A DNA stretch of 64,000 bases from Alcaligenaceae bacterium (GTDB taxonomy: Bacteria; Pseudomonadota; Gammaproteobacteria; Burkholderiales; Burkholderiaceae_B). Positions 1 to 64,000 of this stretch are shown in pieces. A program made the position numbers and the translations under genes. How positions within the stretch are numbered: the first letter of the stretch is position 1; each line of letters opens with the position of its first letter. The DNA lies in NCBI GenBank assembly GCA_030538235.1, contig JAUNUJ010000002.1:124001-188000 (forward strand). The letters are read 5' to 3'. Under the pieces are notes generated by a model. It was not told the DNA's origin. It ran no database searches and was given only the letters and a program-made list of their open reading frames with translations.

Positions 1-192
1 AGCGCTCTAAAAGACGGCACTCCGGCTTTTTATGCCACGGATGTCTTTGAAACAGAGCCATTGCCAAGCGATCACCCCTATTATTCGCTTGACAATGTGT
101 TGATGTCCGCCCACTTTGGTTTTGTTGCTGCTGAGGTGTACCAATTGTTTGCGGAAAATATTAGCAACGAGTTGCGAGCCTATCTCAGCTAA
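1..192 (+). CDS. D-isomer 2-hydroxyacid dehydrogenase, C-terminal end (5' truncated by window)
   Basis: Frame 1 is open from the first base to the TAA at 190-192 and gives about 63 residues. The stretch DVFETEPLP followed by HPYYSLDNVLMSAHFG matches the end of the NAD-binding domain of the D-2-hydroxyacid dehydrogenase family (phosphoglycerate, glyoxylate or hydroxypyruvate reductases), where an acidic EP loop and a catalytic His just before a Gly close the active site. The rest of the enzyme lies outside the window, so substrate cannot be judged. Its stop overlaps the stop of the convergent aminotransferase gene by 8 bases, with no room for a separate terminator. Confidence 0.8.
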   Translation, partial: SALKDGTPAFYATDVFETEPLPSDHPYYSLDNVLMSAHFGFVAAEVYQLFAENISNELRAYLS

Positions 193-1498
193 ACTTCGTC
201 TCAGTTAACACCGCATCATAAATGGCCAGAGCCTCTTTGATTTGCTCTTCGTTAACCACTAGAGGGGGGCCGACATGGATGCGGTTATCGGCCATAAATG
301 GCAATAGCCCTTTGGCAAGCAAAGCACCTTTGACCTGATTCATCTCTGCTGCCGAAGGCATTGCTTTGCTCTGACGGTTAGTCACTAATTCAATAGCCCA
401 GAATAAACCGCGACCACGCACATCCCCAACGATCTCATGCTTGTCTAACAAAGCCTTTAAGCCGGGACCCAAGATCTCGCGACCTAAACGATCGGCATTT
501 TCAACCAGCTTTTCGTCCTTCATGATGGCAATATTTTCAACAATTGACGCCATCGCCAAAGGGTGACCGGAATAGGTCAAACCGCCGGGGAACATCTTAT
601 CATCAAAGTAGTCGCTGATCGCCTCTGAAACAATCACCGCACCTGCAGGCACATAGCCTGAGTTGACGCCTTTGGCAATGGTAATTAAATCTGGGGTAAT
701 ATCGGCATGTTGATGTGCAAACCACTTACCGGTACGACCAAAGCCCGCCATCACCTCATCCAGAATCATCATGATTCCGAATTCATCACATAGTGCCCGC
801 ACCCCCTCAAAATACCCCTGAGGTGGCACAATAACGCCGGCACTACCCGGTAAACTTTCGAGAATAATCGCTGCGATATTAGTCGGGTCCTCAGACTCAA
901 TCACCCGACGCAAATGCTGTAGCGCACGCTCACACTCTTGCTCCTCGCTAGTTGACCAGAAATCACTGCGATATTGGTGTGGTCCGAAAAAATGCACAAA
1001 ACTATGAGCATATTCGTTTTTAAAACGACGTCGCTCACCGGTGGCCTGAATAGCACCACTGGTATTGCCATGATAGGAGCGATACTGAGAAAGAACCTTA
1101 TCCCGACCGGTAAAGACACGAGCCATACGGAAAGCATTTTCAACCGCATCCGCCCCCGCATTGGTAAAGAAAACCTTTTTGAATCCTTGTGGAGCAACAC
1201 TCAGAATTGCTTCTGCGGCACGAGCACGGGTAATATTGGCATGCGCCGGTGCCACGGTAGCAAGCTCGGCCGCCTGCTCTTGAATTGCCTTAATCAGACG
1301 CGGGTGCTGATGGCCCACATTGGTATTGATTAGTTGGCTGCTGAAGTCCAAATACTCATTGCCCTCAAAGTCCCAGACCTTGACGCCTAAGCCGGATTTA
1401 ATTACCAATGGATTAAGTGTGCCCTGCACAGACCAAGAGTGTAGTACCTGGCTAATATCGGCTTTTTTAACATCGTCATTGCTCAAATTCTGAGTCAT
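185..1498 (-). CDS. class III (omega-type) PLP-dependent aminotransferase
   Basis: The product is 437 residues, the usual length for class III aminotransferases, which move an amino group between an omega-amino compound or amino acid and a 2-oxoacid. The cofactor site is visible: Asp247 in ILDEVMAGFGRTG, and the PLP Lys276 in ITIAKGVNSGY; residues 113-117 (NAGADA) bind the PLP phosphate. I chose the ATG at 1496-1498 because an AGGGAG ribosome site lies 6 bases upstream. An earlier in-frame start at 1585 would place 29 poorly conserved residues inside an intrinsic terminator. It is read towards a 2-hydroxyacid dehydrogenase gene and shares 8 bases with its end. The actual amine donor is not determinable here; taurine, beta-alanine or polyamine substrates are all possible for this family. 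Confidence 0.85.
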   Translation of the reverse strand: MTQNLSNDDVKKADISQVLHSWSVQGTLNPLVIKSGLGVKVWDFEGNEYLDFSSQLINTNVGHQHPRLIKAIQEQAAELATVAPAHANITRARAAEAILSVAPQGFKKVFFTNAGADAVENAFRMARVFTGRDKVLSQYRSYHGNTSGAIQATGERRRFKNEYAHSFVHFFGPHQYRSDFWSTSEEQECERALQHLRRVIESEDPTNIAAIILESLPGSAGVIVPPQGYFEGVRALCDEFGIMMILDEVMAGFGRTGKWFAHQHADITPDLITIAKGVNSGYVPAGAVIVSEAISDYFDDKMFPGGLTYSGHPLAMASIVENIAIMKDEKLVENADRLGREILGPGLKALLDKHEIVGDVRGRGLFWAIELVTNRQSKAMPSAAEMNQVKGALLAKGLLPFMADNRIHVGPPLVVNEEQIKEALAIYDAVLTETKFS

Positions 1499-1583
1499 TA
1501 GATACTCCCTTTTTATTACATTATCTTGAACGGTATGCCGCTTGGCAATCCGTTTATAGTAGCCTGTTCTTAGACAAAGCGCC

Positions 1584-1626
1584 AATAAAAAACGACGCTC
1601 CGATATATCTAATCGAAGCGTCGTTT
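1584..1626 (-). terminator. intrinsic terminator of the tsdBA-like operon
   Basis: A 10 bp perfect stem (1590-1599 with 1617-1626), extended by four more pairs (1601-1604 with 1612-1615) after one mismatch. On the minus strand it is followed directly by a run of six T. It lies 36 bases beyond the tsdA-like stop and upstream of the aminotransferase start, so it separates the two units. Confidence 0.85.
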
Positions 1627-1661
1627 AAACTTAATTTAATAAGTGCTACAGAGATTTTTAA

Positions 1662-2729
1662 TTACTCTGCTTTTGTTTCTTCCGGTTTCTTACCAAAATA
1701 ACGCGGTACTAACACGTCAGGCCTCAAGAAATCCTTGTAACCGACGTTGTCATGATCACCCATAACTTTACCGTCAATTTCCTGACCATAGTAAGTGAAC
1801 TTATGGAATGTCTCACCATAAAGCTCCAAGGTCTCAGCGACATCACCTGTATAACGTGCATCCTGAGGACGCTCTTGGCTGTTGACAAAGGCAGCGATAT
1901 CCCACGCTTCTTCGTCAGACACTAAGGGCGCTGCACCTAAAGGCATATTGTATTTAATAAAACCGGCTAAGGTGAAGATACGAGAAATACCGGCACCCCA
2001 GTTATAAGAGCCATCACCCCAGACCGGCGGGAACACCACCTGGTTATCAGTGAATTGACCCTGACCATCTTCGCCGTGACAGATAGCACAGTTTTGTGCA
2101 TAGAGCTCCTTACCGCGAATGCGGTCTGGCTCTCTACCTTCAGGCAGTGCAGCCGGTCTAGGATAGCCGCGACCATAAATCGGTGCATCAGGATACATAC
2201 CGACACCCTTGGCTAGCCACTGGTGATACGCAGTTAAAGCAACCATCTCATCACTACCGTAAGCAGGCGGCTTACCGTTCATCGAGAAGCTGAAACAACC
2301 GGCCAGACGCTCTTCAAAGTTGTTCACGTGATTATTTTTACCGCGGAAATCCGGTAAGGTCACAAGCGCAGGCCATACCGGGCCGGCAAATGGTCGAGAA
2401 CCGTCACCCAAGTGACAACTGGAGCAATTCATGTCATTAAAGACGTACTTGCCACGAAGCTGCTGCGTATTGGTAAAGAGATCGTGACCATACTCAATCG
2501 CCTCTTTGAGCTTCGGGTGCATCTTAGCGTCTTTTAGATCATCCATGGTCGGAGGAATATGAACTAATTCCTCGTCTTTTGGCTCAGGGAATCCGGGTAA
2601 CAGTTCCTTTAACATCTGACGATCTTCATCGCTCAGATCGGCACCCATCTTGGTGAATTGAGCACTAGCCGGACCGGCAATCGCCAATCCCAAACCTAAA
2701 CTTAATGCTAATAATAATTTTTTCATCAT
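1662..2729 (-). CDS. tsdA: diheme c-type cytochrome, TsdA-like (thiosulfate dehydrogenase family)
   Basis: This exported protein of 355 residues has a signal peptide ending at ASA (residues 21-23) and two heme attachment motifs, CSSCH at 102-106 and CAICH at 214-218. Cys145 in RLAGCFSFSMNGKP sits where the TsdA family has the unusual Cys ligand of the active-site heme, and Met262 in KYNMPLG is a plausible ligand of the second heme. Known TsdA enzymes join two thiosulfates to tetrathionate, or run in reverse, in the periplasm. The gene is 6 bases behind a second diheme cytochrome gene of TsdB type, the order seen in tsdBA pairs. Two ATGs are adjacent; the AGGAGG at 2731-2736 is better spaced for the second (2726). 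Family is fairly secure; thiosulfate as substrate is an inference, since related diheme proteins have other roles. Confidence 0.65.
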   Translation of the reverse strand: MMKKLLLALSLGLGLAIAGPASAQFTKMGADLSDEDRQMLKELLPGFPEPKDEELVHIPPTMDDLKDAKMHPKLKEAIEYGHDLFTNTQQLRGKYVFNDMNCSSCHLGDGSRPFAGPVWPALVTLPDFRGKNNHVNNFEERLAGCFSFSMNGKPPAYGSDEMVALTAYHQWLAKGVGMYPDAPIYGRGYPRPAALPEGREPDRIRGKELYAQNCAICHGEDGQGQFTDNQVVFPPVWGDGSYNWGAGISRIFTLAGFIKYNMPLGAAPLVSDEEAWDIAAFVNSQERPQDARYTGDVAETLELYGETFHKFTYYGQEIDGKVMGDHDNVGYKDFLRPDVLVPRYFGKKPEETKAE

Positions 2730-2735
2730 GGCCTC

Positions 2736-3410
2736 CTATTCCTTAGCTTCTCTTGTAGCTGGTTGAGAAGCCAAATAGGCTGCTACCGCTTCTACGTCAT
2801 CATCTGTTAAGCGCTTGGCAATACGCCCCATCAAGTCCAGAGGATCATTAGTGCGAGTATCTTCTTTCCAATCTTTGATTGCTTTCTTAACATACTCAGG
2901 ATTTTGGCCATTGATGTTAGGGAAAGAATCACCGATACCATAGGCATCGATACCATGACAGGTCGTACAGGCCGGAACATAACGGCTCCAGTCACCCTGA
3001 TGAACCAACTGCTCACCACGCGCTAATACTTCCTCGTTCGCAGTCACTTCGTAATCCTCAGCTTTAATTGCCGGCAAAGAAGCATAGTAATGACTTACGT
3101 CACTCATCTGCTCCGCAGTCAATAAGTCAGCAAAAGGCTTCATGCTGGCATTAACGCGAGTACCATCTTTGAATGATTCGATTTGATGAACCATATAATC
3201 AGGATCTAAGCCAGTTAGGCGAGGCCTATACTCAAATCCGGCGATACTTGAGCCCGCACCGGACTCCATATGACATGCAACACAAAGCGCAGATACTTCC
3301 TTACCGCGATCTAACACGGCTTGATCGACTTCAGCACTAGCAACGGAACTAACCGCTAGCACTCCAGTCATAAGTAACGCCTTGGTCATCTCCCTTGACC
3401 TAAACATCAT
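2736..3410 (-). CDS. tsdB: diheme cytochrome c (c4-like), TsdB-like electron partner
   Basis: The 224-residue product has a signal peptide (cleavage near SVASA, residue 26) and two cytochrome c domains with CVACH at 43-47 and CTTCH at 148-152. Met90 in NASMKPFA and Met194 in DLMGRIA are likely distal ligands. Two-domain periplasmic cytochromes of this type carry electrons from a dehydrogenase to terminal oxidases. It is the first gene of a two-gene operon with the TsdA-like protein, and its TAG stop overlaps the ribosome site of that gene, so translation is probably coupled. A GAGGAG site 8 bases before the first ATG supports the start. TsdB is named by context; on sequence alone a cytochrome c4 is equally possible. 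Confidence 0.65.
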   Translation of the reverse strand: MMFRSREMTKALLMTGVLAVSSVASAEVDQAVLDRGKEVSALCVACHMESGAGSSIAGFEYRPRLTGLDPDYMVHQIESFKDGTRVNASMKPFADLLTAEQMSDVSHYYASLPAIKAEDYEVTANEEVLARGEQLVHQGDWSRYVPACTTCHGIDAYGIGDSFPNINGQNPEYVKKAIKDWKEDTRTNDPLDLMGRIAKRLTDDDVEAVAAYLASQPATREAKE

Positions 3411-3703
3411 GTCAATTTCTCCTCAAGAATAAATTGAATACTTATGATTTAAAGCAAAAATCGTTAAATAATTAACAAAGGGGTGATTGTACCCTTTTGT
3501 TTTAGGTTTATAAATCCCAAACTTAAAATTTCAGTAATTATATAAGTCTCCTAGATTACCGTATTAGCGGTTCTGCCTAAAATGGTATAAACCCTTGCTT
3601 TCTATTACTGTGCCTAAAAATTGCTAAAATAATTGATTAATCACAATAGAACCCTTATAAAATAGATTGAGTTTCAGCAATCAATCACATCCAAGGGGGC
3701 AAT

Positions 3704-4717
3704 ATGTCAAACGGTAATTTACCAAAGGTCGCCATAGGGTCTTTAGGGGGCACTATCAGCATGACACCGGAAAGCGGCTCCAAAGGGATTGTGCCAACAC
3801 TCTCCGCGGTTGATTTAATTTCATCTATTCCCGGGGTCAATCAACTGGCCCGGGTTCATGCTGAGGCGCTTAATCAAGTCGCTAGCATTCATCTCAAATT
3901 CGAAGATCTCTTAACTGCCCTGAACTGGGCCGAACAGCAAGTGCTCGATGGTGCCGATGGGGTGATTCTTACTCAAGGTACCGATACCTTAGAAGAAAGT
4001 GCCTTTTTACTGGATTTACTGTGGTCTCACCAACAGCCCTTGATTTTAATGGGCGCCATGCGCGGAGCTGCCGCTGTAGCAGCCGACGGCCCGGCAAACC
4101 TACTCAACTCCATTCAAGTCGCAGTTAGTGCCAATAGCCGTGAGCGCGGTGTTTTAGTGGTGATGAATGAGCAAATTCACTATGCCCGTTGGGTACAAAA
4201 ACGCCACAGCTTAAGTCTCGCCGCCTTTGTTTCTGATGTAGGCGCTGCCGGCACCCTGGTCGAGGGGCGGGCGCTGTACTTTGCAGCACCACCCAAACGC
4301 CTGACATTTGACAAACCTGCCCGCTGCTCAAAAACCGTTTTATTGTGGATTAATCACTTGGACGAACACAGTGATTTGTTAAGTAAACACGATAGCCTGG
4401 ATCCTCTGGGTGAGAGCTTTGATGGCATGGTCTTTGGAGGCGTGGGCGCAGGTCATGTCAGTGCCGTGGTGGCTCAATGGATCGCCAAATGGGCTAAGCT
4501 AAAACCCGTACTAATTAGTACCGGTACCGGTGCCGGCTCCACCGCTTTCAGCACCTACGGCTATCCAGGCGGTGAAGTCGATTTACAAAAACACGGTGCT
4601 CTGATGGCGGGTTTCTTAAGTCCCAAAAAAGCGCGTCTATTGCTCTGGGTCGTTCTGGAGAATCAGCTGGAAGCTAAAATGGCAATTCAGGACTACTTAG
4701 ATAGCATGAGCTACTAA
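3704..4717 (+). CDS. asparaginase/glutaminase family protein
   Basis: This 337-residue protein is of the length of bacterial type I/II asparaginases, which hydrolyse L-asparagine to aspartate and ammonia. The first catalytic Thr lies in LGGTIS (Thr17), the second signature in LTQGTDTLEE (Thr93, Asp94), and the proton-relay Lys in WVQKRHS near residue 166. The substrate-shaping segment MGAMR with ADGPANL is also present. There is no signal peptide, so it is probably cytoplasmic. The start follows an AAGGGGG site. It stands alone: divergent from the tsdB-like gene across a 293-base AT-rich gap and convergent with the DUF924 gene. The N-terminal GSLGGTI variant and a shortened catalytic loop leave the amide preference open. 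Confidence 0.85.
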   Translation: MSNGNLPKVAIGSLGGTISMTPESGSKGIVPTLSAVDLISSIPGVNQLARVHAEALNQVASIHLKFEDLLTALNWAEQQVLDGADGVILTQGTDTLEESAFLLDLLWSHQQPLILMGAMRGAAAVAADGPANLLNSIQVAVSANSRERGVLVVMNEQIHYARWVQKRHSLSLAAFVSDVGAAGTLVEGRALYFAAPPKRLTFDKPARCSKTVLLWINHLDEHSDLLSKHDSLDPLGESFDGMVFGGVGAGHVSAVVAQWIAKWAKLKPVLISTGTGAGSTAFSTYGYPGGEVDLQKHGALMAGFLSPKKARLLLWVVLENQLEAKMAIQDYLDSMSY

Positions 4718-4725
4718 TTAAAAAG

Positions 4726-5280
4726 CTAAAACGAGGAGTTAGGCTCTTTTAAAAAGGCCAGCTCCTCTGCCGTGGACTCGCGCCCTAACACCTCGTTGCG
4801 ATGCGGATAGCGACCAAAGCGCTCAACAATATCCCGATGAATTAATTCAAACCTCAATGATTCCTCATCACCCAAATCCGTAAACAATCGAACACCCTCT
4901 TGATGAATCATCGCGGATTCCGAATGCATATAAGGCATAATGCCCCACTTTTGATAGGCCTTAGGCAGGGCGTCGTAATCTTGTGGGTTAGCCACTAGAG
5001 TCTGGGCTAAAGCCAGAGCCATTGGGTCTTGCTGAAAGGCTTGAGGCGTACCTCGATAGATATTACGGGAGAATTGATCAAGCACGATAATTTCCGCTAC
5101 GCGTCCCAAGGCCGTCTCACGCCAAGTATAGAGTTCGCCTCGAACAGCCTGTTTAAGGGTATCAGCAAAACGTTCTGTTAATTTCTGATCAAAGGCATCT
5201 GAGACTTCAAACCAACAAGGAATACTTTTCTCATCAAGCCAAAAATCCAGCACGGCTTGTGCTTCCGGATGTATAGACAT
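4726..5280 (-). CDS. DUF924 family protein
   Basis: The product (184 residues from the ATG at 5278-5280) matches the DUF924 family: the opening AVLDFWLDE, the W-F pair near residue 23, LGRVAEIIVLDQFSRNIYRGTPQAF at the core, and the end FGRYPHRNEVLGRESTAEEL. The family is alpha-helical and TPR-like; no biochemical role is established. An upstream TTG at 5304 is in frame, but an AGAGGA site 7-8 bases before the ATG decides for the shorter form. It converges with the asparaginase gene, 8 bases apart, and is followed upstream by a 176-base gap to ssb. Confidence 0.85.
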   Translation of the reverse strand: MSIHPEAQAVLDFWLDEKSIPCWFEVSDAFDQKLTERFADTLKQAVRGELYTWRETALGRVAEIIVLDQFSRNIYRGTPQAFQQDPMALALAQTLVANPQDYDALPKAYQKWGIMPYMHSESAMIHQEGVRLFTDLGDEESLRFELIHRDIVERFGRYPHRNEVLGRESTAEELAFLKEPNSSF

Positions 5281-5456
5281 AGGGTTCCTCTCTAGGGATA
5301 TCAAGAAAATCTTATCTTAATCAATGACCATGAACCTGTCGAGCGTCATGGTAATGGAAAAACAAAAAGCAGCTTTAGACAAACTCAGCCCATGATTAAA
5401 GGCGTCTCGGCTTTGATCTAGAACTGCTTTTGCTGGCAGAATGCGACAAATGTTGA

Positions 5457-6020
5457 TTAAAACGGTAAATCGTCGTCTAAATCATCAAAAGACTCGCGAG
5501 CTTTTGGTGCTACCTGCTGACGAGGCGGTTCAGTTGGTGGTCTCTGAGGAGCGCTTGTTTTACTACCGGTGCCAGGCATCGGGCGGCTGTTGTCCTCAAA
5601 ACCGCCACCACTGCTAGTTCCGCGGGAGCGGGAGCGGGAGCCGAAGTCAGGCGGACCATCACCCCCAGAACCAGAGGGGTTCGAATTGATATCACGTCCA
5701 CCCAACATCTGCATACGCTCACCGACAATATCCGTTGAGTAACGCTCGATATTATCGCGATCAGTGTATTTACGGGTTTGTAGGCGACCCTCAACATAAA
5801 TCTGACTACCCTTGCGCAGGTATTGCTCACATATCTCGGCCTGACGCCCGAAAAACACCACGCGATGCCATTCGGTACTTTCGTTTTTATTGCCTTCACG
5901 ATCATAAGACACGTGATTGGTCGCAAGACTCAGGTTACAGACCTGAAGACCGGCAGGTGTAGCACGTGACTCAGGATCTGCGCCTAAATGCCCGACAAGA
6001 ATTACTTTATTAACTGACAT
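5457..6020 (-). CDS. ssb: single-stranded DNA-binding protein
   Basis: The 187-residue product starts with the OB fold of bacterial SSB (MSVNKVILVGHLGADPE, then TEWHRVVFFGR and IYVEGRLQTRKY, residues 1-110). A long flexible Gly/Ser/Pro/Gln linker and the acidic tip DDDLPF follow; the tip recruits replication and repair proteins. It works as a tetramer coating single-stranded DNA in replication, recombination and repair. The order ssb - MFS transporter - uvrA, with uvrA divergent, is common in Proteobacteria. A GAGAG ribosome site lies just before the ATG. Confidence 0.97.
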   Translation of the reverse strand: MSVNKVILVGHLGADPESRATPAGLQVCNLSLATNHVSYDREGNKNESTEWHRVVFFGRQAEICEQYLRKGSQIYVEGRLQTRKYTDRDNIERYSTDIVGERMQMLGGRDINSNPSGSGGDGPPDFGSRSRSRGTSSGGGFEDNSRPMPGTGSKTSAPQRPPTEPPRQQVAPKARESFDDLDDDLPF

Positions 6021-6136
6021 GCTCTCAAATCCTTAAAAATATTTTTTAACTAACTGATTTTAATACGGTGCACAAAATTTGCTTAGCAAGCTTGTCCTGC
6101 CGTCACCCTCAGCATTTCTTAATTTTTTGCCTCAGA

Positions 6137-7330
6137 CTATTGTACAAAATTGATTTGCACACGACGAGTGGCTAAATAAGAAATAGCACATAAAACGATA
6201 GCCATCACAAAGACACTCGGATTACCTAGCTTGGCGGCCACTAAGCCCCCTAAAAACCCACCGCTCGCCACACCCAAGGCCTGGGTCATATTAAAGACCC
6301 CTAAGGCCAAGCCCTTATGCTCGGGGGGACAAGTACGGGATACCGCGGACGGCAACAACGCCTCAAGGATATTAAAGGGGATAAAGTATAGCAACAAAGC
6401 AAGGACTAGCATCACAAAACTATACATACCGGAAATCATGATACCCAAAGAAACAATAATCCCTAACAAGGTCAAGCCGATCGCTTCCTTGTGCATGCGC
6501 TTTTTCTCGACCGTCATCACCGCCGGAATCATAAAAATCAAAGCCACCACAATCACCGGCAAATACACTTGCCACAACTGACCGATACTCATATCGCCCA
6601 GACGAATCAGCACCGGCGGAATCACCACAAAGATAGCCATTAAAACAAAGTGTAAACTAAACACGGAGAGATTGAGCAACCATAAGCTTTTAGAACCCAA
6701 AACTTCAACCATGGTAAATGACCGATTAATGGCCTGATGATCTTGAGGCACCACCGGCACCACCCAGACAGCAAGTAGCAAGCACAGAAAACCCAAAATA
6801 CTGATCGTCCAGAACAATCCGGACAGCTCAAACCATTCGACCACTAACGGCGCCATCACCATAGAAATGGCAAAGCTTAAGCCGATAGATGCCCCTACCA
6901 TGGCCATCGCGCGAGAGCGCACTTCCGGACGCGTAGAGTCGGCAACCCAAGCCGTAATAGCCGCTGAAACGGCCCCAAAACCCTGAATACCACGACCAAT
7001 CGCCACCCAAGTCACGCTAGGCGCAAGGGCACAAACAATACCGCCAATCACAAACAGCAGCATCCCAAAAATAACCACTGAACGGCGACCAAAACGATCC
7101 GATAGCAGTCCCATGGGAATTTGCATCACGGATTGAGTCAAACCATAAGCACCAATAGCAATGCCGATCATTAAAGGATTATCACCCTGTACTAAGGTTT
7201 TGGCTGCATCGGCAAACACCGGTGTCAGCAAGAACAATCCCAGCATGCGGACGGCAAAAAGCAAAGCTAAACTGGCGCTAGTCTTGCGCTCCAAGGGGGT
7301 GAGTTTAAGTTTTGTTGTTTGAGTACTCAT
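6137..7330 (-). CDS. MFS transporter, 12 membrane segments
   Basis: The 397-residue protein is hydrophobic throughout with about twelve membrane helices. The MFS signature between helices 2 and 3, GLLSDRFGRRSVV, is clear, as is the G-rich helix motif GRGIQGFGAVSAA around residue 115 typical of proton-driven drug and sugar efflux families. It resembles the YajR-like exporters that often sit between ssb and uvrA. The substrate is unknown. The gene follows a divergent promoter region shared with uvrA and reads towards ssb, 116 bases away. Confidence 0.88.
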   Translation of the reverse strand: MSTQTTKLKLTPLERKTSASLALLFAVRMLGLFLLTPVFADAAKTLVQGDNPLMIGIAIGAYGLTQSVMQIPMGLLSDRFGRRSVVIFGMLLFVIGGIVCALAPSVTWVAIGRGIQGFGAVSAAITAWVADSTRPEVRSRAMAMVGASIGLSFAISMVMAPLVVEWFELSGLFWTISILGFLCLLLAVWVVPVVPQDHQAINRSFTMVEVLGSKSLWLLNLSVFSLHFVLMAIFVVIPPVLIRLGDMSIGQLWQVYLPVIVVALIFMIPAVMTVEKKRMHKEAIGLTLLGIIVSLGIMISGMYSFVMLVLALLLYFIPFNILEALLPSAVSRTCPPEHKGLALGVFNMTQALGVASGGFLGGLVAAKLGNPSVFVMAIVLCAISYLATRRVQINFVQ

Positions 7331-7523
7331 TAAGGCTCTTTAAAAATAGCTAAGCCCTAGCGGCTGAGCATAAAGAAAAGTGGTGAGGATAAAAAATCAA
7401 TGAATCATTATATCACCGAGGCTATATTATTTATCGCTGACATTTTACAAGTACGGCTCTTAGTACTCATGCCTTGTCAGTCTGGGTTATAGTTAAAGGT
7501 TTAATCCATTCGCTATAAAGCAC

Positions 7524-10505
7524 ATGAGCAATCAATCATCCTCAGACGATCAGCATTATCTAGGCAAATCAAATAACACCATCCGTATTCGTGGCGCGCG
7601 TACCCATAATTTAAAAAACATCGATTTGGATTTGCCTAAAAATAAGCTAGTGATTTTGACCGGCCTATCCGGCTCCGGCAAATCGTCACTGGCCTTTGAT
7701 ACGCTCTATGCTGAGGGACAAAGACGCTATGTAGAGAGCCTATCGACCTATGCCCGTCAGTTTTTACAGCTGATGGATAAACCCGATGTTGATCTAATCG
7801 AAGGCCTCTCACCGGCCATTGCCATTGAACAAAAATCGGTCAGTCACAACCCACGCTCTACGGTTGGTACGATCACGGAAATCAGTGATTATCTGCGCCT
7901 GCTGTTTGCTCGTGTCGGTACGCCTTATTGTCCGACCCACAAAGAAGCCTTACAGGCCTATTCGGTATCGCAAATCGTCGACTTTGTGTTGCAATTGCCT
8001 GCCGAATCACGCTTGATGGTCTTGGCACCTATTATTCCAGAAACCGATCAGAGCTTGGCAAATTTAGCACGAAGTCTACAAGCTCAGGGCTTTATCCGTG
8101 TGCGCATCGGCGGTGAACTCTATGAGTTGGACCACTTGCCGGGTGATCTACCTAGCGATTTCGCGCAAATTGAGTTAGTCATTGACCGCCTACGAGTGCG
8201 TGAAGAACAAAAGCAACGACTCGCCGACAGCATTGAGACAGCACTTGAAGTCGCCAATGAACGCGTCCTAATTGTGGATATGGAGCAAGCGCAAGAGCAT
8301 GCCTTTTCCAGACGCTATGCTTGTGCTCATTGTGATTACCAACTACCGACGCTTGAGCCTAAAATGTTCAGCTTTAATAGCCCTGAAGGTGCGTGTCCAA
8401 GCTGTGATGGTTTGGGTTTGATGCAGGTTTTTGACCCTGATAAAGTGATTATTAGCGAGGAGCTCAGTTTATTAAATGGCGCTATCAAGGGCTGGGATCG
8501 TCGCAACCTGTTTAGCATGGCGCTATTTAATAGCCTAGCGACTCATTACGACTTTGATTTGGAAATGCCTTGGACCGAGATTCCGGACACCCTTCAACAG
8601 ATTATTCTCTACGGTTCCGGCGACACCGAAATTGATTTTGTTTATTTCAATGACAAGGGCAAAAGCACCGTTCAACGCCACGCCTTCGAAGGAGTTCTGC
8701 CGAATCTGCAACGCCGTTGGGATGAAACCGACTCTCATGCGGTGCGCGAGGAATTAAACCTTTTACGCACCACCACCGTCTGTACCGCCTGCAAAGGCAC
8801 TCGTCTACGCGAGGAAGTACGATTTGTCAGAGTCGGCAATCAAATCGAGGACGATCTTAAGGTAGCGCCTGACAGTGAGCAAAGCAGCTCAACAACGACA
8901 GCGGAAACCGCCGTCGCAGCAGCGGCGACCAATAAACTTCCCGGCTATAACATTAGCGAGATTAGTCATTTATCGTTGGCGCGCGCTCAAGCTTGGTTTG
9001 ATGAACTCGCTCTAGGTGGCGCGAAAAGCGATATTGCCCGCCCTATTGTGTTGGCAATTAAGTCGCGTTTACGCTTTCTAAATAATGTCGGTCTAAATTA
9101 CTTATCTCTGGATCGCAAAGCCAACACGATTTCCGGCGGTGAGGCACAACGCATCCGTTTGGCCAGTCAGATTGGTTCCGGTCTAAGCGGGGTTTTGTAC
9201 GTGCTGGACGAACCATCCATCGGCTTACATCAGCGAGATAACGATCGTTTAATTGACACGTTGATCCATCTGCGCGACCTTGGTAACACCGTGATCGTGG
9301 TTGAGCACGATGAGGACATGATCCGAGCATCAGATTGGGTCGTCGATTTGGGACCGGGCGCTGGTGAGCATGGCGGTGAAATCATGGCCAGCGAAACCCC
9401 TGACGCCTTACAAAAAGATCCTAATTCACTGACCGGTCAATACTTGAGCGGTGCTAAGAAGATCGCCATTCCTCAACGCAGACCAGTTAATCCACTGGGC
9501 CCCTTACCTTGGCTGCACCTCAATGGCGCTAGCGGCAACAATCTAAAAAATGTGGATCTGCATCTGCCACTACAACGCTTGGTCTGTGTTACCGGTGTCT
9601 CCGGATCGGGTAAATCCACCTTGATTAATGACACCTTAGCGACTGCCTTGGCGCGCAAATTAAATCGCGCACAAAGCGAATCCGCCCCTTATAAATCAAT
9701 CAGCGGCGTTGATCACCTAGATAAGATTATTACCGTGGACCAAAGCCCCATTGGCCGTACCCCGCGTAGTAATCCAGCGACTTACACTGGTTTATTTACA
9801 CCGATTCGTGAGCTCTTTGCCGGCACCCCGGAAGCCCGCACCCGCGGTTATGACCCCGGTCGTTTTTCCTTTAATGTTAAAGGAGGTCGTTGTGAGCATT
9901 GTCAAGGTGACGGTGTGATTAAGGTGGAGATGCACTTTCTACCTGATGTTTACGTTCCTTGTGATGTCTGTCATGGCAAGCGCTATAACCGTGAGACCTT
10001 GGAAATACGTTATCGCGGCTTAAACATCAGTGAGGTATTGGAGCTCACGGTTGAGCAAGCACTAGACTACTTCTCTGCGGTGCCAGCGATTCAACGGCGC
10101 CTACAAACATTGGATGATGTCGGTTTAGGTTATGTGCGTCTAGGCCAAAGTGCCACTACCCTCTCCGGCGGTGAGGCACAACGAATTAAGCTGTCCTTGG
10201 AATTATCTAAACGCAGCACCGGTAACACACTTTATGTGCTGGATGAGCCAACCACCGGTTTACACTTTGCCGATACCGAACTATTGCTTGATGTACTAAA
10301 TCGTTTGGTTGACGCCGGCAACTCCATGGTGATTATCGAACACAACCTGGACCTCATCAAAACAGCTGATTGGATTGTCGATTTAGGCCCTGAAGGCGGT
10401 CAAGGGGGCGGTGTGATTGTGGCTGTAGGCACGCCGGAGGACATCGCCAATCACCCTGATAGCGCAACCGGAAAGTATTTAAAGCCGTATTTGACGAAGG
10501 CTTAG
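7524..10505 (+). CDS. uvrA: excinuclease ABC subunit A
   Basis: UvrA is the damage-sensing ATPase of nucleotide excision repair; it loads UvrB at bulky lesions. Two ABC modules are seen, each with a Walker A (GLSGSGKSS near residue 47 and GVSGSGKST near 691), a signature ([14 protein letters not shown] and [11 protein letters not shown]) and Walker B ([20 protein letters not shown]). Two Cys4 zinc sites are intact: CAHC with CPSC near residues 270-295, and CEHC with CDVC near 790-815. At 993 residues it is about 50 longer than the E. coli protein. Most of the excess is a Ser/Thr/Ala-rich insert at residues 443-474, just after the CTACKGTRL element in the first half. The start ATG at 7524 has only a weak ribosome site. 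Confidence 0.98.
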
Positions 10506-10848
10506 GAGGCTTTGGTAGCGGAAGCGATATCACAGCAACAGTGAATTTTTTATAGAGAACTGAAAACAGCCAAGCGAGGTCACCATACAACTAAGCGTAA
10601 ATGACTGCTATACTTTCTTAGCAATTTAAATAACTACTAGCTAAAAACTCATTGGCTTGCCTTCTTTTAGCTAGATAGCAAATAAGACCGCTTGAAAATT
10701 AACTATCAAGCAGCAACATCTGACTGAAAATACATAAATACGTTGCATCTCCTAGATACGGTCTTGTGCAAATGATTATTCTTATGCAGCTCAAGACCAT
10801 TGACACCATGCTAGACAACACACATTCGAATTTAGTGGGGAATATACT
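10506..10848. other. 343-base gap between uvrA and the IclR regulator gene
   Basis: No coding frame or clear terminator was found here. The region is AT-rich and must hold the promoter of the IclR gene. A weak inverted pair (AAGACCG near 10684, CGGTCTT near 10760) is too far apart to call an operator. Confidence 0.5.
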
Positions 10849-11670
10849 GTGACAGACCAAGGCCAGCACTCAGGGGAAGTCCTTGCGCCCAAAGCTGAGA
10901 CACAAAACAATGAGAAAAAAAGCAAAACTCAAGCCAGCCAAACGCTGCTTCGTGGCTTAGATATCATCGATGCCGTAGCCAATGGCATCGATGATTTATC
11001 CGAGATTGCCAAAGTCACAGGCATGACCTACAGTACGGCACATCGCATTTTGAGCGCTTTGCAACAGCGTCACTATATTCGACGCGATCCTGAACAGGGT
11101 TACCGCTTAGGACATGCCTTATTAGGCTTGGGATTTCAGGCTCAAGCACAAATCGACTTAGTCACACTCGCCAAACCACTACTGATAGAGTTGGCGAGAC
11201 AAACCTCCGATACCGTGCATTTAGGGATGCTGATTCAGGACTCTATCGTCTATCTGGAAAAAATATCGAGTCGTCGCCCCGTGGAAATCAGCTCTCGAGT
11301 GGGAGGCAATAAACCGCTATTTTCAACCGGTATAGGTAAAGCGCTGCTAGTGGATCAAAGCGAGGAGCAGTGGCTGGCACTGTATGATCGCAGTTCTACA
11401 CAACTACAAGCGACCTACGAGCGTAACAAGTGGCTCCAAATGATGCGTCACTATGCGCGCGGTGGCTTTGCCTTTGATTTAGGCGAAGACGAGTCTTCGA
11501 TTCGCTGCGTGGCTGTCCCGATTCGCGATGGACGTGGTCAGATCGTCGCTGCGGTCAGTGTCTCCAGTACCGTAGAATATATGCCGCCATGGCGTATGCA
11601 GGAACTTGTTAAAACGGTACAAGACACGGCTTTAAAAATTAGTACAAGCCTAGGCTATCGGGCCATCTAG
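10849..11670 (+). CDS. IclR family transcriptional regulator
   Basis: The 273-residue product begins with about 30 polar residues, then a winged helix-turn-helix (residues 33-90; recognition region MTYSTAHRILSALQQ), and an effector-binding GAF-like IclR domain (110-270; TVHLGMLIQDSIVYLEKI, GKALL, and the end RCVAVPIRDGRGQIVAAVSVSS). IclR proteins bind small organic acids or aromatic metabolites and usually control a nearby catabolic operon. The start is GTG, judged from the reading frame and a weak GGGGA site. The only catabolic genes nearby are the FAD dehydrogenase and TRAP/aldolase module about 1-3 kb further on, so that module is its most likely target (inference). Confidence 0.9.
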   Translation: MTDQGQHSGEVLAPKAETQNNEKKSKTQASQTLLRGLDIIDAVANGIDDLSEIAKVTGMTYSTAHRILSALQQRHYIRRDPEQGYRLGHALLGLGFQAQAQIDLVTLAKPLLIELARQTSDTVHLGMLIQDSIVYLEKISSRRPVEISSRVGGNKPLFSTGIGKALLVDQSEEQWLALYDRSSTQLQATYERNKWLQMMRHYARGGFAFDLGEDESSIRCVAVPIRDGRGQIVAAVSVSSTVEYMPPWRMQELVKTVQDTALKISTSLGYRAI

Positions 11671-11758
11671 GGCGGCGGACTAAAACTGAATACACATAAA
11701 ATCGTATCAAGTGGGTGAATAAATTTATCTAGCTGCTCGCTGGTGTCGTACCTTGTTG

Positions 11759-12406
11759 TTACAACAATAGGGTTGATATGCCTAGACCTGTTAGACTCAC
11801 ACCAAGCAATACTACAAGCCCACATCCCATTTTTTTCTTTTTTGCGGGCAGACCGGTTTCCGGATGACCAAAAGCATCCTCCATGACACCGGCGTGCTTG
11901 GGTTCTCCGCTCAGTTTAAGTTGCTTAGACAAGACCTGAAAGAAGGCATCTCTAACAGCTTCATGACTAAGCTCTCCCTCATACTCACCAAAATTTAGAC
12001 GCATCTCAGCAGTAAACAACGCAAGAAAAATAGGTCCCAAGTTTGCATCAGAATTTTCCGGTAATATAATTGTGACTGTTCCATCGCGAAAGAACTTCAT
12101 CGCCTGATCGTAATCACTTTGCTCCAGACAGATTGCCATAATAGGTCGGTGTGATGGACCGTGCGGGTTTTTATCAAGCTGATAAAACACGTTCATTGCA
12201 TAGCGATAAGTCATGCCGGTTTCTAAACTTTGACCCTTCATTTGCTGAGAGAGCATATCCAGCGCTGTCTTTGGCTCTTTCTGTAAAGTGAAGAAATAAT
12301 CACCCCAAATCCACAACTCGCCAGGGTCGCTACTTGACCAAAGAGCAGGTGCTGAAGGAAACTTAGTTATACTCATTAAGGGGTATATTGCTTGCTCTTC
12401 CGACAT
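11759..12406 (-). CDS. unknown protein with a C-terminal membrane anchor
   Basis: I do not recognise this 215-residue protein. It has no signal peptide. The first 185 residues are soluble and mixed in character (FPSAPALWSSSDPGELWIWGDYFF near the start, a PIMAICLEQ and a TVTIILPEN strand in the middle). The end is a KKKK patch followed by one hydrophobic helix to the last residue (189-215). That is the layout of a tail-anchored inner membrane protein with its body in the cytoplasm. A strong GAGGAGA site precedes the ATG. It converges with the IclR gene and lies 225 bases from the FAD dehydrogenase gene on the same strand, so a functional link is not evident. Confidence 0.75.
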   Translation of the reverse strand: MSEEQAIYPLMSITKFPSAPALWSSSDPGELWIWGDYFFTLQKEPKTALDMLSQQMKGQSLETGMTYRYAMNVFYQLDKNPHGPSHRPIMAICLEQSDYDQAMKFFRDGTVTIILPENSDANLGPIFLALFTAEMRLNFGEYEGELSHEAVRDAFFQVLSKQLKLSGEPKHAGVMEDAFGHPETGLPAKKKKMGCGLVVLLGVSLTGLGISTLLL

Positions 12407-12631
12407 AAAACTCTCCTCTTCATCTTTAAAATACGACTATCAAAGTTAGTGTACTATCAATTGATTATTTTGGAGAGTTAAGCTTTAATCTACTTATCAT
12501 ATTGCTTATCAAATACGATAAAACATAACCCATCAAAACCCTTAACGTCATTTGTCTCGCTACACGCTAAGTACTGAGTGTTGAGTTTTTTCATGCGCTC
12601 AGCGTGTCTAATTAAACGTTTTTACTCATAG

Positions 12632-14020
12632 TTAATCCTGAATCTTCCCGGGATTCATGATGTTACGCGGATCTAGGGCTTGCTTCATTAGCTTCAAAGT
12701 TTGCAATTCGGCGGCGCTGCGACTATGGGATAGCCAGGGCTTTTTATGCAAACCAATACCATGTTCAGCGGATACCGAACCCTGATTGTCGCGAACCACT
12801 TCGTAGAAAGCCGCTTCAATGGCTAAAGCGGTCGCTTGATCCGGCAGAGGACCTACAACCACATGAATATTACCATCGCCTACGTGACCAAAAAACATAG
12901 CTCGAAGGCCTTTAAATTTGGATCCCATTATGTCTTTTAAGGTATCTACACAACGACCAATACTGGAAATAGGGAAAGAAATATCAAAATTAAGAGTAGG
13001 CGTATAGGCTTTTAATAACTCTGCAATCGCATCGCGCAATTCCCAGAAAGCGTCAGCATCTGCATGGGTCTGCGCTACAGCCGCATCCACCACCCACCCT
13101 TGTTCCAGAGCATACTCTAGCACCGCTTGGAATTGTTCAGCCTGTAGCTGTGGATTTGCGCTCTGCTGATCCATCAGAACGTAGATAGGGTATTCAGTCG
13201 ACAAGGGTGCACGCATACCGCCATCTTCAACCGCTTCTTTATAATAACTTTGCCACATCACTTCAAATGCACTGACTTGGCCTGACAGCTGCTGCTGTGC
13301 GTACATTAACAATTGCTCTACGCCGCTAAAATTCTCTAAAGCCAACAAAGCTGTATTAGCACCGTTGACCTGTGGATGCAGCTTAACCACCGCTTTAGTG
13401 ATCACACCAAGGGTACCTTCGGCACCGATAAAAACCTGCTTCAGATCAGGACCGGCATTATTTTTGACCATTTTGTTTAGCATCGAAAGTATCGTACCGT
13501 CCGCCAATACTACCTCCAACCCCAACACCAAGTCGCGTGCCATGCCATAACGAATCACGCGATTACCTCCGGCATTGGTGGCAATATTACCACCAATTTG
13601 ACAGGAACCGCGGGCCCCCAGATCGAGTGCAAAAAAGAAACCGGCTTCCTCAGCACTCTCTTGTATCACTTGTAATGGCGTACCGGCCCACACAGTCATA
13701 GTACCGGAAACAGCATCAAGCTCGATGACCCCGTTCATACGCTCCATCGAGATCGCTACACAGCCATTAATGGGTGTTGCGCCACCGGCCAGACCGGTTA
13801 AACCGCCTTGAGGAACGACCGGGCAATTGTGCTCGTGACAAATACGCAAAATTTGCGATATTGCTTCAGTATGACGTGGCAGTACTAATACGCCAATCTC
13901 ACCACCCTCTTCGCCACTCCAATCTTGGTGATATTTTTCACTAATATCGCCACCTATCAATATCTCGTCCGCCGCTAAAACCTCACGTAACGCATTAATA
14001 AGCATCGCTTTTCCACTCAT
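12632..14020 (-). CDS. FAD-linked 2-hydroxyacid dehydrogenase (GlcD/D2HGDH type)
   Basis: The 462-residue protein has the PCMH-type FAD-binding domain in its first 220 residues (VVPQGGLTGLAGGATP, GGNIATNAGGNRVIRYGM, FIGAEGTLGVIT) and the FAD-oxidase C-terminal domain with the metal/substrate motif GHVGDGNIHV and the closing SAEHGIGLHK. Such enzymes oxidise D-2-hydroxyacids (glycolate, D-lactate, D-2-hydroxyglutarate) to 2-oxoacids and pass electrons to ETF or quinone. No iron-sulfur partner is encoded nearby, which fits the single-subunit D-lactate/D2HGDH branch. It is divergent from the TRAP transporter genes across 185 bases, so a shared operator is likely. Start chosen at the ATG after an AGAGGG site. 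Confidence 0.85.
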   Translation of the reverse strand: MSGKAMLINALREVLAADEILIGGDISEKYHQDWSGEEGGEIGVLVLPRHTEAISQILRICHEHNCPVVPQGGLTGLAGGATPINGCVAISMERMNGVIELDAVSGTMTVWAGTPLQVIQESAEEAGFFFALDLGARGSCQIGGNIATNAGGNRVIRYGMARDLVLGLEVVLADGTILSMLNKMVKNNAGPDLKQVFIGAEGTLGVITKAVVKLHPQVNGANTALLALENFSGVEQLLMYAQQQLSGQVSAFEVMWQSYYKEAVEDGGMRAPLSTEYPIYVLMDQQSANPQLQAEQFQAVLEYALEQGWVVDAAVAQTHADADAFWELRDAIAELLKAYTPTLNFDISFPISSIGRCVDTLKDIMGSKFKGLRAMFFGHVGDGNIHVVVGPLPDQATALAIEAAFYEVVRDNQGSVSAEHGIGLHKKPWLSHSRSAAELQTLKLMKQALDPRNIMNPGKIQD

Positions 14021-14139
14021 TTTTAAATCCCTCTTTTTCTTAGTATTCTCATTTATTAAGAATTCATATCAATAGTTGAAAATATTTGCAAAAATTTTAC
14101 CACTGATAATATAATTTCGTCAGTAATAAACGTAACGGG

Positions 14140-14167
14140 TTGACACATTCGCCGTCACACTTTTAAC
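14140..14167 (+). promoter_or_regulatory. candidate sigma-70 promoter of the TRAP operon
   Basis: TTGACA at 14140-14145 is a perfect -35 element. With a 16-base spacer the -10 would be TTTAAC (four of six matches). It sits about 40 bases before the binding-protein start, in the divergent gap where an IclR-type regulator could act. Assignment is by eye only. Confidence 0.35.
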
Positions 14168-14205
14168 AACCAACCTTGCCGTGCTTGTCACACTAGGAGA
14201 CTCTT

Positions 14206-15201
14206 ATGCTAAAAAATGCTTTTCGTAAACGCACCTTAACCCTAAGCTTAGGCCTCTGTTTATCTCTATTTGCAGGCCTATCACATGCCAACACTGTTCT
14301 AAAAGCCGGACACGCGTCCTCCAACACCAGTACAGGACAAGCCGCATTTGAGTTTCTAGGTAAAGAACTCGCTGAAAAAACAGATGGTCGTATCACAGTA
14401 GAAATTTTCCCTAATTCACAGTTAGGCAGTGAGCGTGAGCTAATCGAAAGCATCCAGCTAGGTAATGTGGACATGGCTTTCGCCTCTTCTGCCGTGTTGG
14501 GTAACTTCAACAAAGAATTCTTTGCTTTAGACATTCCGTTTCTTTTTAAAGATCGTGAAAGCGTGTATCGCATTCTAGACGGTGAAATTGGTCAAGATCT
14601 ACTAAAAAGCTTAGAGTCCGTGGGCATTAAAGCGGTTGCTTATTGGGAAAATGGCTTCCGTCAATTAACCAACAACAAAAAAGTGATTCAATCACCTGAC
14701 GATTTAAAAGGCATGAAAATGCGCACGATGGAAAACGAAGTGCATATTGCCGCATGGAAAGAAATCGGCGCGAACCCTTCACCATTAGCCTTTGGTGAAT
14801 TGTTTACAGCGTTGCAGCAGGGCACATTTGATGCACAGGAAGGTCCGATTAATCTGTTCTACGATATGAAATTCTTCGAAGTTCAGAATCAAATCACAAA
14901 AACTAATCACGTGTACTCACCTTGGCCAGTGATGATTAACCCGGATGTATACAACAGTTTTAGCGATGAAGACCGTGCTATTTTTGACGAAGCAATCAAA
15001 AAGACTACTGAATTCCAACGCGCTCAAGCACAAGAGGCTGACGAGAAAGCCGTTGCCGACATGCCGAATGTGACCATCACCGAGTTAACGCCTGAACAGC
15101 TTGCTGCCTTTGCTGATCATATGGGACCGGTACACGAGCTAGTCAAGAAAAGAATCGGTGCGGATATTGTTGACCGAATCGTTACTGAAGCCAATCGTTA
15201 A
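14206..15201 (+). CDS. TRAP transporter substrate-binding protein, DctP type
   Basis: The 331-residue product is a periplasmic solute receptor: signal peptide to about SHA (residue 28), then the DctP fold. Arg173 in LKGMKMRTMEN is the conserved residue that salt-bridges the carboxylate of the ligand, and FTALQQGTFDAQEGP (about 197-211) is the second ligand-contact block. Together with the two permease genes that follow it forms a sodium-driven TRAP transporter for an organic acid. An AGGAG site precedes the start. It is followed by two hairpins before the small permease gene, a common way to give the receptor a higher dose. The ligand is not known; the downstream enzymes suggest a hydroxy- or oxoacid. 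Confidence 0.92.
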   Translation: MLKNAFRKRTLTLSLGLCLSLFAGLSHANTVLKAGHASSNTSTGQAAFEFLGKELAEKTDGRITVEIFPNSQLGSERELIESIQLGNVDMAFASSAVLGNFNKEFFALDIPFLFKDRESVYRILDGEIGQDLLKSLESVGIKAVAYWENGFRQLTNNKKVIQSPDDLKGMKMRTMENEVHIAAWKEIGANPSPLAFGELFTALQQGTFDAQEGPINLFYDMKFFEVQNQITKTNHVYSPWPVMINPDVYNSFSDEDRAIFDEAIKKTTEFQRAQAQEADEKAVADMPNVTITELTPEQLAAFADHMGPVHELVKKRIGADIVDRIVTEANR

Positions 15202-15209
15202 AACATCCT

Positions 15210-15267
15210 AAGTGGTCTAACGATTGACCACTTCCATTTCTCGACTGGGCAAGCATTTGCTTGCCCA
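15210..15267 (+). other. two intercistronic hairpins between TRAP receptor and permeases
   Basis: The first has an 8 bp stem (15210-15217 with 15226-15233), the second a 10 bp perfect stem (15246-15255 with 15258-15267) with a two-base spacer. Neither has a strong T-run, so they more likely stabilise the upstream mRNA end or attenuate reading into the permease genes than stop it fully. Confidence 0.6.
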
Positions 15268-15301
15268 CTTGCCGACACCATTGCCGGCATAGGGGATTTC
15301 C

Positions 15302-15784
15302 ATGCTCAAATTTCTAGACAAGCACTTAGAGGAAAGCATCTTAGTGCTGCTACTGTCGCTTATGTCAATATTAATTGGCGTACAAGTTTTCATGCGCTAT
15401 GTACTCAATGACTCGCTCACTTGGTCCGAAGAACTTGCTCGCTACTGCTTTATCTGGGCTACTTACATTGGCGTAGCCTATGGCGTACGAGAAAACGCCC
15501 ACATCTATGTGGAAGCCGTAACCAACCGCTTACCTGAACTTTATCAAAGATATGCCGCCATTCTTTCGCACATCATTTTTATCTTTTTTGCTGTCTTAGT
15601 GATGAAAGAAGGCTACGCCCTAAGTATGAAAGTGTTTAAATTCGGTCAAACCTCATCCTCGCTTAGCATTCCTATGGGCTATATCTACTTGGCACCGACC
15701 GTTGGTTTTGCTTTGGTTGTTTTACGTTTAATTCAAAAAATCGTCCAAGAATTTCGCACAATACGTATTGAGAGGCAGTCATGA
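15302..15784 (+). CDS. TRAP transporter small permease, DctQ type
   Basis: The 160-residue protein has four membrane helices and the DctQ signature VFMRYVLNDSLTWSEELARYCFIW (residues about 24-47), with the charged WSEE placed at the membrane edge. It is the small integral subunit that pairs with the large permease of a TRAP transporter. Its last four bases overlap the start of the large permease (ATGA), showing coupled translation. Confidence 0.93.
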   Translation: MLKFLDKHLEESILVLLLSLMSILIGVQVFMRYVLNDSLTWSEELARYCFIWATYIGVAYGVRENAHIYVEAVTNRLPELYQRYAAILSHIIFIFFAVLVMKEGYALSMKVFKFGQTSSSLSIPMGYIYLAPTVGFALVVLRLIQKIVQEFRTIRIERQS

Positions 15785-17061
15785 TTTCCTTATTGCTATT
15801 TGGTTGCTTTATCCTATTATTGATTATCCGCGTACCGGTTGCTATTTCCTTAGGCCTATCATCGGCCTTAGCGCTACTTTATAGTGGTAAAGTAAGCAGC
15901 TCATTTATTGCCCAAGGTCTGGTTACCTCAATTGACTCATTCCCTCTGATGGCGGTGCCATTCTTTATCCTGGCCGGCGATCTGATGGGTCAAGGCGGAC
16001 TGTCTCGTCGCCTGTTAAATGTCGCCAGTATATTTTTCGGTCGTTACACCGGCGGTTTAGCGATTATTGCGATTGTTACCTGTATGTTCTTTGCAGCCAT
16101 CTCAGGTTCCGGTCCGGCTACCGTTGCTGCAATTGGTGGTTTAATGCTACCTGCCATGGCTAAGGCAGGTTACGACAAAGGTTACTCAATTGGTTTGATT
16201 GCATCTGCCGGTAGCATTGGAATTATTATTCCACCGAGTATTCCGATGATTATTTATGCGGTATCTGCCAACGTATCGATAACACAAATTTTCCTGGCCG
16301 GTGTTATTCCAGGTTTGATGATTGGCTTGGCCTTAATTGTCACTGCGTATATCAAAGCACGCCGTGAGGGTTACAAAGGCTCGGATAAGCGTTATACATC
16401 TAAAGAAATCTTTCAAACGATTTGGGATGCTAAATGGGCTTTGTTGGTCCCCGTGATCATCCTTGGTGGTATTTACGGTGGTATATTTACGCCCACTGAA
16501 GCCGCCGCTGTCGGTGTTATTTACGGTTTTGTGGTCGGCGTATTCGTCTACAAAGAATTAAAATGGTCAGACTTGTACCGCGTTATCGCTGGCTCTGCTC
16601 TAACCTCTGCTACGGTCATTGTTATTGTAGGTACGGCTACTATCTTTGGACGTATGTTAGCAATTGAGCGTATTCCATTCATGATCGCTGATTATATCGT
16701 ACAAATCACCGATAGCCCAATCCTGATTCTGCTGTTAATTAACGTACTGCTTCTCTTTGTAGGCATGTTCATGGAAACATTGGCAGCCATCATTATTTTA
16801 GTTCCTATCCTATTACCTGTAGTTACTGCAGTAGGTATCGATCCTATTCACTTTGGTATCGTGATTATCGTTAACTTGGCAATGGGCCTAGTCACACCAC
16901 CAGTTGGTGTGAACCTGTTTGTTGGTTCACGAGTAGGCGAAACTAGTTTGGAAAAAGCCATTGTCGGAAGTATCCCATTCCTATTTGCGATGCTTTTAAT
17001 GCTGTTACTAATTACTTATGTACCGTGGTTTTCGCTGTTCCCCTTAAGCTTAGTAAGCTAA
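15781..17061 (+). CDS. TRAP transporter large permease, DctM type
   Basis: The 426-residue product has about twelve membrane helices and the DctM features: VPFFILAGDLMGQGG near residue 60, the SGSGPATVAAIG pore loop near 110, IIPPSIPMIIYA near 150 and a second LVTPPVGVNLFV loop near 370. It forms the sodium-coupled channel that takes the ligand from the DctP receptor. It overlaps the small permease by 4 bases and is followed after 49 bases by the aldehyde dehydrogenase gene in the same direction, so uptake and breakdown genes form one operon. Confidence 0.94.
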   Translation: MISLLLFGCFILLLIIRVPVAISLGLSSALALLYSGKVSSSFIAQGLVTSIDSFPLMAVPFFILAGDLMGQGGLSRRLLNVASIFFGRYTGGLAIIAIVTCMFFAAISGSGPATVAAIGGLMLPAMAKAGYDKGYSIGLIASAGSIGIIIPPSIPMIIYAVSANVSITQIFLAGVIPGLMIGLALIVTAYIKARREGYKGSDKRYTSKEIFQTIWDAKWALLVPVIILGGIYGGIFTPTEAAAVGVIYGFVVGVFVYKELKWSDLYRVIAGSALTSATVIVIVGTATIFGRMLAIERIPFMIADYIVQITDSPILILLLINVLLLFVGMFMETLAAIIILVPILLPVVTAVGIDPIHFGIVIIVNLAMGLVTPPVGVNLFVGSRVGETSLEKAIVGSIPFLFAMLLMLLLITYVPWFSLFPLSLVS

Positions 17062-17110
17062 GAACAGCTCTAAATTTTAACTTTTCTTTTGTTTTACTCT
17101 GGAGAAATAC

Positions 17111-18001
17111 ATGGCTGAAAAAATTCGTGCCGCCATTATTGGCCCTGGCAACATCGGCACAGACTTGCTTGCCAAATTAATGCGTAGCCCTGTCATTGAA
17201 CCCGTCTGGATGGTGGGTGTCGATCCACAGTCTGACGGCCTGAAACGTGCTGCTGATTTGGGCTTAAAAACGACTTCTGACGGTGTAGATAGTCTCTTGC
17301 CACATATTGAAGCGGACAATATTCAAATCGCATTTGACGCAACCAGCGCTTATGTCCACAAAGACAACTCTGATAAACTAACGGCTCTGGGTGTTTTGAT
17401 GATCGACTTGACTCCTGCTGCGATAGGACCCTTCTGCGTGCCACCGGTGAATCTGCATGATTTGCTAGGCAACGGCGTACAAAATAACTTAAACATGGTA
17501 ACTTGCGGCGGCCAAGCAACCATCCCTATGGTACATGCTGTATCCCGCGTACAGTCGGTAGAATACGCTGAGATTGTGGCGACCGTTTCATCACGCTCCG
17601 CCGGTCCCGGCACCCGCAAAAACATTGACGAATTCACGACCACGACCGCCGGTGCGGTAGAACGTGTTGGTGGCGCTCGTCGCGGTAAAGCGATTATTAT
17701 TTTAAACCCTGCTGAACCACCTTTAATTATGCGTGATACGGTTCACTGTTTAACCGACGATGCTCCTGATGAGGCGCGCATCACTGAATCGGTGCATGCC
17801 ATGATTGCCGAAGTCCAAAAATATGTACCTGGCTACCGTTTAGTTAACGGCCCAGTCTTTGATGGCAATCGTGTTTCGATTTACCTGGAAGTAGAGGGTT
17901 TGGGTGATTATCTACCTAAGTTCTCCGGTAATTTAGACATCATGACTGCCGCTGCAGCGCGCACAGCCGAAATGTTTGCTGAGCGTCTGCTTGGCAAATA
18001 A
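17111..18001 (+). CDS. acylating acetaldehyde dehydrogenase (BphJ/DmpF/MhpF type)
   Basis: The 296-residue protein has the NAD-binding GPGNIG (residues 11-16) and the catalytic Cys132 in [13 protein letters not shown], the position seen in characterised members. These enzymes turn acetaldehyde or propionaldehyde plus CoA into the acyl-CoA with NAD+, receiving the toxic aldehyde through a tunnel from the partner aldolase. The partner gene follows 28 bases downstream. In known pathways the pair ends meta-cleavage of aromatics, but no ring-cleavage, hydrolase or hydratase gene is in the window. A CTGGAG site lies before the ATG. Confidence 0.93.
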
Positions 18002-18029
18002 TGACACCCTCTTTTGCAAGGATTGTGTA

Positions 18030-19052
18030 ATGAGCAAACAAAATATTATTTTGCATGACATGTCGCTACGCGACGGTATGCACCCAAAACGCCACCAGAT
18101 TACCTTAGAACAAATGCGTAACATCGCGCGTGGCCTAGACGAAGCCGGTATCCCCCTAATTGAAGTCACTCACGGTGACGGCTTAGGTGGCGCATCGGTA
18201 AACTACGGTTTCCCGGCGCACAGTGATGAGGAATACCTCAGTACAGTGATACCTGAGCTTAAACAAGCTAAAGTGTCTGCTTTATTAATCCCCGGTATCG
18301 GCACAGCCGAGCACCTACGCATGGCCCATGACTTGGGCGTAACTACAATTCGTGTCGCTACCCATTGTACTGAAGCTGATGTAGCAGAACAGCATATTAC
18401 TCTTGCTCGCGAACTAGGCATGGATACTGTAGGCTTTTTAATGATGAGCCATATGAATAGCCCCGAAGGTTTAGTGCAACAAGCCAAACTAATGGAAGGC
18501 TACGGTGCTAACTGCATATACGTCACTGACTCTGCAGGTCACTTACTACCTAATACTGTCAAAGAGCGCTTGGTTGCTGTACGTGATGCATTAAAACCGG
18601 AAACCGAGCTTGGTTTCCACGGTCACCACAACTTAGCGATGGGGGTTGCCAACAGCATAGCAGCGATTGAAGCAGGTGCAAATCGCATTGACGCTGCCGC
18701 TGCCGGTTTAGGGGCAGGGGCAGGCAATACGCCAATGGAAGTATTGGTCGCTGTTTTAGATCTGATGGGTATTCCTACCGGTGTGGATGTATTCCGAATT
18801 CAGGATGTCGCTGAAGACTTAGTAGTGCCTATTATGGACTTCCCAATCCGCGTCGACCGTGATGCTCTAACTCTTGGCTATGCCGGCGTTTATGGTTCTT
18901 TCTTGCTATTTGCTAAACGCGCTGAACAAAAGTTCGGCATCCCTGCTCGTGAAATCTTGGTCGAAATGGGTAAACGCGGCATGGTTGGCGGTCAGGAAGA
19001 CATGATTGAAGACACGGCCTTGTCTTTATTACGTCAACGCCAAGCAAGTTAA
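18030..19052 (+). CDS. 4-hydroxy-2-oxovalerate aldolase (BphI/DmpG/MhpE type)
   Basis: The 340-residue protein shows the DRE-TIM aldolase start [11 protein letters not shown] (Arg14, Asp15) and the metal-binding GFHGHHN near residue 200, with the small C-terminal communication domain that docks the acyl-dehydrogenase. It splits 4-hydroxy-2-oxopentanoate (or homologues) into pyruvate and an aldehyde. I start it at 18030, where an AAGGA site is 7 bases upstream; an in-frame ATG at 17976 would run into the end of the preceding gene. It is the last gene of the TRAP operon and is followed by a terminator. A 27-base piece of it (18256-18282) recurs at 19928. Confidence 0.93.
18256..18282 (+). repeat. 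27-base segment of the aldolase gene, copied at 19928-19954
   Basis: This segment and 19928-19954 agree at 26 of 27 positions (G versus A at the 20th base). Here it lies inside the aldolase reading frame, so this is the parent copy. Confidence 0.8.
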
Positions 19053-19115
19053 GTAAACGGGCGCTAAGCCTAGTCTACTGCTCAATCTTGTGCGGTTTTG
19101 CAGTTAGAATTAAAT

Positions 19116-19160
19116 AAAGGACTGATTTCTGTATTACACAGGACTCAGTCCTTTTCATTT
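19116..19160 (+). terminator. intrinsic terminator of the TRAP/aldolase operon
   Basis: A perfect 10 bp stem (19116-19125 with 19145-19154), loop of 19 bases, followed by a T-rich stretch. It is 64 bases after the aldolase stop. Confidence 0.75.
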
Positions 19161-19378
19161 GGTGTTTAGTGTTTTTCACTACATGGGTATCGATGTCCTT
19201 ACCCCACAACAAAAGTTAGAACAATTTTTTAAAACTGTTTCCACCAAAAATGACTACTAAAAGGCGCTGTTTTTTTTACTTTCCAATTGCTCAGGGTTAA
19301 TATTAAGCGCCTTTGCTATTTTCTCTCTGGCTGATTATGTAGGATTTATGAGGAAAGTGATTGGGTGTGTCGAAAAAA

Positions 19379-19471
19379 GTGACTAAGAGAGGAGATCACT
19401 GCATCACTCACTCTCAATCGCTGGGCTATAAAAGCCCCTTCCAATATCTGCAGGAATTAGGATTAATTTAA
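19379..19471 (+). pseudogene. 3' remnant of an integrase-core transposase (IS3/IS481-like)
   Basis: The frame ending at TAA 19469-19471 reads THSQSLGYKSPFQYLQELGLI at its end. This matches the typical C-terminus of DDE integrase-core transposases, where a H-(Q/S)-x-LGY-x-(S/T)-P-F/x element follows the catalytic Glu. No catalytic residues, no second frame and no inverted repeats remain, so it is a dead fragment. Confidence 0.6.
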
Positions 19472-19558
19472 ATCATCAACCTGTCCAAGAAAAGATCCGC
19501 ACCTCCTTGTGCTATGAGCTAATATGACTTATATGTATCTTTTAGTCTTCATAAACTA

Positions 19559-19930
19559 CTATTTTTTATTTAACGCTTCTTGCAAACGCACTTTACCTGA
19601 CTTGGCATGCTGATATATTTGCTTGGGGCTCGTTGGTTTTTCGGGCTAAGTCATGACTATAAGCCCTTTTTCCAATGAGGAGTACAAATAGTTTTCTCTG
19701 AAAGTAGGCCTATGCTTTAATCCCAGCGCATACTGTAAATCCTTCGGTGCCAAAGGTTTATCCCTCAACAAGTATAAAAACTGTCCAACTTTACTAAAAA
19801 CAATTGTTAACCCATCAACTAGGTCGCCTATGTTTGCATGTCGATATTTTTCAGAAAATTTAAATATAGTCCAAAAATCGCCCCCGGATACTTTCCAGTC
19901 CGGCTCAGGTATTTCCGCTAATTTACAAGC
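19559..19930 (-). pseudogene. decayed AlbA_4/Fic-type regulator gene, C-terminal part
   Basis: On the minus strand, 124 codons read as protein with a single internal stop (TAG at 19646-19648). Recognisable pieces are IPEPDWKVSGGDFWTIF near the start and ALGLKHRPTFRENYLYSSLE, GLIVMT, then PEKPTSPKQIY at the end. They resemble the winged-helix C-terminal region of AlbA_4 (RecG-like ATP-binding) and some Fic proteins, where a Gln often follows the MT, so the stop fits a CAG to TAG change. The N-terminal part is gone. The assignment is from memory of family motifs and is tentative. Confidence 0.5.
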
Positions 19931-19954
19931 TTAAACAAGCTAAAGTATCTGCTT
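19928..19954 (+). repeat. displaced 27-base copy of aldolase sequence
   Basis: It matches 18256-18282 at 26 of 27 positions and abuts the upstream edge of the AlbA_4/Fic-type remnant. It is outside any gene, in the same orientation as the parent copy, and is likely the trace of a duplication or recombination event. Confidence 0.75.
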
Positions 19955-20110
19955 CATGAAAAAACCGCATGATTAACAGCATTCGGTTTAGTTTATACTA
20001 TTTGAATAGTAGACTATACTCTTCTCTAGAAGTAGATATATTGCACTTTGAGGCGTTTCTAAGTGCCACTATTTCACAATTTGTTTGCGTGTATTTCAAT
20101 AAGTCTTTTT

Positions 20111-20809
20111 CTACAGCCCTAAATATACTTCCTGTATTTTCGGATTATCGCGCAACTCCTCGCCTGTGCCTTCAAGGGATACTTGGCCTGTTTCAATCGC
20201 ATAACCTCTATCACAAATCGCTAGCGCATGATGCAAATGTTGCTCGACTAGGATTATCGTGGTTTCTTTCTTAATATCGACAATTTTTTGAAAAATCTCT
20301 TCAGTTAATATCGGTGAAATACCCAATGATGGCTCATCAAGCAGCAATAACTTAGGTTGAGAAACTAGACCTCGACCTATAGCCAACATCTGTTGCTCTC
20401 CACCTGACAAGCTCCCCGCTAGATTACTGATACGCTCTTTTAACCGAGGAAATATTTCTAGGACATGAGCAATCATTTCTTTACGAGCTAGCCGAGAACG
20501 TCTGTTATAACCACCAATAACCAGGTTTTCCATTACCGTCATCTCAGGAAACACTTCTCGTCCTTCGGGAACATACGCAATGCCTAATTCAACCATGTGA
20601 TGAGCAGGAACGTTGGAAATATCCTTGCCTTGAAACTTAACGCTCCCTGTTTTCCTGACTAATCCAACAATTGATTGGAGAATAGTCGTTTTGCCTGCTC
20701 CGTTAGTCCCAATAATAGCAACAATTTCACCTTCGTTTACTTCAAGTGAAACATCCCACACCGTCTGAACATTGCCATAGAAACTATTTAACTTATCAAC
20801 TTTTAACAT
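20111..20809 (-). CDS. HAAT-type ABC transporter ATPase 1 (LivF-like)
   Basis: The 232-residue ATPase has Walker A GTNGAGKTT (about residues 34-42), the signature LSGGEQQML, Walker B LLLLDEPSLG and the switch VEQH. It is the LivF-type partner of a branched-chain-amino-acid-like importer and is the last gene of the transporter set. The ATG at 20807-20809 is preferred over a TTG at 20821 because a GGGGAAGGG tract lies just upstream. It overlaps the LivG-like gene by 14 bases. Substrate unknown; the genes in the same run suggest an alcohol, aldehyde or derived acid rather than an amino acid. Confidence 0.9.
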   Translation of the reverse strand: MLKVDKLNSFYGNVQTVWDVSLEVNEGEIVAIIGTNGAGKTTILQSIVGLVRKTGSVKFQGKDISNVPAHHMVELGIAYVPEGREVFPEMTVMENLVIGGYNRRSRLARKEMIAHVLEIFPRLKERISNLAGSLSGGEQQMLAIGRGLVSQPKLLLLDEPSLGISPILTEEIFQKIVDIKKETTIILVEQHLHHALAICDRGYAIETGQVSLEGTGEELRDNPKIQEVYLGL

Positions 20810-21527
20810 GCCCTTCCCCAAGATATGCCTTAATCACTTGAGGGTCTTGCACTACGTCACTTGGCTTACCTCTTGCGATAGTTTCCCCATTCTGCAATAC
20901 AATAATGGACTCAGCTACAGCCATAACAGCTTTCATAATGTGTTCAATAATAACCACAGAGATCCCTTGCTGATTTATTTCATGTATCAACTCAATCGCT
21001 CGTTCAACCTCTGATGGAGTCAATCCCCCCATGGGCTCGTCCATTAACAGCAGAGAAGGCTCTGTCGCTAGAGCTCGAGCGACTTCTAGACGCTTCAGGT
21101 TACCAATTGATAATGTACCAGCAAGAGTATTAGATAAATTCAATAATCCAGTGCGCTCCATCACTAGACTAGCTTTTTCACGCGCGACTCTGATATTCTT
21201 GCTTTTTGACAAGCATGCAACCATAACATTATCAAATACACTCAACTTTGGTAATGGCTTAACAACCTGAAATGTGCGAGCTAAACCTTGTGCATTTAGA
21301 GTATATGGCTTTTGCCCGGTGACGTCTCTACCATTAAAAACCACTCGACCTGACGTAGGCGACATAAAGCCAGCAATCATGTTAAAACATGTTGTTTTAC
21401 CAGCGCCATTAGGTCCTATTAAAGCTAAGATTTCACCTTTATGAACCTCAAAAGACACATCATTTACAGCAGTCAAGCCACCAAAGCGTTTAGTCAGATT
21501 TTCCACCCTAAGCGTAGGAGTCAACAT
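20796..21527 (-). CDS. HAAT-type ABC transporter ATPase 1 (LivG-like)
   Basis: The 243-residue ATPase has Walker A GPNGAGKTT (near 38), a variant signature LSIGNLKRLEVARAL near 145, Walker B LLLMDEPMGGL and the switch IIEHIMKAV. The C-terminal segment with GKPSDVVQDPQVIKAYLGE is typical for LivG. It works as a heterodimer with the LivF-like subunit on the cytoplasmic face. It is 3 bases from the LivM-like stop. Confidence 0.92.
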   Translation of the reverse strand: MLTPTLRVENLTKRFGGLTAVNDVSFEVHKGEILALIGPNGAGKTTCFNMIAGFMSPTSGRVVFNGRDVTGQKPYTLNAQGLARTFQVVKPLPKLSVFDNVMVACLSKSKNIRVAREKASLVMERTGLLNLSNTLAGTLSIGNLKRLEVARALATEPSLLLMDEPMGGLTPSEVERAIELIHEINQQGISVVIIEHIMKAVMAVAESIIVLQNGETIARGKPSDVVQDPQVIKAYLGEGHVKS

Positions 21528-21530
21528 AAA

Positions 21531-22493
21531 TCAAGATCTCCCTTTTGCAAATGCACGAATTCTTTGTAGACCCTCGACCAAGCCACCGGGTAAATAAACA
21601 ATAACGAGCATTATTATTAAACCGTAAATAATCAAATATAGCGAAGGGAAAGCTTGAAGAAACTCTAGACTCTTGAGGTACTCTTGCATTGAAATCAATA
21701 CTGTAGAACCAATAATTGGGCCAATAATCGTACCAATTCCACCAAGTACTGTAACAAATATCATTTCGACAGACATATGAACACTCATGGTCATATCGGG
21801 ATCGATAAACTTATTATATAAACCGTAGAAGCCACCAGTTAAGCCTGCTATAAAAGCGCTTATAAATAACGCCTTACTTTTTATAATAGTCGAGTTCATA
21901 CCCATGGCCTCGGCAGCATCTTGATCCTCGCGTACCGCAATAAAACTATACCCTAGTTTGGTACGCATCAAAAAAGCAACAAATAACGTAATTAAAACGG
22001 CCAACAATAAGGCTAAATAAAAATACTCTTCTTTAGTAAATATCTGTATGCCTAAAAATGTTGGGCGATTCATGAGCATGATACCCTCACCACCATTTGT
22101 AACACTTTTCATATTACGTCCGACAATATGAATAATTTCGGCAAATGCAAGTGTGCCTAATGCAAAGTAAGGCCCCTTTAACCTAAAAATCAAAAAACCA
22201 ACTATTAGCGATACAATGCCACTCAATAGACCACTTAACAGTAAAGAAATAGCCATGTCTAGATTAAAGGAATTAACGATCAACATCGATGTATAAGCAC
22301 CAACACCAAGGAACATCGCATGGCCAAACGAAACTTGTCCTGTATATCCTCCTAATAAATTCCATGAGTGACCAAACATAATCCAGATTAATACCGTAAT
22401 AGCGATGGAGAAAATATGAATATTGGCGAAAAACGGAACAATAATAGCAGCGATTAAACCAAAAATGATTGTGTTTAAAAGTACGATTTTCAT
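21531..22493 (-). CDS. HAAT-type ABC transporter permease 1 (LivM-like)
   Basis: The 320-residue membrane protein has about nine helices. LivM hallmarks are GYTGQVSFGHAMFLGVGAYT near residue 50 and the cytoplasmic loop AVREDQDAAEAMGMN near 195 that contacts the ATPases. It is the second pore subunit of the importer; the LivH-like gene ends 3 bases upstream. Confidence 0.92.
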   Translation of the reverse strand: MKIVLLNTIIFGLIAAIIVPFFANIHIFSIAITVLIWIMFGHSWNLLGGYTGQVSFGHAMFLGVGAYTSMLIVNSFNLDMAISLLLSGLLSGIVSLIVGFLIFRLKGPYFALGTLAFAEIIHIVGRNMKSVTNGGEGIMLMNRPTFLGIQIFTKEEYFYLALLLAVLITLFVAFLMRTKLGYSFIAVREDQDAAEAMGMNSTIIKSKALFISAFIAGLTGGFYGLYNKFIDPDMTMSVHMSVEMIFVTVLGGIGTIIGPIIGSTVLISMQEYLKSLEFLQAFPSLYLIIYGLIIMLVIVYLPGGLVEGLQRIRAFAKGRS

Positions 22494-22496
22494 TTA

Positions 22497-23372
22497 TTAA
22501 ACTCCCCTACCAAACAGACCTTGGGGTCGATATAACAAGACTATCAAAAATAGCACTAATCCAAACACATCACGGTAAGCGGTTCCGCCAGGGATATAGG
22601 TAGCTCCAAAACTTTCTGTCACTCCTAATACAAGTCCCCCTAAAGCTGCCCCAGGAATACTTCCCATACCTCCTAACACGACAACGACAAAAGCTTTCAC
22701 TAGAAACAATGAGCCGATACTCGCATATATGGGATAAGTAGTTGAAAGAACACTTCCGGCAATACCGGCATAAATCGAACCTAAACCAAAAGTAATTCCA
22801 GAAATAAAAGGTACATTAATACCAACAATGCGAGCTGCTGTTGGTTTCTGTGCAGCTGCTCGCATAGCTAAGCCTGTATCCGTTTTTCTGAGAAAAAGAG
22901 TTAACAAAAAGAACATCAGTACAGTTAATAAAAAACCGACAGCAAGCGAAGCATTGAAAGTTATACCCCCAAAAACCCAAATTTTGTTTTCCCAATAAAA
23001 TGACTCACCAGTTAGTCGAGAATAATTAGGACCTAAAAAGAAAGGTAATGCAGCAACATTAACTAATAAGATACTTGCGCCTGCGGTAAGCATCAATGTA
23101 TTTTCTTCACTTCCTTTTTGAGCTTTTGAAACAAAAACACTGTAAAGAAAATACCCGATAAGGAAGCAGACTGGTGTGGTAAACAAAATGCTCACAAAGG
23201 GATCTATTCCAAACACTCTGAAGGTGAAGTAGCTAACAAACATTCCTATCATGACGAACTCACCGAGCGCCATATTTATAACTCGCATAACTCCAAAAAT
23301 AAGAGTTAAGCCAAGAGCGATGCTGGCGTAAACACCACCAATCATCAAGCCATCAAAAAGAGTTTGAATCAT
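22497..23372 (-). CDS. HAAT-type ABC transporter permease 1 (LivH-like)
   Basis: The 291-residue membrane protein has about eight helices, the LivH opening LFDGLMIGGVYASIALGLTLIFGVMRVINMALGE, the loop AMRAAAQKPTAARIVGIN near 190 and VVVLGGMGSIPGAALGG near 235. It pairs with the LivM-like protein. It lies 29 bases after the binding-protein gene of the same set. Confidence 0.92.
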   Translation of the reverse strand: MIQTLFDGLMIGGVYASIALGLTLIFGVMRVINMALGEFVMIGMFVSYFTFRVFGIDPFVSILFTTPVCFLIGYFLYSVFVSKAQKGSEENTLMLTAGASILLVNVAALPFFLGPNYSRLTGESFYWENKIWVFGGITFNASLAVGFLLTVLMFFLLTLFLRKTDTGLAMRAAAQKPTAARIVGINVPFISGITFGLGSIYAGIAGSVLSTTYPIYASIGSLFLVKAFVVVVLGGMGSIPGAALGGLVLGVTESFGATYIPGGTAYRDVFGLVLFLIVLLYRPQGLFGRGV

Positions 23373-23401
23373 TCTAAGCTACTCCAATTTCGTCCAGATT
23401 G

Positions 23402-24583
23402 TTAATCCCAACCTTTAAACTTCACGATTTCACGTTGTGCAACGTCTTTTGGATAAACTGTATACATTTTCCCCTCTATCCATTGTGACAAGTCCGTGAT
23501 AGCGCGGTTTTGGTTTTCATACCCATCAAAATTTTCAAATTTAATAGGACCAAAGATTGTATTTAAATCAGTTTCTGCTAAAGCATCCCGTACAGATTCA
23601 CGATCCAGATTAGTTGCTCTTTCTAAAGCATCTGCTAAAACGTACATGGCTGCGTAACCTTCAACCTCATGCTCACCAGGCTCGTGACCATATTTATCTG
23701 TAAATCCCTTATGGAACGCTTGAAATGCTTCATGACTGCGATCGCCGTGCCATGGACCTGCCGTTAAAACCGTTTCAGCTAATATCCCAGCTTGTTCAGC
23801 AAATCCCTGAATTGAGTGACCCGCGCCTGTACCAACAAATATTTCTGGTGACAATCCTGCCTCTTTTGCAGCTTTGATCAATTGAGTTGCATCATTGTCA
23901 TCACCGGCAGTCATAATGACAACTTGTGGCTTAGAATTGCTTGCACGAACCATAATAGGCTTAAGATCTAATTCACCTGCTTTATACTTAATCGCTGTAT
24001 AGTCAATGCCGGTCTCCTTTATATAATCCTTAAGACCATATTCGTAAAGCGCCTCACCAAAGGCATTGTCTACGTTAATATGAACAACCTTTTGTGGTGG
24101 ATTCTCATCTAAATAGGCTTTAAGAGCTGCCGGATACATACCTGAAGTAGGGTTCATACGAAACACATATTTGTAACCAGAGCGCGTAGCTAGATCACTT
24201 GAACCATGATCAATCAAGTATGGTATTTGATTCTCTTCGGCAACTTGGGCTTCAACTAGAGTCACTCCCGAAGAGCGACCACCTGTCAACACCAGAACTC
24301 CCTTATCAGACACTAATTTTTCTGTTGCTGTTTTACCTACTTGAGGACGTTCTTGTGAATCCTCAATAACTAATTGAAGTTTTCTACCCTTTACTCCACC
24401 AGCATCATTAATCTCATCCAACGCCATAGAATAAGCTTGTTGAAATTTCTCACCGAAAACAGCTGAATTACCAGTCATAGGTAAAACTGCACCGATTTTA
24501 ATCACTTCTTCAGCAACAACCGGGGTTGCTGTGAGAGCCATTGCTAGTAATGTTCTCGTGATGATATTTGCTTTCTTAGACAT
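23402..24583 (-). CDS. HAAT-type ABC transporter substrate-binding protein 1
   Basis: From the ATG at 24581-24583 (GGAG site 9 bases upstream) the product has 393 residues with a signal peptide ending VVA near residue 24. The mature part is a type I periplasmic binding fold of the leucine-binding family: IKIGAVLPMTGNSAVFGEKFQQAYSMAL at the start and GRKLQLVIEDSQ and TGGRSSGVTLVEAQVAEE further on. A longer frame from 24628 lacks a ribosome site. It belongs to the LivHMGF set that follows. Ligands in this family range from amino acids to amides, aromatic acids and alcohol-derived acids. Confidence 0.9.
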   Translation of the reverse strand: MSKKANIITRTLLAMALTATPVVAEEVIKIGAVLPMTGNSAVFGEKFQQAYSMALDEINDAGGVKGRKLQLVIEDSQERPQVGKTATEKLVSDKGVLVLTGGRSSGVTLVEAQVAEENQIPYLIDHGSSDLATRSGYKYVFRMNPTSGMYPAALKAYLDENPPQKVVHINVDNAFGEALYEYGLKDYIKETGIDYTAIKYKAGELDLKPIMVRASNSKPQVVIMTAGDDNDATQLIKAAKEAGLSPEIFVGTGAGHSIQGFAEQAGILAETVLTAGPWHGDRSHEAFQAFHKGFTDKYGHEPGEHEVEGYAAMYVLADALERATNLDRESVRDALAETDLNTIFGPIKFENFDGYENQNRAITDLSQWIEGKMYTVYPKDVAQREIVKFKGWD

Positions 24584-24884
24584 ACTCACTTCTCCTACCC
24601 TTTTATGATTAAAAATCACAGTAGCCACAAACTTTTATAAATACCCACTGAATCAAAGCTGACTGACGATTTTGATTCTTTCTATTTCAGTATATGAATC
24701 CAAAAAAATTATAAACATCGGGGAATACCCAACTAAATGAACTCAACATAAATTGTGTTTTCACAACCTCCTTAAAAATTCATTTAACCATCAACATCCT
24801 GAATGATAAATAGTAAGGGCATCTAGGACGATAGACGACCTTACTATCAAATGGAGAATTTAAGAACTACTCATTTAGTCACTA
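24584..24884. other. 301-base gap between the two binding-protein genes
   Basis: No gene is seen. It holds a 9 bp hairpin near 24810-24847 and otherwise AT-rich sequence that may contain a separate promoter for the LivHMGF-1 unit. Confidence 0.5.
24810..24847 (-). terminator. hairpin after the second binding-protein gene
   Basis: A 9 bp stem (24810-24818 with 24839-24847) lies 38 bases beyond the binding-protein stop. The T-run on the minus strand is short and broken, so it may be a partial terminator that lowers reading into the downstream transporter genes. Confidence 0.45.
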
Positions 24885-26189
24885 TTATTCATGACTGTAT
24901 GATTTGTACTGCTCACTTTTTAAAATTGAATCGTCAAGAGTTTTCAGCCAATCATGCGTTTTTTCACCAACTGGGGCCGTTAAGGGTTCGCCTGGATAAA
25001 TTGTCATCTTATCTAAAATCATAAATGGATATTCATCTACTTTTTTAGTAGTTCCAAACAATTGTGCTTCATATGATTGTCCATCAGCTCTATTAATAGT
25101 AACTTCACGCCCAAAGCCTTTGAAAGTAATATCATGCATCGCTTCAGCTACCTGTTCAGGGGTTGGCCAAGCACCATTATTATCTTCAATGGCTTTCTCA
25201 TAACCAGCTTTTAAACCATGCAAAGCTTGAACCATGTGATAAACGGAATAAATGGGGTAAGCACCTGTTTTTTCGCGAAACTTTTCTTTAAAATCTAAAT
25301 GCTCTTGGTCATTCTTAGTTTCAGGGTGAAGAAAATAATGATCTCCACGTGCGCCAATCATAACGCCCTCAGGTAAACTTGTTCCGAGACGCTCAAGTGA
25401 GCTTTCTGCTAATGGCAAAATAAAGGTAGAGTTATTAAACAAGTTTCTTTGCGAAGCTTGTCTTACAAAGTTATCTAAGTCCCCGCCCCAAGACGTTGAT
25501 AAAATAACATCAGGTCTTAAAGCTGAAAGACGGCTGATCTCCGTTGAAAAGTCTGGAGCTCCAAACTTAGGGAACATCTCAGCAACAACTTTTACATCGG
25601 GCTTAAACTGCTTTAATGTATTTAAGAATATATCTCTTGAATCCCTACCCCAAGCATAATCTTGATTAATTACAGCTAATGTTTTAAAGTCAGGTTTTTG
25701 TTCAAGCAAATATAAAACTGCAGCCACCATTTCTGCGGTTGCATTAGCTTGTGTACGGACCACATACTTATACTCGCTTTCCTCTAAGACCTTTTCTGTC
25801 CCACAATCCCACAAAACATTAAGGACTTTTAGATCTTCTGCAACTGGCGCAACGATATTGCAATGTCCACTGGAAATCGCCGACAGCATAACCCGTGTTC
25901 CACCCTCTGATAATCTTCTATATTCAGATAACAGCTTTTCACTACCCCCGCCTTCATCAATGTACGTTGGAACGATTTTCACTCCATCAATCCCGCCTGA
26001 TGAATTGATGTTTTCAATAATCATGTCAGCTGCCTCTTTGGCAGGTATACCAAAAACAGAAGCCGAACCTGATAAATAGGTAGAAATACCAACTTTTAAT
26101 TCTGTTGGTTTCTCCTGAGCAAAAGTACTAGACGCAGACATTGCCATCACAGCAGCACCTAACACACTTAAAACTTTTTTCTTAAACAT
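24885..26189 (-). CDS. HAAT-type ABC transporter substrate-binding protein 2
   Basis: The 434-residue exported protein (signal peptide to STFA, about residue 24) is a second type I binding protein: LKVGISTYLSGSASVFGIPAKEAADMII at the start, GGGSEKLLSEYRRL, and a central AVINQDYAWGRDSRDIF hinge. It is longer than the first and clearly a different subfamily. It is 17 bases after the alcohol dehydrogenase gene, so it is probably made with the enzymes and with transporter set 2, which has no receptor of its own next to it. Confidence 0.88.
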   Translation of the reverse strand: MFKKKVLSVLGAAVMAMSASSTFAQEKPTELKVGISTYLSGSASVFGIPAKEAADMIIENINSSGGIDGVKIVPTYIDEGGGSEKLLSEYRRLSEGGTRVMLSAISSGHCNIVAPVAEDLKVLNVLWDCGTEKVLEESEYKYVVRTQANATAEMVAAVLYLLEQKPDFKTLAVINQDYAWGRDSRDIFLNTLKQFKPDVKVVAEMFPKFGAPDFSTEISRLSALRPDVILSTSWGGDLDNFVRQASQRNLFNNSTFILPLAESSLERLGTSLPEGVMIGARGDHYFLHPETKNDQEHLDFKEKFREKTGAYPIYSVYHMVQALHGLKAGYEKAIEDNNGAWPTPEQVAEAMHDITFKGFGREVTINRADGQSYEAQLFGTTKKVDEYPFMILDKMTIYPGEPLTAPVGEKTHDWLKTLDDSILKSEQYKSYSHE

Positions 26190-26206
26190 TATTTGTCTCC
26201 AATTTT

Positions 26207-27337
26207 TTAATCAAAAATTATTGCATCTCTTAAACTGCTACCGGAAGCAAGGTGATCAAATGCTTCATTTACAGAGTCTAAGTTAAAGGTTTTCCCCATC
26301 ATTAGATCAACTGGTAACTTGCCATTTAGATATAAATCAATATACCTCTCGATGTCACGCATTGGCACACCTGAACCCAAGTAACTACCTTGAATTGTTC
26401 GTTCCTCCCCAACCAATTGCACCAAAGACAAGGCAAAACTAGTTTTTGGATTTGGCAAACCTGAAGTAATAGTTGCTCCTCCTTTTTTTGTTAAATTATG
26501 CGCTGTCTCAAAAGCCTTGACCGCACCTGCCATATCTAATCCGTAATCCACGCCACCACCTGCTGCATCTACCATCTCAGCTGGACTATTAAAGTGGGCG
26601 GGATTAATCGTATGTGTTGCACCCATTTGTTTTGCTAAAACCAATTTCTCATCACTCAGATCAACTGCCACAACACGGCGAGCGCCAGATGCAACAGCTG
26701 CCAACAAAGCACTAAACCCCACACCACCCAGACCAACGATGGCCACTGTATCACCCGCCTTGACTTGAGCACGATTAATTACAGCACCTGCACCTGTCAA
26801 AACAGCACAGCCAAACAAAGCCGCTTCTCTGTGACTTAAATCTCTCTCTATTTTCACGCAAGATCTTGCTGAAACTACTGCATACTCTGCAAAACATGAG
26901 ACACCTGTTTGGTGGTTTAATACCTCACCATTAAGTGATTTAAGACGTCTATCACCTCCAAGCAAAGTACCTTCAGCATTTGCTTTTTGACCTGGCACAC
27001 AAAGAGCAGGTCGCCCTTCGGAGCAAGGCATGCAACAGCCACAACTTGGAACAAACACTAAAACCACATGATCACCAACAGATAGATCTTTAACTCCAGC
27101 ACCTAACTCTACAACCTCTGCAGAAGCCTCATGGCCAAGCACTATAGGTAACCCCCTAGGACGGTCACCATTAATTACCGAAAGATCTGAGTGACATAAC
27201 CCGGCGGCGCGTATCTTAACTAGCACTTCTCCCTGACCCGGTGGATCTACTGAAACCTCCTCAATACTTACCGGTTTACTGACACTATATGGCAAGTCTG
27301 TCGACATTTCTCTAAGAACTGCAGCTCTAAATTTCAT
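26207..27337 (-). CDS. zinc-dependent alcohol dehydrogenase (MDR family)
   Basis: The 376-residue enzyme has the catalytic zinc ligands Cys48 and His69 (with Glu70), the structural zinc set Cys99, Cys102, Cys105 and Cys113, and the NAD site GLGGVGFSALLAA near residue 203. Length and spacing match the long-chain, class III-like MDR alcohol dehydrogenases that oxidise primary or aromatic alcohols to aldehydes with NAD+. It lies in a tight run with an SDR and an aldehyde dehydrogenase, which would continue the oxidation to the acid. Start at the ATG with an AGGAGG-like tract upstream. Confidence 0.9.
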   Translation of the reverse strand: MKFRAAVLREMSTDLPYSVSKPVSIEEVSVDPPGQGEVLVKIRAAGLCHSDLSVINGDRPRGLPIVLGHEASAEVVELGAGVKDLSVGDHVVLVFVPSCGCCMPCSEGRPALCVPGQKANAEGTLLGGDRRLKSLNGEVLNHQTGVSCFAEYAVVSARSCVKIERDLSHREAALFGCAVLTGAGAVINRAQVKAGDTVAIVGLGGVGFSALLAAVASGARRVVAVDLSDEKLVLAKQMGATHTINPAHFNSPAEMVDAAGGGVDYGLDMAGAVKAFETAHNLTKKGGATITSGLPNPKTSFALSLVQLVGEERTIQGSYLGSGVPMRDIERYIDLYLNGKLPVDLMMGKTFNLDSVNEAFDHLASGSSLRDAIIFD

Positions 27338-27367
27338 AAAAACTCCTCCTTCATTTATTGTTTTTAG

Positions 27368-28120
27368 TTATATTGTTCTACCGCCATCCACCGGTAATTC
27401 GACACCAGTAAAAAACTCAGCTTCATCACTAGCCAGAAACACAGCGGCAGCAGCGATATCTTTTGGCTCTGAGAATCTTCCTAAAGGAATGGTACCTATA
27501 AATTTAGCGTTATTTTCTGGAGTATTTGGAAGCCCTGTAAATAGTTCAAACATGCCAGTCATACCCATCACCGGGCAAATTGCATTGACACGAATATTAT
27601 CAGGACCAAGCTCAACTGCCATTGATTTAGAAAGAATATTTACAGCACCTTTGCTGCCGTTGTACCAAGTTAACCCTGGACGAGGTCTGATGCCGGCTAC
27701 TGAACCAACATTTAAAATGACACCTCTTTTCTGCTCACGCATAACGGGTATCACGGCTTTTGACATTAAGTAAATAGATTTAACGTTGACAGCGTAAAGC
27801 TTATCAAACTCTTCTTCTTCCACATCTAGCATAGGTTGATTTTTATGAGTAATAGCTGCGTTATTAACAACAATATCTATTGAACCAAAGGTTTCTTTAG
27901 TAAATTCAGCCAAAGCCTGAACTTGAGAACGGTTTGATACATCAACCTCAAAAGCCCGTGCATTTTCACCAAGCTCTTGAGCAACTCGTTCCGCAGCATC
28001 CAGTCTAATATCTGCTACAACTACCTTTGCCCCCCTTTCGACATAAGCTTTAGCGATGCCTTCACCAAACCCACTACCTGCACCAGTAACAATAGCTACT
28101 TTTCCATCTAGTCTAAACAT
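27368..28120 (-). CDS. short-chain dehydrogenase/reductase
   Basis: The 250-residue classical SDR has the cofactor motif TGAGSGFG (12-19), NNAA (86-89) and the catalytic Ser140, Tyr153 and Lys157. Asp37 after the second strand points to NAD(H) rather than NADP(H). It follows FabG-like oxidoreductases; most such genes in catabolic runs oxidise a secondary alcohol or a cyclic intermediate. It is 30 bases upstream of the alcohol dehydrogenase gene and 15 bases after the aldehyde dehydrogenase gene. Confidence 0.9.
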   Translation of the reverse strand: MFRLDGKVAIVTGAGSGFGEGIAKAYVERGAKVVVADIRLDAAERVAQELGENARAFEVDVSNRSQVQALAEFTKETFGSIDIVVNNAAITHKNQPMLDVEEEEFDKLYAVNVKSIYLMSKAVIPVMREQKRGVILNVGSVAGIRPRPGLTWYNGSKGAVNILSKSMAVELGPDNIRVNAICPVMGMTGMFELFTGLPNTPENNAKFIGTIPLGRFSEPKDIAAAAVFLASDEAEFFTGVELPVDGGRTI

Positions 28121-28135
28121 AATCTCTAGTTCCTT

Positions 28136-29569
28136 TTAACCATGAAAGTGAATTATCGTTTTCGTGGTACTCAACTCTTCTAAAGCGATGAAACCTTTTT
28201 CACGACCATGTCCACTTCTCTTTACTCCACCGAAAGGCAATTCAACACCACCGCCTGCTCCGAATCCATTGATATATACCTGACCTGATTTCATAGCCTT
28301 TGCAACTCGGATTTGTCTTCCACCATTCTCAGTCCATACAGCCCCCATCAATCCATAATCAGTGGCATTAGCGAGCTTAATTGCCTCTTCTTCTGTATCA
28401 AATGGAGCAGCAACTAATACGGGACCAAAAATCTCATCATGAAAAAGCTGACTATCGTGATTTTGAGCTTTAAATAAAGTTGGCACGACATAATAACCTT
28501 CAGTTGGAGTACCCTCTTCAATAACACCCTGAGCAATAACCTCTAAACCCTCCTGCTTACCTTGCTCTACATAATGGTTCACTCGATTAAACTGAGCTTT
28601 ATTAACCACCGGACCACAATTTAGATCCATATCGGGCGAACCTACTCTAACCTTAGAAAACTCTTCAGCCAACAAGACCATAAATTCATCGTAGATTTCT
28701 CTTTGAACTAGCAATCTGCTACCAGCAGTACAAGTCTGACCAGTATTACCAACAATACCTCTGACAATGGTTGGCACAGCCAACTTAAAATCAGCATCAT
28801 CAAAAACCACATGAGCCGACTTGCCACCCAACTCCAGAACACATTTAACAGCATTAAGAGCTGCTGCTTGTTGGACTAAAACGCCAACTTCGTTAGAGCC
28901 GGTAAACGAGACAAAATTAATATCTGGATGTTTTGATAAAGCTGCACCGGCCTCCTCTCCTAAGCCCGTCACCACATTTAATGCCCCAGGAGGAAAGCCA
29001 ACCTCTAATGCCATTTCCGCAATTCTAATCACAGAAAGACAAGCATCTTCAGCCGGCTTAACAACACAGGCATTACCCATTGCAAGCGCAGGTGCGACTG
29101 CTCTTCCTAACATCTGTGCAGGATAATTCCAAGGTATAATGTGCGCTGTTACGCCTAGAGGTTCCCGAATAACTTGCACGTTATATTCATTCATAAATGG
29201 AATCACTTCACCGTGGATCTTGTCAGCACCACCACCATAAAACTCAAAATAACGAGCTAAAACATTGATATCAGTTCTAGCGGTAGTAATTGCTTTTCCT
29301 GTATCTTTCGCCTCAAGTTGAGCCAACTCTTCAAGATTTTCTAATACCTTAGAACTCAACTTCATCAGTAAACGACCACGCTCTGCAGCGTTAAATTTCT
29401 TCCAGTGATTTTCTACAGCCTTTCTAGCTGCTTTAACAGCTAAATCAATATCAGCCTCATCCCCCCTAGGAATGGTAGAAAACTTCTCACCATCAACTGG
29501 AGACAATACATCAAGGACTTCTCCCGATACAGAGTCAACTTTCTTACCATCAATTATCATTTGTGCCAT
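28136..29569 (-). CDS. aldehyde dehydrogenase, NAD-dependent
   Basis: The 477-residue enzyme has the oxyanion Asn148 in IPWNYP, Glu246 in LELGGKS and the catalytic Cys280 in GQTCTAGSR. It belongs to the betaine-aldehyde/aromatic-aldehyde branch of the ALDH superfamily, and oxidises an aldehyde to its acid. I start at the ATG 29567-29569 with an AGGAG site 5 bases away; an earlier in-frame start would overlap the ATPase gene. Its neighbours are a LivF-like ATPase 31 bases upstream and the SDR gene 15 bases downstream. Confidence 0.92.
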   Translation of the reverse strand: MAQMIIDGKKVDSVSGEVLDVLSPVDGEKFSTIPRGDEADIDLAVKAARKAVENHWKKFNAAERGRLLMKLSSKVLENLEELAQLEAKDTGKAITTARTDINVLARYFEFYGGGADKIHGEVIPFMNEYNVQVIREPLGVTAHIIPWNYPAQMLGRAVAPALAMGNACVVKPAEDACLSVIRIAEMALEVGFPPGALNVVTGLGEEAGAALSKHPDINFVSFTGSNEVGVLVQQAAALNAVKCVLELGGKSAHVVFDDADFKLAVPTIVRGIVGNTGQTCTAGSRLLVQREIYDEFMVLLAEEFSKVRVGSPDMDLNCGPVVNKAQFNRVNHYVEQGKQEGLEVIAQGVIEEGTPTEGYYVVPTLFKAQNHDSQLFHDEIFGPVLVAAPFDTEEEAIKLANATDYGLMGAVWTENGGRQIRVAKAMKSGQVYINGFGAGGGVELPFGGVKRSGHGREKGFIALEELSTTKTIIHFHG

Positions 29570-29600
29570 GTTATCTCCTTCACGATTTAGATACTTTTTA

Positions 29601-30257
29601 TTACAACTTAGAAATACTTCCACGCTCAATTTGCCAAAATTGATCTGGAATTCCGCTAAGTAATTTAATATTTGATTCTGTAATAACTACTGTTAAATCA
29701 GATCTTATTTTCTTTAATCTTGACAACGCTTCCGTATATTCAAACCCTAACTTTGGAGCAAGACCTTGAAAGGGCTCATCTAAAAGCAACATTCTCTCAC
29801 CGATCATGACCGCACGTCCAAGCGCAACCATCTTTCCTTGACCACCCGAAAGAGCGGAGCCTGAACGTTCTAGTAAAGGTTTTAACTGTGGGATAACCTC
29901 CAGAACCTCTTCTAATTTCGCATTGGTTTCCGCATTTGAATAATTTTGAATTTCACAAGGTAAACGCAAGTTTTCTTCCACACTCAGTGTAGGAAAAATA
30001 ACCCTATTTTCTGGTGCATAACCAATTTTAAGAAATGCTCTCTCATGACCTTCTTTATCAGACAGAAGCTCGCCATCCAAACTAACATCTCCAGTCTTGA
30101 TTTTCGTTAAACCCATGATAGTTCGAAGCAGCGTTGTTTTGCCGGCACCATTATGACCAACCACACCAATGGTATAAGCGTTTGGAAATTCCACATTAAT
30201 ATTTCTTAATACGCTGGTGCCCGCAAAATCAACACTTAGATTATTAATCTTAAACAT
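29601..30257 (-). CDS. HAAT-type ABC transporter ATPase 2 (LivF-like)
   Basis: The 218-residue ATPase has Walker A GHNGAGKTT near 35, signature LSGGQGKMVALGRAV near 137 and Walker B LLLDEPFQGL. In the switch region ITESN replaces the usual VEQN/H, so the switch histidine is missing. It is a little shorter than LivF proteins. It overlaps the LivG-like gene by one base and closes transporter set 2. Confidence 0.85.
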   Translation of the reverse strand: MFKINNLSVDFAGTSVLRNINVEFPNAYTIGVVGHNGAGKTTLLRTIMGLTKIKTGDVSLDGELLSDKEGHERAFLKIGYAPENRVIFPTLSVEENLRLPCEIQNYSNAETNAKLEEVLEVIPQLKPLLERSGSALSGGQGKMVALGRAVMIGERMLLLDEPFQGLAPKLGFEYTEALSRLKKIRSDLTVVITESNIKLLSGIPDQFWQIERGSISKL

Positions 30258-31000
30258 TATTGCTCCCCCAAAACTTCCGAACGAATCATCGGGTTATTTA
30301 GAACTTCTTCTGGAGTTCCATCTGCCACTATCCGCCCAGAAATCCAAGCCGCGACACGTGTGGCATATTTTTCTACAATTTCTTCATCATGCTCAACAAA
30401 CCAGCTTGTCACATTCCTTTCTGACAACGCATCCATAATCATTGTCATCAGTCCGTGTTTTTCTTCAGCAGCAACACCACTTGTAGGTTCATCCATAATC
30501 AAAAGTTTTGGACGCAATGCTAATGCCATTGCAACATCGAGTAATTTTCTCTTTCCTTCCGGCAAATCTGCAGACAACTTATTAGCGTCCTCACTAAGAC
30601 CTACTAGTCTCAATGTTTCATTGATCTCGTCTGGATCAACAGAGTTAAATAACGATTTAAAGTAGGTTAAATTGCCATTCCTACTTGCCGTGGATAACTC
30701 TATGCATTCTCTAACAGTATGTTCTGTAAATAACTGCGGCAACTGGAATGATCGACCCAATCCAAGTCGAACTATTTTTCTTGGAGAAACACCTGTTATA
30801 TCTTGACCATCAAAGTAAACCTTACCTGAATCAGGTTTCAAAAAACCGGTGCAGATATTGATAAAAGTCGTCTTGCCTGCGCCATTTTGGCCAATAACTG
30901 CAAGGTTCTCACCTTCATACAGTTCAAAATCTATACTATCGGCACCCATCACACCACCAAACTTGAGCGATAACTGTTCAGTTTTAACCAACGGTTTCAT
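30257..31000 (-). CDS. HAAT-type ABC transporter ATPase 2 (LivG-like)
   Basis: The 247-residue ATPase has Walker A GQNGAGKTT near 38, Walker B LLIMDEPTSGV and the switch WFVEHDEEIVEKYA. The ABC signature is unusual: LPEGKRKLLDVAMAL instead of LSGGQ or LSYGQ, so the two conserved Gly are reduced to one. Such variants occur in LivG-like proteins and the rest of the fold is normal, so it is likely active. It overlaps its neighbours by one base on each side. Confidence 0.87.
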   Translation of the reverse strand: MKPLVKTEQLSLKFGGVMGADSIDFELYEGENLAVIGQNGAGKTTFINICTGFLKPDSGKVYFDGQDITGVSPRKIVRLGLGRSFQLPQLFTEHTVRECIELSTASRNGNLTYFKSLFNSVDPDEINETLRLVGLSEDANKLSADLPEGKRKLLDVAMALALRPKLLIMDEPTSGVAAEEKHGLMTMIMDALSERNVTSWFVEHDEEIVEKYATRVAAWISGRIVADGTPEEVLNNPMIRSEVLGEQ

Positions 31001-31941
31001 TATCTCGCCCTCTTCTTATCTTCTTGACGTTTAATAAACTCACCAACAACTCCTCGCGGCACCAAAAATATAACTAAAATGAGTGTAATTCCTAAAATTG
31101 TTTGCCAGAACTCAGGGAAATATGCAGACGAGAGTAATTTGACACTTTCAAAAATTGCTGCCCCTACAAAGGCTCCAGCAGCATGAACAGCACCACCCAA
31201 GATAGTAATAAAGACATATTCTCCTGAACGCAACCACATACCTATTTCAGGTGTAACAAGCCCCTGTATCAGAGCAAGAAGCGCCCCTGAGAAGCCAACG
31301 ATCGCAGCGGATAAGATATAACCCTTCAGCATTACTCGGTGTGCTGACACTCCCAAATACTCCAAACGAGTTTCATTTGTTTTAATCGCGGATAGTGCTT
31401 CACCATTACCGGACTTGAAATAACGCTGGACTACAGCAGCCAATAAAAGAGAACCTAAAATGGTAATAACTAGTAAAATAAGCTCAAATTCAGTACGTTC
31501 GAATTCAATACCAAAAATCGTTGGACGAGAAATTCTAAGCCCATCAGTACCTCCTGTAATCTCGTACATTTTTCCTAAAAGTGCAAATAAGACCATACTC
31601 AAAGCTAAATTCAACATGCCGAAGAAAATACTACGATACTTGACAACGAAAACCCCGACCAATGCACTAAATAGCGTACTTATAACCACACTAACCACTA
31701 TCAATACCACAGTATCTGTACCTGGATAAGCTCTAGCAATAAACGCTAATGAATAAGCTGCAATACAAGCATACATAGCATGACCAAATGATATTTGCCC
31801 TGCCCTAGCCATAACAGAAACACCTAAAGCTGCAATACCATATGTCAACCCAATGATTAGAGGTGTCACAAACCATGGATTTAAGTAGGCAAAAATAAAC
31901 GCAATTACGGCCAACAATAAACTAACAATAGCGATTCTCAT
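31000..31941 (-). CDS. HAAT-type ABC transporter permease 2 (LivM-like)
   Basis: The 313-residue membrane protein has about eight or nine helices, with ARAGQISFGHAMYACIAAYS near residue 45 and the ATPase-contacting loop AIKTNETRLEYLGVS near 190, where the usual acidic residues after AI differ from set 1. It ends with an extension of charged residues. It overlaps the LivH-like gene by 4 bases. Confidence 0.9.
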   Translation of the reverse strand: MRIAIVSLLLAVIAFIFAYLNPWFVTPLIIGLTYGIAALGVSVMARAGQISFGHAMYACIAAYSLAFIARAYPGTDTVVLIVVSVVISTLFSALVGVFVVKYRSIFFGMLNLALSMVLFALLGKMYEITGGTDGLRISRPTIFGIEFERTEFELILLVITILGSLLLAAVVQRYFKSGNGEALSAIKTNETRLEYLGVSAHRVMLKGYILSAAIVGFSGALLALIQGLVTPEIGMWLRSGEYVFITILGGAVHAAGAFVGAAIFESVKLLSSAYFPEFWQTILGITLILVIFLVPRGVVGEFIKRQEDKKRAR

Positions 31942-32843
31942 ATTTTTCTCGTCTCCGCAACCGTGAACAACCCATTAGGTCGAATAATTAGAACTAGGAC
32001 CATGATGATATATGGGACGGCGACTTCAATCTCAGGCACTGTATAAATCGCAAACGAGCGTGCTACACCTATAAGTAAAGCTGCAATTAAGGCACCTGTA
32101 ATTTGCCCTAATCCGGCTGTTGCAACTACCGCAAACGATAAAACAATCATTTCGGCACCCGCTCCAGGTACCAATGATGTTGTTGGTGACGCTAAAGCTC
32201 CCCCTAAAACTCCTAAAATAGCACCGATCAAAAACGTGACATAAGCAATCTTCTTAGCATTAACACCTAAGGTGGTTGCAACCTCACGATCATGGGTAAT
32301 AGCTACAACCTGTTTTCCAAGTTTTGTCTTTCGCAAAAAGAAAACCAAACCCAAATAAGCAAAAAATGCTGTTGCTGGAACAACAATTAGTTGGTACGTC
32401 GTATATGTGATATTGCCAATCTCAATATTGCCAAAACTGCCCACTACTTGACTTGCAGAATATGGTTGTGCTCCCCAGATAACTTTTTGTAGATCCTCTA
32501 AAATCAAAAAGGCTCCGAAAGTCAAAAGCAGTTTTAATATTGGATCGTATTTCAAAGATCTTTTTACTAGAGCCAATTCAAAAATACTTCCCAAAACTGC
32601 ACCTATTACTATTGCCACCAAAAATAAAAGCAACAAAAGAATTAATGGTGATTGAGTCTTCGCATAAACCAATCCAACAGCTGTTGCTGCGGCATAACCC
32701 CCATAAGCATAAAAAGCTCCGTGGGCAATGTTTAAAATACCCATCACACCAAAAATAAATGTCAATCCCAACGAAACGAGGAAAAGTAAGCCAGCGTATG
32801 AAAACCCATCCACAAAGGCGATCATGATTAAATCAATACTCAA
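31938..32843 (-). CDS. HAAT-type ABC transporter permease 2 (LivH-like)
   Basis: The 301-residue membrane protein opens with the LivH pattern FVDGFSYAGLLFLVSLGLTFIFGVMGILNIAHGAFY and has AITHDREVATTLGVN near 190 as the ATPase-contact loop. It is the first gene of the minus-strand block that runs down to 20111, and the 730-base AT-rich stretch upstream should hold the promoter of the whole set. A GGAG-like site precedes the start. Confidence 0.9.
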   Translation of the reverse strand: MSIDLIMIAFVDGFSYAGLLFLVSLGLTFIFGVMGILNIAHGAFYAYGGYAAATAVGLVYAKTQSPLILLLLLFLVAIVIGAVLGSIFELALVKRSLKYDPILKLLLTFGAFLILEDLQKVIWGAQPYSASQVVGSFGNIEIGNITYTTYQLIVVPATAFFAYLGLVFFLRKTKLGKQVVAITHDREVATTLGVNAKKIAYVTFLIGAILGVLGGALASPTTSLVPGAGAEMIVLSFAVVATAGLGQITGALIAALLIGVARSFAIYTVPEIEVAVPYIIMVLVLIIRPNGLFTVAETRKI

Positions 32844-33574
32844 GTTGTCTCCTTATTTATAAATATTTTTATTCAGATCAAATGCAAGTCAATTAAAGAC
32901 AAATGATTCAATCTAGATACAACAATAGCATGCAAAAAATTTTCAACTAAACGGTAAAAACCCTACGATTCATTGCAATTTGACAAACATAGTCTTTCTA
33001 AAAAATTAAGACATTTATTTCAAGTTTTAATTAATAATTTAATAGTTTTTGAAAAGAAATCGGAATTTGCTAAATTTTAAATATGCACTAGAACTAATAT
33101 GTATTAATTGATTAATACATACTCGCAGGCAGTTGTTTTTTTAAAAGCTCTTTGGAAAAAAGAAAAATAATAACGTAAATTGTATTGGCGAAAACTACGA
33201 CATTTTTCTATTAAATATTGGTCGTGCTTACAAAAATAATTACAAAATAGTTAGATGATTTAAGCTTGAATAAGAAATCTAAAATATGCCTCCATCTATA
33301 AAAAACAATACTTATTGTTTGCCTGAAAATTTCCTACACATGCTTTCTCGACCTAATACAGCTAACATGCTGAACTTATTCCAATCCTATTTAGTTTCCC
33401 ACCTCAACCATCTAAACATTATTCCTAAAATAGGAATAGACATTTAATTTTTATCCTATTTATTCATTTTAATAAACTTGTTAAAGTTACTACATCGACA
33501 GGGACAAAGAAATACGTAATCAAAATTTCTCTCCCAAACTCAAAAAACATTAAATTATTTAAAGGATAAATATT
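32844..33574. other. 731-base AT-rich divergent regulatory region
   Basis: No reading frame here looks real. It separates the minus-strand transporter/dehydrogenase block from the plus-strand DUF4148 gene and must carry promoters for both. It has many A/T runs and three copies of an 8-base motif (see 33384-33462). Confidence 0.6.
33384..33462. promoter_or_regulatory. repeated TCCTATTT motifs, candidate operator
   Basis: TCCTATTT occurs at 33385-33392 and 33454-33461 on the plus strand and at 33428-33435 on the minus strand. The last copy is half of a 17-base inverted repeat (33421-33437: ATTCCTA, three bases, TAGGAAT). The cluster ends 113 bases before the DUF4148 start. It could bind a dimeric regulator of either divergent unit. 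Confidence 0.4.
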
Positions 33575-33955
33575 ATGAAAAGCACTCAAATCTCTGCTAT
33601 CGCTCTTGTTTTTACTTCTCTTTTTGCTAGCCAAGCCATGGCCTCAGAGGTACAAACATTACAAGGTGCATATGAAGTGGTGACCGAAAGCGGTCGTTTT
33701 GCTAAAGATGTGTTCTCAAGCAATTACCCTGCACCGCAGACAGAGTCATTAACTCGTGAACAAGTACGCATCGAACTGGCGCAAGCAATTGAACAGGGCA
33801 ATGTCATGGTCACTGAAAGCGGTCAACGCGCAAACGAAGCATTTTCCGCTAATTATGCGACTCAAGATAAAGCGGGCCTAAGCCGTGAAGACGTACGTGC
33901 AGAGTTAGCTATCGCGATTGAGAACGGCTTATTAGACCAGCATATTTCATTCTAA
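33575..33955 (+). CDS. DUF4148-type small periplasmic protein with internal duplication
   Basis: The 126-residue product has a signal peptide ending AMA (residues 21-23) and two copies of an about 40-residue unit: VVTESGRFAKDVFSSNY followed by LTREQVRIELAQAIEQG, then VMVTESGQRANEAFSANY followed by LSREDVRAELAIAIENG. The LTREQVRxEL element is the DUF4148 hallmark, a family almost limited to Burkholderiales with no known role. Most members have a single unit. It is a one-gene unit with its own terminator. A GGAT-type ribosome site lies 8 bases upstream. Confidence 0.85.
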   Translation: MKSTQISAIALVFTSLFASQAMASEVQTLQGAYEVVTESGRFAKDVFSSNYPAPQTESLTREQVRIELAQAIEQGNVMVTESGQRANEAFSANYATQDKAGLSREDVRAELAIAIENGLLDQHISF

Positions 33956-33980
33956 GTAACTGATCTTCTTAGAAACGCCT

Positions 33981-34021
33981 CAGAGAGTCTACCCCCATCT
34001 CCTTAGACTCTCTGAATTTTT
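33981..34021 (+). terminator. intrinsic terminator after the DUF4148 gene
   Basis: A perfect 11 bp stem (33981-33991 with 34004-34014) and a T-run beginning 3 bases later. It lies 26 bases after the stop and 20 bases before the convergent dgt stop. Confidence 0.9.
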
Positions 34022-34040
34022 ATCATTAAAAGCAAAGCAA

Positions 34041-35189
34041 TTAAACTCGATAAATCCGACGATGCTCTTTTATCGCATAGCGATCTGTCATACCGGCAAT
34101 ATAATCAGCAATGCCGCGAGCCTGGCGATTGGCATCCTTAAAGCGATGGTCCGGTGGAAGCAAGCGCGGCTCATCTAAAAAAGCCTCAAAGAGATCATGA
34201 ATCACCCGGCGTGACTTAACCGCCATCCGCATCACTTTGTAATGTCGATATAGATTATCTAAAAGAAATTTCTTTAACTCGTCTTGTAAAGCTCGCATCT
34301 GCGGGGAAAATGCCACTAACACCGGTGAATTAGCCACATCTTCAGGAGTCTTCACGCCATGTGTACTGATTTGCTCGAGAGTGTGTTCAGTGACATCTCT
34401 AATCAGCGTATTGATCATGCGTCGTATAGTCTCGGAAATCAGGCGTTTACCGCTAAGATTCGGATATTTTTGTTTAACTTCAGCAAGATGTTGGGCAAAG
34501 ATCGCCACGCGATTTAATTGCTCTATGGTAATTAGCCCGGAGCGTAGACCGTCATCAATATCATGATTGTTGTAAGCAATCTCATCAGCCAAATTCGCCA
34601 GCTGCGCTTCAAGTGAAGGTTGTTTCCGATCGATAAAGCGCTGCCCGACCTCGCCCAAGTTGCGTGCATTTTTTAGCGAGCAATGCTTTAAAATCCCACT
34701 ACGCGTCTCAAAGGTCAGATTAAGACCGTTAAAATCAGCGTAACGCTCTTCTAACTGATCAACCATGCGCAAACTTTGTAAATTATGCTCAAAGCCACCC
34801 ACCTCATCAGGCAGATGCGTGCGCATATAGTCATTTAAAGCATCCTGACCGGCATGACCAAAGGGCGTGTGACCCAAATCATGGGCCAAACAAATCGCCT
34901 CAACCAGATCCTCATTAATTAACAAATTTCTTGCTAAAGCGCGCCCTATCTGAGCCACCTCCAGACTATGGGTCAGACGAGTTCTGAACAAATCACCCTC
35001 GTGATTAACAAAAACCTGGGTCTTATACTCTAAACGTCTAAACGAATTGCAGTGAATAATACGATCCCGATCGCGCTGAAAGGGATTACGTCTGGGGTCG
35101 CTGTCTTCGGCGTGTAGTCGACCACGAGAGGCCTCGGGATGGCTTGCATACGATGCCAGGCTCGCGATACAGACCATGAGATTACTCAT
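34041..35189 (-). CDS. dgt: dGTPase-like HD-domain triphosphohydrolase
   Basis: The 382-residue protein is of the short dGTP triphosphohydrolase branch (deoxyguanosinetriphosphate triphosphohydrolase-like). The metal site is visible as His74 in [10 protein letters not shown], His103 and Asp104 in [14 protein letters not shown], and the later Asp in [16 protein letters not shown]. Family members hydrolyse dNTPs to the nucleoside and triphosphate, controlling the dNTP pool. It overlaps the end of aroB by 8 bases, continuing the aroK-aroB-dgt operon order found in many Burkholderiales. Confidence 0.9.
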
Positions 35190-36492
35190 CGCTTGCCGGC
35201 CTTACACCATCAATGCCGTAAATACCGCCGGTGCGACCGGTACCCGCCCCCGCATCTCTAGCCACTTGCGCTTGACGCGCCACCTCAGCGGCGGCTTCCG
35301 AACTATCAACCACGGTCGCCGCAGGCTCTGCTGTTACAATCGTCGGCATAGGCGTCGCCTCGCTCCCTGTCTCTGCGCTTGGCTCGCGCACGGTTCGAGC
35401 TGCTTTAACCTCAGATGAGGTGGTGTTTTCCAAGACTAGACTGACTAATTCCTGAGGAGCGCCTTGGACTTTAGCCTGACCGATTTCTTCTAATACGACG
35501 AATTTGATCTTACCCGCAGTGGCTTTTTTGTCTAGCTTCATAATCTCAAACCATTTGTCTTTGCCACCCAAACAAGGGGCGACCGTAGGACAACCGATTT
35601 TTTCGACCAAAGCACGTACACGCGCTACATCTTCTTTGGGGAAGTTACCAATCAAGGCCGATAATTCAGCTGCCTGCACCATACCGCAACCGACGGCTTC
35701 ACCGTGCAGCCATTCACCGTAACCCAAGCCATTTTCAATGGCATGGGCAAAGGTGTGACCAAAATTCAGAATCATGCGACGGTTTGACTCCTTTTCGTCC
35801 TCTTCGACCACTTGCGCTTTTAATTCACAAGAACGATGAATGGCATAGCTAATAGCCTCCGGCTCCAGTGCCTTAAGCTCTTCAGCAAAGTCTTCACACC
35901 AATCAAAGAACTCACGATCCATAATCAAACCGTACTTGATTACCTCGGCTAAACCCGCTGCAATCTCGCGCTGCGGCAAGGTTTTTAAGACATTGATATC
36001 AATATCGACGGCAATTGGTTGATAGAAAGCGCCAATCAGGTTCTTACCCAGTGGGTGATTTACCGCAGTTTTACCGCCGACCGATGAATCCACCTGAGCT
36101 AATAAGGTCGTCGGCACTTGTACAAAGCGAATACCGCGCATAAATGTAGCCGCTGCAAAACCGCCCAGATCGCCAACTACACCGCCACCAAGCGCAACCA
36201 GTACCGATTTACGATCCAGTTTTTGCTCCAACATAAAGCTAAAGACATCGTTTAACGTATCCAAATTTTTATACTGCTCGCCATCAGGGATATCGAAACA
36301 ATAAATCTCTTTGCCCGTAGCCCTTAAGGCTTTTAATGCGATGTCACCGTAAAACTTACGCACCGTGGGATTACTTAACAAGACAATGGCACTGGCATCG
36401 GGCGGGATGGACGTGGCAAGCTGTTGCATGATATTTGGTGCAATCTGGATCGGGTAACAACCACCGGGGGCATTTACTCTAACAATACTCAT
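35182..36492 (-). CDS. aroB: 3-dehydroquinate synthase with long C-terminal tail
   Basis: AroB makes 3-dehydroquinate from DAHP, the second step of the shikimate pathway. The core (residues 1-356) is complete: NAD-binding [11 protein letters not shown] at 102-112, [20 protein letters not shown] at 126-145, and the zinc ligands Glu183, His246 and His263. After residue 356 there is an extra tail of 80 residues rich in Ala, Glu and Thr that ordinary AroB proteins lack; it ends with a Gly-rich [14 protein letters not shown] stretch. The gene shares an ATGA overlap with aroK and 8 bases with dgt. Confidence 0.95.
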
Positions 36493-37043
36493 TTATCATC
36501 TCTTCTGGCTAACAAGTTAATAATTTGATCAACAATGACATTTAGCGAGTCCTCTGCTGAATCGAGGATATGATCCGCAGCAGCTTCATAAATTTCGGCA
36601 CGCTCTGCTAATAACTCGCTAAGGCGCGCTTTGGGATCCGCGGTAGCTAATAATGGGCGATTTTTGTCTTTGGCCACTCGTCTAAACAACTCATCAACCT
36701 CGACTCGCAGATAAAAAACCTGACCATATTGTTGCATTAATTGACGATTTTCCGGACTCAATACCGCGCCACCACCGGTCGCCAAGACGATATTTTGGTC
36801 TAAAATGACGTCTTGTAAAACCTCTGTCTCACGTCGACGGAACCCTTTTTCACCCTCGATGTCAAAGATGGTGGGGATGTCTACACCGCAGCGTTCAACG
36901 ATCGCATGATCCAGATCGACAAACTTGCGTCCGATTTTTTTGGCCAGGGCGCGTCCAACCGTTGTTTTACCGGCACCCATCATACCAATCAGGATGATGA
37001 TGCTCTTTTCAGGTAAAACAGGGGGTGCTACAGTGTTAGTCAT
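36489..37043 (-). CDS. aroK: shikimate kinase
   Basis: The 184-residue enzyme phosphorylates shikimate with ATP. It has the P-loop GMMGAGKT (20-27), the shikimate-binding DLDHAIVERCG near 43-53, FRRRE near 69-73, GGGAVL near 95 and the lid with KNRPLL. The start follows a short gap that is divergent from PBP1a. In many Burkholderiales the pilMNOPQ genes lie between aroK and the PBP1a gene; they are missing here. Confidence 0.97.
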   Translation of the reverse strand: MTNTVAPPVLPEKSIIILIGMMGAGKTTVGRALAKKIGRKFVDLDHAIVERCGVDIPTIFDIEGEKGFRRRETEVLQDVILDQNIVLATGGGAVLSPENRQLMQQYGQVFYLRVEVDELFRRVAKDKNRPLLATADPKARLSELLAERAEIYEAAADHILDSAEDSLNVIVDQIINLLARRDDK

Positions 37044-37217
37044 TGTATTTTCAAGCTTTAATATAATTTATAATTAGCAAAATTTGCACTTTAGCCAAAT
37101 TTTACACATTTCCCGCTGTCTTTGTCGTAATTTTAACGCTAAACTAGGGGCTAAGCTTAATATTAGCCGTATTGTATCCAGGTTCATACCTTCGCTTCTG
37201 AAGCGCATTTATTACTC

Positions 37218-39689
37218 ATGAGTCAAAACAAGCAATCTCCTAAAACTTCCGGTTTCGGTTCCTTTATCGGTCGGTTTATTATTAAAACCTTATTTTTCGG
37301 CTTAGGTTTAGCGGTTTGCGGGCTGATCTTCGGCACCCTTGTCGTCAGTTCCGTATGGCCAAACCTACCCAATCTGACGGCGATGACCGATTACCGTCCC
37401 CGTATTCCCTTGCGCATTTATTCCGCTGACAAGATCCTGCTCGCCGAGTACGGTGAGGAGCGACGCAATGTTTTACGCATTGACGAATTCCCGGAAACCA
37501 TGAAATTAGCCATTCTGGCAGCTGAGGACGACAACTTCTACGAACACTCCGGTGTGGATTGGCGTGGTGTTGTACGTGCCACCTTGGCTAACGTCTCCTC
37601 TGGTGGTCGTGCCCAGGGTGCCAGTACGATTACCATGCAGGTTGCTCGTAACTTCTACCTCAGCACCGAGAAATCTTACTTGCGTAAGTTCTACGAACTA
37701 TTGTTGACTTACAAAATTGAAGACAACCTGAGCAAAGACCAAATTCTTGAGCTATACATGAACCAGATCTATTTGGGTCATCGCTCTTATGGTTTCTCAG
37801 TAGCCGCACGCACCTACTTTGCTAAGCCCTTATCCGAGGTGACTTTAGCCGAAGCGGCGGTCTTGGCCGGTATCCCCAAAGCCCCTTCACAAAACAACCC
37901 CCGCACCAATCTCAAGGGCGCCCTCGACCGTCAACATTATGTCTTAAGTCGCATGTTGCGCTTAGGCTATATTACGCAGGACGAGTTTGATGCCGCCAGA
38001 GCCGAGGAAATCACCACTCGTTCCATGAGTGAAATTGAAAGCGAAGAGGCTTCACGCATCACCCAAGCACAACGTCAGGGTAGCTATGTCGCCGAACTGG
38101 CCCGTCAGTTGATGTACCTGACTTACAAGGACAATGTCTACGGTCGCGGCTTAAATGTCTACACCACCATTGACTCTAAAGATCAGGCTGTGGCCTATCA
38201 GGCTTTACGTAAAAACATTATGCAGTTTACGCGTAATCGCCCCTACCCGGGCCCTGAGGGTCAAATCGAATTAGCCGAAGGTATCGAACACGATGACAAG
38301 GCCATGGAAAAAATCATCTACGATGTACGTATTGCGCATCCAAATGACGATGATTTGTTAGTTGCTGTGGTTCTGTCTGCCACTGCTGACAAGGTAACCT
38401 TGATGCGTCGTGTCGGCGAAATCCTCGAATTAAGCGGCAAGGAATTAAACAACGCACGCCGTGCCCTACCACCCAAGCCTAAAAATGCCGAACCGATTCT
38501 GCGCGGTTCCATTGTTTATATTCAACGCTTCGGTGACAATGGCTGGACTATTGTGAATCAGCCGGAGGTCGAAGGTGCCTTTGTCGCCCTAAACCCAAAC
38601 ACCGGGGCAATTCAATCAATGGTTGGCGGCTTTAATTTTAATCGTGGCGACTTTAACCGTGTCACCCAAGCGTGGCGCCAACCGGGCTCTACCTTTAAAC
38701 CATTTATCTACGCCGCCGGCCTAGAGCGTGGCTTGACCCCTGAAACCCGAATTTCTGATCAACCCTTTGTACTGACTGCGCGCCAAACCGGCTCCAAGCC
38801 ATGGCAGCCTAAAAACTACGGTGGCCGCTACACTGAGAGCCAGACCATGCGTAACGCCTTATATCAGTCACGCAATATGGTGTCGATTCGTATTTTAGAG
38901 GCTGTGGGCGCTGACTTTGCTCGTGATTACATCACCCGCTTTGGCTTTGATATTCGTCGTCAACCACAAAAAGGCGCCTACTTAACTATGGCCCTCGGTG
39001 CGGGTAGCGTGACTCCACTACAAATGGCCGGTGCCTATGCCGTCTTTGCCAATGGCGGTTATCGGGTGAATCCATACATTATTGATTATGTTCTGGATCC
39101 CGAGGGTAATGAAATCATGCGCACTAAACCGCAAGAAGCAGGCGATGAATCTAACCGTGTGTTGGACGCTCGCACTGCCTATGTGATGAATGATCTATTA
39201 CATGGTGTAGCCACTTCCGGTACCGGCGCTCGTGCCACTAACACCATTGGTCGCAAGGACTTACATGGCAAAACCGGCACCACCAACCAGGCCTTTGATG
39301 CTTGGTTTGCCGGCTACACTCGTGATTTAGTCGGTGTGGCCTGGTTAGGCTACGATCAGCCTCGTTCCTTAGGCAGCAATGCCACCGGTGGCCAATTAGC
39401 TATGCCGATCTGGATCGAGTATATGCAGACTGCCCTTAAAGGCACGCCGGTTAAAACCGCCGGTAATTTACCGACAGGCTTAGCCAAAACCGGCGGCAAC
39501 TTCTACTTCTCAGAGTTCCCTCAGGGTAAAGCCTTTGCTAATCTCGGCACCCGTGGTGGCTCCGGCACTTCTACCGGCAGCAGTGGCAGTGGCGGTCAAC
39601 GCTTTACCCCGATTCAACCACGCCGCGACCCGGTTCAACGCACCATCGAATCCTTTAACCCAACCGGCGGTGCACCGATTCGATTCTAA
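37218..39689 (+). CDS. mrcA: penicillin-binding protein 1A
   Basis: The 823-residue bifunctional enzyme polymerises and crosslinks peptidoglycan at the inner membrane. After a membrane anchor (residues 20-46) comes the glycosyltransferase domain with catalytic Glu103 in AAEDDNFYEHSG and GASTITMQVARN, then an OB-like insert, then the transpeptidase domain with the nucleophile Ser491 in PGSTFKPF, SRN near 554 and KTGTT near 690. The last 50 residues are a Gly/Ser-rich tail. It is divergent from aroK and has its own terminator. Confidence 0.97.
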   Translation: MSQNKQSPKTSGFGSFIGRFIIKTLFFGLGLAVCGLIFGTLVVSSVWPNLPNLTAMTDYRPRIPLRIYSADKILLAEYGEERRNVLRIDEFPETMKLAILAAEDDNFYEHSGVDWRGVVRATLANVSSGGRAQGASTITMQVARNFYLSTEKSYLRKFYELLLTYKIEDNLSKDQILELYMNQIYLGHRSYGFSVAARTYFAKPLSEVTLAEAAVLAGIPKAPSQNNPRTNLKGALDRQHYVLSRMLRLGYITQDEFDAARAEEITTRSMSEIESEEASRITQAQRQGSYVAELARQLMYLTYKDNVYGRGLNVYTTIDSKDQAVAYQALRKNIMQFTRNRPYPGPEGQIELAEGIEHDDKAMEKIIYDVRIAHPNDDDLLVAVVLSATADKVTLMRRVGEILELSGKELNNARRALPPKPKNAEPILRGSIVYIQRFGDNGWTIVNQPEVEGAFVALNPNTGAIQSMVGGFNFNRGDFNRVTQAWRQPGSTFKPFIYAAGLERGLTPETRISDQPFVLTARQTGSKPWQPKNYGGRYTESQTMRNALYQSRNMVSIRILEAVGADFARDYITRFGFDIRRQPQKGAYLTMALGAGSVTPLQMAGAYAVFANGGYRVNPYIIDYVLDPEGNEIMRTKPQEAGDESNRVLDARTAYVMNDLLHGVATSGTGARATNTIGRKDLHGKTGTTNQAFDAWFAGYTRDLVGVAWLGYDQPRSLGSNATGGQLAMPIWIEYMQTALKGTPVKTAGNLPTGLAKTGGNFYFSEFPQGKAFANLGTRGGSGTSTGSSGSGGQRFTPIQPRRDPVQRTIESFNPTGGAPIRF

Positions 39690-39735
39690 GAGCGCCCCAT
39701 TTTGAAATAATTTAAACAGCAAGAGTAGTTATAAT

Positions 39736-39770
39736 CGGCTGGTACCATCAAAAGTACCGGCCGTTTTTTT
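39736..39770 (+). terminator. intrinsic terminator after mrcA
   Basis: A 10 bp stem with one G-T pair (39736-39745 with 39754-39763), an 8-base loop and seven T. Confidence 0.95.
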
Positions 39771-39891
39771 GTCTTAATTAAGACTTTAGCAAAGCGGATA
39801 AAGACATATGATGATTAGAATTACCTTAAAGTATCAAGCCAAACTTTATACTTTAAATCCATACTAAATTAAAACTTTTTAGGAGCAGGAG

Positions 39892-42057
39892 ATGATTTAT
39901 TCCGGACCGGCAATTACTGTACAAATGCTAGATGACGGCATTGCTGAATTCAAATTTGATTTACAAAATGAGTCCGTTAACAAGTTTAACCGCGTGACGT
40001 TGGACGATCTAGATGCGGCGGTTCAAGCGGTCAAAGCGACGCCCGAGATTAAAGGTCTGCTGCTCACTTCAGGCAAAAATTTCTTTATCGTAGGCGCCGA
40101 TATTACTGAATTTGGCGGTGTCTTTGCCCGTGGCAGCGACTATATCAAAGACTGGGTGATGGACATTCACCGTATCTTCAACTCTTTTGAAGACCTCGAA
40201 ATTCCTAAAGTAGCTGCGATTAATGGCTTTGCTTTAGGTGGCGGTTTAGAGATGTGCCTAGTCGCCGACTACCGCGTGATGAGCGATAAAGCGCAAATTG
40301 GTTTGCCCGAATTAACCTTGGGTCTCATTCCCGGCTTTGGTGGTACCGTACGTCTTGCTCGTGTTGCCGGCGCTGCTAAAGCCATCGAGTGGATTAGCAC
40401 CACCAGTCCTCGCAAAGCTCAACAGGCGCTCGCTGACGGCGTTGCCGATGAGGTTGCACCTCATGATGAGTTAAGAGAGACCGCTCTAGCCGCACTTAAA
40501 AAAGCCATGGCCGGCGATATTGACTGGCAAGCCAAACGCGCGATTAAATTACAAGCCATTAATATGCCGGTTGATGATGCCAAGGCCTACTTTGATGGCG
40601 TTCGCGCTGAACTTGAAAAAGGCACTAATCCTGAGCAATACCCTGCCAGCAGAGCTTTTTTGAACGTCATTGAAGAATCAGCCGATATGCCGCGCGACCA
40701 AGCAGTCGAAGTCGAAGCAGACTACTTTGCTGAGGTTTCAGTGACTCCACAAGCTGATGCATTGGTCGGTTTATTCCTCTCTGACCAAGTCATTAAGCGC
40801 GTCGCCAAGAAAAACTCTGCCGCAGCCATTGAGGTTAATAAAGCAGCGGTTCTAGGTGCCGGCATTATGGGTGGCGGTATTGCCTATCAGGCAGCAACCA
40901 AAGGCACGCCTATCATCATGAAGGACATTGGCCAAGCCCAACTGGATCTGGGTATGGGTGAAGCTGAAAAGCAACTTGATCGCCAACTGCAACGCGGTCG
41001 TATCAACGAAGACAAAAAAGCAGCTACTCTCGGCATGATTGAGCCTAGCTTAACTTACGATGGTTTCAAAGACGTTGATATCGTGATCGAAGCTGTCACT
41101 GAAAACATCAAGGTCAAAGAAATCGTCCTTAAGGAAGCAGAAAAAGAGGTTCGTGATGATGCAATCCTCGCTTCTAATACCTCGACCATTTCTATTACTG
41201 AGCTCGCTAAAAGCCTTGAGCGCCCGGCTAACTTCGTTGGTATGCACTTCTTCAATCCGGTGCCAGTGATGCCTTTAGTAGAAGTCATCCGCGGCCAAGA
41301 AAGCTCCGCTGCTGCCGTATCTACTGCGGTTGCCCTCGCACTCAAAATGGGTAAATCCCCTATCGTTGTTGAGGACTGCCCCGGCTTCTTGGTGAATCGC
41401 GTACTCTTCCCATATTTCGGTGCGTTTGATCTTCTAGTTAAAGACGGCGCATGTATTCAGAAAATCGACCAAGTCATGGAGGATTTCGGTTGGCCTATGG
41501 GACCTGCTTACTTATCCGATGTGATTGGTCTAGATACTTGCGTCCATGCCGCAGACGTGCTGGCTGATGGTTTCCCGGATCGCATGAATCCAGACTATAA
41601 AGGCGCCACGAAGGTATTGTTCGAAGCTGGTCGTTTAGGTCAGAAAAATGGCCAGGGTTTCTACAAATACGTCGCCGATGACAGCGGTCGCAAGCGTAAA
41701 ACACCTGACGAAGAGATCAGAGACATCCTAGCTCCTCATGTAGACGCTGCTGATGGCCCCGGTTCTGTGGAGTTTTCTGCTGAAGAAATCAGAGACCGCT
41801 TAATGCTCGCCATGTGCAACGAAGTGGCTCGCTGTATCGATGAGAAAATTGTAGCTAGCCCTGACGAAGCGGATATGGCCTTAATCATGGGTCTTGGTTT
41901 CCCAAGATTCCGTGGTGGTGCCTTACGTCACATCGATCAAACTGGTCTAAAAGACTATGTTGAGCTTTGTGATCGCTATGCTCACTTAGGTAAAGCCTAT
42001 GAAGCACCGCAAATCCTGCGCGATATGGCTGCCAAAGGCGAGACTTTTTTTAATTAA
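39892..42057 (+). CDS. fadB: fatty acid oxidation complex alpha subunit
   Basis: The 721-residue protein is of FadB length and organisation. Residues 1-190 are the enoyl-CoA hydratase/isomerase domain (FIVGADITEF near 64, ALGGGLEMCLVADYR near 111), followed by the 3-hydroxyacyl-CoA dehydrogenase domains (GAGIMGGGIAYQ near 325, ASNTSTISI near 424, GMHFFNPVPVMPLVEV near 450, CPGFLVNRVLFPYF near 494). It hydrates and oxidises acyl-CoA intermediates of beta-oxidation, normally with the thiolase FadA. No fadA follows: next comes a 603-base gap. A strong AGGAG site is 8 bases before the ATG. Confidence 0.93.
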   Translation: MIYSGPAITVQMLDDGIAEFKFDLQNESVNKFNRVTLDDLDAAVQAVKATPEIKGLLLTSGKNFFIVGADITEFGGVFARGSDYIKDWVMDIHRIFNSFEDLEIPKVAAINGFALGGGLEMCLVADYRVMSDKAQIGLPELTLGLIPGFGGTVRLARVAGAAKAIEWISTTSPRKAQQALADGVADEVAPHDELRETALAALKKAMAGDIDWQAKRAIKLQAINMPVDDAKAYFDGVRAELEKGTNPEQYPASRAFLNVIEESADMPRDQAVEVEADYFAEVSVTPQADALVGLFLSDQVIKRVAKKNSAAAIEVNKAAVLGAGIMGGGIAYQAATKGTPIIMKDIGQAQLDLGMGEAEKQLDRQLQRGRINEDKKAATLGMIEPSLTYDGFKDVDIVIEAVTENIKVKEIVLKEAEKEVRDDAILASNTSTISITELAKSLERPANFVGMHFFNPVPVMPLVEVIRGQESSAAAVSTAVALALKMGKSPIVVEDCPGFLVNRVLFPYFGAFDLLVKDGACIQKIDQVMEDFGWPMGPAYLSDVIGLDTCVHAADVLADGFPDRMNPDYKGATKVLFEAGRLGQKNGQGFYKYVADDSGRKRKTPDEEIRDILAPHVDAADGPGSVEFSAEEIRDRLMLAMCNEVARCIDEKIVASPDEADMALIMGLGFPRFRGGALRHIDQTGLKDYVELCDRYAHLGKAYEAPQILRDMAAKGETFFN

Positions 42058-42660
42058 TTATTAGAGCAAAGAATGCACACCGTAGACTACGTTTTACGGT
42101 GTGCTAAAGGGCTCATCTTCGGCAGCCTATCATTTTATGTGCCACAAGCCGGAGCCATCCGCTTACTTGCCTCGACCCTGATTTAAGCCTTGTTTTATTA
42201 AAAAGTGCAAAGAGTTTTTAACTAAACACCTCTTTAACTCCGGGCAATCTGCACTCCCATCAAATGCCTCTCCTAGCCGTCCCGGATCTTAATCAAAAAT
42301 TTCAAACTTAAACAAATAGACACCTTGCCTGATCTAACTAAGGAAAAGTGCATCACAACTCACAGCTAATCGCTTTAATTTTAAACATCTGGCGACACTG
42401 AAGGCAATTGCCCTAATAAGGATACCTAAAAAAGCCCTAAGGCTATGATTACTATAATAAAATCATCATTAACCGACATAACGTAAAGCATCGCTAACGA
42501 TCGCTGTTTGCTCGCACATCGCAGCTAGCAACAAGTCTCCTTGACTTACATCAGAACTATCTTAATAAACACGACTTATTTGTCACAAAAGTGAGTAACA
42601 AGTTGTTATGCTTTATAATTAAATTGAAACTTCATTTATTCAATAACTAAGGGGGTAGTT
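42058..42660. other. 603-base gap between fadB and the TMEM43-like gene
   Basis: Apart from the hairpin at 42075-42104 nothing was identified. No frame of useful length has a ribosome site. This is where a fadA gene would be expected and it is not present. Confidence 0.6.
42075..42104 (+). terminator. hairpin after fadB
   Basis: A perfect 10 bp stem (42075-42084 with 42095-42104) with a 10-base loop, 18 bases after the fadB stop. There is no T-run, so it may act as an mRNA 3' end stabiliser or a factor-dependent stop. Confidence 0.55.
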
Positions 42661-43992
42661 ATGGCATACGAAGAACGCAAGACGAAGTCGTGGGGATCCA
42701 AACTTGGCGATGGTCTTAAGTCAGTTGTAATAGGTTTGATTTTAATTGTTGTCGCTACCGCTCTGCTCTTTTGGAACGAAGGCAGGGCAGTTAAGACAGC
42801 TGATTGTATTAATGAGGTTGAAAGTGTTTATGTTACTTTACCCGATATTAATACGCTAAACAGTGAACTCAATGGCACCGTAGTCTATGCCCAAGGCAAC
42901 GCACAAACTGAAACCGTGCTAGAGGATGGGCGTTTTAATATTCAAAAAAATGCTTTGTCGCTACGTTATAGCGCCGAGTACTACCAATGGGTAGAGACCA
43001 AGACTGAGCGTGAAGAAAAGAATGTGGGTGGTTCTAGTGAAGTGATCACTACCTATGACTATGAGAAGCGCTGGGTTACCCAACCTGTGGATTCATCTAA
43101 TTTTAAGCAATCTGAGACTCACCACAACTTCATTTTAATGGAAGTGGACACAGACACTATCTATGCAACGGATGTCAATCTAGGTGCCTATCAATTGCCT
43201 GATTTTCTTTATAAGGGAATTAAAGCCAGCGAGCCATTAGCCCTTGAGTTTGATGAAGAAACTTATGCTGAATATGCGCAAGCACTTAAAGCGAATATCA
43301 CTGCTTTGACGACAGTCCAAGGCTCACAAAACATAATCACAACGGGTGAGTTCGATGTTTTAACGCCAGAGGCTATAGGGCGAGAGTATGTTCACGTCAA
43401 ATCTGATTCAGTATATATCGGTCGTCATAGTTTAAGTCCTCAAGTGGGTGATGTTCGGATCAAAACTAGCTATACCCCGGCATCGACACCTATTGCGATG
43501 GTAGCCATGCTAAATGGCAATACCTTTAGCAAGTTTGTGGGTAAGGCGTGTAAAGATGGTTATGAATACAGTTCCATTTACGATGGTCAAAAAACCGCAA
43601 CAGAAATTTTTGAAAGTAATCGTCAAGAAAACTCCATGCTCAAATGGGGCCTTAGATTTGTTGGTCTGTTCTTGCTATTTATCGCTTTCGGAATGTTCTT
43701 CAAATTAGGTGAGGCCTTATTAGATGTGCTGCCTTTCTTGGGTAACGCCTTCAAATACGCAGGCAATATGTTAGCGGGTCTGCTGGCCTTAGCTTGGACA
43801 CTGGTGGTCATTGGTATTGGTTGGCTTTATTATCGACCAATCCACTCGATAATTCTCTTTGCAGTCGCTGCTGGCTTAGTGTTCTTAGGCTATATGCTAC
43901 GCAAAAAACGCAAAGAGCAAGTCCTAGCAGCAAGTGCAGTTGCATCACCCGGTGATGCCAAAACCATAGGTCAACAAGATCTCGGAAACTAA
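42661..43992 (+). CDS. TMEM43 family membrane protein
   Basis: The 443-residue protein matches the TMEM43/DUF1625 family: one N-terminal membrane helix (about residues 20-40) leading into LLFWNEGRAV, a large extracytoplasmic domain (45-325; YYQWVETKTEREEKN, YDYEKRWV), then three or four helices close to the C-terminus (328-412) and a charged tail. The bacterial role is unknown; the human homologue is an inner nuclear membrane protein. A GGGGG ribosome site is 6 bases before the ATG. A strong hairpin separates it from the secreted-protein cluster. Confidence 0.85.
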   Translation: MAYEERKTKSWGSKLGDGLKSVVIGLILIVVATALLFWNEGRAVKTADCINEVESVYVTLPDINTLNSELNGTVVYAQGNAQTETVLEDGRFNIQKNALSLRYSAEYYQWVETKTEREEKNVGGSSEVITTYDYEKRWVTQPVDSSNFKQSETHHNFILMEVDTDTIYATDVNLGAYQLPDFLYKGIKASEPLALEFDEETYAEYAQALKANITALTTVQGSQNIITTGEFDVLTPEAIGREYVHVKSDSVYIGRHSLSPQVGDVRIKTSYTPASTPIAMVAMLNGNTFSKFVGKACKDGYEYSSIYDGQKTATEIFESNRQENSMLKWGLRFVGLFLLFIAFGMFFKLGEALLDVLPFLGNAFKYAGNMLAGLLALAWTLVVIGIGWLYYRPIHSIILFAVAAGLVFLGYMLRKKRKEQVLAASAVASPGDAKTIGQQDLGN

Positions 43993-44048
43993 AGCCCTTT
44001 TGCCAAACTTTACATAGAACAATTCGGCTTTTAAACACACCCATCCGG

Positions 44049-44124
44049 GAGCAGGAGCAACTAATAAAACTCATCAGTCATCACAAAAAAAGTACTGATA
44101 AGCATTGTTGCCCCTGCTCTTTAG
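44049..44124 (+). terminator. long hairpin terminator after the TMEM43-like gene
   Basis: A 13-base arm (44049-44061) pairs with 44107-44119 at 12 of 13 positions, with an inner 6 bp stem, followed by a short T-run. It divides the TMEM43-like gene from the next cluster. Confidence 0.6.
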
Positions 44125-44239
44125 TTAGACCGGATAGGCTGCACTCAACAAGAAAAAGCTCATTCTGTTGTATCTGCAAAAAAGCCGTTTATGTATCTCT
44201 ATTTCTTTTAGAAGTTCTACACATTAATAGGTGAATTTT

Positions 44240-45310
44240 ATGAAAAAACTACTAACGACTGTCATATGCGTGTTGGCATTGCTAGGCGCTGTCAGCCATG
44301 CCCAAACCAAGGAAAAGGTGCTTCTTGACACCGATATGGTTGAGGTATTTGACGACGGCATTACCATGATGATGCTAGCCAATGCACCAAACATTGATTT
44401 ATTAGGCATCAGTATTGTGGTTGGCAATACGTGGGTGCCTGAGGGAACGGCTTATACCATTCGCCAGTTGGAGGCCATTGAACGCACTGATATTCCAGTT
44501 GTACCTGGGATACGTTTTCCACTTTACCCAAACCGTCATGACAATATGAAGCATGAAATGGCTTTATTTGGTAATGGCGACGGTTATCTAGGGTCGGCCG
44601 GTTATGCAGAGCCTGAGTCATGGCAGTCGGTTTATCAAAAAACCTATCAGCGTGAGCCGACTGTACAACCTTTGGATATGAAAGCGGTTAATTTCATCAT
44701 TGACCAAGTCAAAGCCAACCCTAATGAAGTCACTGTATTAGCGATTGGCACGTGTACCAACTTGGCCACCGCGGTACGTATTGCGCCGGAAATTATTCCT
44801 TTGATTAAGCGTGTGGTGTATATGGGAGGTTCATTCTTTAAACCCGGCAATACCACCCCGACTGCGGAGTTTAACTGGTGGCTCGATCCTGATGCGGCTA
44901 AGATGTGCTTGCGCACTCCCTTTAAAGAGCAAGTAATCGTCGGTTTAGAGGTATCAGAAAGTATTCCTTTTGTAAAAGACCGCTACGATCATCTTATCGA
45001 TATCACCCAAAACCCTGACATTAAGGAAATGTTGACACGTAACTTCCTCAACGGTATTTACGCTGAAAATCCGGACTATGTTCATTTCATCTGGGATGTG
45101 ATTGCGGGCGCCATTGTGATTGACTCCAGTCTTATTACAGAAGAAGTCACACGTCATGTCGATGTTAATGCTCAATTCGGATCTTCCTATGGTGAGTCCA
45201 TAGCATTTACCGAAAACCCACCCTTAGGCACACAGCAGGCACGTATTATTTTAAAGGTAGATACTGATCGCCTGTGGAAAATGATCGAAGATGCCATGGC
45301 GAAGTTTTAA
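44240..45310 (+). CDS. exported inosine-uridine-type nucleoside hydrolase
   Basis: The 356-residue product has a signal peptide (cleavage after SHA, residue 21). The hydrolase metal site opens the mature part: DTD at 30-32 and two Asp at 38-39 in VFDDG. It continues with VLAIGTCTNLATAV and GGSFFKPGN, then FNWWLDPDAA and a terminal FIWDVIAG in place of the usual His-Asp pair. These enzymes split nucleosides into base and ribose. Export is unusual and fits periplasmic salvage; the 5'-nucleotidase 1 kb downstream would supply nucleosides. The ATG at 44240 is preferred over the GTG at 44231, which would have no space for the AGGTG site. Confidence 0.85.
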   Translation: MKKLLTTVICVLALLGAVSHAQTKEKVLLDTDMVEVFDDGITMMMLANAPNIDLLGISIVVGNTWVPEGTAYTIRQLEAIERTDIPVVPGIRFPLYPNRHDNMKHEMALFGNGDGYLGSAGYAEPESWQSVYQKTYQREPTVQPLDMKAVNFIIDQVKANPNEVTVLAIGTCTNLATAVRIAPEIIPLIKRVVYMGGSFFKPGNTTPTAEFNWWLDPDAAKMCLRTPFKEQVIVGLEVSESIPFVKDRYDHLIDITQNPDIKEMLTRNFLNGIYAENPDYVHFIWDVIAGAIVIDSSLITEEVTRHVDVNAQFGSSYGESIAFTENPPLGTQQARIILKVDTDRLWKMIEDAMAKF

Positions 45311-45331
45311 CTGACAGTCAAAGGTTCTGAT

Positions 45332-46075
45332 ATGAAAAAACTGACGTCTTTTCCCGCTTTAACCGCTCTAGCCATCGCCTTGGCTACTCCTGTTTATGTT
45401 GCCGCGCAATCACCGGCTAATCAGTCAAGCTATGCGCAAAGCAACATGGCTATTCAAGCAACAGTCACGGGTGGCTATAGCATACCTACCCAAAAATCAA
45501 ACGATGGTGGTAGTGTGACTATTACTCGTTTGCCAACGACGGTGGAGGAATTCAAGGTCTTACGTCAACAAATCGCAGACGAACCGCATGGAGCGGCAGC
45601 AGCTTTTGTGGTGGCATTACAAATGTATCTGGAAGATGCCGAAGTGGGTGAAGAATGTCTAGCAATGAGTGTGACACCTAGTCAACGCAATACCGGAAAC
45701 CCTAAAAAACTCGCATCGGTAGGTCAAATTATCCGTCATCGCTATCACCCTTCCAATACAGGGTCTTCGGTGTATTCGCCATGGATACCTTACAGTGTTG
45801 TTGAGGGATTCGAGCTCAGTCAAGATTGGCAAAAGCCCGAACCACCGTATCAGATGTTTTTTGGACACAACCCCGGTCGTGACAACATGGATCAATCTGG
45901 CAGTAGTAGTTTTGAGGGTTATGCCATTCCCATGACCATCGACGCCTTTAACAATACGACCAGCGAGCGCAGCCGCTACCGTAATGTCACTGCGGTCAAG
46001 GTCAAGGGTGAAACACAGTATGTCTTATCAGATTTCGATAACTTAATAAGTACCGCTTCTTATAAGCGTCCTTAA
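45332..46075 (+). CDS. unknown exported protein
   Basis: I do not recognise this 247-residue protein with certainty. It has a signal peptide (to about VAAQ, residue 26), a Gln/Ser-rich linker, then a domain with the pattern LPTTVEEFKVLRQQIADEP and AAAAFVVALQMYLED (about 70-112), followed by a Cys and a polar part rich in Asn, Ser and Tyr (SPWIPYSVVEGFE). I have seen similar TTVEEF/ALxMY patterns in secreted proteins of Bacteroidetes, but cannot confirm. It lies 21 bases after the nucleoside hydrolase gene, so it is in the same transcript. Confidence 0.7.
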   Translation: MKKLTSFPALTALAIALATPVYVAAQSPANQSSYAQSNMAIQATVTGGYSIPTQKSNDGGSVTITRLPTTVEEFKVLRQQIADEPHGAAAAFVVALQMYLEDAEVGEECLAMSVTPSQRNTGNPKKLASVGQIIRHRYHPSNTGSSVYSPWIPYSVVEGFELSQDWQKPEPPYQMFFGHNPGRDNMDQSGSSSFEGYAIPMTIDAFNNTTSERSRYRNVTAVKVKGETQYVLSDFDNLISTASYKRP

Positions 46076-46102
46076 TTTACATTTAAATTCTAGGTTAAAC
46101 GT

Positions 46103-46318
46103 ATGAAAGTAATGGTCAATCAGATTGAGTTAACGATTTTTACTGGCGCAACGGTTGCCGATGCGCTTCGTGCTTATTTTACGTCTCAGAACCAGCGCGC
46201 ACCCTGTCCTTTACCGGAGGTACGGGACAGGTATGGCAATGAAGTTGCCCACGATGGCGCCCTCACCGAGGGATGTCAACTGATTATCCAAGAGAGTGAT
46301 GACAATGAAGATGATTAA
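46103..46318 (+). CDS. small beta-grasp-like protein (ThiS/MoaD resemblance)
   Basis: The 71-residue product begins VMVNQIELTIFTGATVADALRAY, the usual opening of ubiquitin-like ThiS, MoaD and [2Fe-2S] domains (two strands, then a helix), and ends in an acidic tail ESDDNEDD. It lacks the C-terminal Gly-Gly used for sulfur transfer and has a single Cys, so neither known job fits. There is no signal peptide, making it the only probably cytoplasmic product of the cluster. Its end overlaps the start of the nucleotidase gene by 14 bases, so the two are co-translated. Confidence 0.65.
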   Translation: MKVMVNQIELTIFTGATVADALRAYFTSQNQRAPCPLPEVRDRYGNEVAHDGALTEGCQLIIQESDDNEDD

Positions 46319-47792
46319 AAAAATACTTAGCTTGCTAGTAGTGACGGTTTTAGCAAGTTGCGGCACCAGCCAACAGGTGACTGAGCACACCGCAACAACC
46401 GGGGTAGAAACACCCGTGGTGCGAGAAGCAACCATTTTAGCCGTCAATGATATGCATGCAAACATTGATGACTTCCCTAAACTAGCCTATATAGTGGATG
46501 AGTTACGGGCACAACATCCTGATATGCTGTTAGTTTCTGCGGGCGACTATCAGACAGGCAACCCCATGAACGACCAATATGAAGAGAAAGGCCGACCGAT
46601 CATCGAATTAATGAACGTGCTTAAATTCGATCTCACGGCCGTGGGCAATCATGAGTTTGATTTAGGCATAGAAAGCTTTGAAAAGCACACGAAGCTTGCC
46701 AATTTTGAGCATATTTCCGCCAATATGAGTTGGCCAAAAAACAGAAACTTGAATGTTAAACCCTATAAAACCTTGACCCTAGCCAATGGCTTAAAACTGG
46801 CGTTTGTTTCCGTCATTGATTTAAATGAGAGAATGCAGCCGGATGCGCACCCCGATCGTCTCAGCGAATTCAAGTTTACTGACCCTTATACAACAGCTCA
46901 ACAATACTTGCATTTAGCAGATGAGAGCGATGTGTTGATTTATATGACACATCTTGGCTTTGAAAATGATGTGAAATTAGCCAATAGCTTTCCGACTGGT
47001 GTGGTGGATTTGATTATTGGCGGACACTCGCACACCAAAGTGGATACTGAGCAAATTCACAATGACGTTTTAATCACCCAAGCACAAAATCGCCTTAAAT
47101 ATGCCACCTTAATCCGCTTAAAAGTTTATGCCGACGGCTCTATCGAACGCGCCATGGAGTTACTGCCTGTTGCTGCAAGCAAAAATGAGCAAAGCGCAAT
47201 GAAATCCTTGGTGGATAAGTACAACCAAAATCCCTACATGATGGAAGTGCTTGCTAAAGCGCCCAACGATTTCCGCACCCGAGAAGAAATCGCTTATTGG
47301 ATGGCAGATGCCATGAAAACCACGGCTCAAACCGATATCGCTATCATCAACCGTGGCGGGGTACGTATTGATGAGTTAGCAGCGGGTGATATCACACGTA
47401 AAACGCTCTTCTCCATTGACCCTTTTGGTAATAGCCTCGCTACCGTCAATATGACCGGGCATGAGTTACAACGCTTTATTAGCAATATGTTTAGTCAGGA
47501 TGATTACCGATTTATGTATCCAGCCGGTCTACGCTTAAAGTACACCACAGCGGATAACAATAGCAAATTAGTCAATCTAGAGTTATTTAATGAAGATGGC
47601 ACACCCTTAGATATGGATAAGACTTATCGTGTGGCAACGTCTTCTTATGTCTTGTCAGTTGTTAAATATGACCGCAAAGATCCAGGTCAAAGCTTAACAA
47701 TCACCTCAACCGAGGGATGGATTGATTGGTTATTAGATGGTGCTGAGGTCAAAGACTATCAGACCGTAAAGCGCACCTATGTCAATGAATAA
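46305..47792 (+). CDS. lipoprotein 5'-nucleotidase / UDP-sugar hydrolase-type metallophosphatase
   Basis: From the ATG at 46305 the product has 495 residues with a lipoprotein signal, LASC with Cys19 as the lipid anchor. The metallophosphatase domain shows NDMHAN (usually ND-x-HG), SAGDYQTG, GNHEFDLG and GGHSHTK; the C-terminal 5'-nucleotidase domain has INRGGVRIDELAAGDITRKTLFSI and TGHELQRFI. It would remove phosphate from extracellular nucleotides at the membrane surface. Other in-frame starts (46296 GTG, 46299 ATG) lie too close to the AGAGAG site. It shares 14 bases with the ThiS-like gene. Confidence 0.9.
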   Translation: MKMIKKILSLLVVTVLASCGTSQQVTEHTATTGVETPVVREATILAVNDMHANIDDFPKLAYIVDELRAQHPDMLLVSAGDYQTGNPMNDQYEEKGRPIIELMNVLKFDLTAVGNHEFDLGIESFEKHTKLANFEHISANMSWPKNRNLNVKPYKTLTLANGLKLAFVSVIDLNERMQPDAHPDRLSEFKFTDPYTTAQQYLHLADESDVLIYMTHLGFENDVKLANSFPTGVVDLIIGGHSHTKVDTEQIHNDVLITQAQNRLKYATLIRLKVYADGSIERAMELLPVAASKNEQSAMKSLVDKYNQNPYMMEVLAKAPNDFRTREEIAYWMADAMKTTAQTDIAIINRGGVRIDELAAGDITRKTLFSIDPFGNSLATVNMTGHELQRFISNMFSQDDYRFMYPAGLRLKYTTADNNSKLVNLELFNEDGTPLDMDKTYRVATSSYVLSVVKYDRKDPGQSLTITSTEGWIDWLLDGAEVKDYQTVKRTYVNE

Positions 47793-47812
47793 TCCATCTA
47801 AGGCTTATTAAA

Positions 47813-48523
47813 ATGAAAAACTTCACCTTATCATTACTATTCCTAGGGCTTGTGGGCGGCTTTCAGGCTGCCGCTGCACAGCCTGTCGATACTTACTCAA
47901 GTGAAGACCCGCTTGTCGAGTTGGTGGCGCAATACACGCCTGAGCAATTAAATCAACGTATTGCCAAAGCCAAGCCCGCTGATATTAGGGATCTTTTATT
48001 GCTATTACCCGACAGCGATTTTCTGTTTTATTTTAATTTTGATGCAACTCAACGTAAGCAACTACTGGCTGGTGAAACGGTTTCCTATGTCACAATAAGT
48101 GAAATTGATGTCGCTCATGGCTACTTACAAAGTGGCTATGAGGGCATTTGGGAAATGATCGCTAAAGCCGAGGGAGATGCATGGCAGATTGCACTTCACG
48201 AGCGTAATTGCGGTCAGTACTGCTACACGGTGATGCAAAAGTCATATCGTTACCAAGACGGCAAGCTATTCGCACAACATGCGGCCACGATTGCCGGTTT
48301 CCAAGACTATTGGCCTGAACTGTTTATTGACTTTGAACAATTGACTCAGGAGCAAAAAGACACGGCCAGGCAAATCTGGGAAGATCATGGTATTGAGGGA
48401 GTTTTGTATAACTTACCACGTGATGGGCAGTCACCTATCGTAGTTTATCTTGATGAGGCGCGCTATACCGATGCAGGCATTCCTGAGTCAGCCCTGATGG
48501 AAGTCACTGAGAATCAGGAGTGA
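47813..48523 (+). CDS. unknown exported protein with WEM motif
   Basis: This 236-residue protein has a signal peptide (to about AAAAQ, residue 22) and a mature part without a known fold. Its middle reads ADIRDLLLLLPDSDFLF, then an R-x-x-LL element, then IDVAHGYLQSG and a WEM triplet. The same pattern (VKTLFQQLPE, GFLSLELPDGDTWEM) is in the protein at 51104, so they are distant paralogs. There are three Cys in ERNCGQYCYT, a possible disulfide. It follows the nucleotidase gene by 20 bases and is in the same run. Confidence 0.7.
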   Translation: MKNFTLSLLFLGLVGGFQAAAAQPVDTYSSEDPLVELVAQYTPEQLNQRIAKAKPADIRDLLLLLPDSDFLFYFNFDATQRKQLLAGETVSYVTISEIDVAHGYLQSGYEGIWEMIAKAEGDAWQIALHERNCGQYCYTVMQKSYRYQDGKLFAQHAATIAGFQDYWPELFIDFEQLTQEQKDTARQIWEDHGIEGVLYNLPRDGQSPIVVYLDEARYTDAGIPESALMEVTENQE

Positions 48524-48550
48524 GCTCGAATTAACCTAGGAGTGTAAACC

Positions 48551-49315
48551 ATGCAACGCTTTATTAAGCCTATTTTATTGGCGCTTTTAAGCTGGCAGTT
48601 ACCAGTCGCTTGGGCGCAAACAGAAGCAAACTTTCCAAATTTCACTTGGGTCACACCTAATATCGAACATGAAAGCTCTCGCTTTGGTTTTGAGCCGGCG
48701 TCCTTCACCTTGGTCAATCAAGATTGCAGAAAAGTAGCCAAAGACCACCCTTGTTATGAAGACCTTGAGTGGACTGAAAACATTTTATTAGGCACCTATC
48801 AAAACGCCTCCATGCCTAAGCCTGTGCATATTATTTATTCACCGGGCCCAAGCGCTGATCCTTTGTTCTCAATCATTGATCAAAGCAATCAACGTATTTG
48901 GTCTGAAGGCGCAGAACAAATGGCGATTAATTCTAGCGGGGTGATTTATCTCTCGGGCAATGCCAATAAAATGTTTAATCAGCGGATGAAGTTTCAGTTA
49001 AGTAATTATCAGGTAAAGGAAATACCGCAACCTTATTATTACGTGGATGTCAGGGGGTCATTGCTAAAACCGGTCAAGCTTTATAGTCAGCCCAATAACC
49101 AAGGTCAACTCATCGCGACCTTGTCTGTTGGTTATGACATTGAGATTTTACTGGCGGCAACCACTCCACAGGCGACTAGGGACGACGAATTTTCATTAAG
49201 CAAAGACTATCTTGCAAAAACCGCCTTTGGTCTGGTGGGCTGGTTGCGCCTAACTGATGACGACACGTTTCATATGAATCCTATCGTGCCAGGTCTAGGC
49301 TTTATGGGTGATTAA
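48551..49315 (+). CDS. exported protein with C-terminal SH3-like domain
   Basis: The 254-residue product has a signal peptide (to AWA, residue 22) and an unknown N-terminal part containing two Cys. In the last 80 residues is a bacterial SH3-like fold: VDVRGSLLKPVKLYSQPNNQGQL, a VGYDIEIL strand and the closing GLVGWLRL. Such domains bind peptidoglycan or proteins in the envelope. An AGGAG site precedes the ATG. It lies 27 bases after the preceding gene in the run. Confidence 0.7.
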   Translation: MQRFIKPILLALLSWQLPVAWAQTEANFPNFTWVTPNIEHESSRFGFEPASFTLVNQDCRKVAKDHPCYEDLEWTENILLGTYQNASMPKPVHIIYSPGPSADPLFSIIDQSNQRIWSEGAEQMAINSSGVIYLSGNANKMFNQRMKFQLSNYQVKEIPQPYYYVDVRGSLLKPVKLYSQPNNQGQLIATLSVGYDIEILLAATTPQATRDDEFSLSKDYLAKTAFGLVGWLRLTDDDTFHMNPIVPGLGFMGD

Positions 49316-49332
49316 CACCACAGGAGAGAGGA

Positions 49333-50355
49333 ATGACAAAATTTCATCGACTAGTCATTGGTGTTTTATGCTTTTTTATGAGTCATATGCTCTATGCACA
49401 AAGGTGGAACGCCGCCCCAACAACACCGCCCTCTCAAGAGGTGCAAAAGTTTTTTTACGGCTCACTTCTCAGCCATCAGGTGTATATTCAGCTAAATTTT
49501 GCCGCTGATGGCCAAATCACTGGGGCTGTGGGTTCCGATGAATATACGAACCTGGCTCAGACTGTTCCCTTTACGGCACAACAAAGCGATCAGGGCTTGC
49601 AAGTAAGTTTTGCCGAAGATCCCCCTGCAGTCGGTAAGGCCTCTGATTGGTTATTAGATAAGGCTTGGTCACTAGAAAGCAACGGCAATCAAGAGGTGCT
49701 TTACATACCCATGATGGCTAGGAATTATGAGACCTCGACATGGGAGGAGACGATCTTCGAGTATCCGTGCGTGGACGATAACTTACAGTCAATCGTTATC
49801 ACCCCCCAAATGCCTGAGGACGCGCCGGAGCTTCCCCCCTATCGCTGGAGCTCTGCCGCAATCGATTCTTCAGAAGGTGGCAATACTCATGCCCTACTAA
49901 TAGAACCCCTTAACACGCAGCGCAAGGGCGTACTGATTCAACGCGAAGGCTCCATGTTTGTAGAGGCTGTGATTGGCCACCATGTCGTGCTGAGTCTAGG
50001 CACCGGGGTAGTGCTAGATCTGGAGGTAATTGATTTGGCCTTGCTTCAAAGCACTCGCTTAAAAAATGTCAGCTTACTAAATGAGATTACCGTTGATCCG
50101 AACCGAGGCGGCTTTAGTTTTTATAATTATGCGGGTGATATGCCAATCGTCGTGTGGAATGCCGCAACTAGGGTATGGGAATCTGATACGGACATCCCTG
50201 AAACGCTTTTCAATGATGACTTTCATCGTGTAGTAGAGCAACTGCCTGAACGATGGAATGGGCTGAAATTAGCGGTCATGCAAAAAGTCCATGTCGATCT
50301 GGAAACACTAGCGACAGAGTTTTTAGATGAGTATCAGTGGTTTTATATTGAATAA
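49333..50355 (+). CDS. unknown exported protein
   Basis: The 340-residue product has a signal peptide (cleavage near LYAQ, residue 23) and no fold I recognise. After QVQKFFYGSLL it is mainly beta-strand in character with short loops: VYIQLNFAADGQITGAVG and later FSFYNYAGDMPIVVW. It contains one Cys. A strong GGAGAGAGGA ribosome site precedes it. The opening FYGSLLSHQVYIQLNFAADGQITG resembles strand-rich secreted proteins that report on chemical structure, but no function follows from it. Confidence 0.65.
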   Translation: MTKFHRLVIGVLCFFMSHMLYAQRWNAAPTTPPSQEVQKFFYGSLLSHQVYIQLNFAADGQITGAVGSDEYTNLAQTVPFTAQQSDQGLQVSFAEDPPAVGKASDWLLDKAWSLESNGNQEVLYIPMMARNYETSTWEETIFEYPCVDDNLQSIVITPQMPEDAPELPPYRWSSAAIDSSEGGNTHALLIEPLNTQRKGVLIQREGSMFVEAVIGHHVVLSLGTGVVLDLEVIDLALLQSTRLKNVSLLNEITVDPNRGGFSFYNYAGDMPIVVWNAATRVWESDTDIPETLFNDDFHRVVEQLPERWNGLKLAVMQKVHVDLETLATEFLDEYQWFYIE

Positions 50356-50459
50356 GGCGCTTGGGCTTGCGTATGAAATCCCATTTGAGTCGTATTTCAA
50401 GACGGCTAGGCTAGGAAAACTCTATGCACAGCTTAAATTGATGGTGAGGTAACAAACAA

Positions 50460-51092
50460 ATGAAAACTAAACTATGGTCCTACCTTTTAACCGTGCTTTG
50501 TTGCTTTGCCTGCGCCCAAGTGCAGGCCGAAACAAGCTTAGATACTAAACACACCGAACAATTTATATCTAAATCTTTTGAACTTAGCACAGAAGAACAA
50601 CAAAAAATCGAGGCTATCTTAACGCGTGAAAACAATCACCCAAGCTATCAAGTGTGGAGCTACGCCACTAGCTTAGGGCGTTTTATCTTTAGCAGTTATG
50701 GTCTTAAACAATCGTTTACCGTTTTGGATGGTGCGTCGTCTGAGTTCCCATATCTGGCCATTTTCGACTTGGCAGCAGAACAGCGATTACCCAACACTAA
50801 AGCAACCCTAGCCCTCATCATGGGTGAAATAGATCTGTTTAATCAGCCGGCTTTTTCCGATCAAGAGATTATCATGCTGATTTCAAAAGTATTGTTCAAT
50901 GACACCGTGTTAACAACGGATTACCAATATTTTGATGAGGCTCAACCACCGGTGGTAGAGCGTAACAAAGAGCGGATTAAATGCGTCTTTTACGCGGTCA
51001 TATCAGACAGCCCGATGACTCAGCCAAGAGCGCAAAAACACGAGGTGCTCATTGATCAGACGTTTAATGTTACCGTCACAGCACTGCCTTAG
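50460..51092 (+). CDS. unknown exported protein
   Basis: This 210-residue protein has a signal peptide (to QAE, about residue 24) and is otherwise unfamiliar. Its mature part is mixed helix and strand with few charged patches. The stop is TAG and overlaps the AGGAGG ribosome site of the next gene. It begins after a 104-base gap, the largest in the run apart from the 148 bases before the repeat-protein gene. Confidence 0.6.
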   Translation: MKTKLWSYLLTVLCCFACAQVQAETSLDTKHTEQFISKSFELSTEEQQKIEAILTRENNHPSYQVWSYATSLGRFIFSSYGLKQSFTVLDGASSEFPYLAIFDLAAEQRLPNTKATLALIMGEIDLFNQPAFSDQEIIMLISKVLFNDTVLTTDYQYFDEAQPPVVERNKERIKCVFYAVISDSPMTQPRAQKHEVLIDQTFNVTVTALP

Positions 51093-51103
51093 GAGGCGAT
51101 TTC

Positions 51104-52027
51104 ATGAAGAAAATCATATACCTACTTAAACTCTTTTTCCTAAGCTCATTGTTGATGGTCGCAGCAACCACGGTCTCAGCACAACCAAAGGCTGATGTTA
51201 AAACCTTATTTCAGCAATTGCCTGAGATCGCATTCCAATTTCTACCTTCAAACAATCCAGCTGAACTTGAGCGCTATATTAACGTTAACGATCCTCGCCA
51301 TGGCTTTCTTAGTTTAGAACTTCCTGATGGGGATACGTGGGAGATGACTCATTGGAATTTGAAAAATGGTGATAAGTTAGTTGCTGTTAGTGTTGATTGG
51401 GCTTATATTTTTTTTCATTATCACAAAGGTCAAATGACGCTCACCAATCAATTTGGACTCGAGCAAATTGATGAGGATATCGGGTCCAGTGAGGCTTGGA
51501 ATAATTTTGATAATGCCCTTCGTTTTAGTCTACCAAGACGCGGCACATCACTTTATTTCGATTTAAATGGCATGATCCCCTTGGTTTATCAATGGCATGC
51601 TGAGCGTTTTGTTCGAGTCGAGGCTTATCCTCCCGAAAACCCAACAGAAGAAACCCTTATTCAAGGCTTTATTAGCGCAGTTAAGGCAAAGGATATTGAC
51701 CGTAGTATCCAATATCTATTACCTAGCTATGTATCAGCACAGGGCATGAAAATGTATGAAGGCGATCTTGAAAGACTCGTATGTGAAATACTTAATGGTC
51801 AAGATGCGCAAGGCAATTTCATCACGCCAAACAAATTTACTGAATTCAAAGCAATTAGCTATCGACCTGAGACAAAGACATTTCACGTTGAGCTCAATAG
51901 CGGACAAAGCTATCAAGTAGAGCCCACTCTTCAGCAGATTGAAATCCGAGAGTCACGAGAAACACCCGATGATCCACCAGGTAAATTATTAAAAACCATT
52001 CCTTTTCTTGTCGGTGCAGTGGGTTAA
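51104..52027 (+). CDS. unknown exported protein with WEM motif
   Basis: The 307-residue product has a signal peptide (to SAQ, about residue 27). Its first domain shares the pattern DVKTLFQQLPE - GFLSLELPDGDTWEMTHWNLKNGDKLVAV with the gene at 47813; the second half (from about 195) is acidic and helical with QGFISAVKAKDIDRSIQYL. I recall proteins with the WEM-WNLKNG pattern from Bacteroidetes, which is unconfirmed. A perfect AGGAGG site overlaps the stop of the gene before it. Confidence 0.65.
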   Translation: MKKIIYLLKLFFLSSLLMVAATTVSAQPKADVKTLFQQLPEIAFQFLPSNNPAELERYINVNDPRHGFLSLELPDGDTWEMTHWNLKNGDKLVAVSVDWAYIFFHYHKGQMTLTNQFGLEQIDEDIGSSEAWNNFDNALRFSLPRRGTSLYFDLNGMIPLVYQWHAERFVRVEAYPPENPTEETLIQGFISAVKAKDIDRSIQYLLPSYVSAQGMKMYEGDLERLVCEILNGQDAQGNFITPNKFTEFKAISYRPETKTFHVELNSGQSYQVEPTLQQIEIRESRETPDDPPGKLLKTIPFLVGAVG

Positions 52028-52175
52028 ATTGTTAGGAACTAGCGAATTACTAAATGAGCAAAGACAATTGAAGCGCTTCTTATGGTTATGCCGAGATGCC
52101 CCAGCATCCACAGCTGATACTGAGAGTGCCGGCTTATTGTACGGTTAAGGGAAATTCATATGGGGGAGTATGACG

Positions 52176-52607
52176 ATGAAAAAAATCACTAAACAATTGA
52201 TAACTGTTTGCCTAGCTTTTTTAATAGCGGGCCTCGCACAAGCACAGCATACCCTGCGTGATACAAACGGCAGCCAATTAGGTCAAATTCAATCAGACGG
52301 CACAGTACGCAACGCCTCCGGCAACGCCATGGGTCGCATCGATTCAGGTGGCTCTGTGCGTAATGCCAGTGGCAATTTGCTTGGCCGCATTGATGGGGAT
52401 GGCACGGTACGCGATGCATCGGGCAGCCGCCTTGGGCAAATCCAATCAAATGGCACAGTGCGTGACGTGACGGGTAGCGTTATCGGTCAAATTGATCACA
52501 GCGGCACAGTGCGTGATGAACGAGGCAATCGGATAGGTCAAGCTTCCGGCAGTAATCAGCGGATGATTGGTGCCAGTTATTTTTTCTTCTTCTTTAATGG
52601 AAATTAA
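52176..52607 (+). CDS. exported protein of six 17-residue repeats
   Basis: From the ATG at 52176 the product has 143 residues: a signal peptide (to QAQ, residue 24), six tandem units of 17 residues (26-127), each close to TVRDASGxxLGQIxSDG, and a tail with five Phe. The GTVRDxSG-x-x-(I/L)G-(R/Q)-I pattern would form a stack of short beta-strands, like a solenoid. Glycine and polar residues fall at the turns. Such repeats are found in surface or cell-wall proteins; here no anchoring signal is seen. The ATG at 52170 is in frame but only two bases from the GGGGAG site, so the second is used. Confidence 0.7.
   Translation: MKKITKQLITVCLAFLIAGLAQAQHTLRDTNGSQLGQIQSDGTVRNASGNAMGRIDSGGSVRNASGNLLGRIDGDGTVRDASGSRLGQIQSNGTVRDVTGSVIGQIDHSGTVRDERGNRIGQASGSNQRMIGASYFFFFFNGN
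52251..52556 (+). repeat. six tandem 51-base coding repeats
   Basis: The region codes for six 17-residue units. The DNA copies are diverged (for example GGCACAGTACGC versus GGCACAGTGCGT), so this is an old amplification kept by selection on protein rather than a recent slippage. Confidence 0.85.
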
Positions 52608-52609
52608 CT

Positions 52610-54499
52610 ATGAAAAAAATCTTTTACCTTATCCTAGCGTCATTGCTTGCTATCAACTTGATGGCGGGTGCCGGACGTACGCAGACTGCAACGATTAGTT
52701 TTGAGACAGTTGAGATTGAAGAGCATATACAAATCATAGCTGATGGGGATGAAAGCTCTCCCAATGCTACATTTGAGCTGACCATGAGTCATCCCAATCG
52801 CTTTAATAATAAACAGGATTTAAAAAGTTTGCAGCAGCTCATAACCGCTAAGGTGCTTGGCGATGACTATGCCAACTATCCTAATTTGGAGGCAGCAATT
52901 AGTAGCTATTTGGTAGCTTATGAGCGTGAATACCGCGACAATTTAAGCGATTTCTTTGGTGATGATTTAACAGAGATGTTAAATGATCATCCCGTCGCTT
53001 TGTATCATTCCAACGCCATCAACCAGACTATCGATTATCAAAATGACCATATCCTCAGCTTTACAGTGGAACATTCGGTGTATCAAGGAGGCGCTCATGG
53101 TCTCAGCACCCAAAGACACTATTCGATTAACCTCAAATCAATAGAGGAATTGACGCTGTCACAACTGATGAAGCCTGGTTACGAGGCAGAGCTGACAGAG
53201 ATAGTTAAACAAAATCTGCTGCAAATCAAAGCCGAGAAATTCAAAGCCTATCAAGATAAGCTGTCCCAACTGGACGAGCAGACGCTTAAAGAGTCCTTTT
53301 TCAACTACGATGAAATCACCTTGCCCGATAACTTTATGCTGACCGATATGGGTTTGGCCTTTACTTACAATCCCTATGACATTGATGCCTATGCCGCAGG
53401 ATCGTATGAGGTGGATATTGCCTATGCTGAGGTGGCGCATTTAATGAATCAACCCGTTGTACAGCGCTTATTACCTGAAATCGATGTACAAGCCGCCCAC
53501 AGTCATCTTGATCCCACTGAGCTCAACTACGACGGTTACCATAATTCACGTTATGACTTTGAGGTGCAATACCCTGATTTTTTAATCCCCCAAGGGGAAT
53601 CCGAAACAGGAGATGGGCAGCGCTTTATATCAAGTGATGGCGATTATGTGATGTCGGTTTATCGAGATTTTAAGGCCTTAACCGGTGAGAATCCATCGTT
53701 ACAAGATGCCTATTATGCCGAGATTGGTGGTTTATCTAATATCTTGTACGATAAGCTGAGCGATAATTACTATTGGTTTCAAGGCAAAACCAAACGTACT
53801 CGCCATTATCAGCAGTTTACTTTCTTGATTCAGGATGAGTATTTTACTCTTTATATAGAGTACCCTCTAGCGGCTGAAAATACGCTGCAAGCTATCATCG
53901 AACACATCGCTGACTCTTTTTCTTTGGCTGACGCTGAGACAGGCGCTGAGACTAGTACTATGTCTGAAGAGCAAAGTGATGAATTTGTTTTTTTCTTAAA
54001 TGAGTTTCTACAGTCGACTTATTGGAATAAAAACTTCAATGCGATATTGCGTGACAATGATGAGCAACTAAGCACGTTCCTCGATCCCGGGGTGGATGTG
54101 CGACGCTACCATAGTCCTGGCGCCGTGCCCCATTTATATGCCCGTGCAGATAATTTCGGTTTTGATCACTTGACGGATTTTGTAACCCCTCTAGAGCCGG
54201 GGGGTGAAAATTCTTTTGCCGAAATGACAGCTGATATGTCAGTATGCGAGTTGAATTTTGAATCCACAGGGTTCATCACTGTATATTATGCTCCTAGCAC
54301 ATGGGAATTTACTGCGCTAGTTAATCCTGAAACCTTTGATTTTGCGCCCATCCCCTCACCCTACCCTGAGGCTACCGTGATGCAAGTGTTTGTCCCTAAA
54401 TATTATCAAGGTTTTGTTAACCCACGTGGTCTGTATTTTATTCAAAGTCCTGAGGGTTGGAAGCTTATGTTTGTGGATGATTCACTTTGTGGAGGATAG
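52610..54499 (+). CDS. exported DUF3298-domain protein
   Basis: The 629-residue product has a signal peptide (about 24 residues) and an N-terminal domain of the DUF4163/DUF3298 kind (PdaC/RsiV-like): VEHSVYQGGAHGLSTQRHYSINL with EELTLSQLMKPGYE at about 155-200, and VDIAYAEVAHLM near 275. RsiV-type domains bind lysozyme or act on peptidoglycan. The remainder (300-629) is unknown and contains a long acidic linker and a C-terminal beta-rich part with Cys residues. It follows the repeat-protein gene by 2 bases and is the last gene of the run. Confidence 0.75.
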   Translation: MKKIFYLILASLLAINLMAGAGRTQTATISFETVEIEEHIQIIADGDESSPNATFELTMSHPNRFNNKQDLKSLQQLITAKVLGDDYANYPNLEAAISSYLVAYEREYRDNLSDFFGDDLTEMLNDHPVALYHSNAINQTIDYQNDHILSFTVEHSVYQGGAHGLSTQRHYSINLKSIEELTLSQLMKPGYEAELTEIVKQNLLQIKAEKFKAYQDKLSQLDEQTLKESFFNYDEITLPDNFMLTDMGLAFTYNPYDIDAYAAGSYEVDIAYAEVAHLMNQPVVQRLLPEIDVQAAHSHLDPTELNYDGYHNSRYDFEVQYPDFLIPQGESETGDGQRFISSDGDYVMSVYRDFKALTGENPSLQDAYYAEIGGLSNILYDKLSDNYYWFQGKTKRTRHYQQFTFLIQDEYFTLYIEYPLAAENTLQAIIEHIADSFSLADAETGAETSTMSEEQSDEFVFFLNEFLQSTYWNKNFNAILRDNDEQLSTFLDPGVDVRRYHSPGAVPHLYARADNFGFDHLTDFVTPLEPGGENSFAEMTADMSVCELNFESTGFITVYYAPSTWEFTALVNPETFDFAPIPSPYPEATVMQVFVPKYYQGFVNPRGLYFIQSPEGWKLMFVDDSLCGG

Positions 54500-54530
54500 A
54501 CAGTTAGGTATGCCGCTTCGCTGAGCAAAC

Positions 54531-54569
54531 AACATGCCGACCATCACACGTCGTGAAAGTCGGCATGTT
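54531..54569. terminator. hairpin between the secreted cluster and cyaY
   Basis: A perfect 11 bp stem (54531-54541 with 54559-54569) between two converging genes. The T-run is weak on both strands, so it may serve as a two-way mRNA end. Confidence 0.55.
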
Positions 54570-54593
54570 ACAAAAAACGGCTTTTGAAAATAT

Positions 54594-54926
54594 CTAAGGA
54601 ATTGTGACCTTGAGCTCGCGCCCGGCCAAGTCCGTACAGAGTTGGCTTAAACGCTCATCCAGATTAGGACCTTCGCGAGTATCGACCCACTTGCCGTCTT
54701 GATAGCCATAGTGCCAAGCACCGCTAGGTGCAGCCAACCACATCTCCTGCAAAGGCGATTGGCTATTTAAAACAAGGTGGCTGGTACGATTAAAGACGAT
54801 CGTCAAAACCTGGCCATCAAGCGTGGTGTCCAAGTCTAAATCGAGCTCATCAAACCAACCCTCTGCTTGATCTTCGACTTCTGCCAAAATTGCGTCTGCT
54901 AAGGCAAGGAATTCAGATTCTGTCAT
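54594..54926 (-). CDS. cyaY: frataxin homologue CyaY
   Basis: The 110-residue protein is of frataxin size with the acidic first helix (DAILAEVEDQAEGWFDELDLDLD) and the beta-sheet with TIVFNRTSHLVLNSQSPLQEMWLA and WHYGYQDGKW. CyaY binds iron and tunes the IscS-based Fe-S assembly. It is divergent from lptM and lysA, the usual order in Proteobacteria. Confidence 0.95.
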   Translation of the reverse strand: MTESEFLALADAILAEVEDQAEGWFDELDLDLDTTLDGQVLTIVFNRTSHLVLNSQSPLQEMWLAAPSGAWHYGYQDGKWVDTREGPNLDERLSQLCTDLAGRELKVTIP

Positions 54927-55067
54927 AATGTATATCTTCTAAAACTAATTGGTTTAAATAGGGAAAGCTTTTAAGATACTATAACAAAGCACCCTATAAT
55001 TTACTGATTATTAGAATTCATGTTAATTAAATTATTTAATCAAACCAAGAACGACCTTGAGGTTGGT

Positions 55068-55340
55068 GTGGCTACTCAAAAAAAATTACTCTCCGCTGTG
55101 ATTGCAGCTTTTCTGCTCTCGGCCTGCGGTCAAAAAACACCGGTCTACTTACCTTCGGCGGCTCAGCAGCGTGCCTTGGATGAGCGTGACGCCCGGATTA
55201 AGGCTCGCAAAGAAGCTCGCAAAAACGAAACCGCTGAACAAAAAGCCGCCCGCCAAGCTCGTATCGAATACGGTCGCCAACGCGCTCAAGAGTTTCGTGA
55301 CGCCCAAGAGCTCTCCAATAGCGATGGAAAACTAGATTAA
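55068..55340 (+). CDS. lptM: small lipoprotein LptM (YifL-like)
   Basis: The 90-residue lipoprotein has the lipobox LLSAC followed by GQKTPVYLP, the LptM signature (CGxKxPLYxP) that helps LptD mature in the outer membrane. The rest is a charged helical tail (RDARIKARKEARKN). I start at the GTG at 55068, where a GAGG site is 5 bases away and the signal peptide has normal length; an ATG at 55020 gives 16 extra residues and no ribosome site. It stands 51 bases before lysA and divergent from cyaY, as is typical. Confidence 0.85.
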   Translation: MATQKKLLSAVIAAFLLSACGQKTPVYLPSAAQQRALDERDARIKARKEARKNETAEQKAARQARIEYGRQRAQEFRDAQELSNSDGKLD

Positions 55341-55391
55341 CGCTTAAACTAAGACCTTATCGCCCTCTCGATCCTATTTTATTTTAAGATT

Positions 55392-56696
55392 ATGCAAAAT
55401 CACTTAGCTAACAAAACCACCCGCGCGCCTGTAGGTGAACCACACTTTCACTACCAAGATAATGCCTTATATGTTGAGCAGCTTGCTATCAAAGAGCTAG
55501 CCAAAGAACACGGCACGCCGCTGTATATTTACTCCAAAGCCGCCTTAAGAGCAGCTTGGGACAATTATCAAGAAGCAGTTGGCGATCGTGATGTATTAAT
55601 TTGTTATGCAGTGAAAGCCAACTCCAACCTAGCCGTGTTAAATCAATTTGCCCAATGGGGTGCCGGTTTTGATATTGTCTCCGCCGGCGAGTTGGAACGA
55701 GCTCTCAAGGCCGGTGCTGAGCCTCAGAAGATTATTTTTTCCGGCGTCGGTAAGCAGGCCTGGGAGATCCAAAGAGCGCTGGAAGTCGGCATCAAGTGCT
55801 TTAACGTGGAGTCCATCCCCGAGTTAAGTTTAATTCAGGAAGTGGCTGCTGAGATTGACATAAAAGCCGCGGTTTCACTACGCATCAACCCCGATGTCGA
55901 TGCCAAAACCCACCCCTATATTTCTACCGGTCTCAAGGGCAATAAATTCGGTATCGCGATGGAAGATGCCTTAGCCACTTATGAGTATGCCTTGCGCTTA
56001 TCACATATCGACATTGTCGGTTTGGATTGCCACATCGGCTCTCAAATCACTGAGCTCTCCCCCTTTCAAGATGCCCTAGAGCGTTTGATACAACTGATGG
56101 ATCAACTGGCTGAAAAAGGCATTAAGTTAACACATTTAGATATCGGCGGCGGTTTGGGAATACGCTATCTGGACGAGGAACTACCACATCCACGCGACTT
56201 AATTAACCCGACCCTTGACACCCTTAAGGCTCGCGGTTATGGTGACTTACAATTAGTCCTAGAACCGGGTCGTTCACTGGTCGGCAATAGCGGGCTCCTC
56301 GTCACTGAAGTACTGTTTTTAAAAGAGGGGGAAGTCAAGAACTTTGCCATCGTTGATGCAGCGATGAACGATTTACTGCGCCCCACCCTCTATGACGTTT
56401 ACCATGGCGCGCTCGCAGTAGAAGCAGTCGAAGGCACGAGCACGCGTTACGATGTGGTCGGCCCGGTGTGTGAATCCGGCGACTGGTTAGCCAAAGACCG
56501 CGATTTTGTTATTAAACCTGGCTCTTTGATAGCTATCGAGTCTGCCGGTGCCTATGGTTTTGTGATGAGCAGTCAGTATAATAGCCGCCCTCGTGCCGCC
56601 GAAGTGCTGGTCGATGGCAACAAGAGCTACCTTGTACGTCGTCGTGAAACCATAGCAGAGCTCTTTGAGCACGAAGTGATTCCCAGCGATAGTTAA
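55392..56696 (+). CDS. lysA: diaminopimelate decarboxylase
   Basis: The 434-residue enzyme makes L-lysine from meso-diaminopimelate with PLP. Lys75 in ICYAVKANSN binds PLP; GLDCHIGSQI (about 216), DIGGGLGI (about 251), EPGRSLVGN and the cross-subunit CESGD near 357 complete the fold III decarboxylase site. The context cyaY-lptM-lysA is typical. The start has no strong ribosome site. Confidence 0.97.
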   Translation: MQNHLANKTTRAPVGEPHFHYQDNALYVEQLAIKELAKEHGTPLYIYSKAALRAAWDNYQEAVGDRDVLICYAVKANSNLAVLNQFAQWGAGFDIVSAGELERALKAGAEPQKIIFSGVGKQAWEIQRALEVGIKCFNVESIPELSLIQEVAAEIDIKAAVSLRINPDVDAKTHPYISTGLKGNKFGIAMEDALATYEYALRLSHIDIVGLDCHIGSQITELSPFQDALERLIQLMDQLAEKGIKLTHLDIGGGLGIRYLDEELPHPRDLINPTLDTLKARGYGDLQLVLEPGRSLVGNSGLLVTEVLFLKEGEVKNFAIVDAAMNDLLRPTLYDVYHGALAVEAVEGTSTRYDVVGPVCESGDWLAKDRDFVIKPGSLIAIESAGAYGFVMSSQYNSRPRAAEVLVDGNKSYLVRRRETIAELFEHEVIPSDS

Positions 56697-56733
56697 ATCA
56701 CCCAATAGCTAACCACCTGAGGAGACGACCACA

Positions 56734-57867
56734 ATGAACAGACCACTGAGCGGAATCCGCGTCATCGAAATGGCCGGTATCGGTCCAGCGCCCTTTTGTG
56801 CCATGATGTTAGCCGATATGGGTGCTGAGGTGATACGCATCGACCGACACGGCGATACCTTTTTAGGTGGAGGTGGCACTGTGATTGAGCGCGGTCGTCG
56901 CAATCTTATCCTGGATCTCAAGCAAGCAGAAGCTAAAGACATTGTTAAGAAGTTGGTCGCCAAAGCCGATGTGCTGATTGAACCATATCGACCGGGTGTC
57001 ATGGAAAGACTGGGTTTAGGTCCGGATGACTGTTGGGAAATCAATCCCAAATTAGTGTATGCTCGCATGACCGGTTGGGGTCAAAGTGGTCCTCTGTCTA
57101 AAACAGCGGGGCATGATATCAACTACTTAGCGGTTTCCGGTGCTTTACATGCCATGGGTGAGGCGGACTCACCTCCCACACCGCCACTGCATCTGGTGGG
57201 CGATATGGGTGGCGGCGCGATGATGTTGGCCTACGGCATTGTCTGTGCCTTGTTAGAAAGTCAACGCTCCCAACAGGGTCAAGTCGTTGATGCCGCCATT
57301 ACCAGTGGTGCCTCCCTGATAAGCACCATGTACTATGCCCTCATGCAGCAGAATCTCTGGAATTTAAATCGTGAATCCAATCTACTGGACGGTGGGGCCC
57401 CTTTTTATGGCTGTTACCGCTGTGCTGATGGCAAGTTTGTCGCGATTGGCGCGATTGAACCGCAATTCTATCAACTTCTAGTGAGCTTATGTGGTGTAGA
57501 GGATCAAGCTATCTTCCAAGAGCAAATGAATAAAGACATGTGGCCGGCACAAAAACAAGCTTGGACTGAGTTGTTTCTGACTAAAACACAAGCCCAATGG
57601 TGTGACATTTTAGAAGGTACGGATGCCTGCTTCTCACCTGTTTTAAATTTTGAGGAGGCAGTGAGTTACAACCATCACCAAGCTAGACATAGCTTTGAGA
57701 CCATTGACGGGATTGACTGCCCTGCGCCCGGACCGCTGCTAAGTCGCACCCCGGCCAAAGCCGACGTAGTTAATGCACCCGGCGCTCACACTCAAGAAAT
57801 CCTGGAGGAGTTGGGCTTTAGTACAGCAGAAATTCAAGTCCTTAGAGACAAGAAAGTCAGCAATTAA
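56734..57867 (+). CDS. alpha-methylacyl-CoA racemase-like CaiB/BaiF family protein
   Basis: The 377-residue protein belongs to the CaiB/BaiF class III CoA-transferase fold. His127 in AGHDINYLAVSG and Asp157 in LVGDMGGGAMM are the acid/base pair of the alpha-methylacyl-CoA racemases, and GGAPFYGCYRCADGKFVAIGAIEPQFY matches the racemase branch. It would invert the 2-methyl centre of branched acyl-CoAs so that beta-oxidation can proceed, possibly with FadB (inference). It follows lysA by 37 bases with a GGAG site; the pairing with lysA is probably incidental. Confidence 0.85.
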   Translation: MNRPLSGIRVIEMAGIGPAPFCAMMLADMGAEVIRIDRHGDTFLGGGGTVIERGRRNLILDLKQAEAKDIVKKLVAKADVLIEPYRPGVMERLGLGPDDCWEINPKLVYARMTGWGQSGPLSKTAGHDINYLAVSGALHAMGEADSPPTPPLHLVGDMGGGAMMLAYGIVCALLESQRSQQGQVVDAAITSGASLISTMYYALMQQNLWNLNRESNLLDGGAPFYGCYRCADGKFVAIGAIEPQFYQLLVSLCGVEDQAIFQEQMNKDMWPAQKQAWTELFLTKTQAQWCDILEGTDACFSPVLNFEEAVSYNHHQARHSFETIDGIDCPAPGPLLSRTPAKADVVNAPGAHTQEILEELGFSTAEIQVLRDKKVSN

Positions 57868-57909
57868 AAGCAATCGCTGAGCACCGGACCTTTACTATTT
57901 TTCCCGCAC

Positions 57910-58473
57910 CTACTCAGTCGCAACGGCAATGACGCTAGGGTAATAGCTTAAATAGCTAATTGCCTCACTAGGAAAATACAAAGGGTCACAACGCTCAATC
58001 TCATGAGAAGTGCCCTCAAGCGTCGTGTAATTTAATGTATAACAATCCAGTTGTTGATAGTTCATCAAGCCGGCTCTCTTACGCTGAGCCACCTCTACCA
58101 CCGGGGTCTGCTCGCCTATGGCATTAATCGCCAGGACATTTAAAGGTAGAGTCCATAATTGCAGAAAAGGCAAAATAGCAAAAGCCCCAAGGGCTAGAAA
58201 AAACAGTTGTCCTACAATCTGTTTAATGGACACGGATTTAGTAAATAACGGCTCCGGCCGCCAGTCCAAGAAGGATGAGCGTCTTTTTTTACCCTTAATG
58301 AAACGCTCTCGACTCGCTTCCTGACTTTTAAGCTGGCGCTTCTTCTGCGCCTTGTTGCTGTAATAAAGCCATTGAAAAAGCAAATACAACGCCACAACTA
58401 ATGGCACAAAAACCCACGCACTACTCATCGGGTAATAAAATAAGGCCACTAAACTTTCTAATATAAACGTCAT
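57910..58473 (-). CDS. unknown membrane protein, two helices
   Basis: The 187-residue protein has one helix near residues 17-37, a basic loop (NKAQKKRQLKSQ, then GKKRR), a second helix at 87-117 and an extracytoplasmic C-terminal part with two Cys (LDCYT, ERCDPLYF). It resembles no family I know. It converges with the racemase gene across 42 bases. The ribosome site is weak. Confidence 0.65.
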   Translation of the reverse strand: MTFILESLVALFYYPMSSAWVFVPLVVALYLLFQWLYYSNKAQKKRQLKSQEASRERFIKGKKRRSSFLDWRPEPLFTKSVSIKQIVGQLFFLALGAFAILPFLQLWTLPLNVLAINAIGEQTPVVEVAQRKRAGLMNYQQLDCYTLNYTTLEGTSHEIERCDPLYFPSEAISYLSYYPSVIAVATE

Positions 58474-58644
58474 ATAGAGTCACCCTAACAAGCCACGATA
58501 AATTTAGTCTGGTCGGGTGATACTTTGGCGTGCATTGGACAATTAACACTATTGCCCTTACCTGGGCTAGACAAGCGTGTACCTTTGGACTTTACTATAT
58601 AAAAGCTACTGACACCCTTCGTATGCTTATGTTTGGATCCTAGC

Positions 58645-59025
58645 TTATCCGGCCATAATTAATTTGCCGTCCATTTTTAGCAAATTCTTGCCATTGACAA
58701 TGGTCGTCTCAGTATTAAGTCTGGCAGACGTTTTAGCTGAATAATCAATATTAAAGGCGCGTATACGGTCAGAACCCAAGACAGTTTTGTCTGAGCGCTG
58801 CAATGCTTGTTTCAATCTCTTGTCAACCTATTGTGGATCAATACGCCAATTTTGAAATTTCTAAAAGCGGTTCCACTAACATACATTTTGTCATTATCAA
58901 AATTATTGAATTCACAGTATTCAAATTGACATGACTCAAAGCGACTTTGTATAAGAGCGCGTAAAAAATGATCTCTCGAAAAAACGAGGCTTAAATTCAC
59001 TATCTACATCCAAATACATAACCAC
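58645..59025 (-). pseudogene. frameshifted remnant of an unknown gene
   Basis: The minus strand reads as protein in three successive frames: VMYLDVDSEFKPRFFER, then RDHFLRALIQSRFESCQFEYCEFNNFDNDKMYV in part, then KQALQRSDKTVLGSDRIRAF and KLIMAG before a TAA at 58645-58647. At least two frameshifts (near 58975 and 58830) separate the pieces. I do not recognise the family. The continuity of codon-like sequence over 380 bases is the only support. Confidence 0.4.
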
Positions 59026-59202
59026 GTTAGACTATTGACGAAGAGGAGCTAGTAAGGAAATAAATCTATTAATAAGATTTAAGACAAAAATCTTAACAAG
59101 CTGATATGACATTATGATTACGGAGTTGTTACGAATACATGAATATCATCAGACTAAGTGAGCTTAATACGACTTCCGGTTCTTCAGCTTTTAAAATAGT
59201 GT

Positions 59203-59260
59203 TAACGGCAGTGTAAAAATGACCCTAGGGAGGTGCGGCAATTGAAAAATGACCCCCAAG
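59203..59260. mobile_element. remnant of an IS21-family terminus
   Basis: AAAAATGACCC occurs twice, at 59215-59225 and 59245-59255, spaced 30 bases. The first is preceded by GTTAACGGCAGTGT. Repeated AAAAATGACC blocks at the ends are typical of IS21-like elements in Proteobacteria. No istA or istB coding sequence is present, so only an end is left. Confidence 0.55.
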
Positions 59261-59752
59261 TTAATAAGCTCCTGGATGCTTTACGCCCAACAAGGTGTGT
59301 CATATGTCATGATGCTAAGCTGATCCTTTCGGTCTGAGTCAGCTATTGATCCAATGGGAGTCTCTTATAGCTGCCCCACAATGGAAAGTTATGCAGAATA
59401 TCGACTTATCCACTAATCTGTATTGGTCCAGACCATACAAAGAATCCCTAGTAATATTATTAGGCAAGCACCCACTAAACACATGTATTCATGCTCTTCG
59501 AATTGGACAACACTAGTGAAGACTAGTTTTATGTTCATGTTAGAAGAGAAAACTTGAGTCACATCGGTATTGAGTTAGGCTATCTAGCTTCTCCACAGAC
59601 GGATATGTATTCACTTAAGATTTACGATATTTTCTTGAACTTGTCCCTAATTTTCAGCCTGCATTATTGGTAGAAACGGTTTTATAAACTCGTTCTAATT
59701 TCTGTTCTGGAGTAGGCTCGCACCGAACTTTTCATTAAATTCATCATTAATT

Positions 59753-59790
59753 ATAAAAAAAGCGCTGATGATTCAATTATTCATCAGCGC
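59753..59790 (-). terminator. intrinsic terminator of the resB-ccsA operon
   Basis: A perfect 10 bp stem (59762-59771 with 59781-59790), 9-base loop, followed on the minus strand by six T, 37 bases beyond the ccsA stop. Confidence 0.95.
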
Positions 59791-59826
59791 CATTTAATAC
59801 GACTACTATCTAATTAAGCTCTCAGC

Positions 59827-61173
59827 CTATAGCTCACCATATGAGTGCAAGCCTGATAGGAAGATATTGACCCCTAAGAAGGCGAAGCTGGTCACCACAA
59901 GACCTACTAATGCCCAGTAAGCCATCACTTGACCACGCATACCCTTCATTAAGCGTAAGTGTAGCCAAGCCGCATAGTTTAACCAGACGATAAATGCCCA
60001 AGTTTCTTTAGGGTCCCATTGCCAATAGGTACCCCAAGCATCTGCAGCCCAGAAAGCGCCTAACACAGTAGCCACCGTAAAGAAGGCAAAGCCGATAGAG
60101 ATCGCGCGGTACATAATATCATCTAGCACCTCGAAGCTAGGGAGGCGCTCGGCAATGCGCTTACGGCCCAGTAAAATTGCCGCCACAATCAGCACGCTTA
60201 GACCGAAGTAAATCACCCATACCGCGTAATCACCACGAGAACTGAAGATTAATGGCTCAGCCACCAAAGCACCGCCCACCAATAACAATGGGATCATCGG
60301 ACGCCAAGAAGTGGTATTACCATGCAGTTTGACCAAATAGGCAAAACCGACCATCGCTGCCAGAGCGAAAGTACCGTAACCCACGAAGTTGGCCGGCACA
60401 TGAATTTTCATCCACCAGCTATTAAGCGCGTTATTAAGTGGTTGAATAGTTGCCGCATCACGCAGGAAGGTATACCACAGCAGGAAGGTCACAGCCGAGG
60501 CTACGACCAACATCACGAAACCACCTAAAGCACGAGTATTGTATCGACGCTCATAATACAGATAGAAAAGCACTGTGATTAGACAGAAGAGTACAAAAAC
60601 CTCATACAAATTACTGACCGGAATATGACCCATATCGAAGGCAATTAGATGACTTTCACGCCAACGCACCAACAAACCGATTGAACCCATTACCGTACCA
60701 GACCAAGCAAAAGCCGGACCCATCCAGCTCAGGCGGTTATTGACAAAGCCTAACCAATAAGCCACTGTCGACATAAAGTACAGAGCGCACATCCACAACA
60801 CAGCGGACTGGGAAGAAAAGAAATACTTTAAGAAAAAATTCGTATCGCCTTTAGATAAGTCGCCCCCGTAAATCAACACCGCACAGGCTGACAGTACAAA
60901 AGTCATAATTAAATAGGTACGTAGCGGGCGCCATAACCAACCCACCCACACCACCATAAAGGTAGAAGCGACTAAGATAACTTTTTCATAGATATCCATG
61001 GAGTCCGGCCACTCTACCAAAAAGTAAACAGCGGCGGCCATCAGAGCTAGGAAAAAGACAATGTCTGTCCAATTAAAGCGACCTCTTAAGCTCTCGGTAG
61101 TGACACCTTCGGAGCTTTTTTCCCATTTGGCCGCTACCGTAGCGGCTTTAGATTGTGCTAATGTTTCACTCAT
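59827..61173 (-). CDS. ccsA: cytochrome c biogenesis protein CcsA/CcsB (System II)
   Basis: The 448-residue membrane protein belongs to the HemeHandling CcsA family. The WWD-type heme-binding motif is seen as WGTYWQWDPKETWAFIVWL near 390, with conserved His residues in the flanking loops. With ResB it forms the synthase that exports heme and attaches it to CxxCH apocytochromes outside the inner membrane. It is 12 bases after resB, with an AGGGG site. Confidence 0.95.
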   Translation of the reverse strand: MSETLAQSKAATVAAKWEKSSEGVTTESLRGRFNWTDIVFFLALMAAAVYFLVEWPDSMDIYEKVILVASTFMVVWVGWLWRPLRTYLIMTFVLSACAVLIYGGDLSKGDTNFFLKYFFSSQSAVLWMCALYFMSTVAYWLGFVNNRLSWMGPAFAWSGTVMGSIGLLVRWRESHLIAFDMGHIPVSNLYEVFVLFCLITVLFYLYYERRYNTRALGGFVMLVVASAVTFLLWYTFLRDAATIQPLNNALNSWWMKIHVPANFVGYGTFALAAMVGFAYLVKLHGNTTSWRPMIPLLLVGGALVAEPLIFSSRGDYAVWVIYFGLSVLIVAAILLGRKRIAERLPSFEVLDDIMYRAISIGFAFFTVATVLGAFWAADAWGTYWQWDPKETWAFIVWLNYAAWLHLRLMKGMRGQVMAYWALVGLVVTSFAFLGVNIFLSGLHSYGEL

Positions 61174-61185
61174 TTTTAAATACCC

Positions 61186-63291
61186 CTAAGTCCTAGCTAC
61201 GTCCGAGAAATCATCTTGGAACTTAGCAAATTCCTTGCGGAAGTCTAAAGTACGCTTATGTGATGTCATGGCGGCCTTAATTTCACTACCACCATCGTCA
61301 CGTCGGTTAACCCAGAACCAGATACGGCGATCGCGCACATAAAGCATCATAAAGACACCGATCATTAAGAAAAAAGTACCCAGATAGACAGTCCACTTGC
61401 CCGGTGAACGTGTGGCTTGCAGCACGCTCGCCTGCACATGTTCGAATGTTCTGAGATGTAAAGTCATCGGTACCGGATAATGTGTCAGATCAGATAAGGC
61501 ACGAATGGCCAGATTAAGCCACTCGGCATTTTGCTCAATGGCTTCAAAATCTTGGAAATTCAACTCAGGATAAGCGAGATCCTGGCGCACGTATTCTCTG
61601 ACTTTCATTGTACTAAAAACAACATAATCACGCATAAGGCGCTGTAAAGAATCACGCAGGTTTTCCGGAATACGCTCTGCTTCAGGTACGCCTTCGCCAC
61701 TAATATAACGGTCTAATCCCTGGAAGCCACCCTCGGCAAATACGCTCAACGCCGTATCGGCCATGGTAATAATCGCTGCGGCCGGCACCTCGGAACTTTG
61801 CATGAGTTGCGCGTACTCACGAGCAATACGAGTACGGACTGATTGATCATTGAGCGCCTGACGCATAGCCAAGAACTCGTCGAGTGCACCCTTTTCGTCG
61901 GCCGGCAGATAGATATAACGGAAGCCCTCACCGGAGCCATCACTGATACCGAATAAATACACTAGCCCCTCTTCCAGAGGAATCGGCAACATGTAGTTTT
62001 TAAACTCAAGTGACTGATTCGCTTCATTCGTCAAGGTGTAGCTAAAGCTTGGGCCTACGTTGTGAATTTTTTCATTATTTTTGCGTGCTGCGCTACCGGT
62101 TACAGCAACCACTTGTTCCTGCAAGGTGCGTTTGGTCTCACCGGGGCGGGATAAATCCTCGACATTGATCGGCGAAAACTCAGTAAAGTTGACACGATAA
62201 AGATCGCCACTGTCGGAAAACTTAATCTGCACCGGATTAACCGCACCAACTTCACCTTGGAAATCAAAAGATTCTTGAGCATTGCCTTTTAAGGGCAAAG
62301 CAGTCACATAAAGCTTAGAACCGCCATCATCAAAACTGGATTGATAGAGAGTGACGCCATTAATTGTATAAGGATGATTAACCTCGATAATATGATTTTT
62401 AGTGTCACCGGTTTTGTAGTCGGTAATATCGACGTCACTGGCAAAACGCTTAGGCATGCCATTGGACTCATAGTATTCGATAATAAATTTGTTCAGCTTG
62501 ACCTGAAATGGCAACTCCTGCATAAAGAAGCCACCACCAATACTTAACAAAGCATAATCAGTGGCCTGACCCTCAGAGATCATCATATTGCCACGGAAAC
62601 TCGGGTTATTGGTTGTATAACGGGAACCGGAATCGACTTCTGAGATAAAGCGCGCTTCATCGGGAATCGCATTTTTGTAACCGGTCCAGATTTGTAGACG
62701 GTTAGGCAGCTCACTATCCAGTAGACCGCCTAAACTGATCACAACAATCGCCATATGAGCAAAGATAAAGCCCAAGCGATTACTACTGCCTTTTTTAGCA
62801 GCTAATAAAACCGTATCGCCATCGACCTTTTCCTTGAATTTATAGCCATGATGCTGTAACCAAGAACGGCCTAGAGCAAGGCCATCTTCCTGATTTAAGT
62901 CAGACTCAATCTCAATTTTGTGAGGAAAAGCGCGCAAGCTGCTTTGGCGTACATATTCGCGGAAAGTGCGCATGTCCTTGAGCATTTTAGGGACATTACG
63001 AATCAGGCAGACAGTGGTGGAAACCACCAGGAAAGCCATAATTAATAAAAACCACCAGGTATTATAAATTTCCGCGACATCGAATTTTCTGAAAACAGAG
63101 TACCAATAGGTCCCGAACATATCGATATACTCGATTTCGGTCATGTTTTGCTGGAGTACGGTACCGATAATGGTCGCAATCGCGATAAAAGTCAGAAGAC
63201 TGACAGCAAAACGCATCGAGCCTAGAAGCTCATAAAAATCTCTGCCTAAATTTCTTTTGCGCCTGGCGCCCTGGATCTTATCGTTTTGCAT
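61186..63291 (-). CDS. resB: cytochrome c biogenesis protein ResB (System II)
   Basis: The 701-residue protein has three membrane helices in the first 210 residues (near 33-48, 80-97 and 170-190), a large periplasmic domain, and a last helix near 635-655 followed by VRDRRIWFWV, the ResB layout. It is the partner of CcsA. It ends 12 bases before ccsA, and the putative cytochrome c4 gene lies 222 bases upstream. No ribosome site is seen before the chosen ATG; the other strand has AGGAGG there, so the start is less sure. Confidence 0.93.
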   Translation of the reverse strand: MQNDKIQGARRKRNLGRDFYELLGSMRFAVSLLTFIAIATIIGTVLQQNMTEIEYIDMFGTYWYSVFRKFDVAEIYNTWWFLLIMAFLVVSTTVCLIRNVPKMLKDMRTFREYVRQSSLRAFPHKIEIESDLNQEDGLALGRSWLQHHGYKFKEKVDGDTVLLAAKKGSSNRLGFIFAHMAIVVISLGGLLDSELPNRLQIWTGYKNAIPDEARFISEVDSGSRYTTNNPSFRGNMMISEGQATDYALLSIGGGFFMQELPFQVKLNKFIIEYYESNGMPKRFASDVDITDYKTGDTKNHIIEVNHPYTINGVTLYQSSFDDGGSKLYVTALPLKGNAQESFDFQGEVGAVNPVQIKFSDSGDLYRVNFTEFSPINVEDLSRPGETKRTLQEQVVAVTGSAARKNNEKIHNVGPSFSYTLTNEANQSLEFKNYMLPIPLEEGLVYLFGISDGSGEGFRYIYLPADEKGALDEFLAMRQALNDQSVRTRIAREYAQLMQSSEVPAAAIITMADTALSVFAEGGFQGLDRYISGEGVPEAERIPENLRDSLQRLMRDYVVFSTMKVREYVRQDLAYPELNFQDFEAIEQNAEWLNLAIRALSDLTHYPVPMTLHLRTFEHVQASVLQATRSPGKWTVYLGTFFLMIGVFMMLYVRDRRIWFWVNRRDDGGSEIKAAMTSHKRTLDFRKEFAKFQDDFSDVART

Positions 63292-63418
63292 AAAAGGAGG
63301 AAGCTCGGCTCCCTAAAGAGCTCGAAATTAAATTTCAGTGTTAAAAGTGTCGGAATTTCTTGCGCCAATGCAATGAATACAAGGCGCTAAAAAATGTTAC
63401 AGAATATTTGAGTCAAAT

Positions 63419-63444
63419 AAGGCCCTAGAGTTCCCTAGAGCCTT
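63419..63444 (-). terminator. weak hairpin after the cytochrome c4-like gene
   Basis: A 5 bp stem, one mismatch and 4 more pairs (63419-63428 with 63435-63444), followed on the minus strand by a short T-rich tract. It is 70 bases past the cytochrome stop and may reduce reading into resB. Confidence 0.35.
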
Positions 63445-63513
63445 AAAAAGTTTTTTATCCTGTAACAATACGCAGGAATGGTAGAAAATTAATCGCTTAG
63501 TCCTAGCAAGTAC

Positions 63514-64000
63514 TTAGCGGATGCCCGCTGCGTAGTCGGCTACCGCCTTGATATCTTGGCGGCTCATGCGATTAGCGATCTCAGCCATGTGGTTATCGGT
63601 ACCGGCATTGTCGCGCTCACCATCGGCAAAAGCGATTAACTGCTCAGCAAGATAAGAAGGAATCTGACCGCTTAAACGAGGATACTGACCGGGGATACCA
63701 TGACCATCCGCACCATGACAAGAAGCACAGGCCGGGACATTACGATCAGCGATACCGCCACGCCAGATCTGACGACCGCGTTGGACCATCTCTTGATCGG
63801 CTGCCATTTCGGCAATCGCCGGGCTAGTTAACTCAAGGCTACTAACGAACAAGGCGAGATCGGCCATCTCTTGCTCAGTCATCTGCACAACGTTTGGCGC
63901 CATCAACATGGCATTTTGAGTGCGACGATGACTCTGATTTGTGCCTTCAACAACTTTGAAGTTTTTAAGCTGAGCCAAAATATACTCATAGGATTGACCA
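63514..64000 (-). CDS. diheme cytochrome c4-like protein, C-terminal part (5' truncated by window)
   Basis: The minus-strand frame is open from the window edge to 63514. It reads GQSYEYILAQLKNFK at the edge, the end of a first cytochrome domain, then a Met-rich segment (LMAPNVVQMTEQEMADLALFVSSL) and a second domain with CASCHGADGHGIPGQYPRLSGQ and NHMAEIANRM. This is the usual c4 arrangement of two similar domains. The first heme site is outside the window. An internal ATG gives a shorter frame but the upstream codons continue the family pattern. It lies next to resB, a frequent order in Burkholderiales. Confidence 0.88.
   Translation of the reverse strand, partial: GQSYEYILAQLKNFKVVEGTNQSHRRTQNAMLMAPNVVQMTEQEMADLALFVSSLELTSPAIAEMAADQEMVQRGRQIWRGGIADRNVPACASCHGADGHGIPGQYPRLSGQIPSYLAEQLIAFADGERDNAGTDNHMAEIANRMSRQDIKAVADYAAGIR

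What the first reader, a model, noticed from the sequence alone, without database searches (positions are those of the whole stretch)
44240..54499. Run of eleven mostly exported genes around a nucleoside hydrolase and a lipoprotein 5'-nucleotidase
Eleven plus-strand genes follow one another with gaps mostly under 30 bases and no terminator inside. Ten have clear signal peptides or a lipobox. Two enzymes make a two-step extracellular route (nucleotide to nucleoside to base plus ribose), and at least eight others have no recognised function. I know of no described system with this content; it could be a surface-bound nucleotide scavenging machine or an envelope structure.
Basis: partly seen in the sequence, partly recalled or inferred. 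Interest (0 to 1): 0.75.

Follow-up and report, generated by a model that had tools for sequence, protein, structure and literature searches.

The report
Transferred Bacteroidales nucleotide-degrading envelope gene block
A beta-proteobacterium of the Alcaligenaceae type carries a block of twelve mostly exported genes that came from Bacteroidales-type bacteria; its two recognisable enzymes would break nucleotides down outside the inner membrane, and most of the other genes belong to families without a known function.

Summary
Eleven plus-strand genes (44240-54499), ten exported, are under 30 bp apart or overlap at 8 of 10 junctions; two gaps are 104 and 142 bp. A nucleoside hydrolase (NH) and a lipoprotein 5'-nucleotidase (5NT) are confirmed. 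The unit is larger: a TMEM43 gene (42661-43992) belongs to it, and the whole block is foreign. Four same-genus contigs have the 3HCDH and cyaY ends 86-103 bp apart where the window has 12.5 kb. The NH is 69-71% identical to Bacteroidota proteins; the best Pseudomonadota match is 34%. The 5NT tree nests the block inside Bacteroidales (100/100). dN/dS is 0.06-0.28 for all twelve genes. Eight Bacteroidota genomes keep three to nine of the families together; some adjoin band-7/LemA/TPM membrane genes. The 71-aa third gene and the 5NT form a conserved pair (19 of 21 loci). Most likely the block degrades nucleotides in the periplasm for salvage, helped by accessory envelope proteins; coupling to envelope maintenance is the main rival. 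No defence, toxin or mobile-element genes were recognised.

The parts
42661..43992 (+). TMEM43 family membrane protein (443 aa), first gene of the inserted block
   Evidence: PF07787 2.3e-62; present at the same place in L003, absent from four empty sites; block-family genes lie beside 3 of 6 strong Bacteroidales TMEM43 loci
43993..44239 (+). intergenic leader with a long hairpin, conserved in L003
   Evidence: 85% identity over 247 aligned bases; MFE z -4.1 in the window, -1.7 in L003, same central hairpin; no Rfam match
44240..45310 (+). g1: exported inosine-uridine type nucleoside hydrolase (356 aa)
   Evidence: PF01156 3.9e-62; PDB relatives RihB/YeiK
45332..46075 (+). g2: exported DUF6935 protein (247 aa)
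   Evidence: PF22043 2.1e-14
46103..46318 (+). g3: 71-aa protein without signal peptide, conserved partner of the 5NT; beta-grasp-like by eye only
   Evidence: 22 of 393 Bacteroidales genomes; 5NT adjacent in 19 of 21 loci examined
46305..47792 (+). g4: lipoprotein 5'-nucleotidase (495 aa)
   Evidence: PF00149 and PF02872; PDB 2z1a, UshA; lipobox LASC
47813..48523 (+). g5: exported protein, paralogous to g9
   Evidence: no Pfam family; profile hits link g5 and g9
48551..49315 (+). g6: exported protein whose family has a C-terminal bacterial SH3-like part
   Evidence: SH3_3 in 2 of 18 family members, best 2.8e-7, not in the window copy itself; 14 of 393 Bacteroidales genomes
49333..50355 (+). 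g7: exported protein, no known family; truncated by a deletion in L003
50460..51092 (+). g8: exported protein, no known family; least constrained gene of the block
   Evidence: dN/dS 0.279
51104..52027 (+). g9: exported protein, paralogous to g5 with an extra C-terminal part
52170..52607 (+). g10: exported 5-fold beta-flower protein (145 aa)
   Evidence: PF21785 7.9e-27
52610..54499 (+). g11: exported protein; N-terminal DUF3298/PdaC-like half fused to a C-terminal half that is a separate gene in L004 and L006
   Evidence: PF11738 2.9e-14, PF13739 1.3e-06
42058..42660 (.). left end of the insertion (after the 3HCDH stop); 65% identical to L003 overall, the last ~70 bases before TMEM43 best conserved
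54500..54593 (.). right end of the insertion up to the cyaY stop; inverted repeat 54531-54569 is probably the old shared terminator
   Evidence: similar hairpin in the empty site L093

Best explanation
A Bacteroidales-type envelope gene block of about 12 kb (TMEM43 plus eleven genes) was acquired by an ancestor of two lineages of one Alcaligenaceae-type genus and is kept by selection. Working model: the 5'-nucleotidase, lipid-anchored (by the +2 rule, recalled, to the outer membrane), strips phosphate from nucleotides in the periplasm; the soluble nucleoside hydrolase splits the nucleosides into base and ribose; bases enter through the host's own xanthine/uracil-type permeases. The 71-aa cytoplasmic partner of the 5NT, the paralogous pair g5/g9, the SH3-bearing g6 and the DUF3298-PdaC protein act as accessory binding or scaffold proteins of the envelope. 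Shown: the block, its origin, its selection, the enzyme families. Inferred: substrates, location, that the proteins work together, and every role given to g2, g3 and g5-g11.
For: Insertion: L091, L092, L093 and L094 have 3HCDH and cyaY 86-103 bp apart, the window and L003 have the block there. Origin: NH 69-71% identical in three Bacteroidota genomes; among 299 Pseudomonadota genomes (own included) the best other match is 34% over 341 residues, with shorter pieces up to 48%; 5NT best other match 30% over 396 residues among 219, shorter pieces up to 42%. The 5NT tree nests window and L003 with three Bacteroidota rows at 100/100 and inside a set of eight at 100/100. Selection: dN/dS 0.056-0.279 for 12 of 12 genes, window against L003 (for g7 only the 130 codons that L003 keeps). 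Enzymes: PF01156, PF00149, PF02872; motifs aligned to solved relatives. Host has two PF00860 permeases. Cluster kept in L003, L004, L006 and others.
Against: No permease, phosphorylase or kinase lies in the block. The NH is rare: 1 of 213 Bacteroidales genomes at E <= 1e-40, so the two-step pair is not the general context of the 5NT. In the NH the active-site histidine of RihB aligns with a tryptophan. g3, the most constant partner, is not exported. No search suggests a part in nucleotide degradation for the other ten proteins. g6 stands without any other block family in 11 of 14 Bacteroidales genomes, within the stretches held. Relatives sit beside membrane-stress-type genes, which favours the rival.
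Confidence: 0.5

Rival explanations
1. Envelope maintenance or stress module: in the donors the block is the periplasmic arm of a membrane system of band-7 (SPFH), LemA, TPM/DUF2207 and TMEM43 proteins, and the nucleotide enzymes clear or read extracellular nucleotides as a damage signal rather than feed the cell.
For: L040 (G063): band-7, DUF6935, zinc-ribbon-like, LemA, TPM, NH, DUF6935, g3, 5NT in one run on one strand. L028: TMEM43, g3, LemA, DUF2207, g6. L081: TMEM43, g3, 5NT, DUF6935. L120: DUF6935, DUF3298, TMEM43. TMEM43 is over cut-off in 7 of 393 Bacteroidales genomes and 3 of the 6 strong loci adjoin block families. Band-7, TPM and zinc-ribbon proteins partner PspA in envelope stress (passages of PMC11237479; of PMC8581546).
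Against: The window block has TMEM43 but no band-7, LemA or TPM gene. The other 3 of 6 strong TMEM43 loci (L118, L119, L121) show no block family. No PspA was seen or sought in the donors. TMEM43 is split from the run by 247 bp. No stress promoter was identified.
Confidence: 0.3
2. Loose cassette: Bacteroidales genes of unrelated envelope functions that happened to move together and are each useful by themselves.
For: g6 alone in 11 of 14 genomes; g3-5NT without other block families in 16 of 19 pair loci, within the stretches held (all but L072, L081, L090); gene order is only partly kept between L004, L006 and the window.
Against: Nine families within 20 kb in L004 and seven in L006; order NH, 5NT, g5, g6 kept in both; all twelve genes under purifying selection after transfer.
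Confidence: 0.15
3. Defence or competition island (immunity proteins, nucleotide-depletion defence).
For: Exported proteins of unknown family; paralogues g5/g9; patchy distribution (2 of 61 genomes).
Against: PADLOC on ten of the twelve proteins gives one weak match (g3, E 0.013); no toxin-like domain by Pfam; the enzymes are exported.
Confidence: 0.05

Closest known systems
Nucleotide salvage by UshA-type 5'-nucleotidase and nucleoside hydrolases (RihA/B/C)
   Same: Same enzyme families and the same two chemical steps
   Different: Neither enzyme reaches an NCBIfam equivalog cut-off (UshA 158.9 of 600; UriH 117 of 450); both are exported and encoded in one run with nine other genes; Rih enzymes are cytoplasmic (recalled)
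PspA-YdjGHI type envelope modules (band-7, TPM, zinc ribbon)
   Same: Donor-type locus L040 has band-7, TPM, LemA and zinc-ribbon-like genes in the same run (the zinc-ribbon label is mine)
   Different: No PspA seen or sought; the window block keeps only TMEM43; nucleotide enzymes are not part of the modules in the passages read
ThiS/MoaD-like small beta-grasp proteins (for g3)
   Same: Size and strand-helix-strand pattern, by eye
   Different: No C-terminal diglycine in any of 25 aligned members; no PDB match up to E 1

Membership tests
5'-nucleotidase (metallophosphatase plus 5_nucleotid_C) | both domains, above cut-off | tested here: met
   PF02872 97.3 and PF00149 54.6 bits against cut-offs 23.6 and 21.5
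5'-nucleotidase (metallophosphatase plus 5_nucleotid_C) | motifs GD, GNHEFD, GGHSH | tested here: met
   aligned with 2z1a; NDMHA read from sequence; roles recalled
UshA orthologue | NCBIfam equivalog cut-off | tested here: not met
   158.9 bits, cut-off 600
Inosine-uridine nucleoside hydrolase | PF01156 above cut-off | tested here: met
   211 bits, cut-off 34.2
Inosine-uridine nucleoside hydrolase | Asp cluster DxD...DD and TPxAEFN motif | tested here: met
   aligned with 3b9x; two extra residues between the Asp pairs
Inosine-uridine nucleoside hydrolase | active-site His beside the last Asp | tested here: not met
   IWD against VHD in 3b9x; roles of the residues recalled
ThiS/MoaD sulphur carrier (g3) | C-terminal Gly-Gly | tested here: not met
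   25 aligned members
PspA-YdjGHI envelope module | band-7, TPM and zinc-ribbon genes in the run | tested here: not met
   absent from the window block; band-7 and TPM present in L040
PspA-YdjGHI envelope module | PspA | not tested
   not searched in the donor genomes
Polysaccharide-utilisation locus | SusC/SusD pair | tested here: not met
   no such family among the block proteins
Anti-phage defence system | PADLOC model match | tested here: not met
   ten of twelve proteins scanned (not TMEM43, not g10); only g3 at E 0.013
Integrative element or transposon | integrase/transposase or terminal repeats | tested here: not met
   none among the block proteins; no direct repeat of 16 bp or more pairing the two ends

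The most novel reading that the evidence does not exclude
An undescribed envelope system in which a prokaryotic TMEM43 membrane protein, a 5NT with its small cytoplasmic partner, a nucleoside hydrolase and several new families of exported proteins work as one unit that couples extracellular nucleotides to envelope upkeep, and that can be moved whole between phyla and still be kept by selection.
Probability: 0.25. Interest if true: 0.75.

Novelty: new variant of a known kind. Interest (0 to 1): 0.5.

Why it matters
It is a clean, testable case of an envelope gene block crossing phyla (Bacteroidota to Pseudomonadota), with an empty site in sister genomes, selection on every gene since, and proteins that look like lipoproteins in the relatives but like soluble exported proteins here. 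It also gives a genomic context to prokaryotic TMEM43, whose human relative is a disease gene (passages of PMC7889174), and shows a conserved two-gene unit (71-aa protein plus 5'-nucleotidase) in Bacteroidales for which my paper searches (one open-licence library, top rows only) turned up no description.

Tried and rejected
Assembly chimera: rejected. The block lies inside a 364-kb contig between genus-typical genes, and another record (L003) has both junctions. G007 holds both an empty-site contig (C83) and the occupied C198, so that bin is probably mixed; the count '2 of 61 genomes' (2 of the 8 of the genus) leans on it.

Mobile element or phage cargo: no integrase, no terminal repeats, no plasmid match for g6, 5NT matches in 28 phage records, all under 60% identity and 23-27% in the five listed, no viral contig for the NH. 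Other block genes were not searched there.

Bacteroidetes Q-rule (PMC5837995, abstract and outline; PMC10653852, search listing) as proof of origin: a crude signal-peptide detector gives Q at +1 in 5 of 9 block peptides of the window and in 6 of 51 host calls from 20 stretches and the window's flanks. The detector takes in membrane proteins, and several convincing host peptides have Q too, so I use it only as a hint. No PF05096 glutaminyl cyclase in the host; other cyclase types were not sought.

Folds of g3, g5/g9, g6, g11C: profile searches of PDB sequences gave nothing significant (best E 0.12-0.41, none for g3). g7 and g8 were not searched there.

RNA family of the leader: none (two matches elsewhere, below gathering). 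Literature: TMEM43 with LemA 0 papers, LemA/TPM/SPFH/PspA 0, DUF6935 0, NH plus nucleotidase plus Bacteroides 26 papers, none of the 8 listed relevant by title and abstract, transfer search 1 paper, not relevant by abstract.
Full report
What is there. Eleven plus-strand genes run from 44240 to 54499. Eight of ten junctions are under 30 bp or overlap, two are 104 and 142 bp. By eye nine products carry a type I signal peptide (a crude detector agrees); the 5NT has a lipobox; the 71-aa g3 has neither. Pfam gives the NH (PF01156, 3.9e-62), the 5NT (PF00149 and PF02872), DUF6935 for g2, 5-fold beta-flower for g10 and DUF3298 plus a borderline PdaC for g11. g3, g5, g6, g7, g8 and g9 match no family above cut-off. 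g6 relatives show a C-terminal SH3_3 domain in 2 of 18 members. g5 and g9 are paralogues by profile.

It is a foreign block. The window lies in a 2.43-Mb genome of 14 contigs; the close relative L003 is titled 'Alcaligenaceae bacterium'. In four contigs of the genus (L091, L092, L093, L094) the 3-hydroxyacyl-CoA dehydrogenase gene (3HCDH) and the convergent cyaY end 86-103 bp apart, with ponA upstream in the three that reach it; in the window 12.5 kb holding TMEM43 and the eleven genes separates them. L003 has the block with the same left and right neighbours. Of the other genomes of the genus, G003 (L095) breaks off inside cyaY, G005 (L096) has another order, and G004 gave no cyaY match. Of 61 genomes searched for g5 (own included), only the window's own and G007 have it; by contig number and coordinates G007's copy is L003. 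G007 also has an empty-site contig and is probably a mixed bin.

Donor. Window proteins match L004, L005 and L006 (Bacteroidetes, Petrimonas and Bacteroidales records), from 29% to 71% identity by gene. The NH is 69-71% identical there. Among 299 Pseudomonadota genomes (own included) the best other NH match is 34% over 341 residues, with short pieces up to 48%; for the 5NT among 219 it is 30% over 396 residues, short pieces up to 42%. A maximum-likelihood tree of 38 5NT rows puts window and L003 inside the Bacteroidales-type rows (5-row and 8-row sets at 100/100), apart from the 14 best-matching Pseudomonadota rows.

It is kept. Between window and L003, dS is 0.36-0.67 and dN/dS 0.056 (NH) to 0.279 (g8) for twelve genes, g7 over the 130 codons that L003 keeps. 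g7 is cut short by a deletion in L003, so it may be dispensable in that lineage. The 247-bp leader before the NH is 85% identical and folds to the same central hairpin in both, though only the window copy is markedly more stable than its shuffles (z -4.1 against -1.7).

Conserved neighbourhood. Eight Bacteroidota genomes keep three or more block families together. L004 (G062) holds NH, g3, 5NT, g11C, g5, g6, g9, g7 and the DUF3298 half within 20 kb, with a g8 remnant. L006 (G064) holds NH, 5NT, g5, g6, DUF3298, g3, g11C. G331 (L027, L090) holds g6, two g5/g9-type genes, 5NT, g3 and a g7 part. L072 (G179) holds g9, g3 and 5NT beside a TPM gene. G063 holds NH, DUF6935, g3 and 5NT on one contig (L040) and g11C, g5, g6, g9 on another (L005). 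L028 (G416), L081 (G215) and L120 (G306) join TMEM43 to two or three of the families. g3 occurs in 22 of 393 Bacteroidales genomes; I examined 21 of these 22 loci: 19 have the 5NT on the same strand within 310 bp (18 of 19 with g3 first), one has it 3.6 kb off in the same cluster, one lacks it. On the other side, g6 occurs in 14 of 393 genomes and 11 of these show no other block family in the stretches held; 16 of the 19 g3-5NT pairs stand without other block families; and the block-type NH was found in 1 of 213.

How it most likely works. Family membership and aligned residues support a 5'-nucleotidase and a nucleoside hydrolase, both outside the inner membrane, giving base, ribose and phosphate. 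The NH has tryptophan where RihB has its active-site histidine (role recalled), which may change substrate choice. The host has two PF00860 permeases that could take up bases. The rest is inference: g6 (SH3) and g11 (DUF3298/PdaC) may bind cell wall, g5/g9 may bind ligands or partners, g3 may help to make or regulate the 5NT.

The main rival. In L040 the run continues into a band-7 protein (PF13421, 1.1e-91), LemA (4.1e-58), TPM (1.4e-26) and a zinc-ribbon-like protein that Pfam does not name. Such band-7/TPM/zinc-ribbon sets partner PspA in envelope stress (passages in PMC11237479 and PMC8581546). [quoted passage not shown] if the donor TPM proteins act so, the donor run would hold ATP-to-AMP, AMP-to-nucleoside and nucleoside-to-base steps. 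This is speculative. TMEM43 is rare in Bacteroidales (7 of 393 over cut-off, six strong). Three of the six strong loci carry block families and three do not, so its place in the window block is hardly chance.

Difference from the relatives. g5 (L004, L005, L006), g7 (L004, L090), g11C (L004, L006) and the DUF3298 half (L004, L006) carry a lipobox by pattern or by eye; the window and L003 copies do not. Two genes that are separate in L004 and L006 are fused into g11. Whether these changes came before or after transfer is not known.

Verdict. Its function is open.

Noticed in passing
window 43993-44239: Intergenic leader with a long conserved hairpin, single copy in the genus (found in 2 of 8 genomes), no Rfam family.
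   Followed up: partly
L003:7511-7921: g7 is truncated by a deletion that brings it next to the start of g8; the other ten genes of the run are full length.
   Followed up: partly
G007 contigs C83 (L094) and C198 (same coordinates as L003): One genome bin holds both an empty and an occupied site, so it probably mixes two lineages.
   Followed up: partly
window 52610-54499: g11 is a fusion of two genes that are separate in L004 and L006.
   Followed up: yes
L004:16192-16332: Piece matching the C-terminal part of g8 shortly after g7, in the same order as in the window.
   Followed up: no
window 20111-32843: Low-GC (0.36-0.42) run of minus-strand genes; the ten proteins scanned are branched-chain-type ABC transporter parts, two binding proteins and three dehydrogenases; ordinary, possibly also acquired.
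   Followed up: partly
L072-L090: The 71-aa protein plus 5'-nucleotidase pair is a conserved two-gene unit in Bacteroidales; neighbours shared by 5-6 of 19 loci look like housekeeping genes by eye.
   Followed up: partly
window 54531-54569: Inverted repeat between the block and cyaY resembles the hairpin in the empty site L093, probably the old shared terminator.
   Followed up: partly
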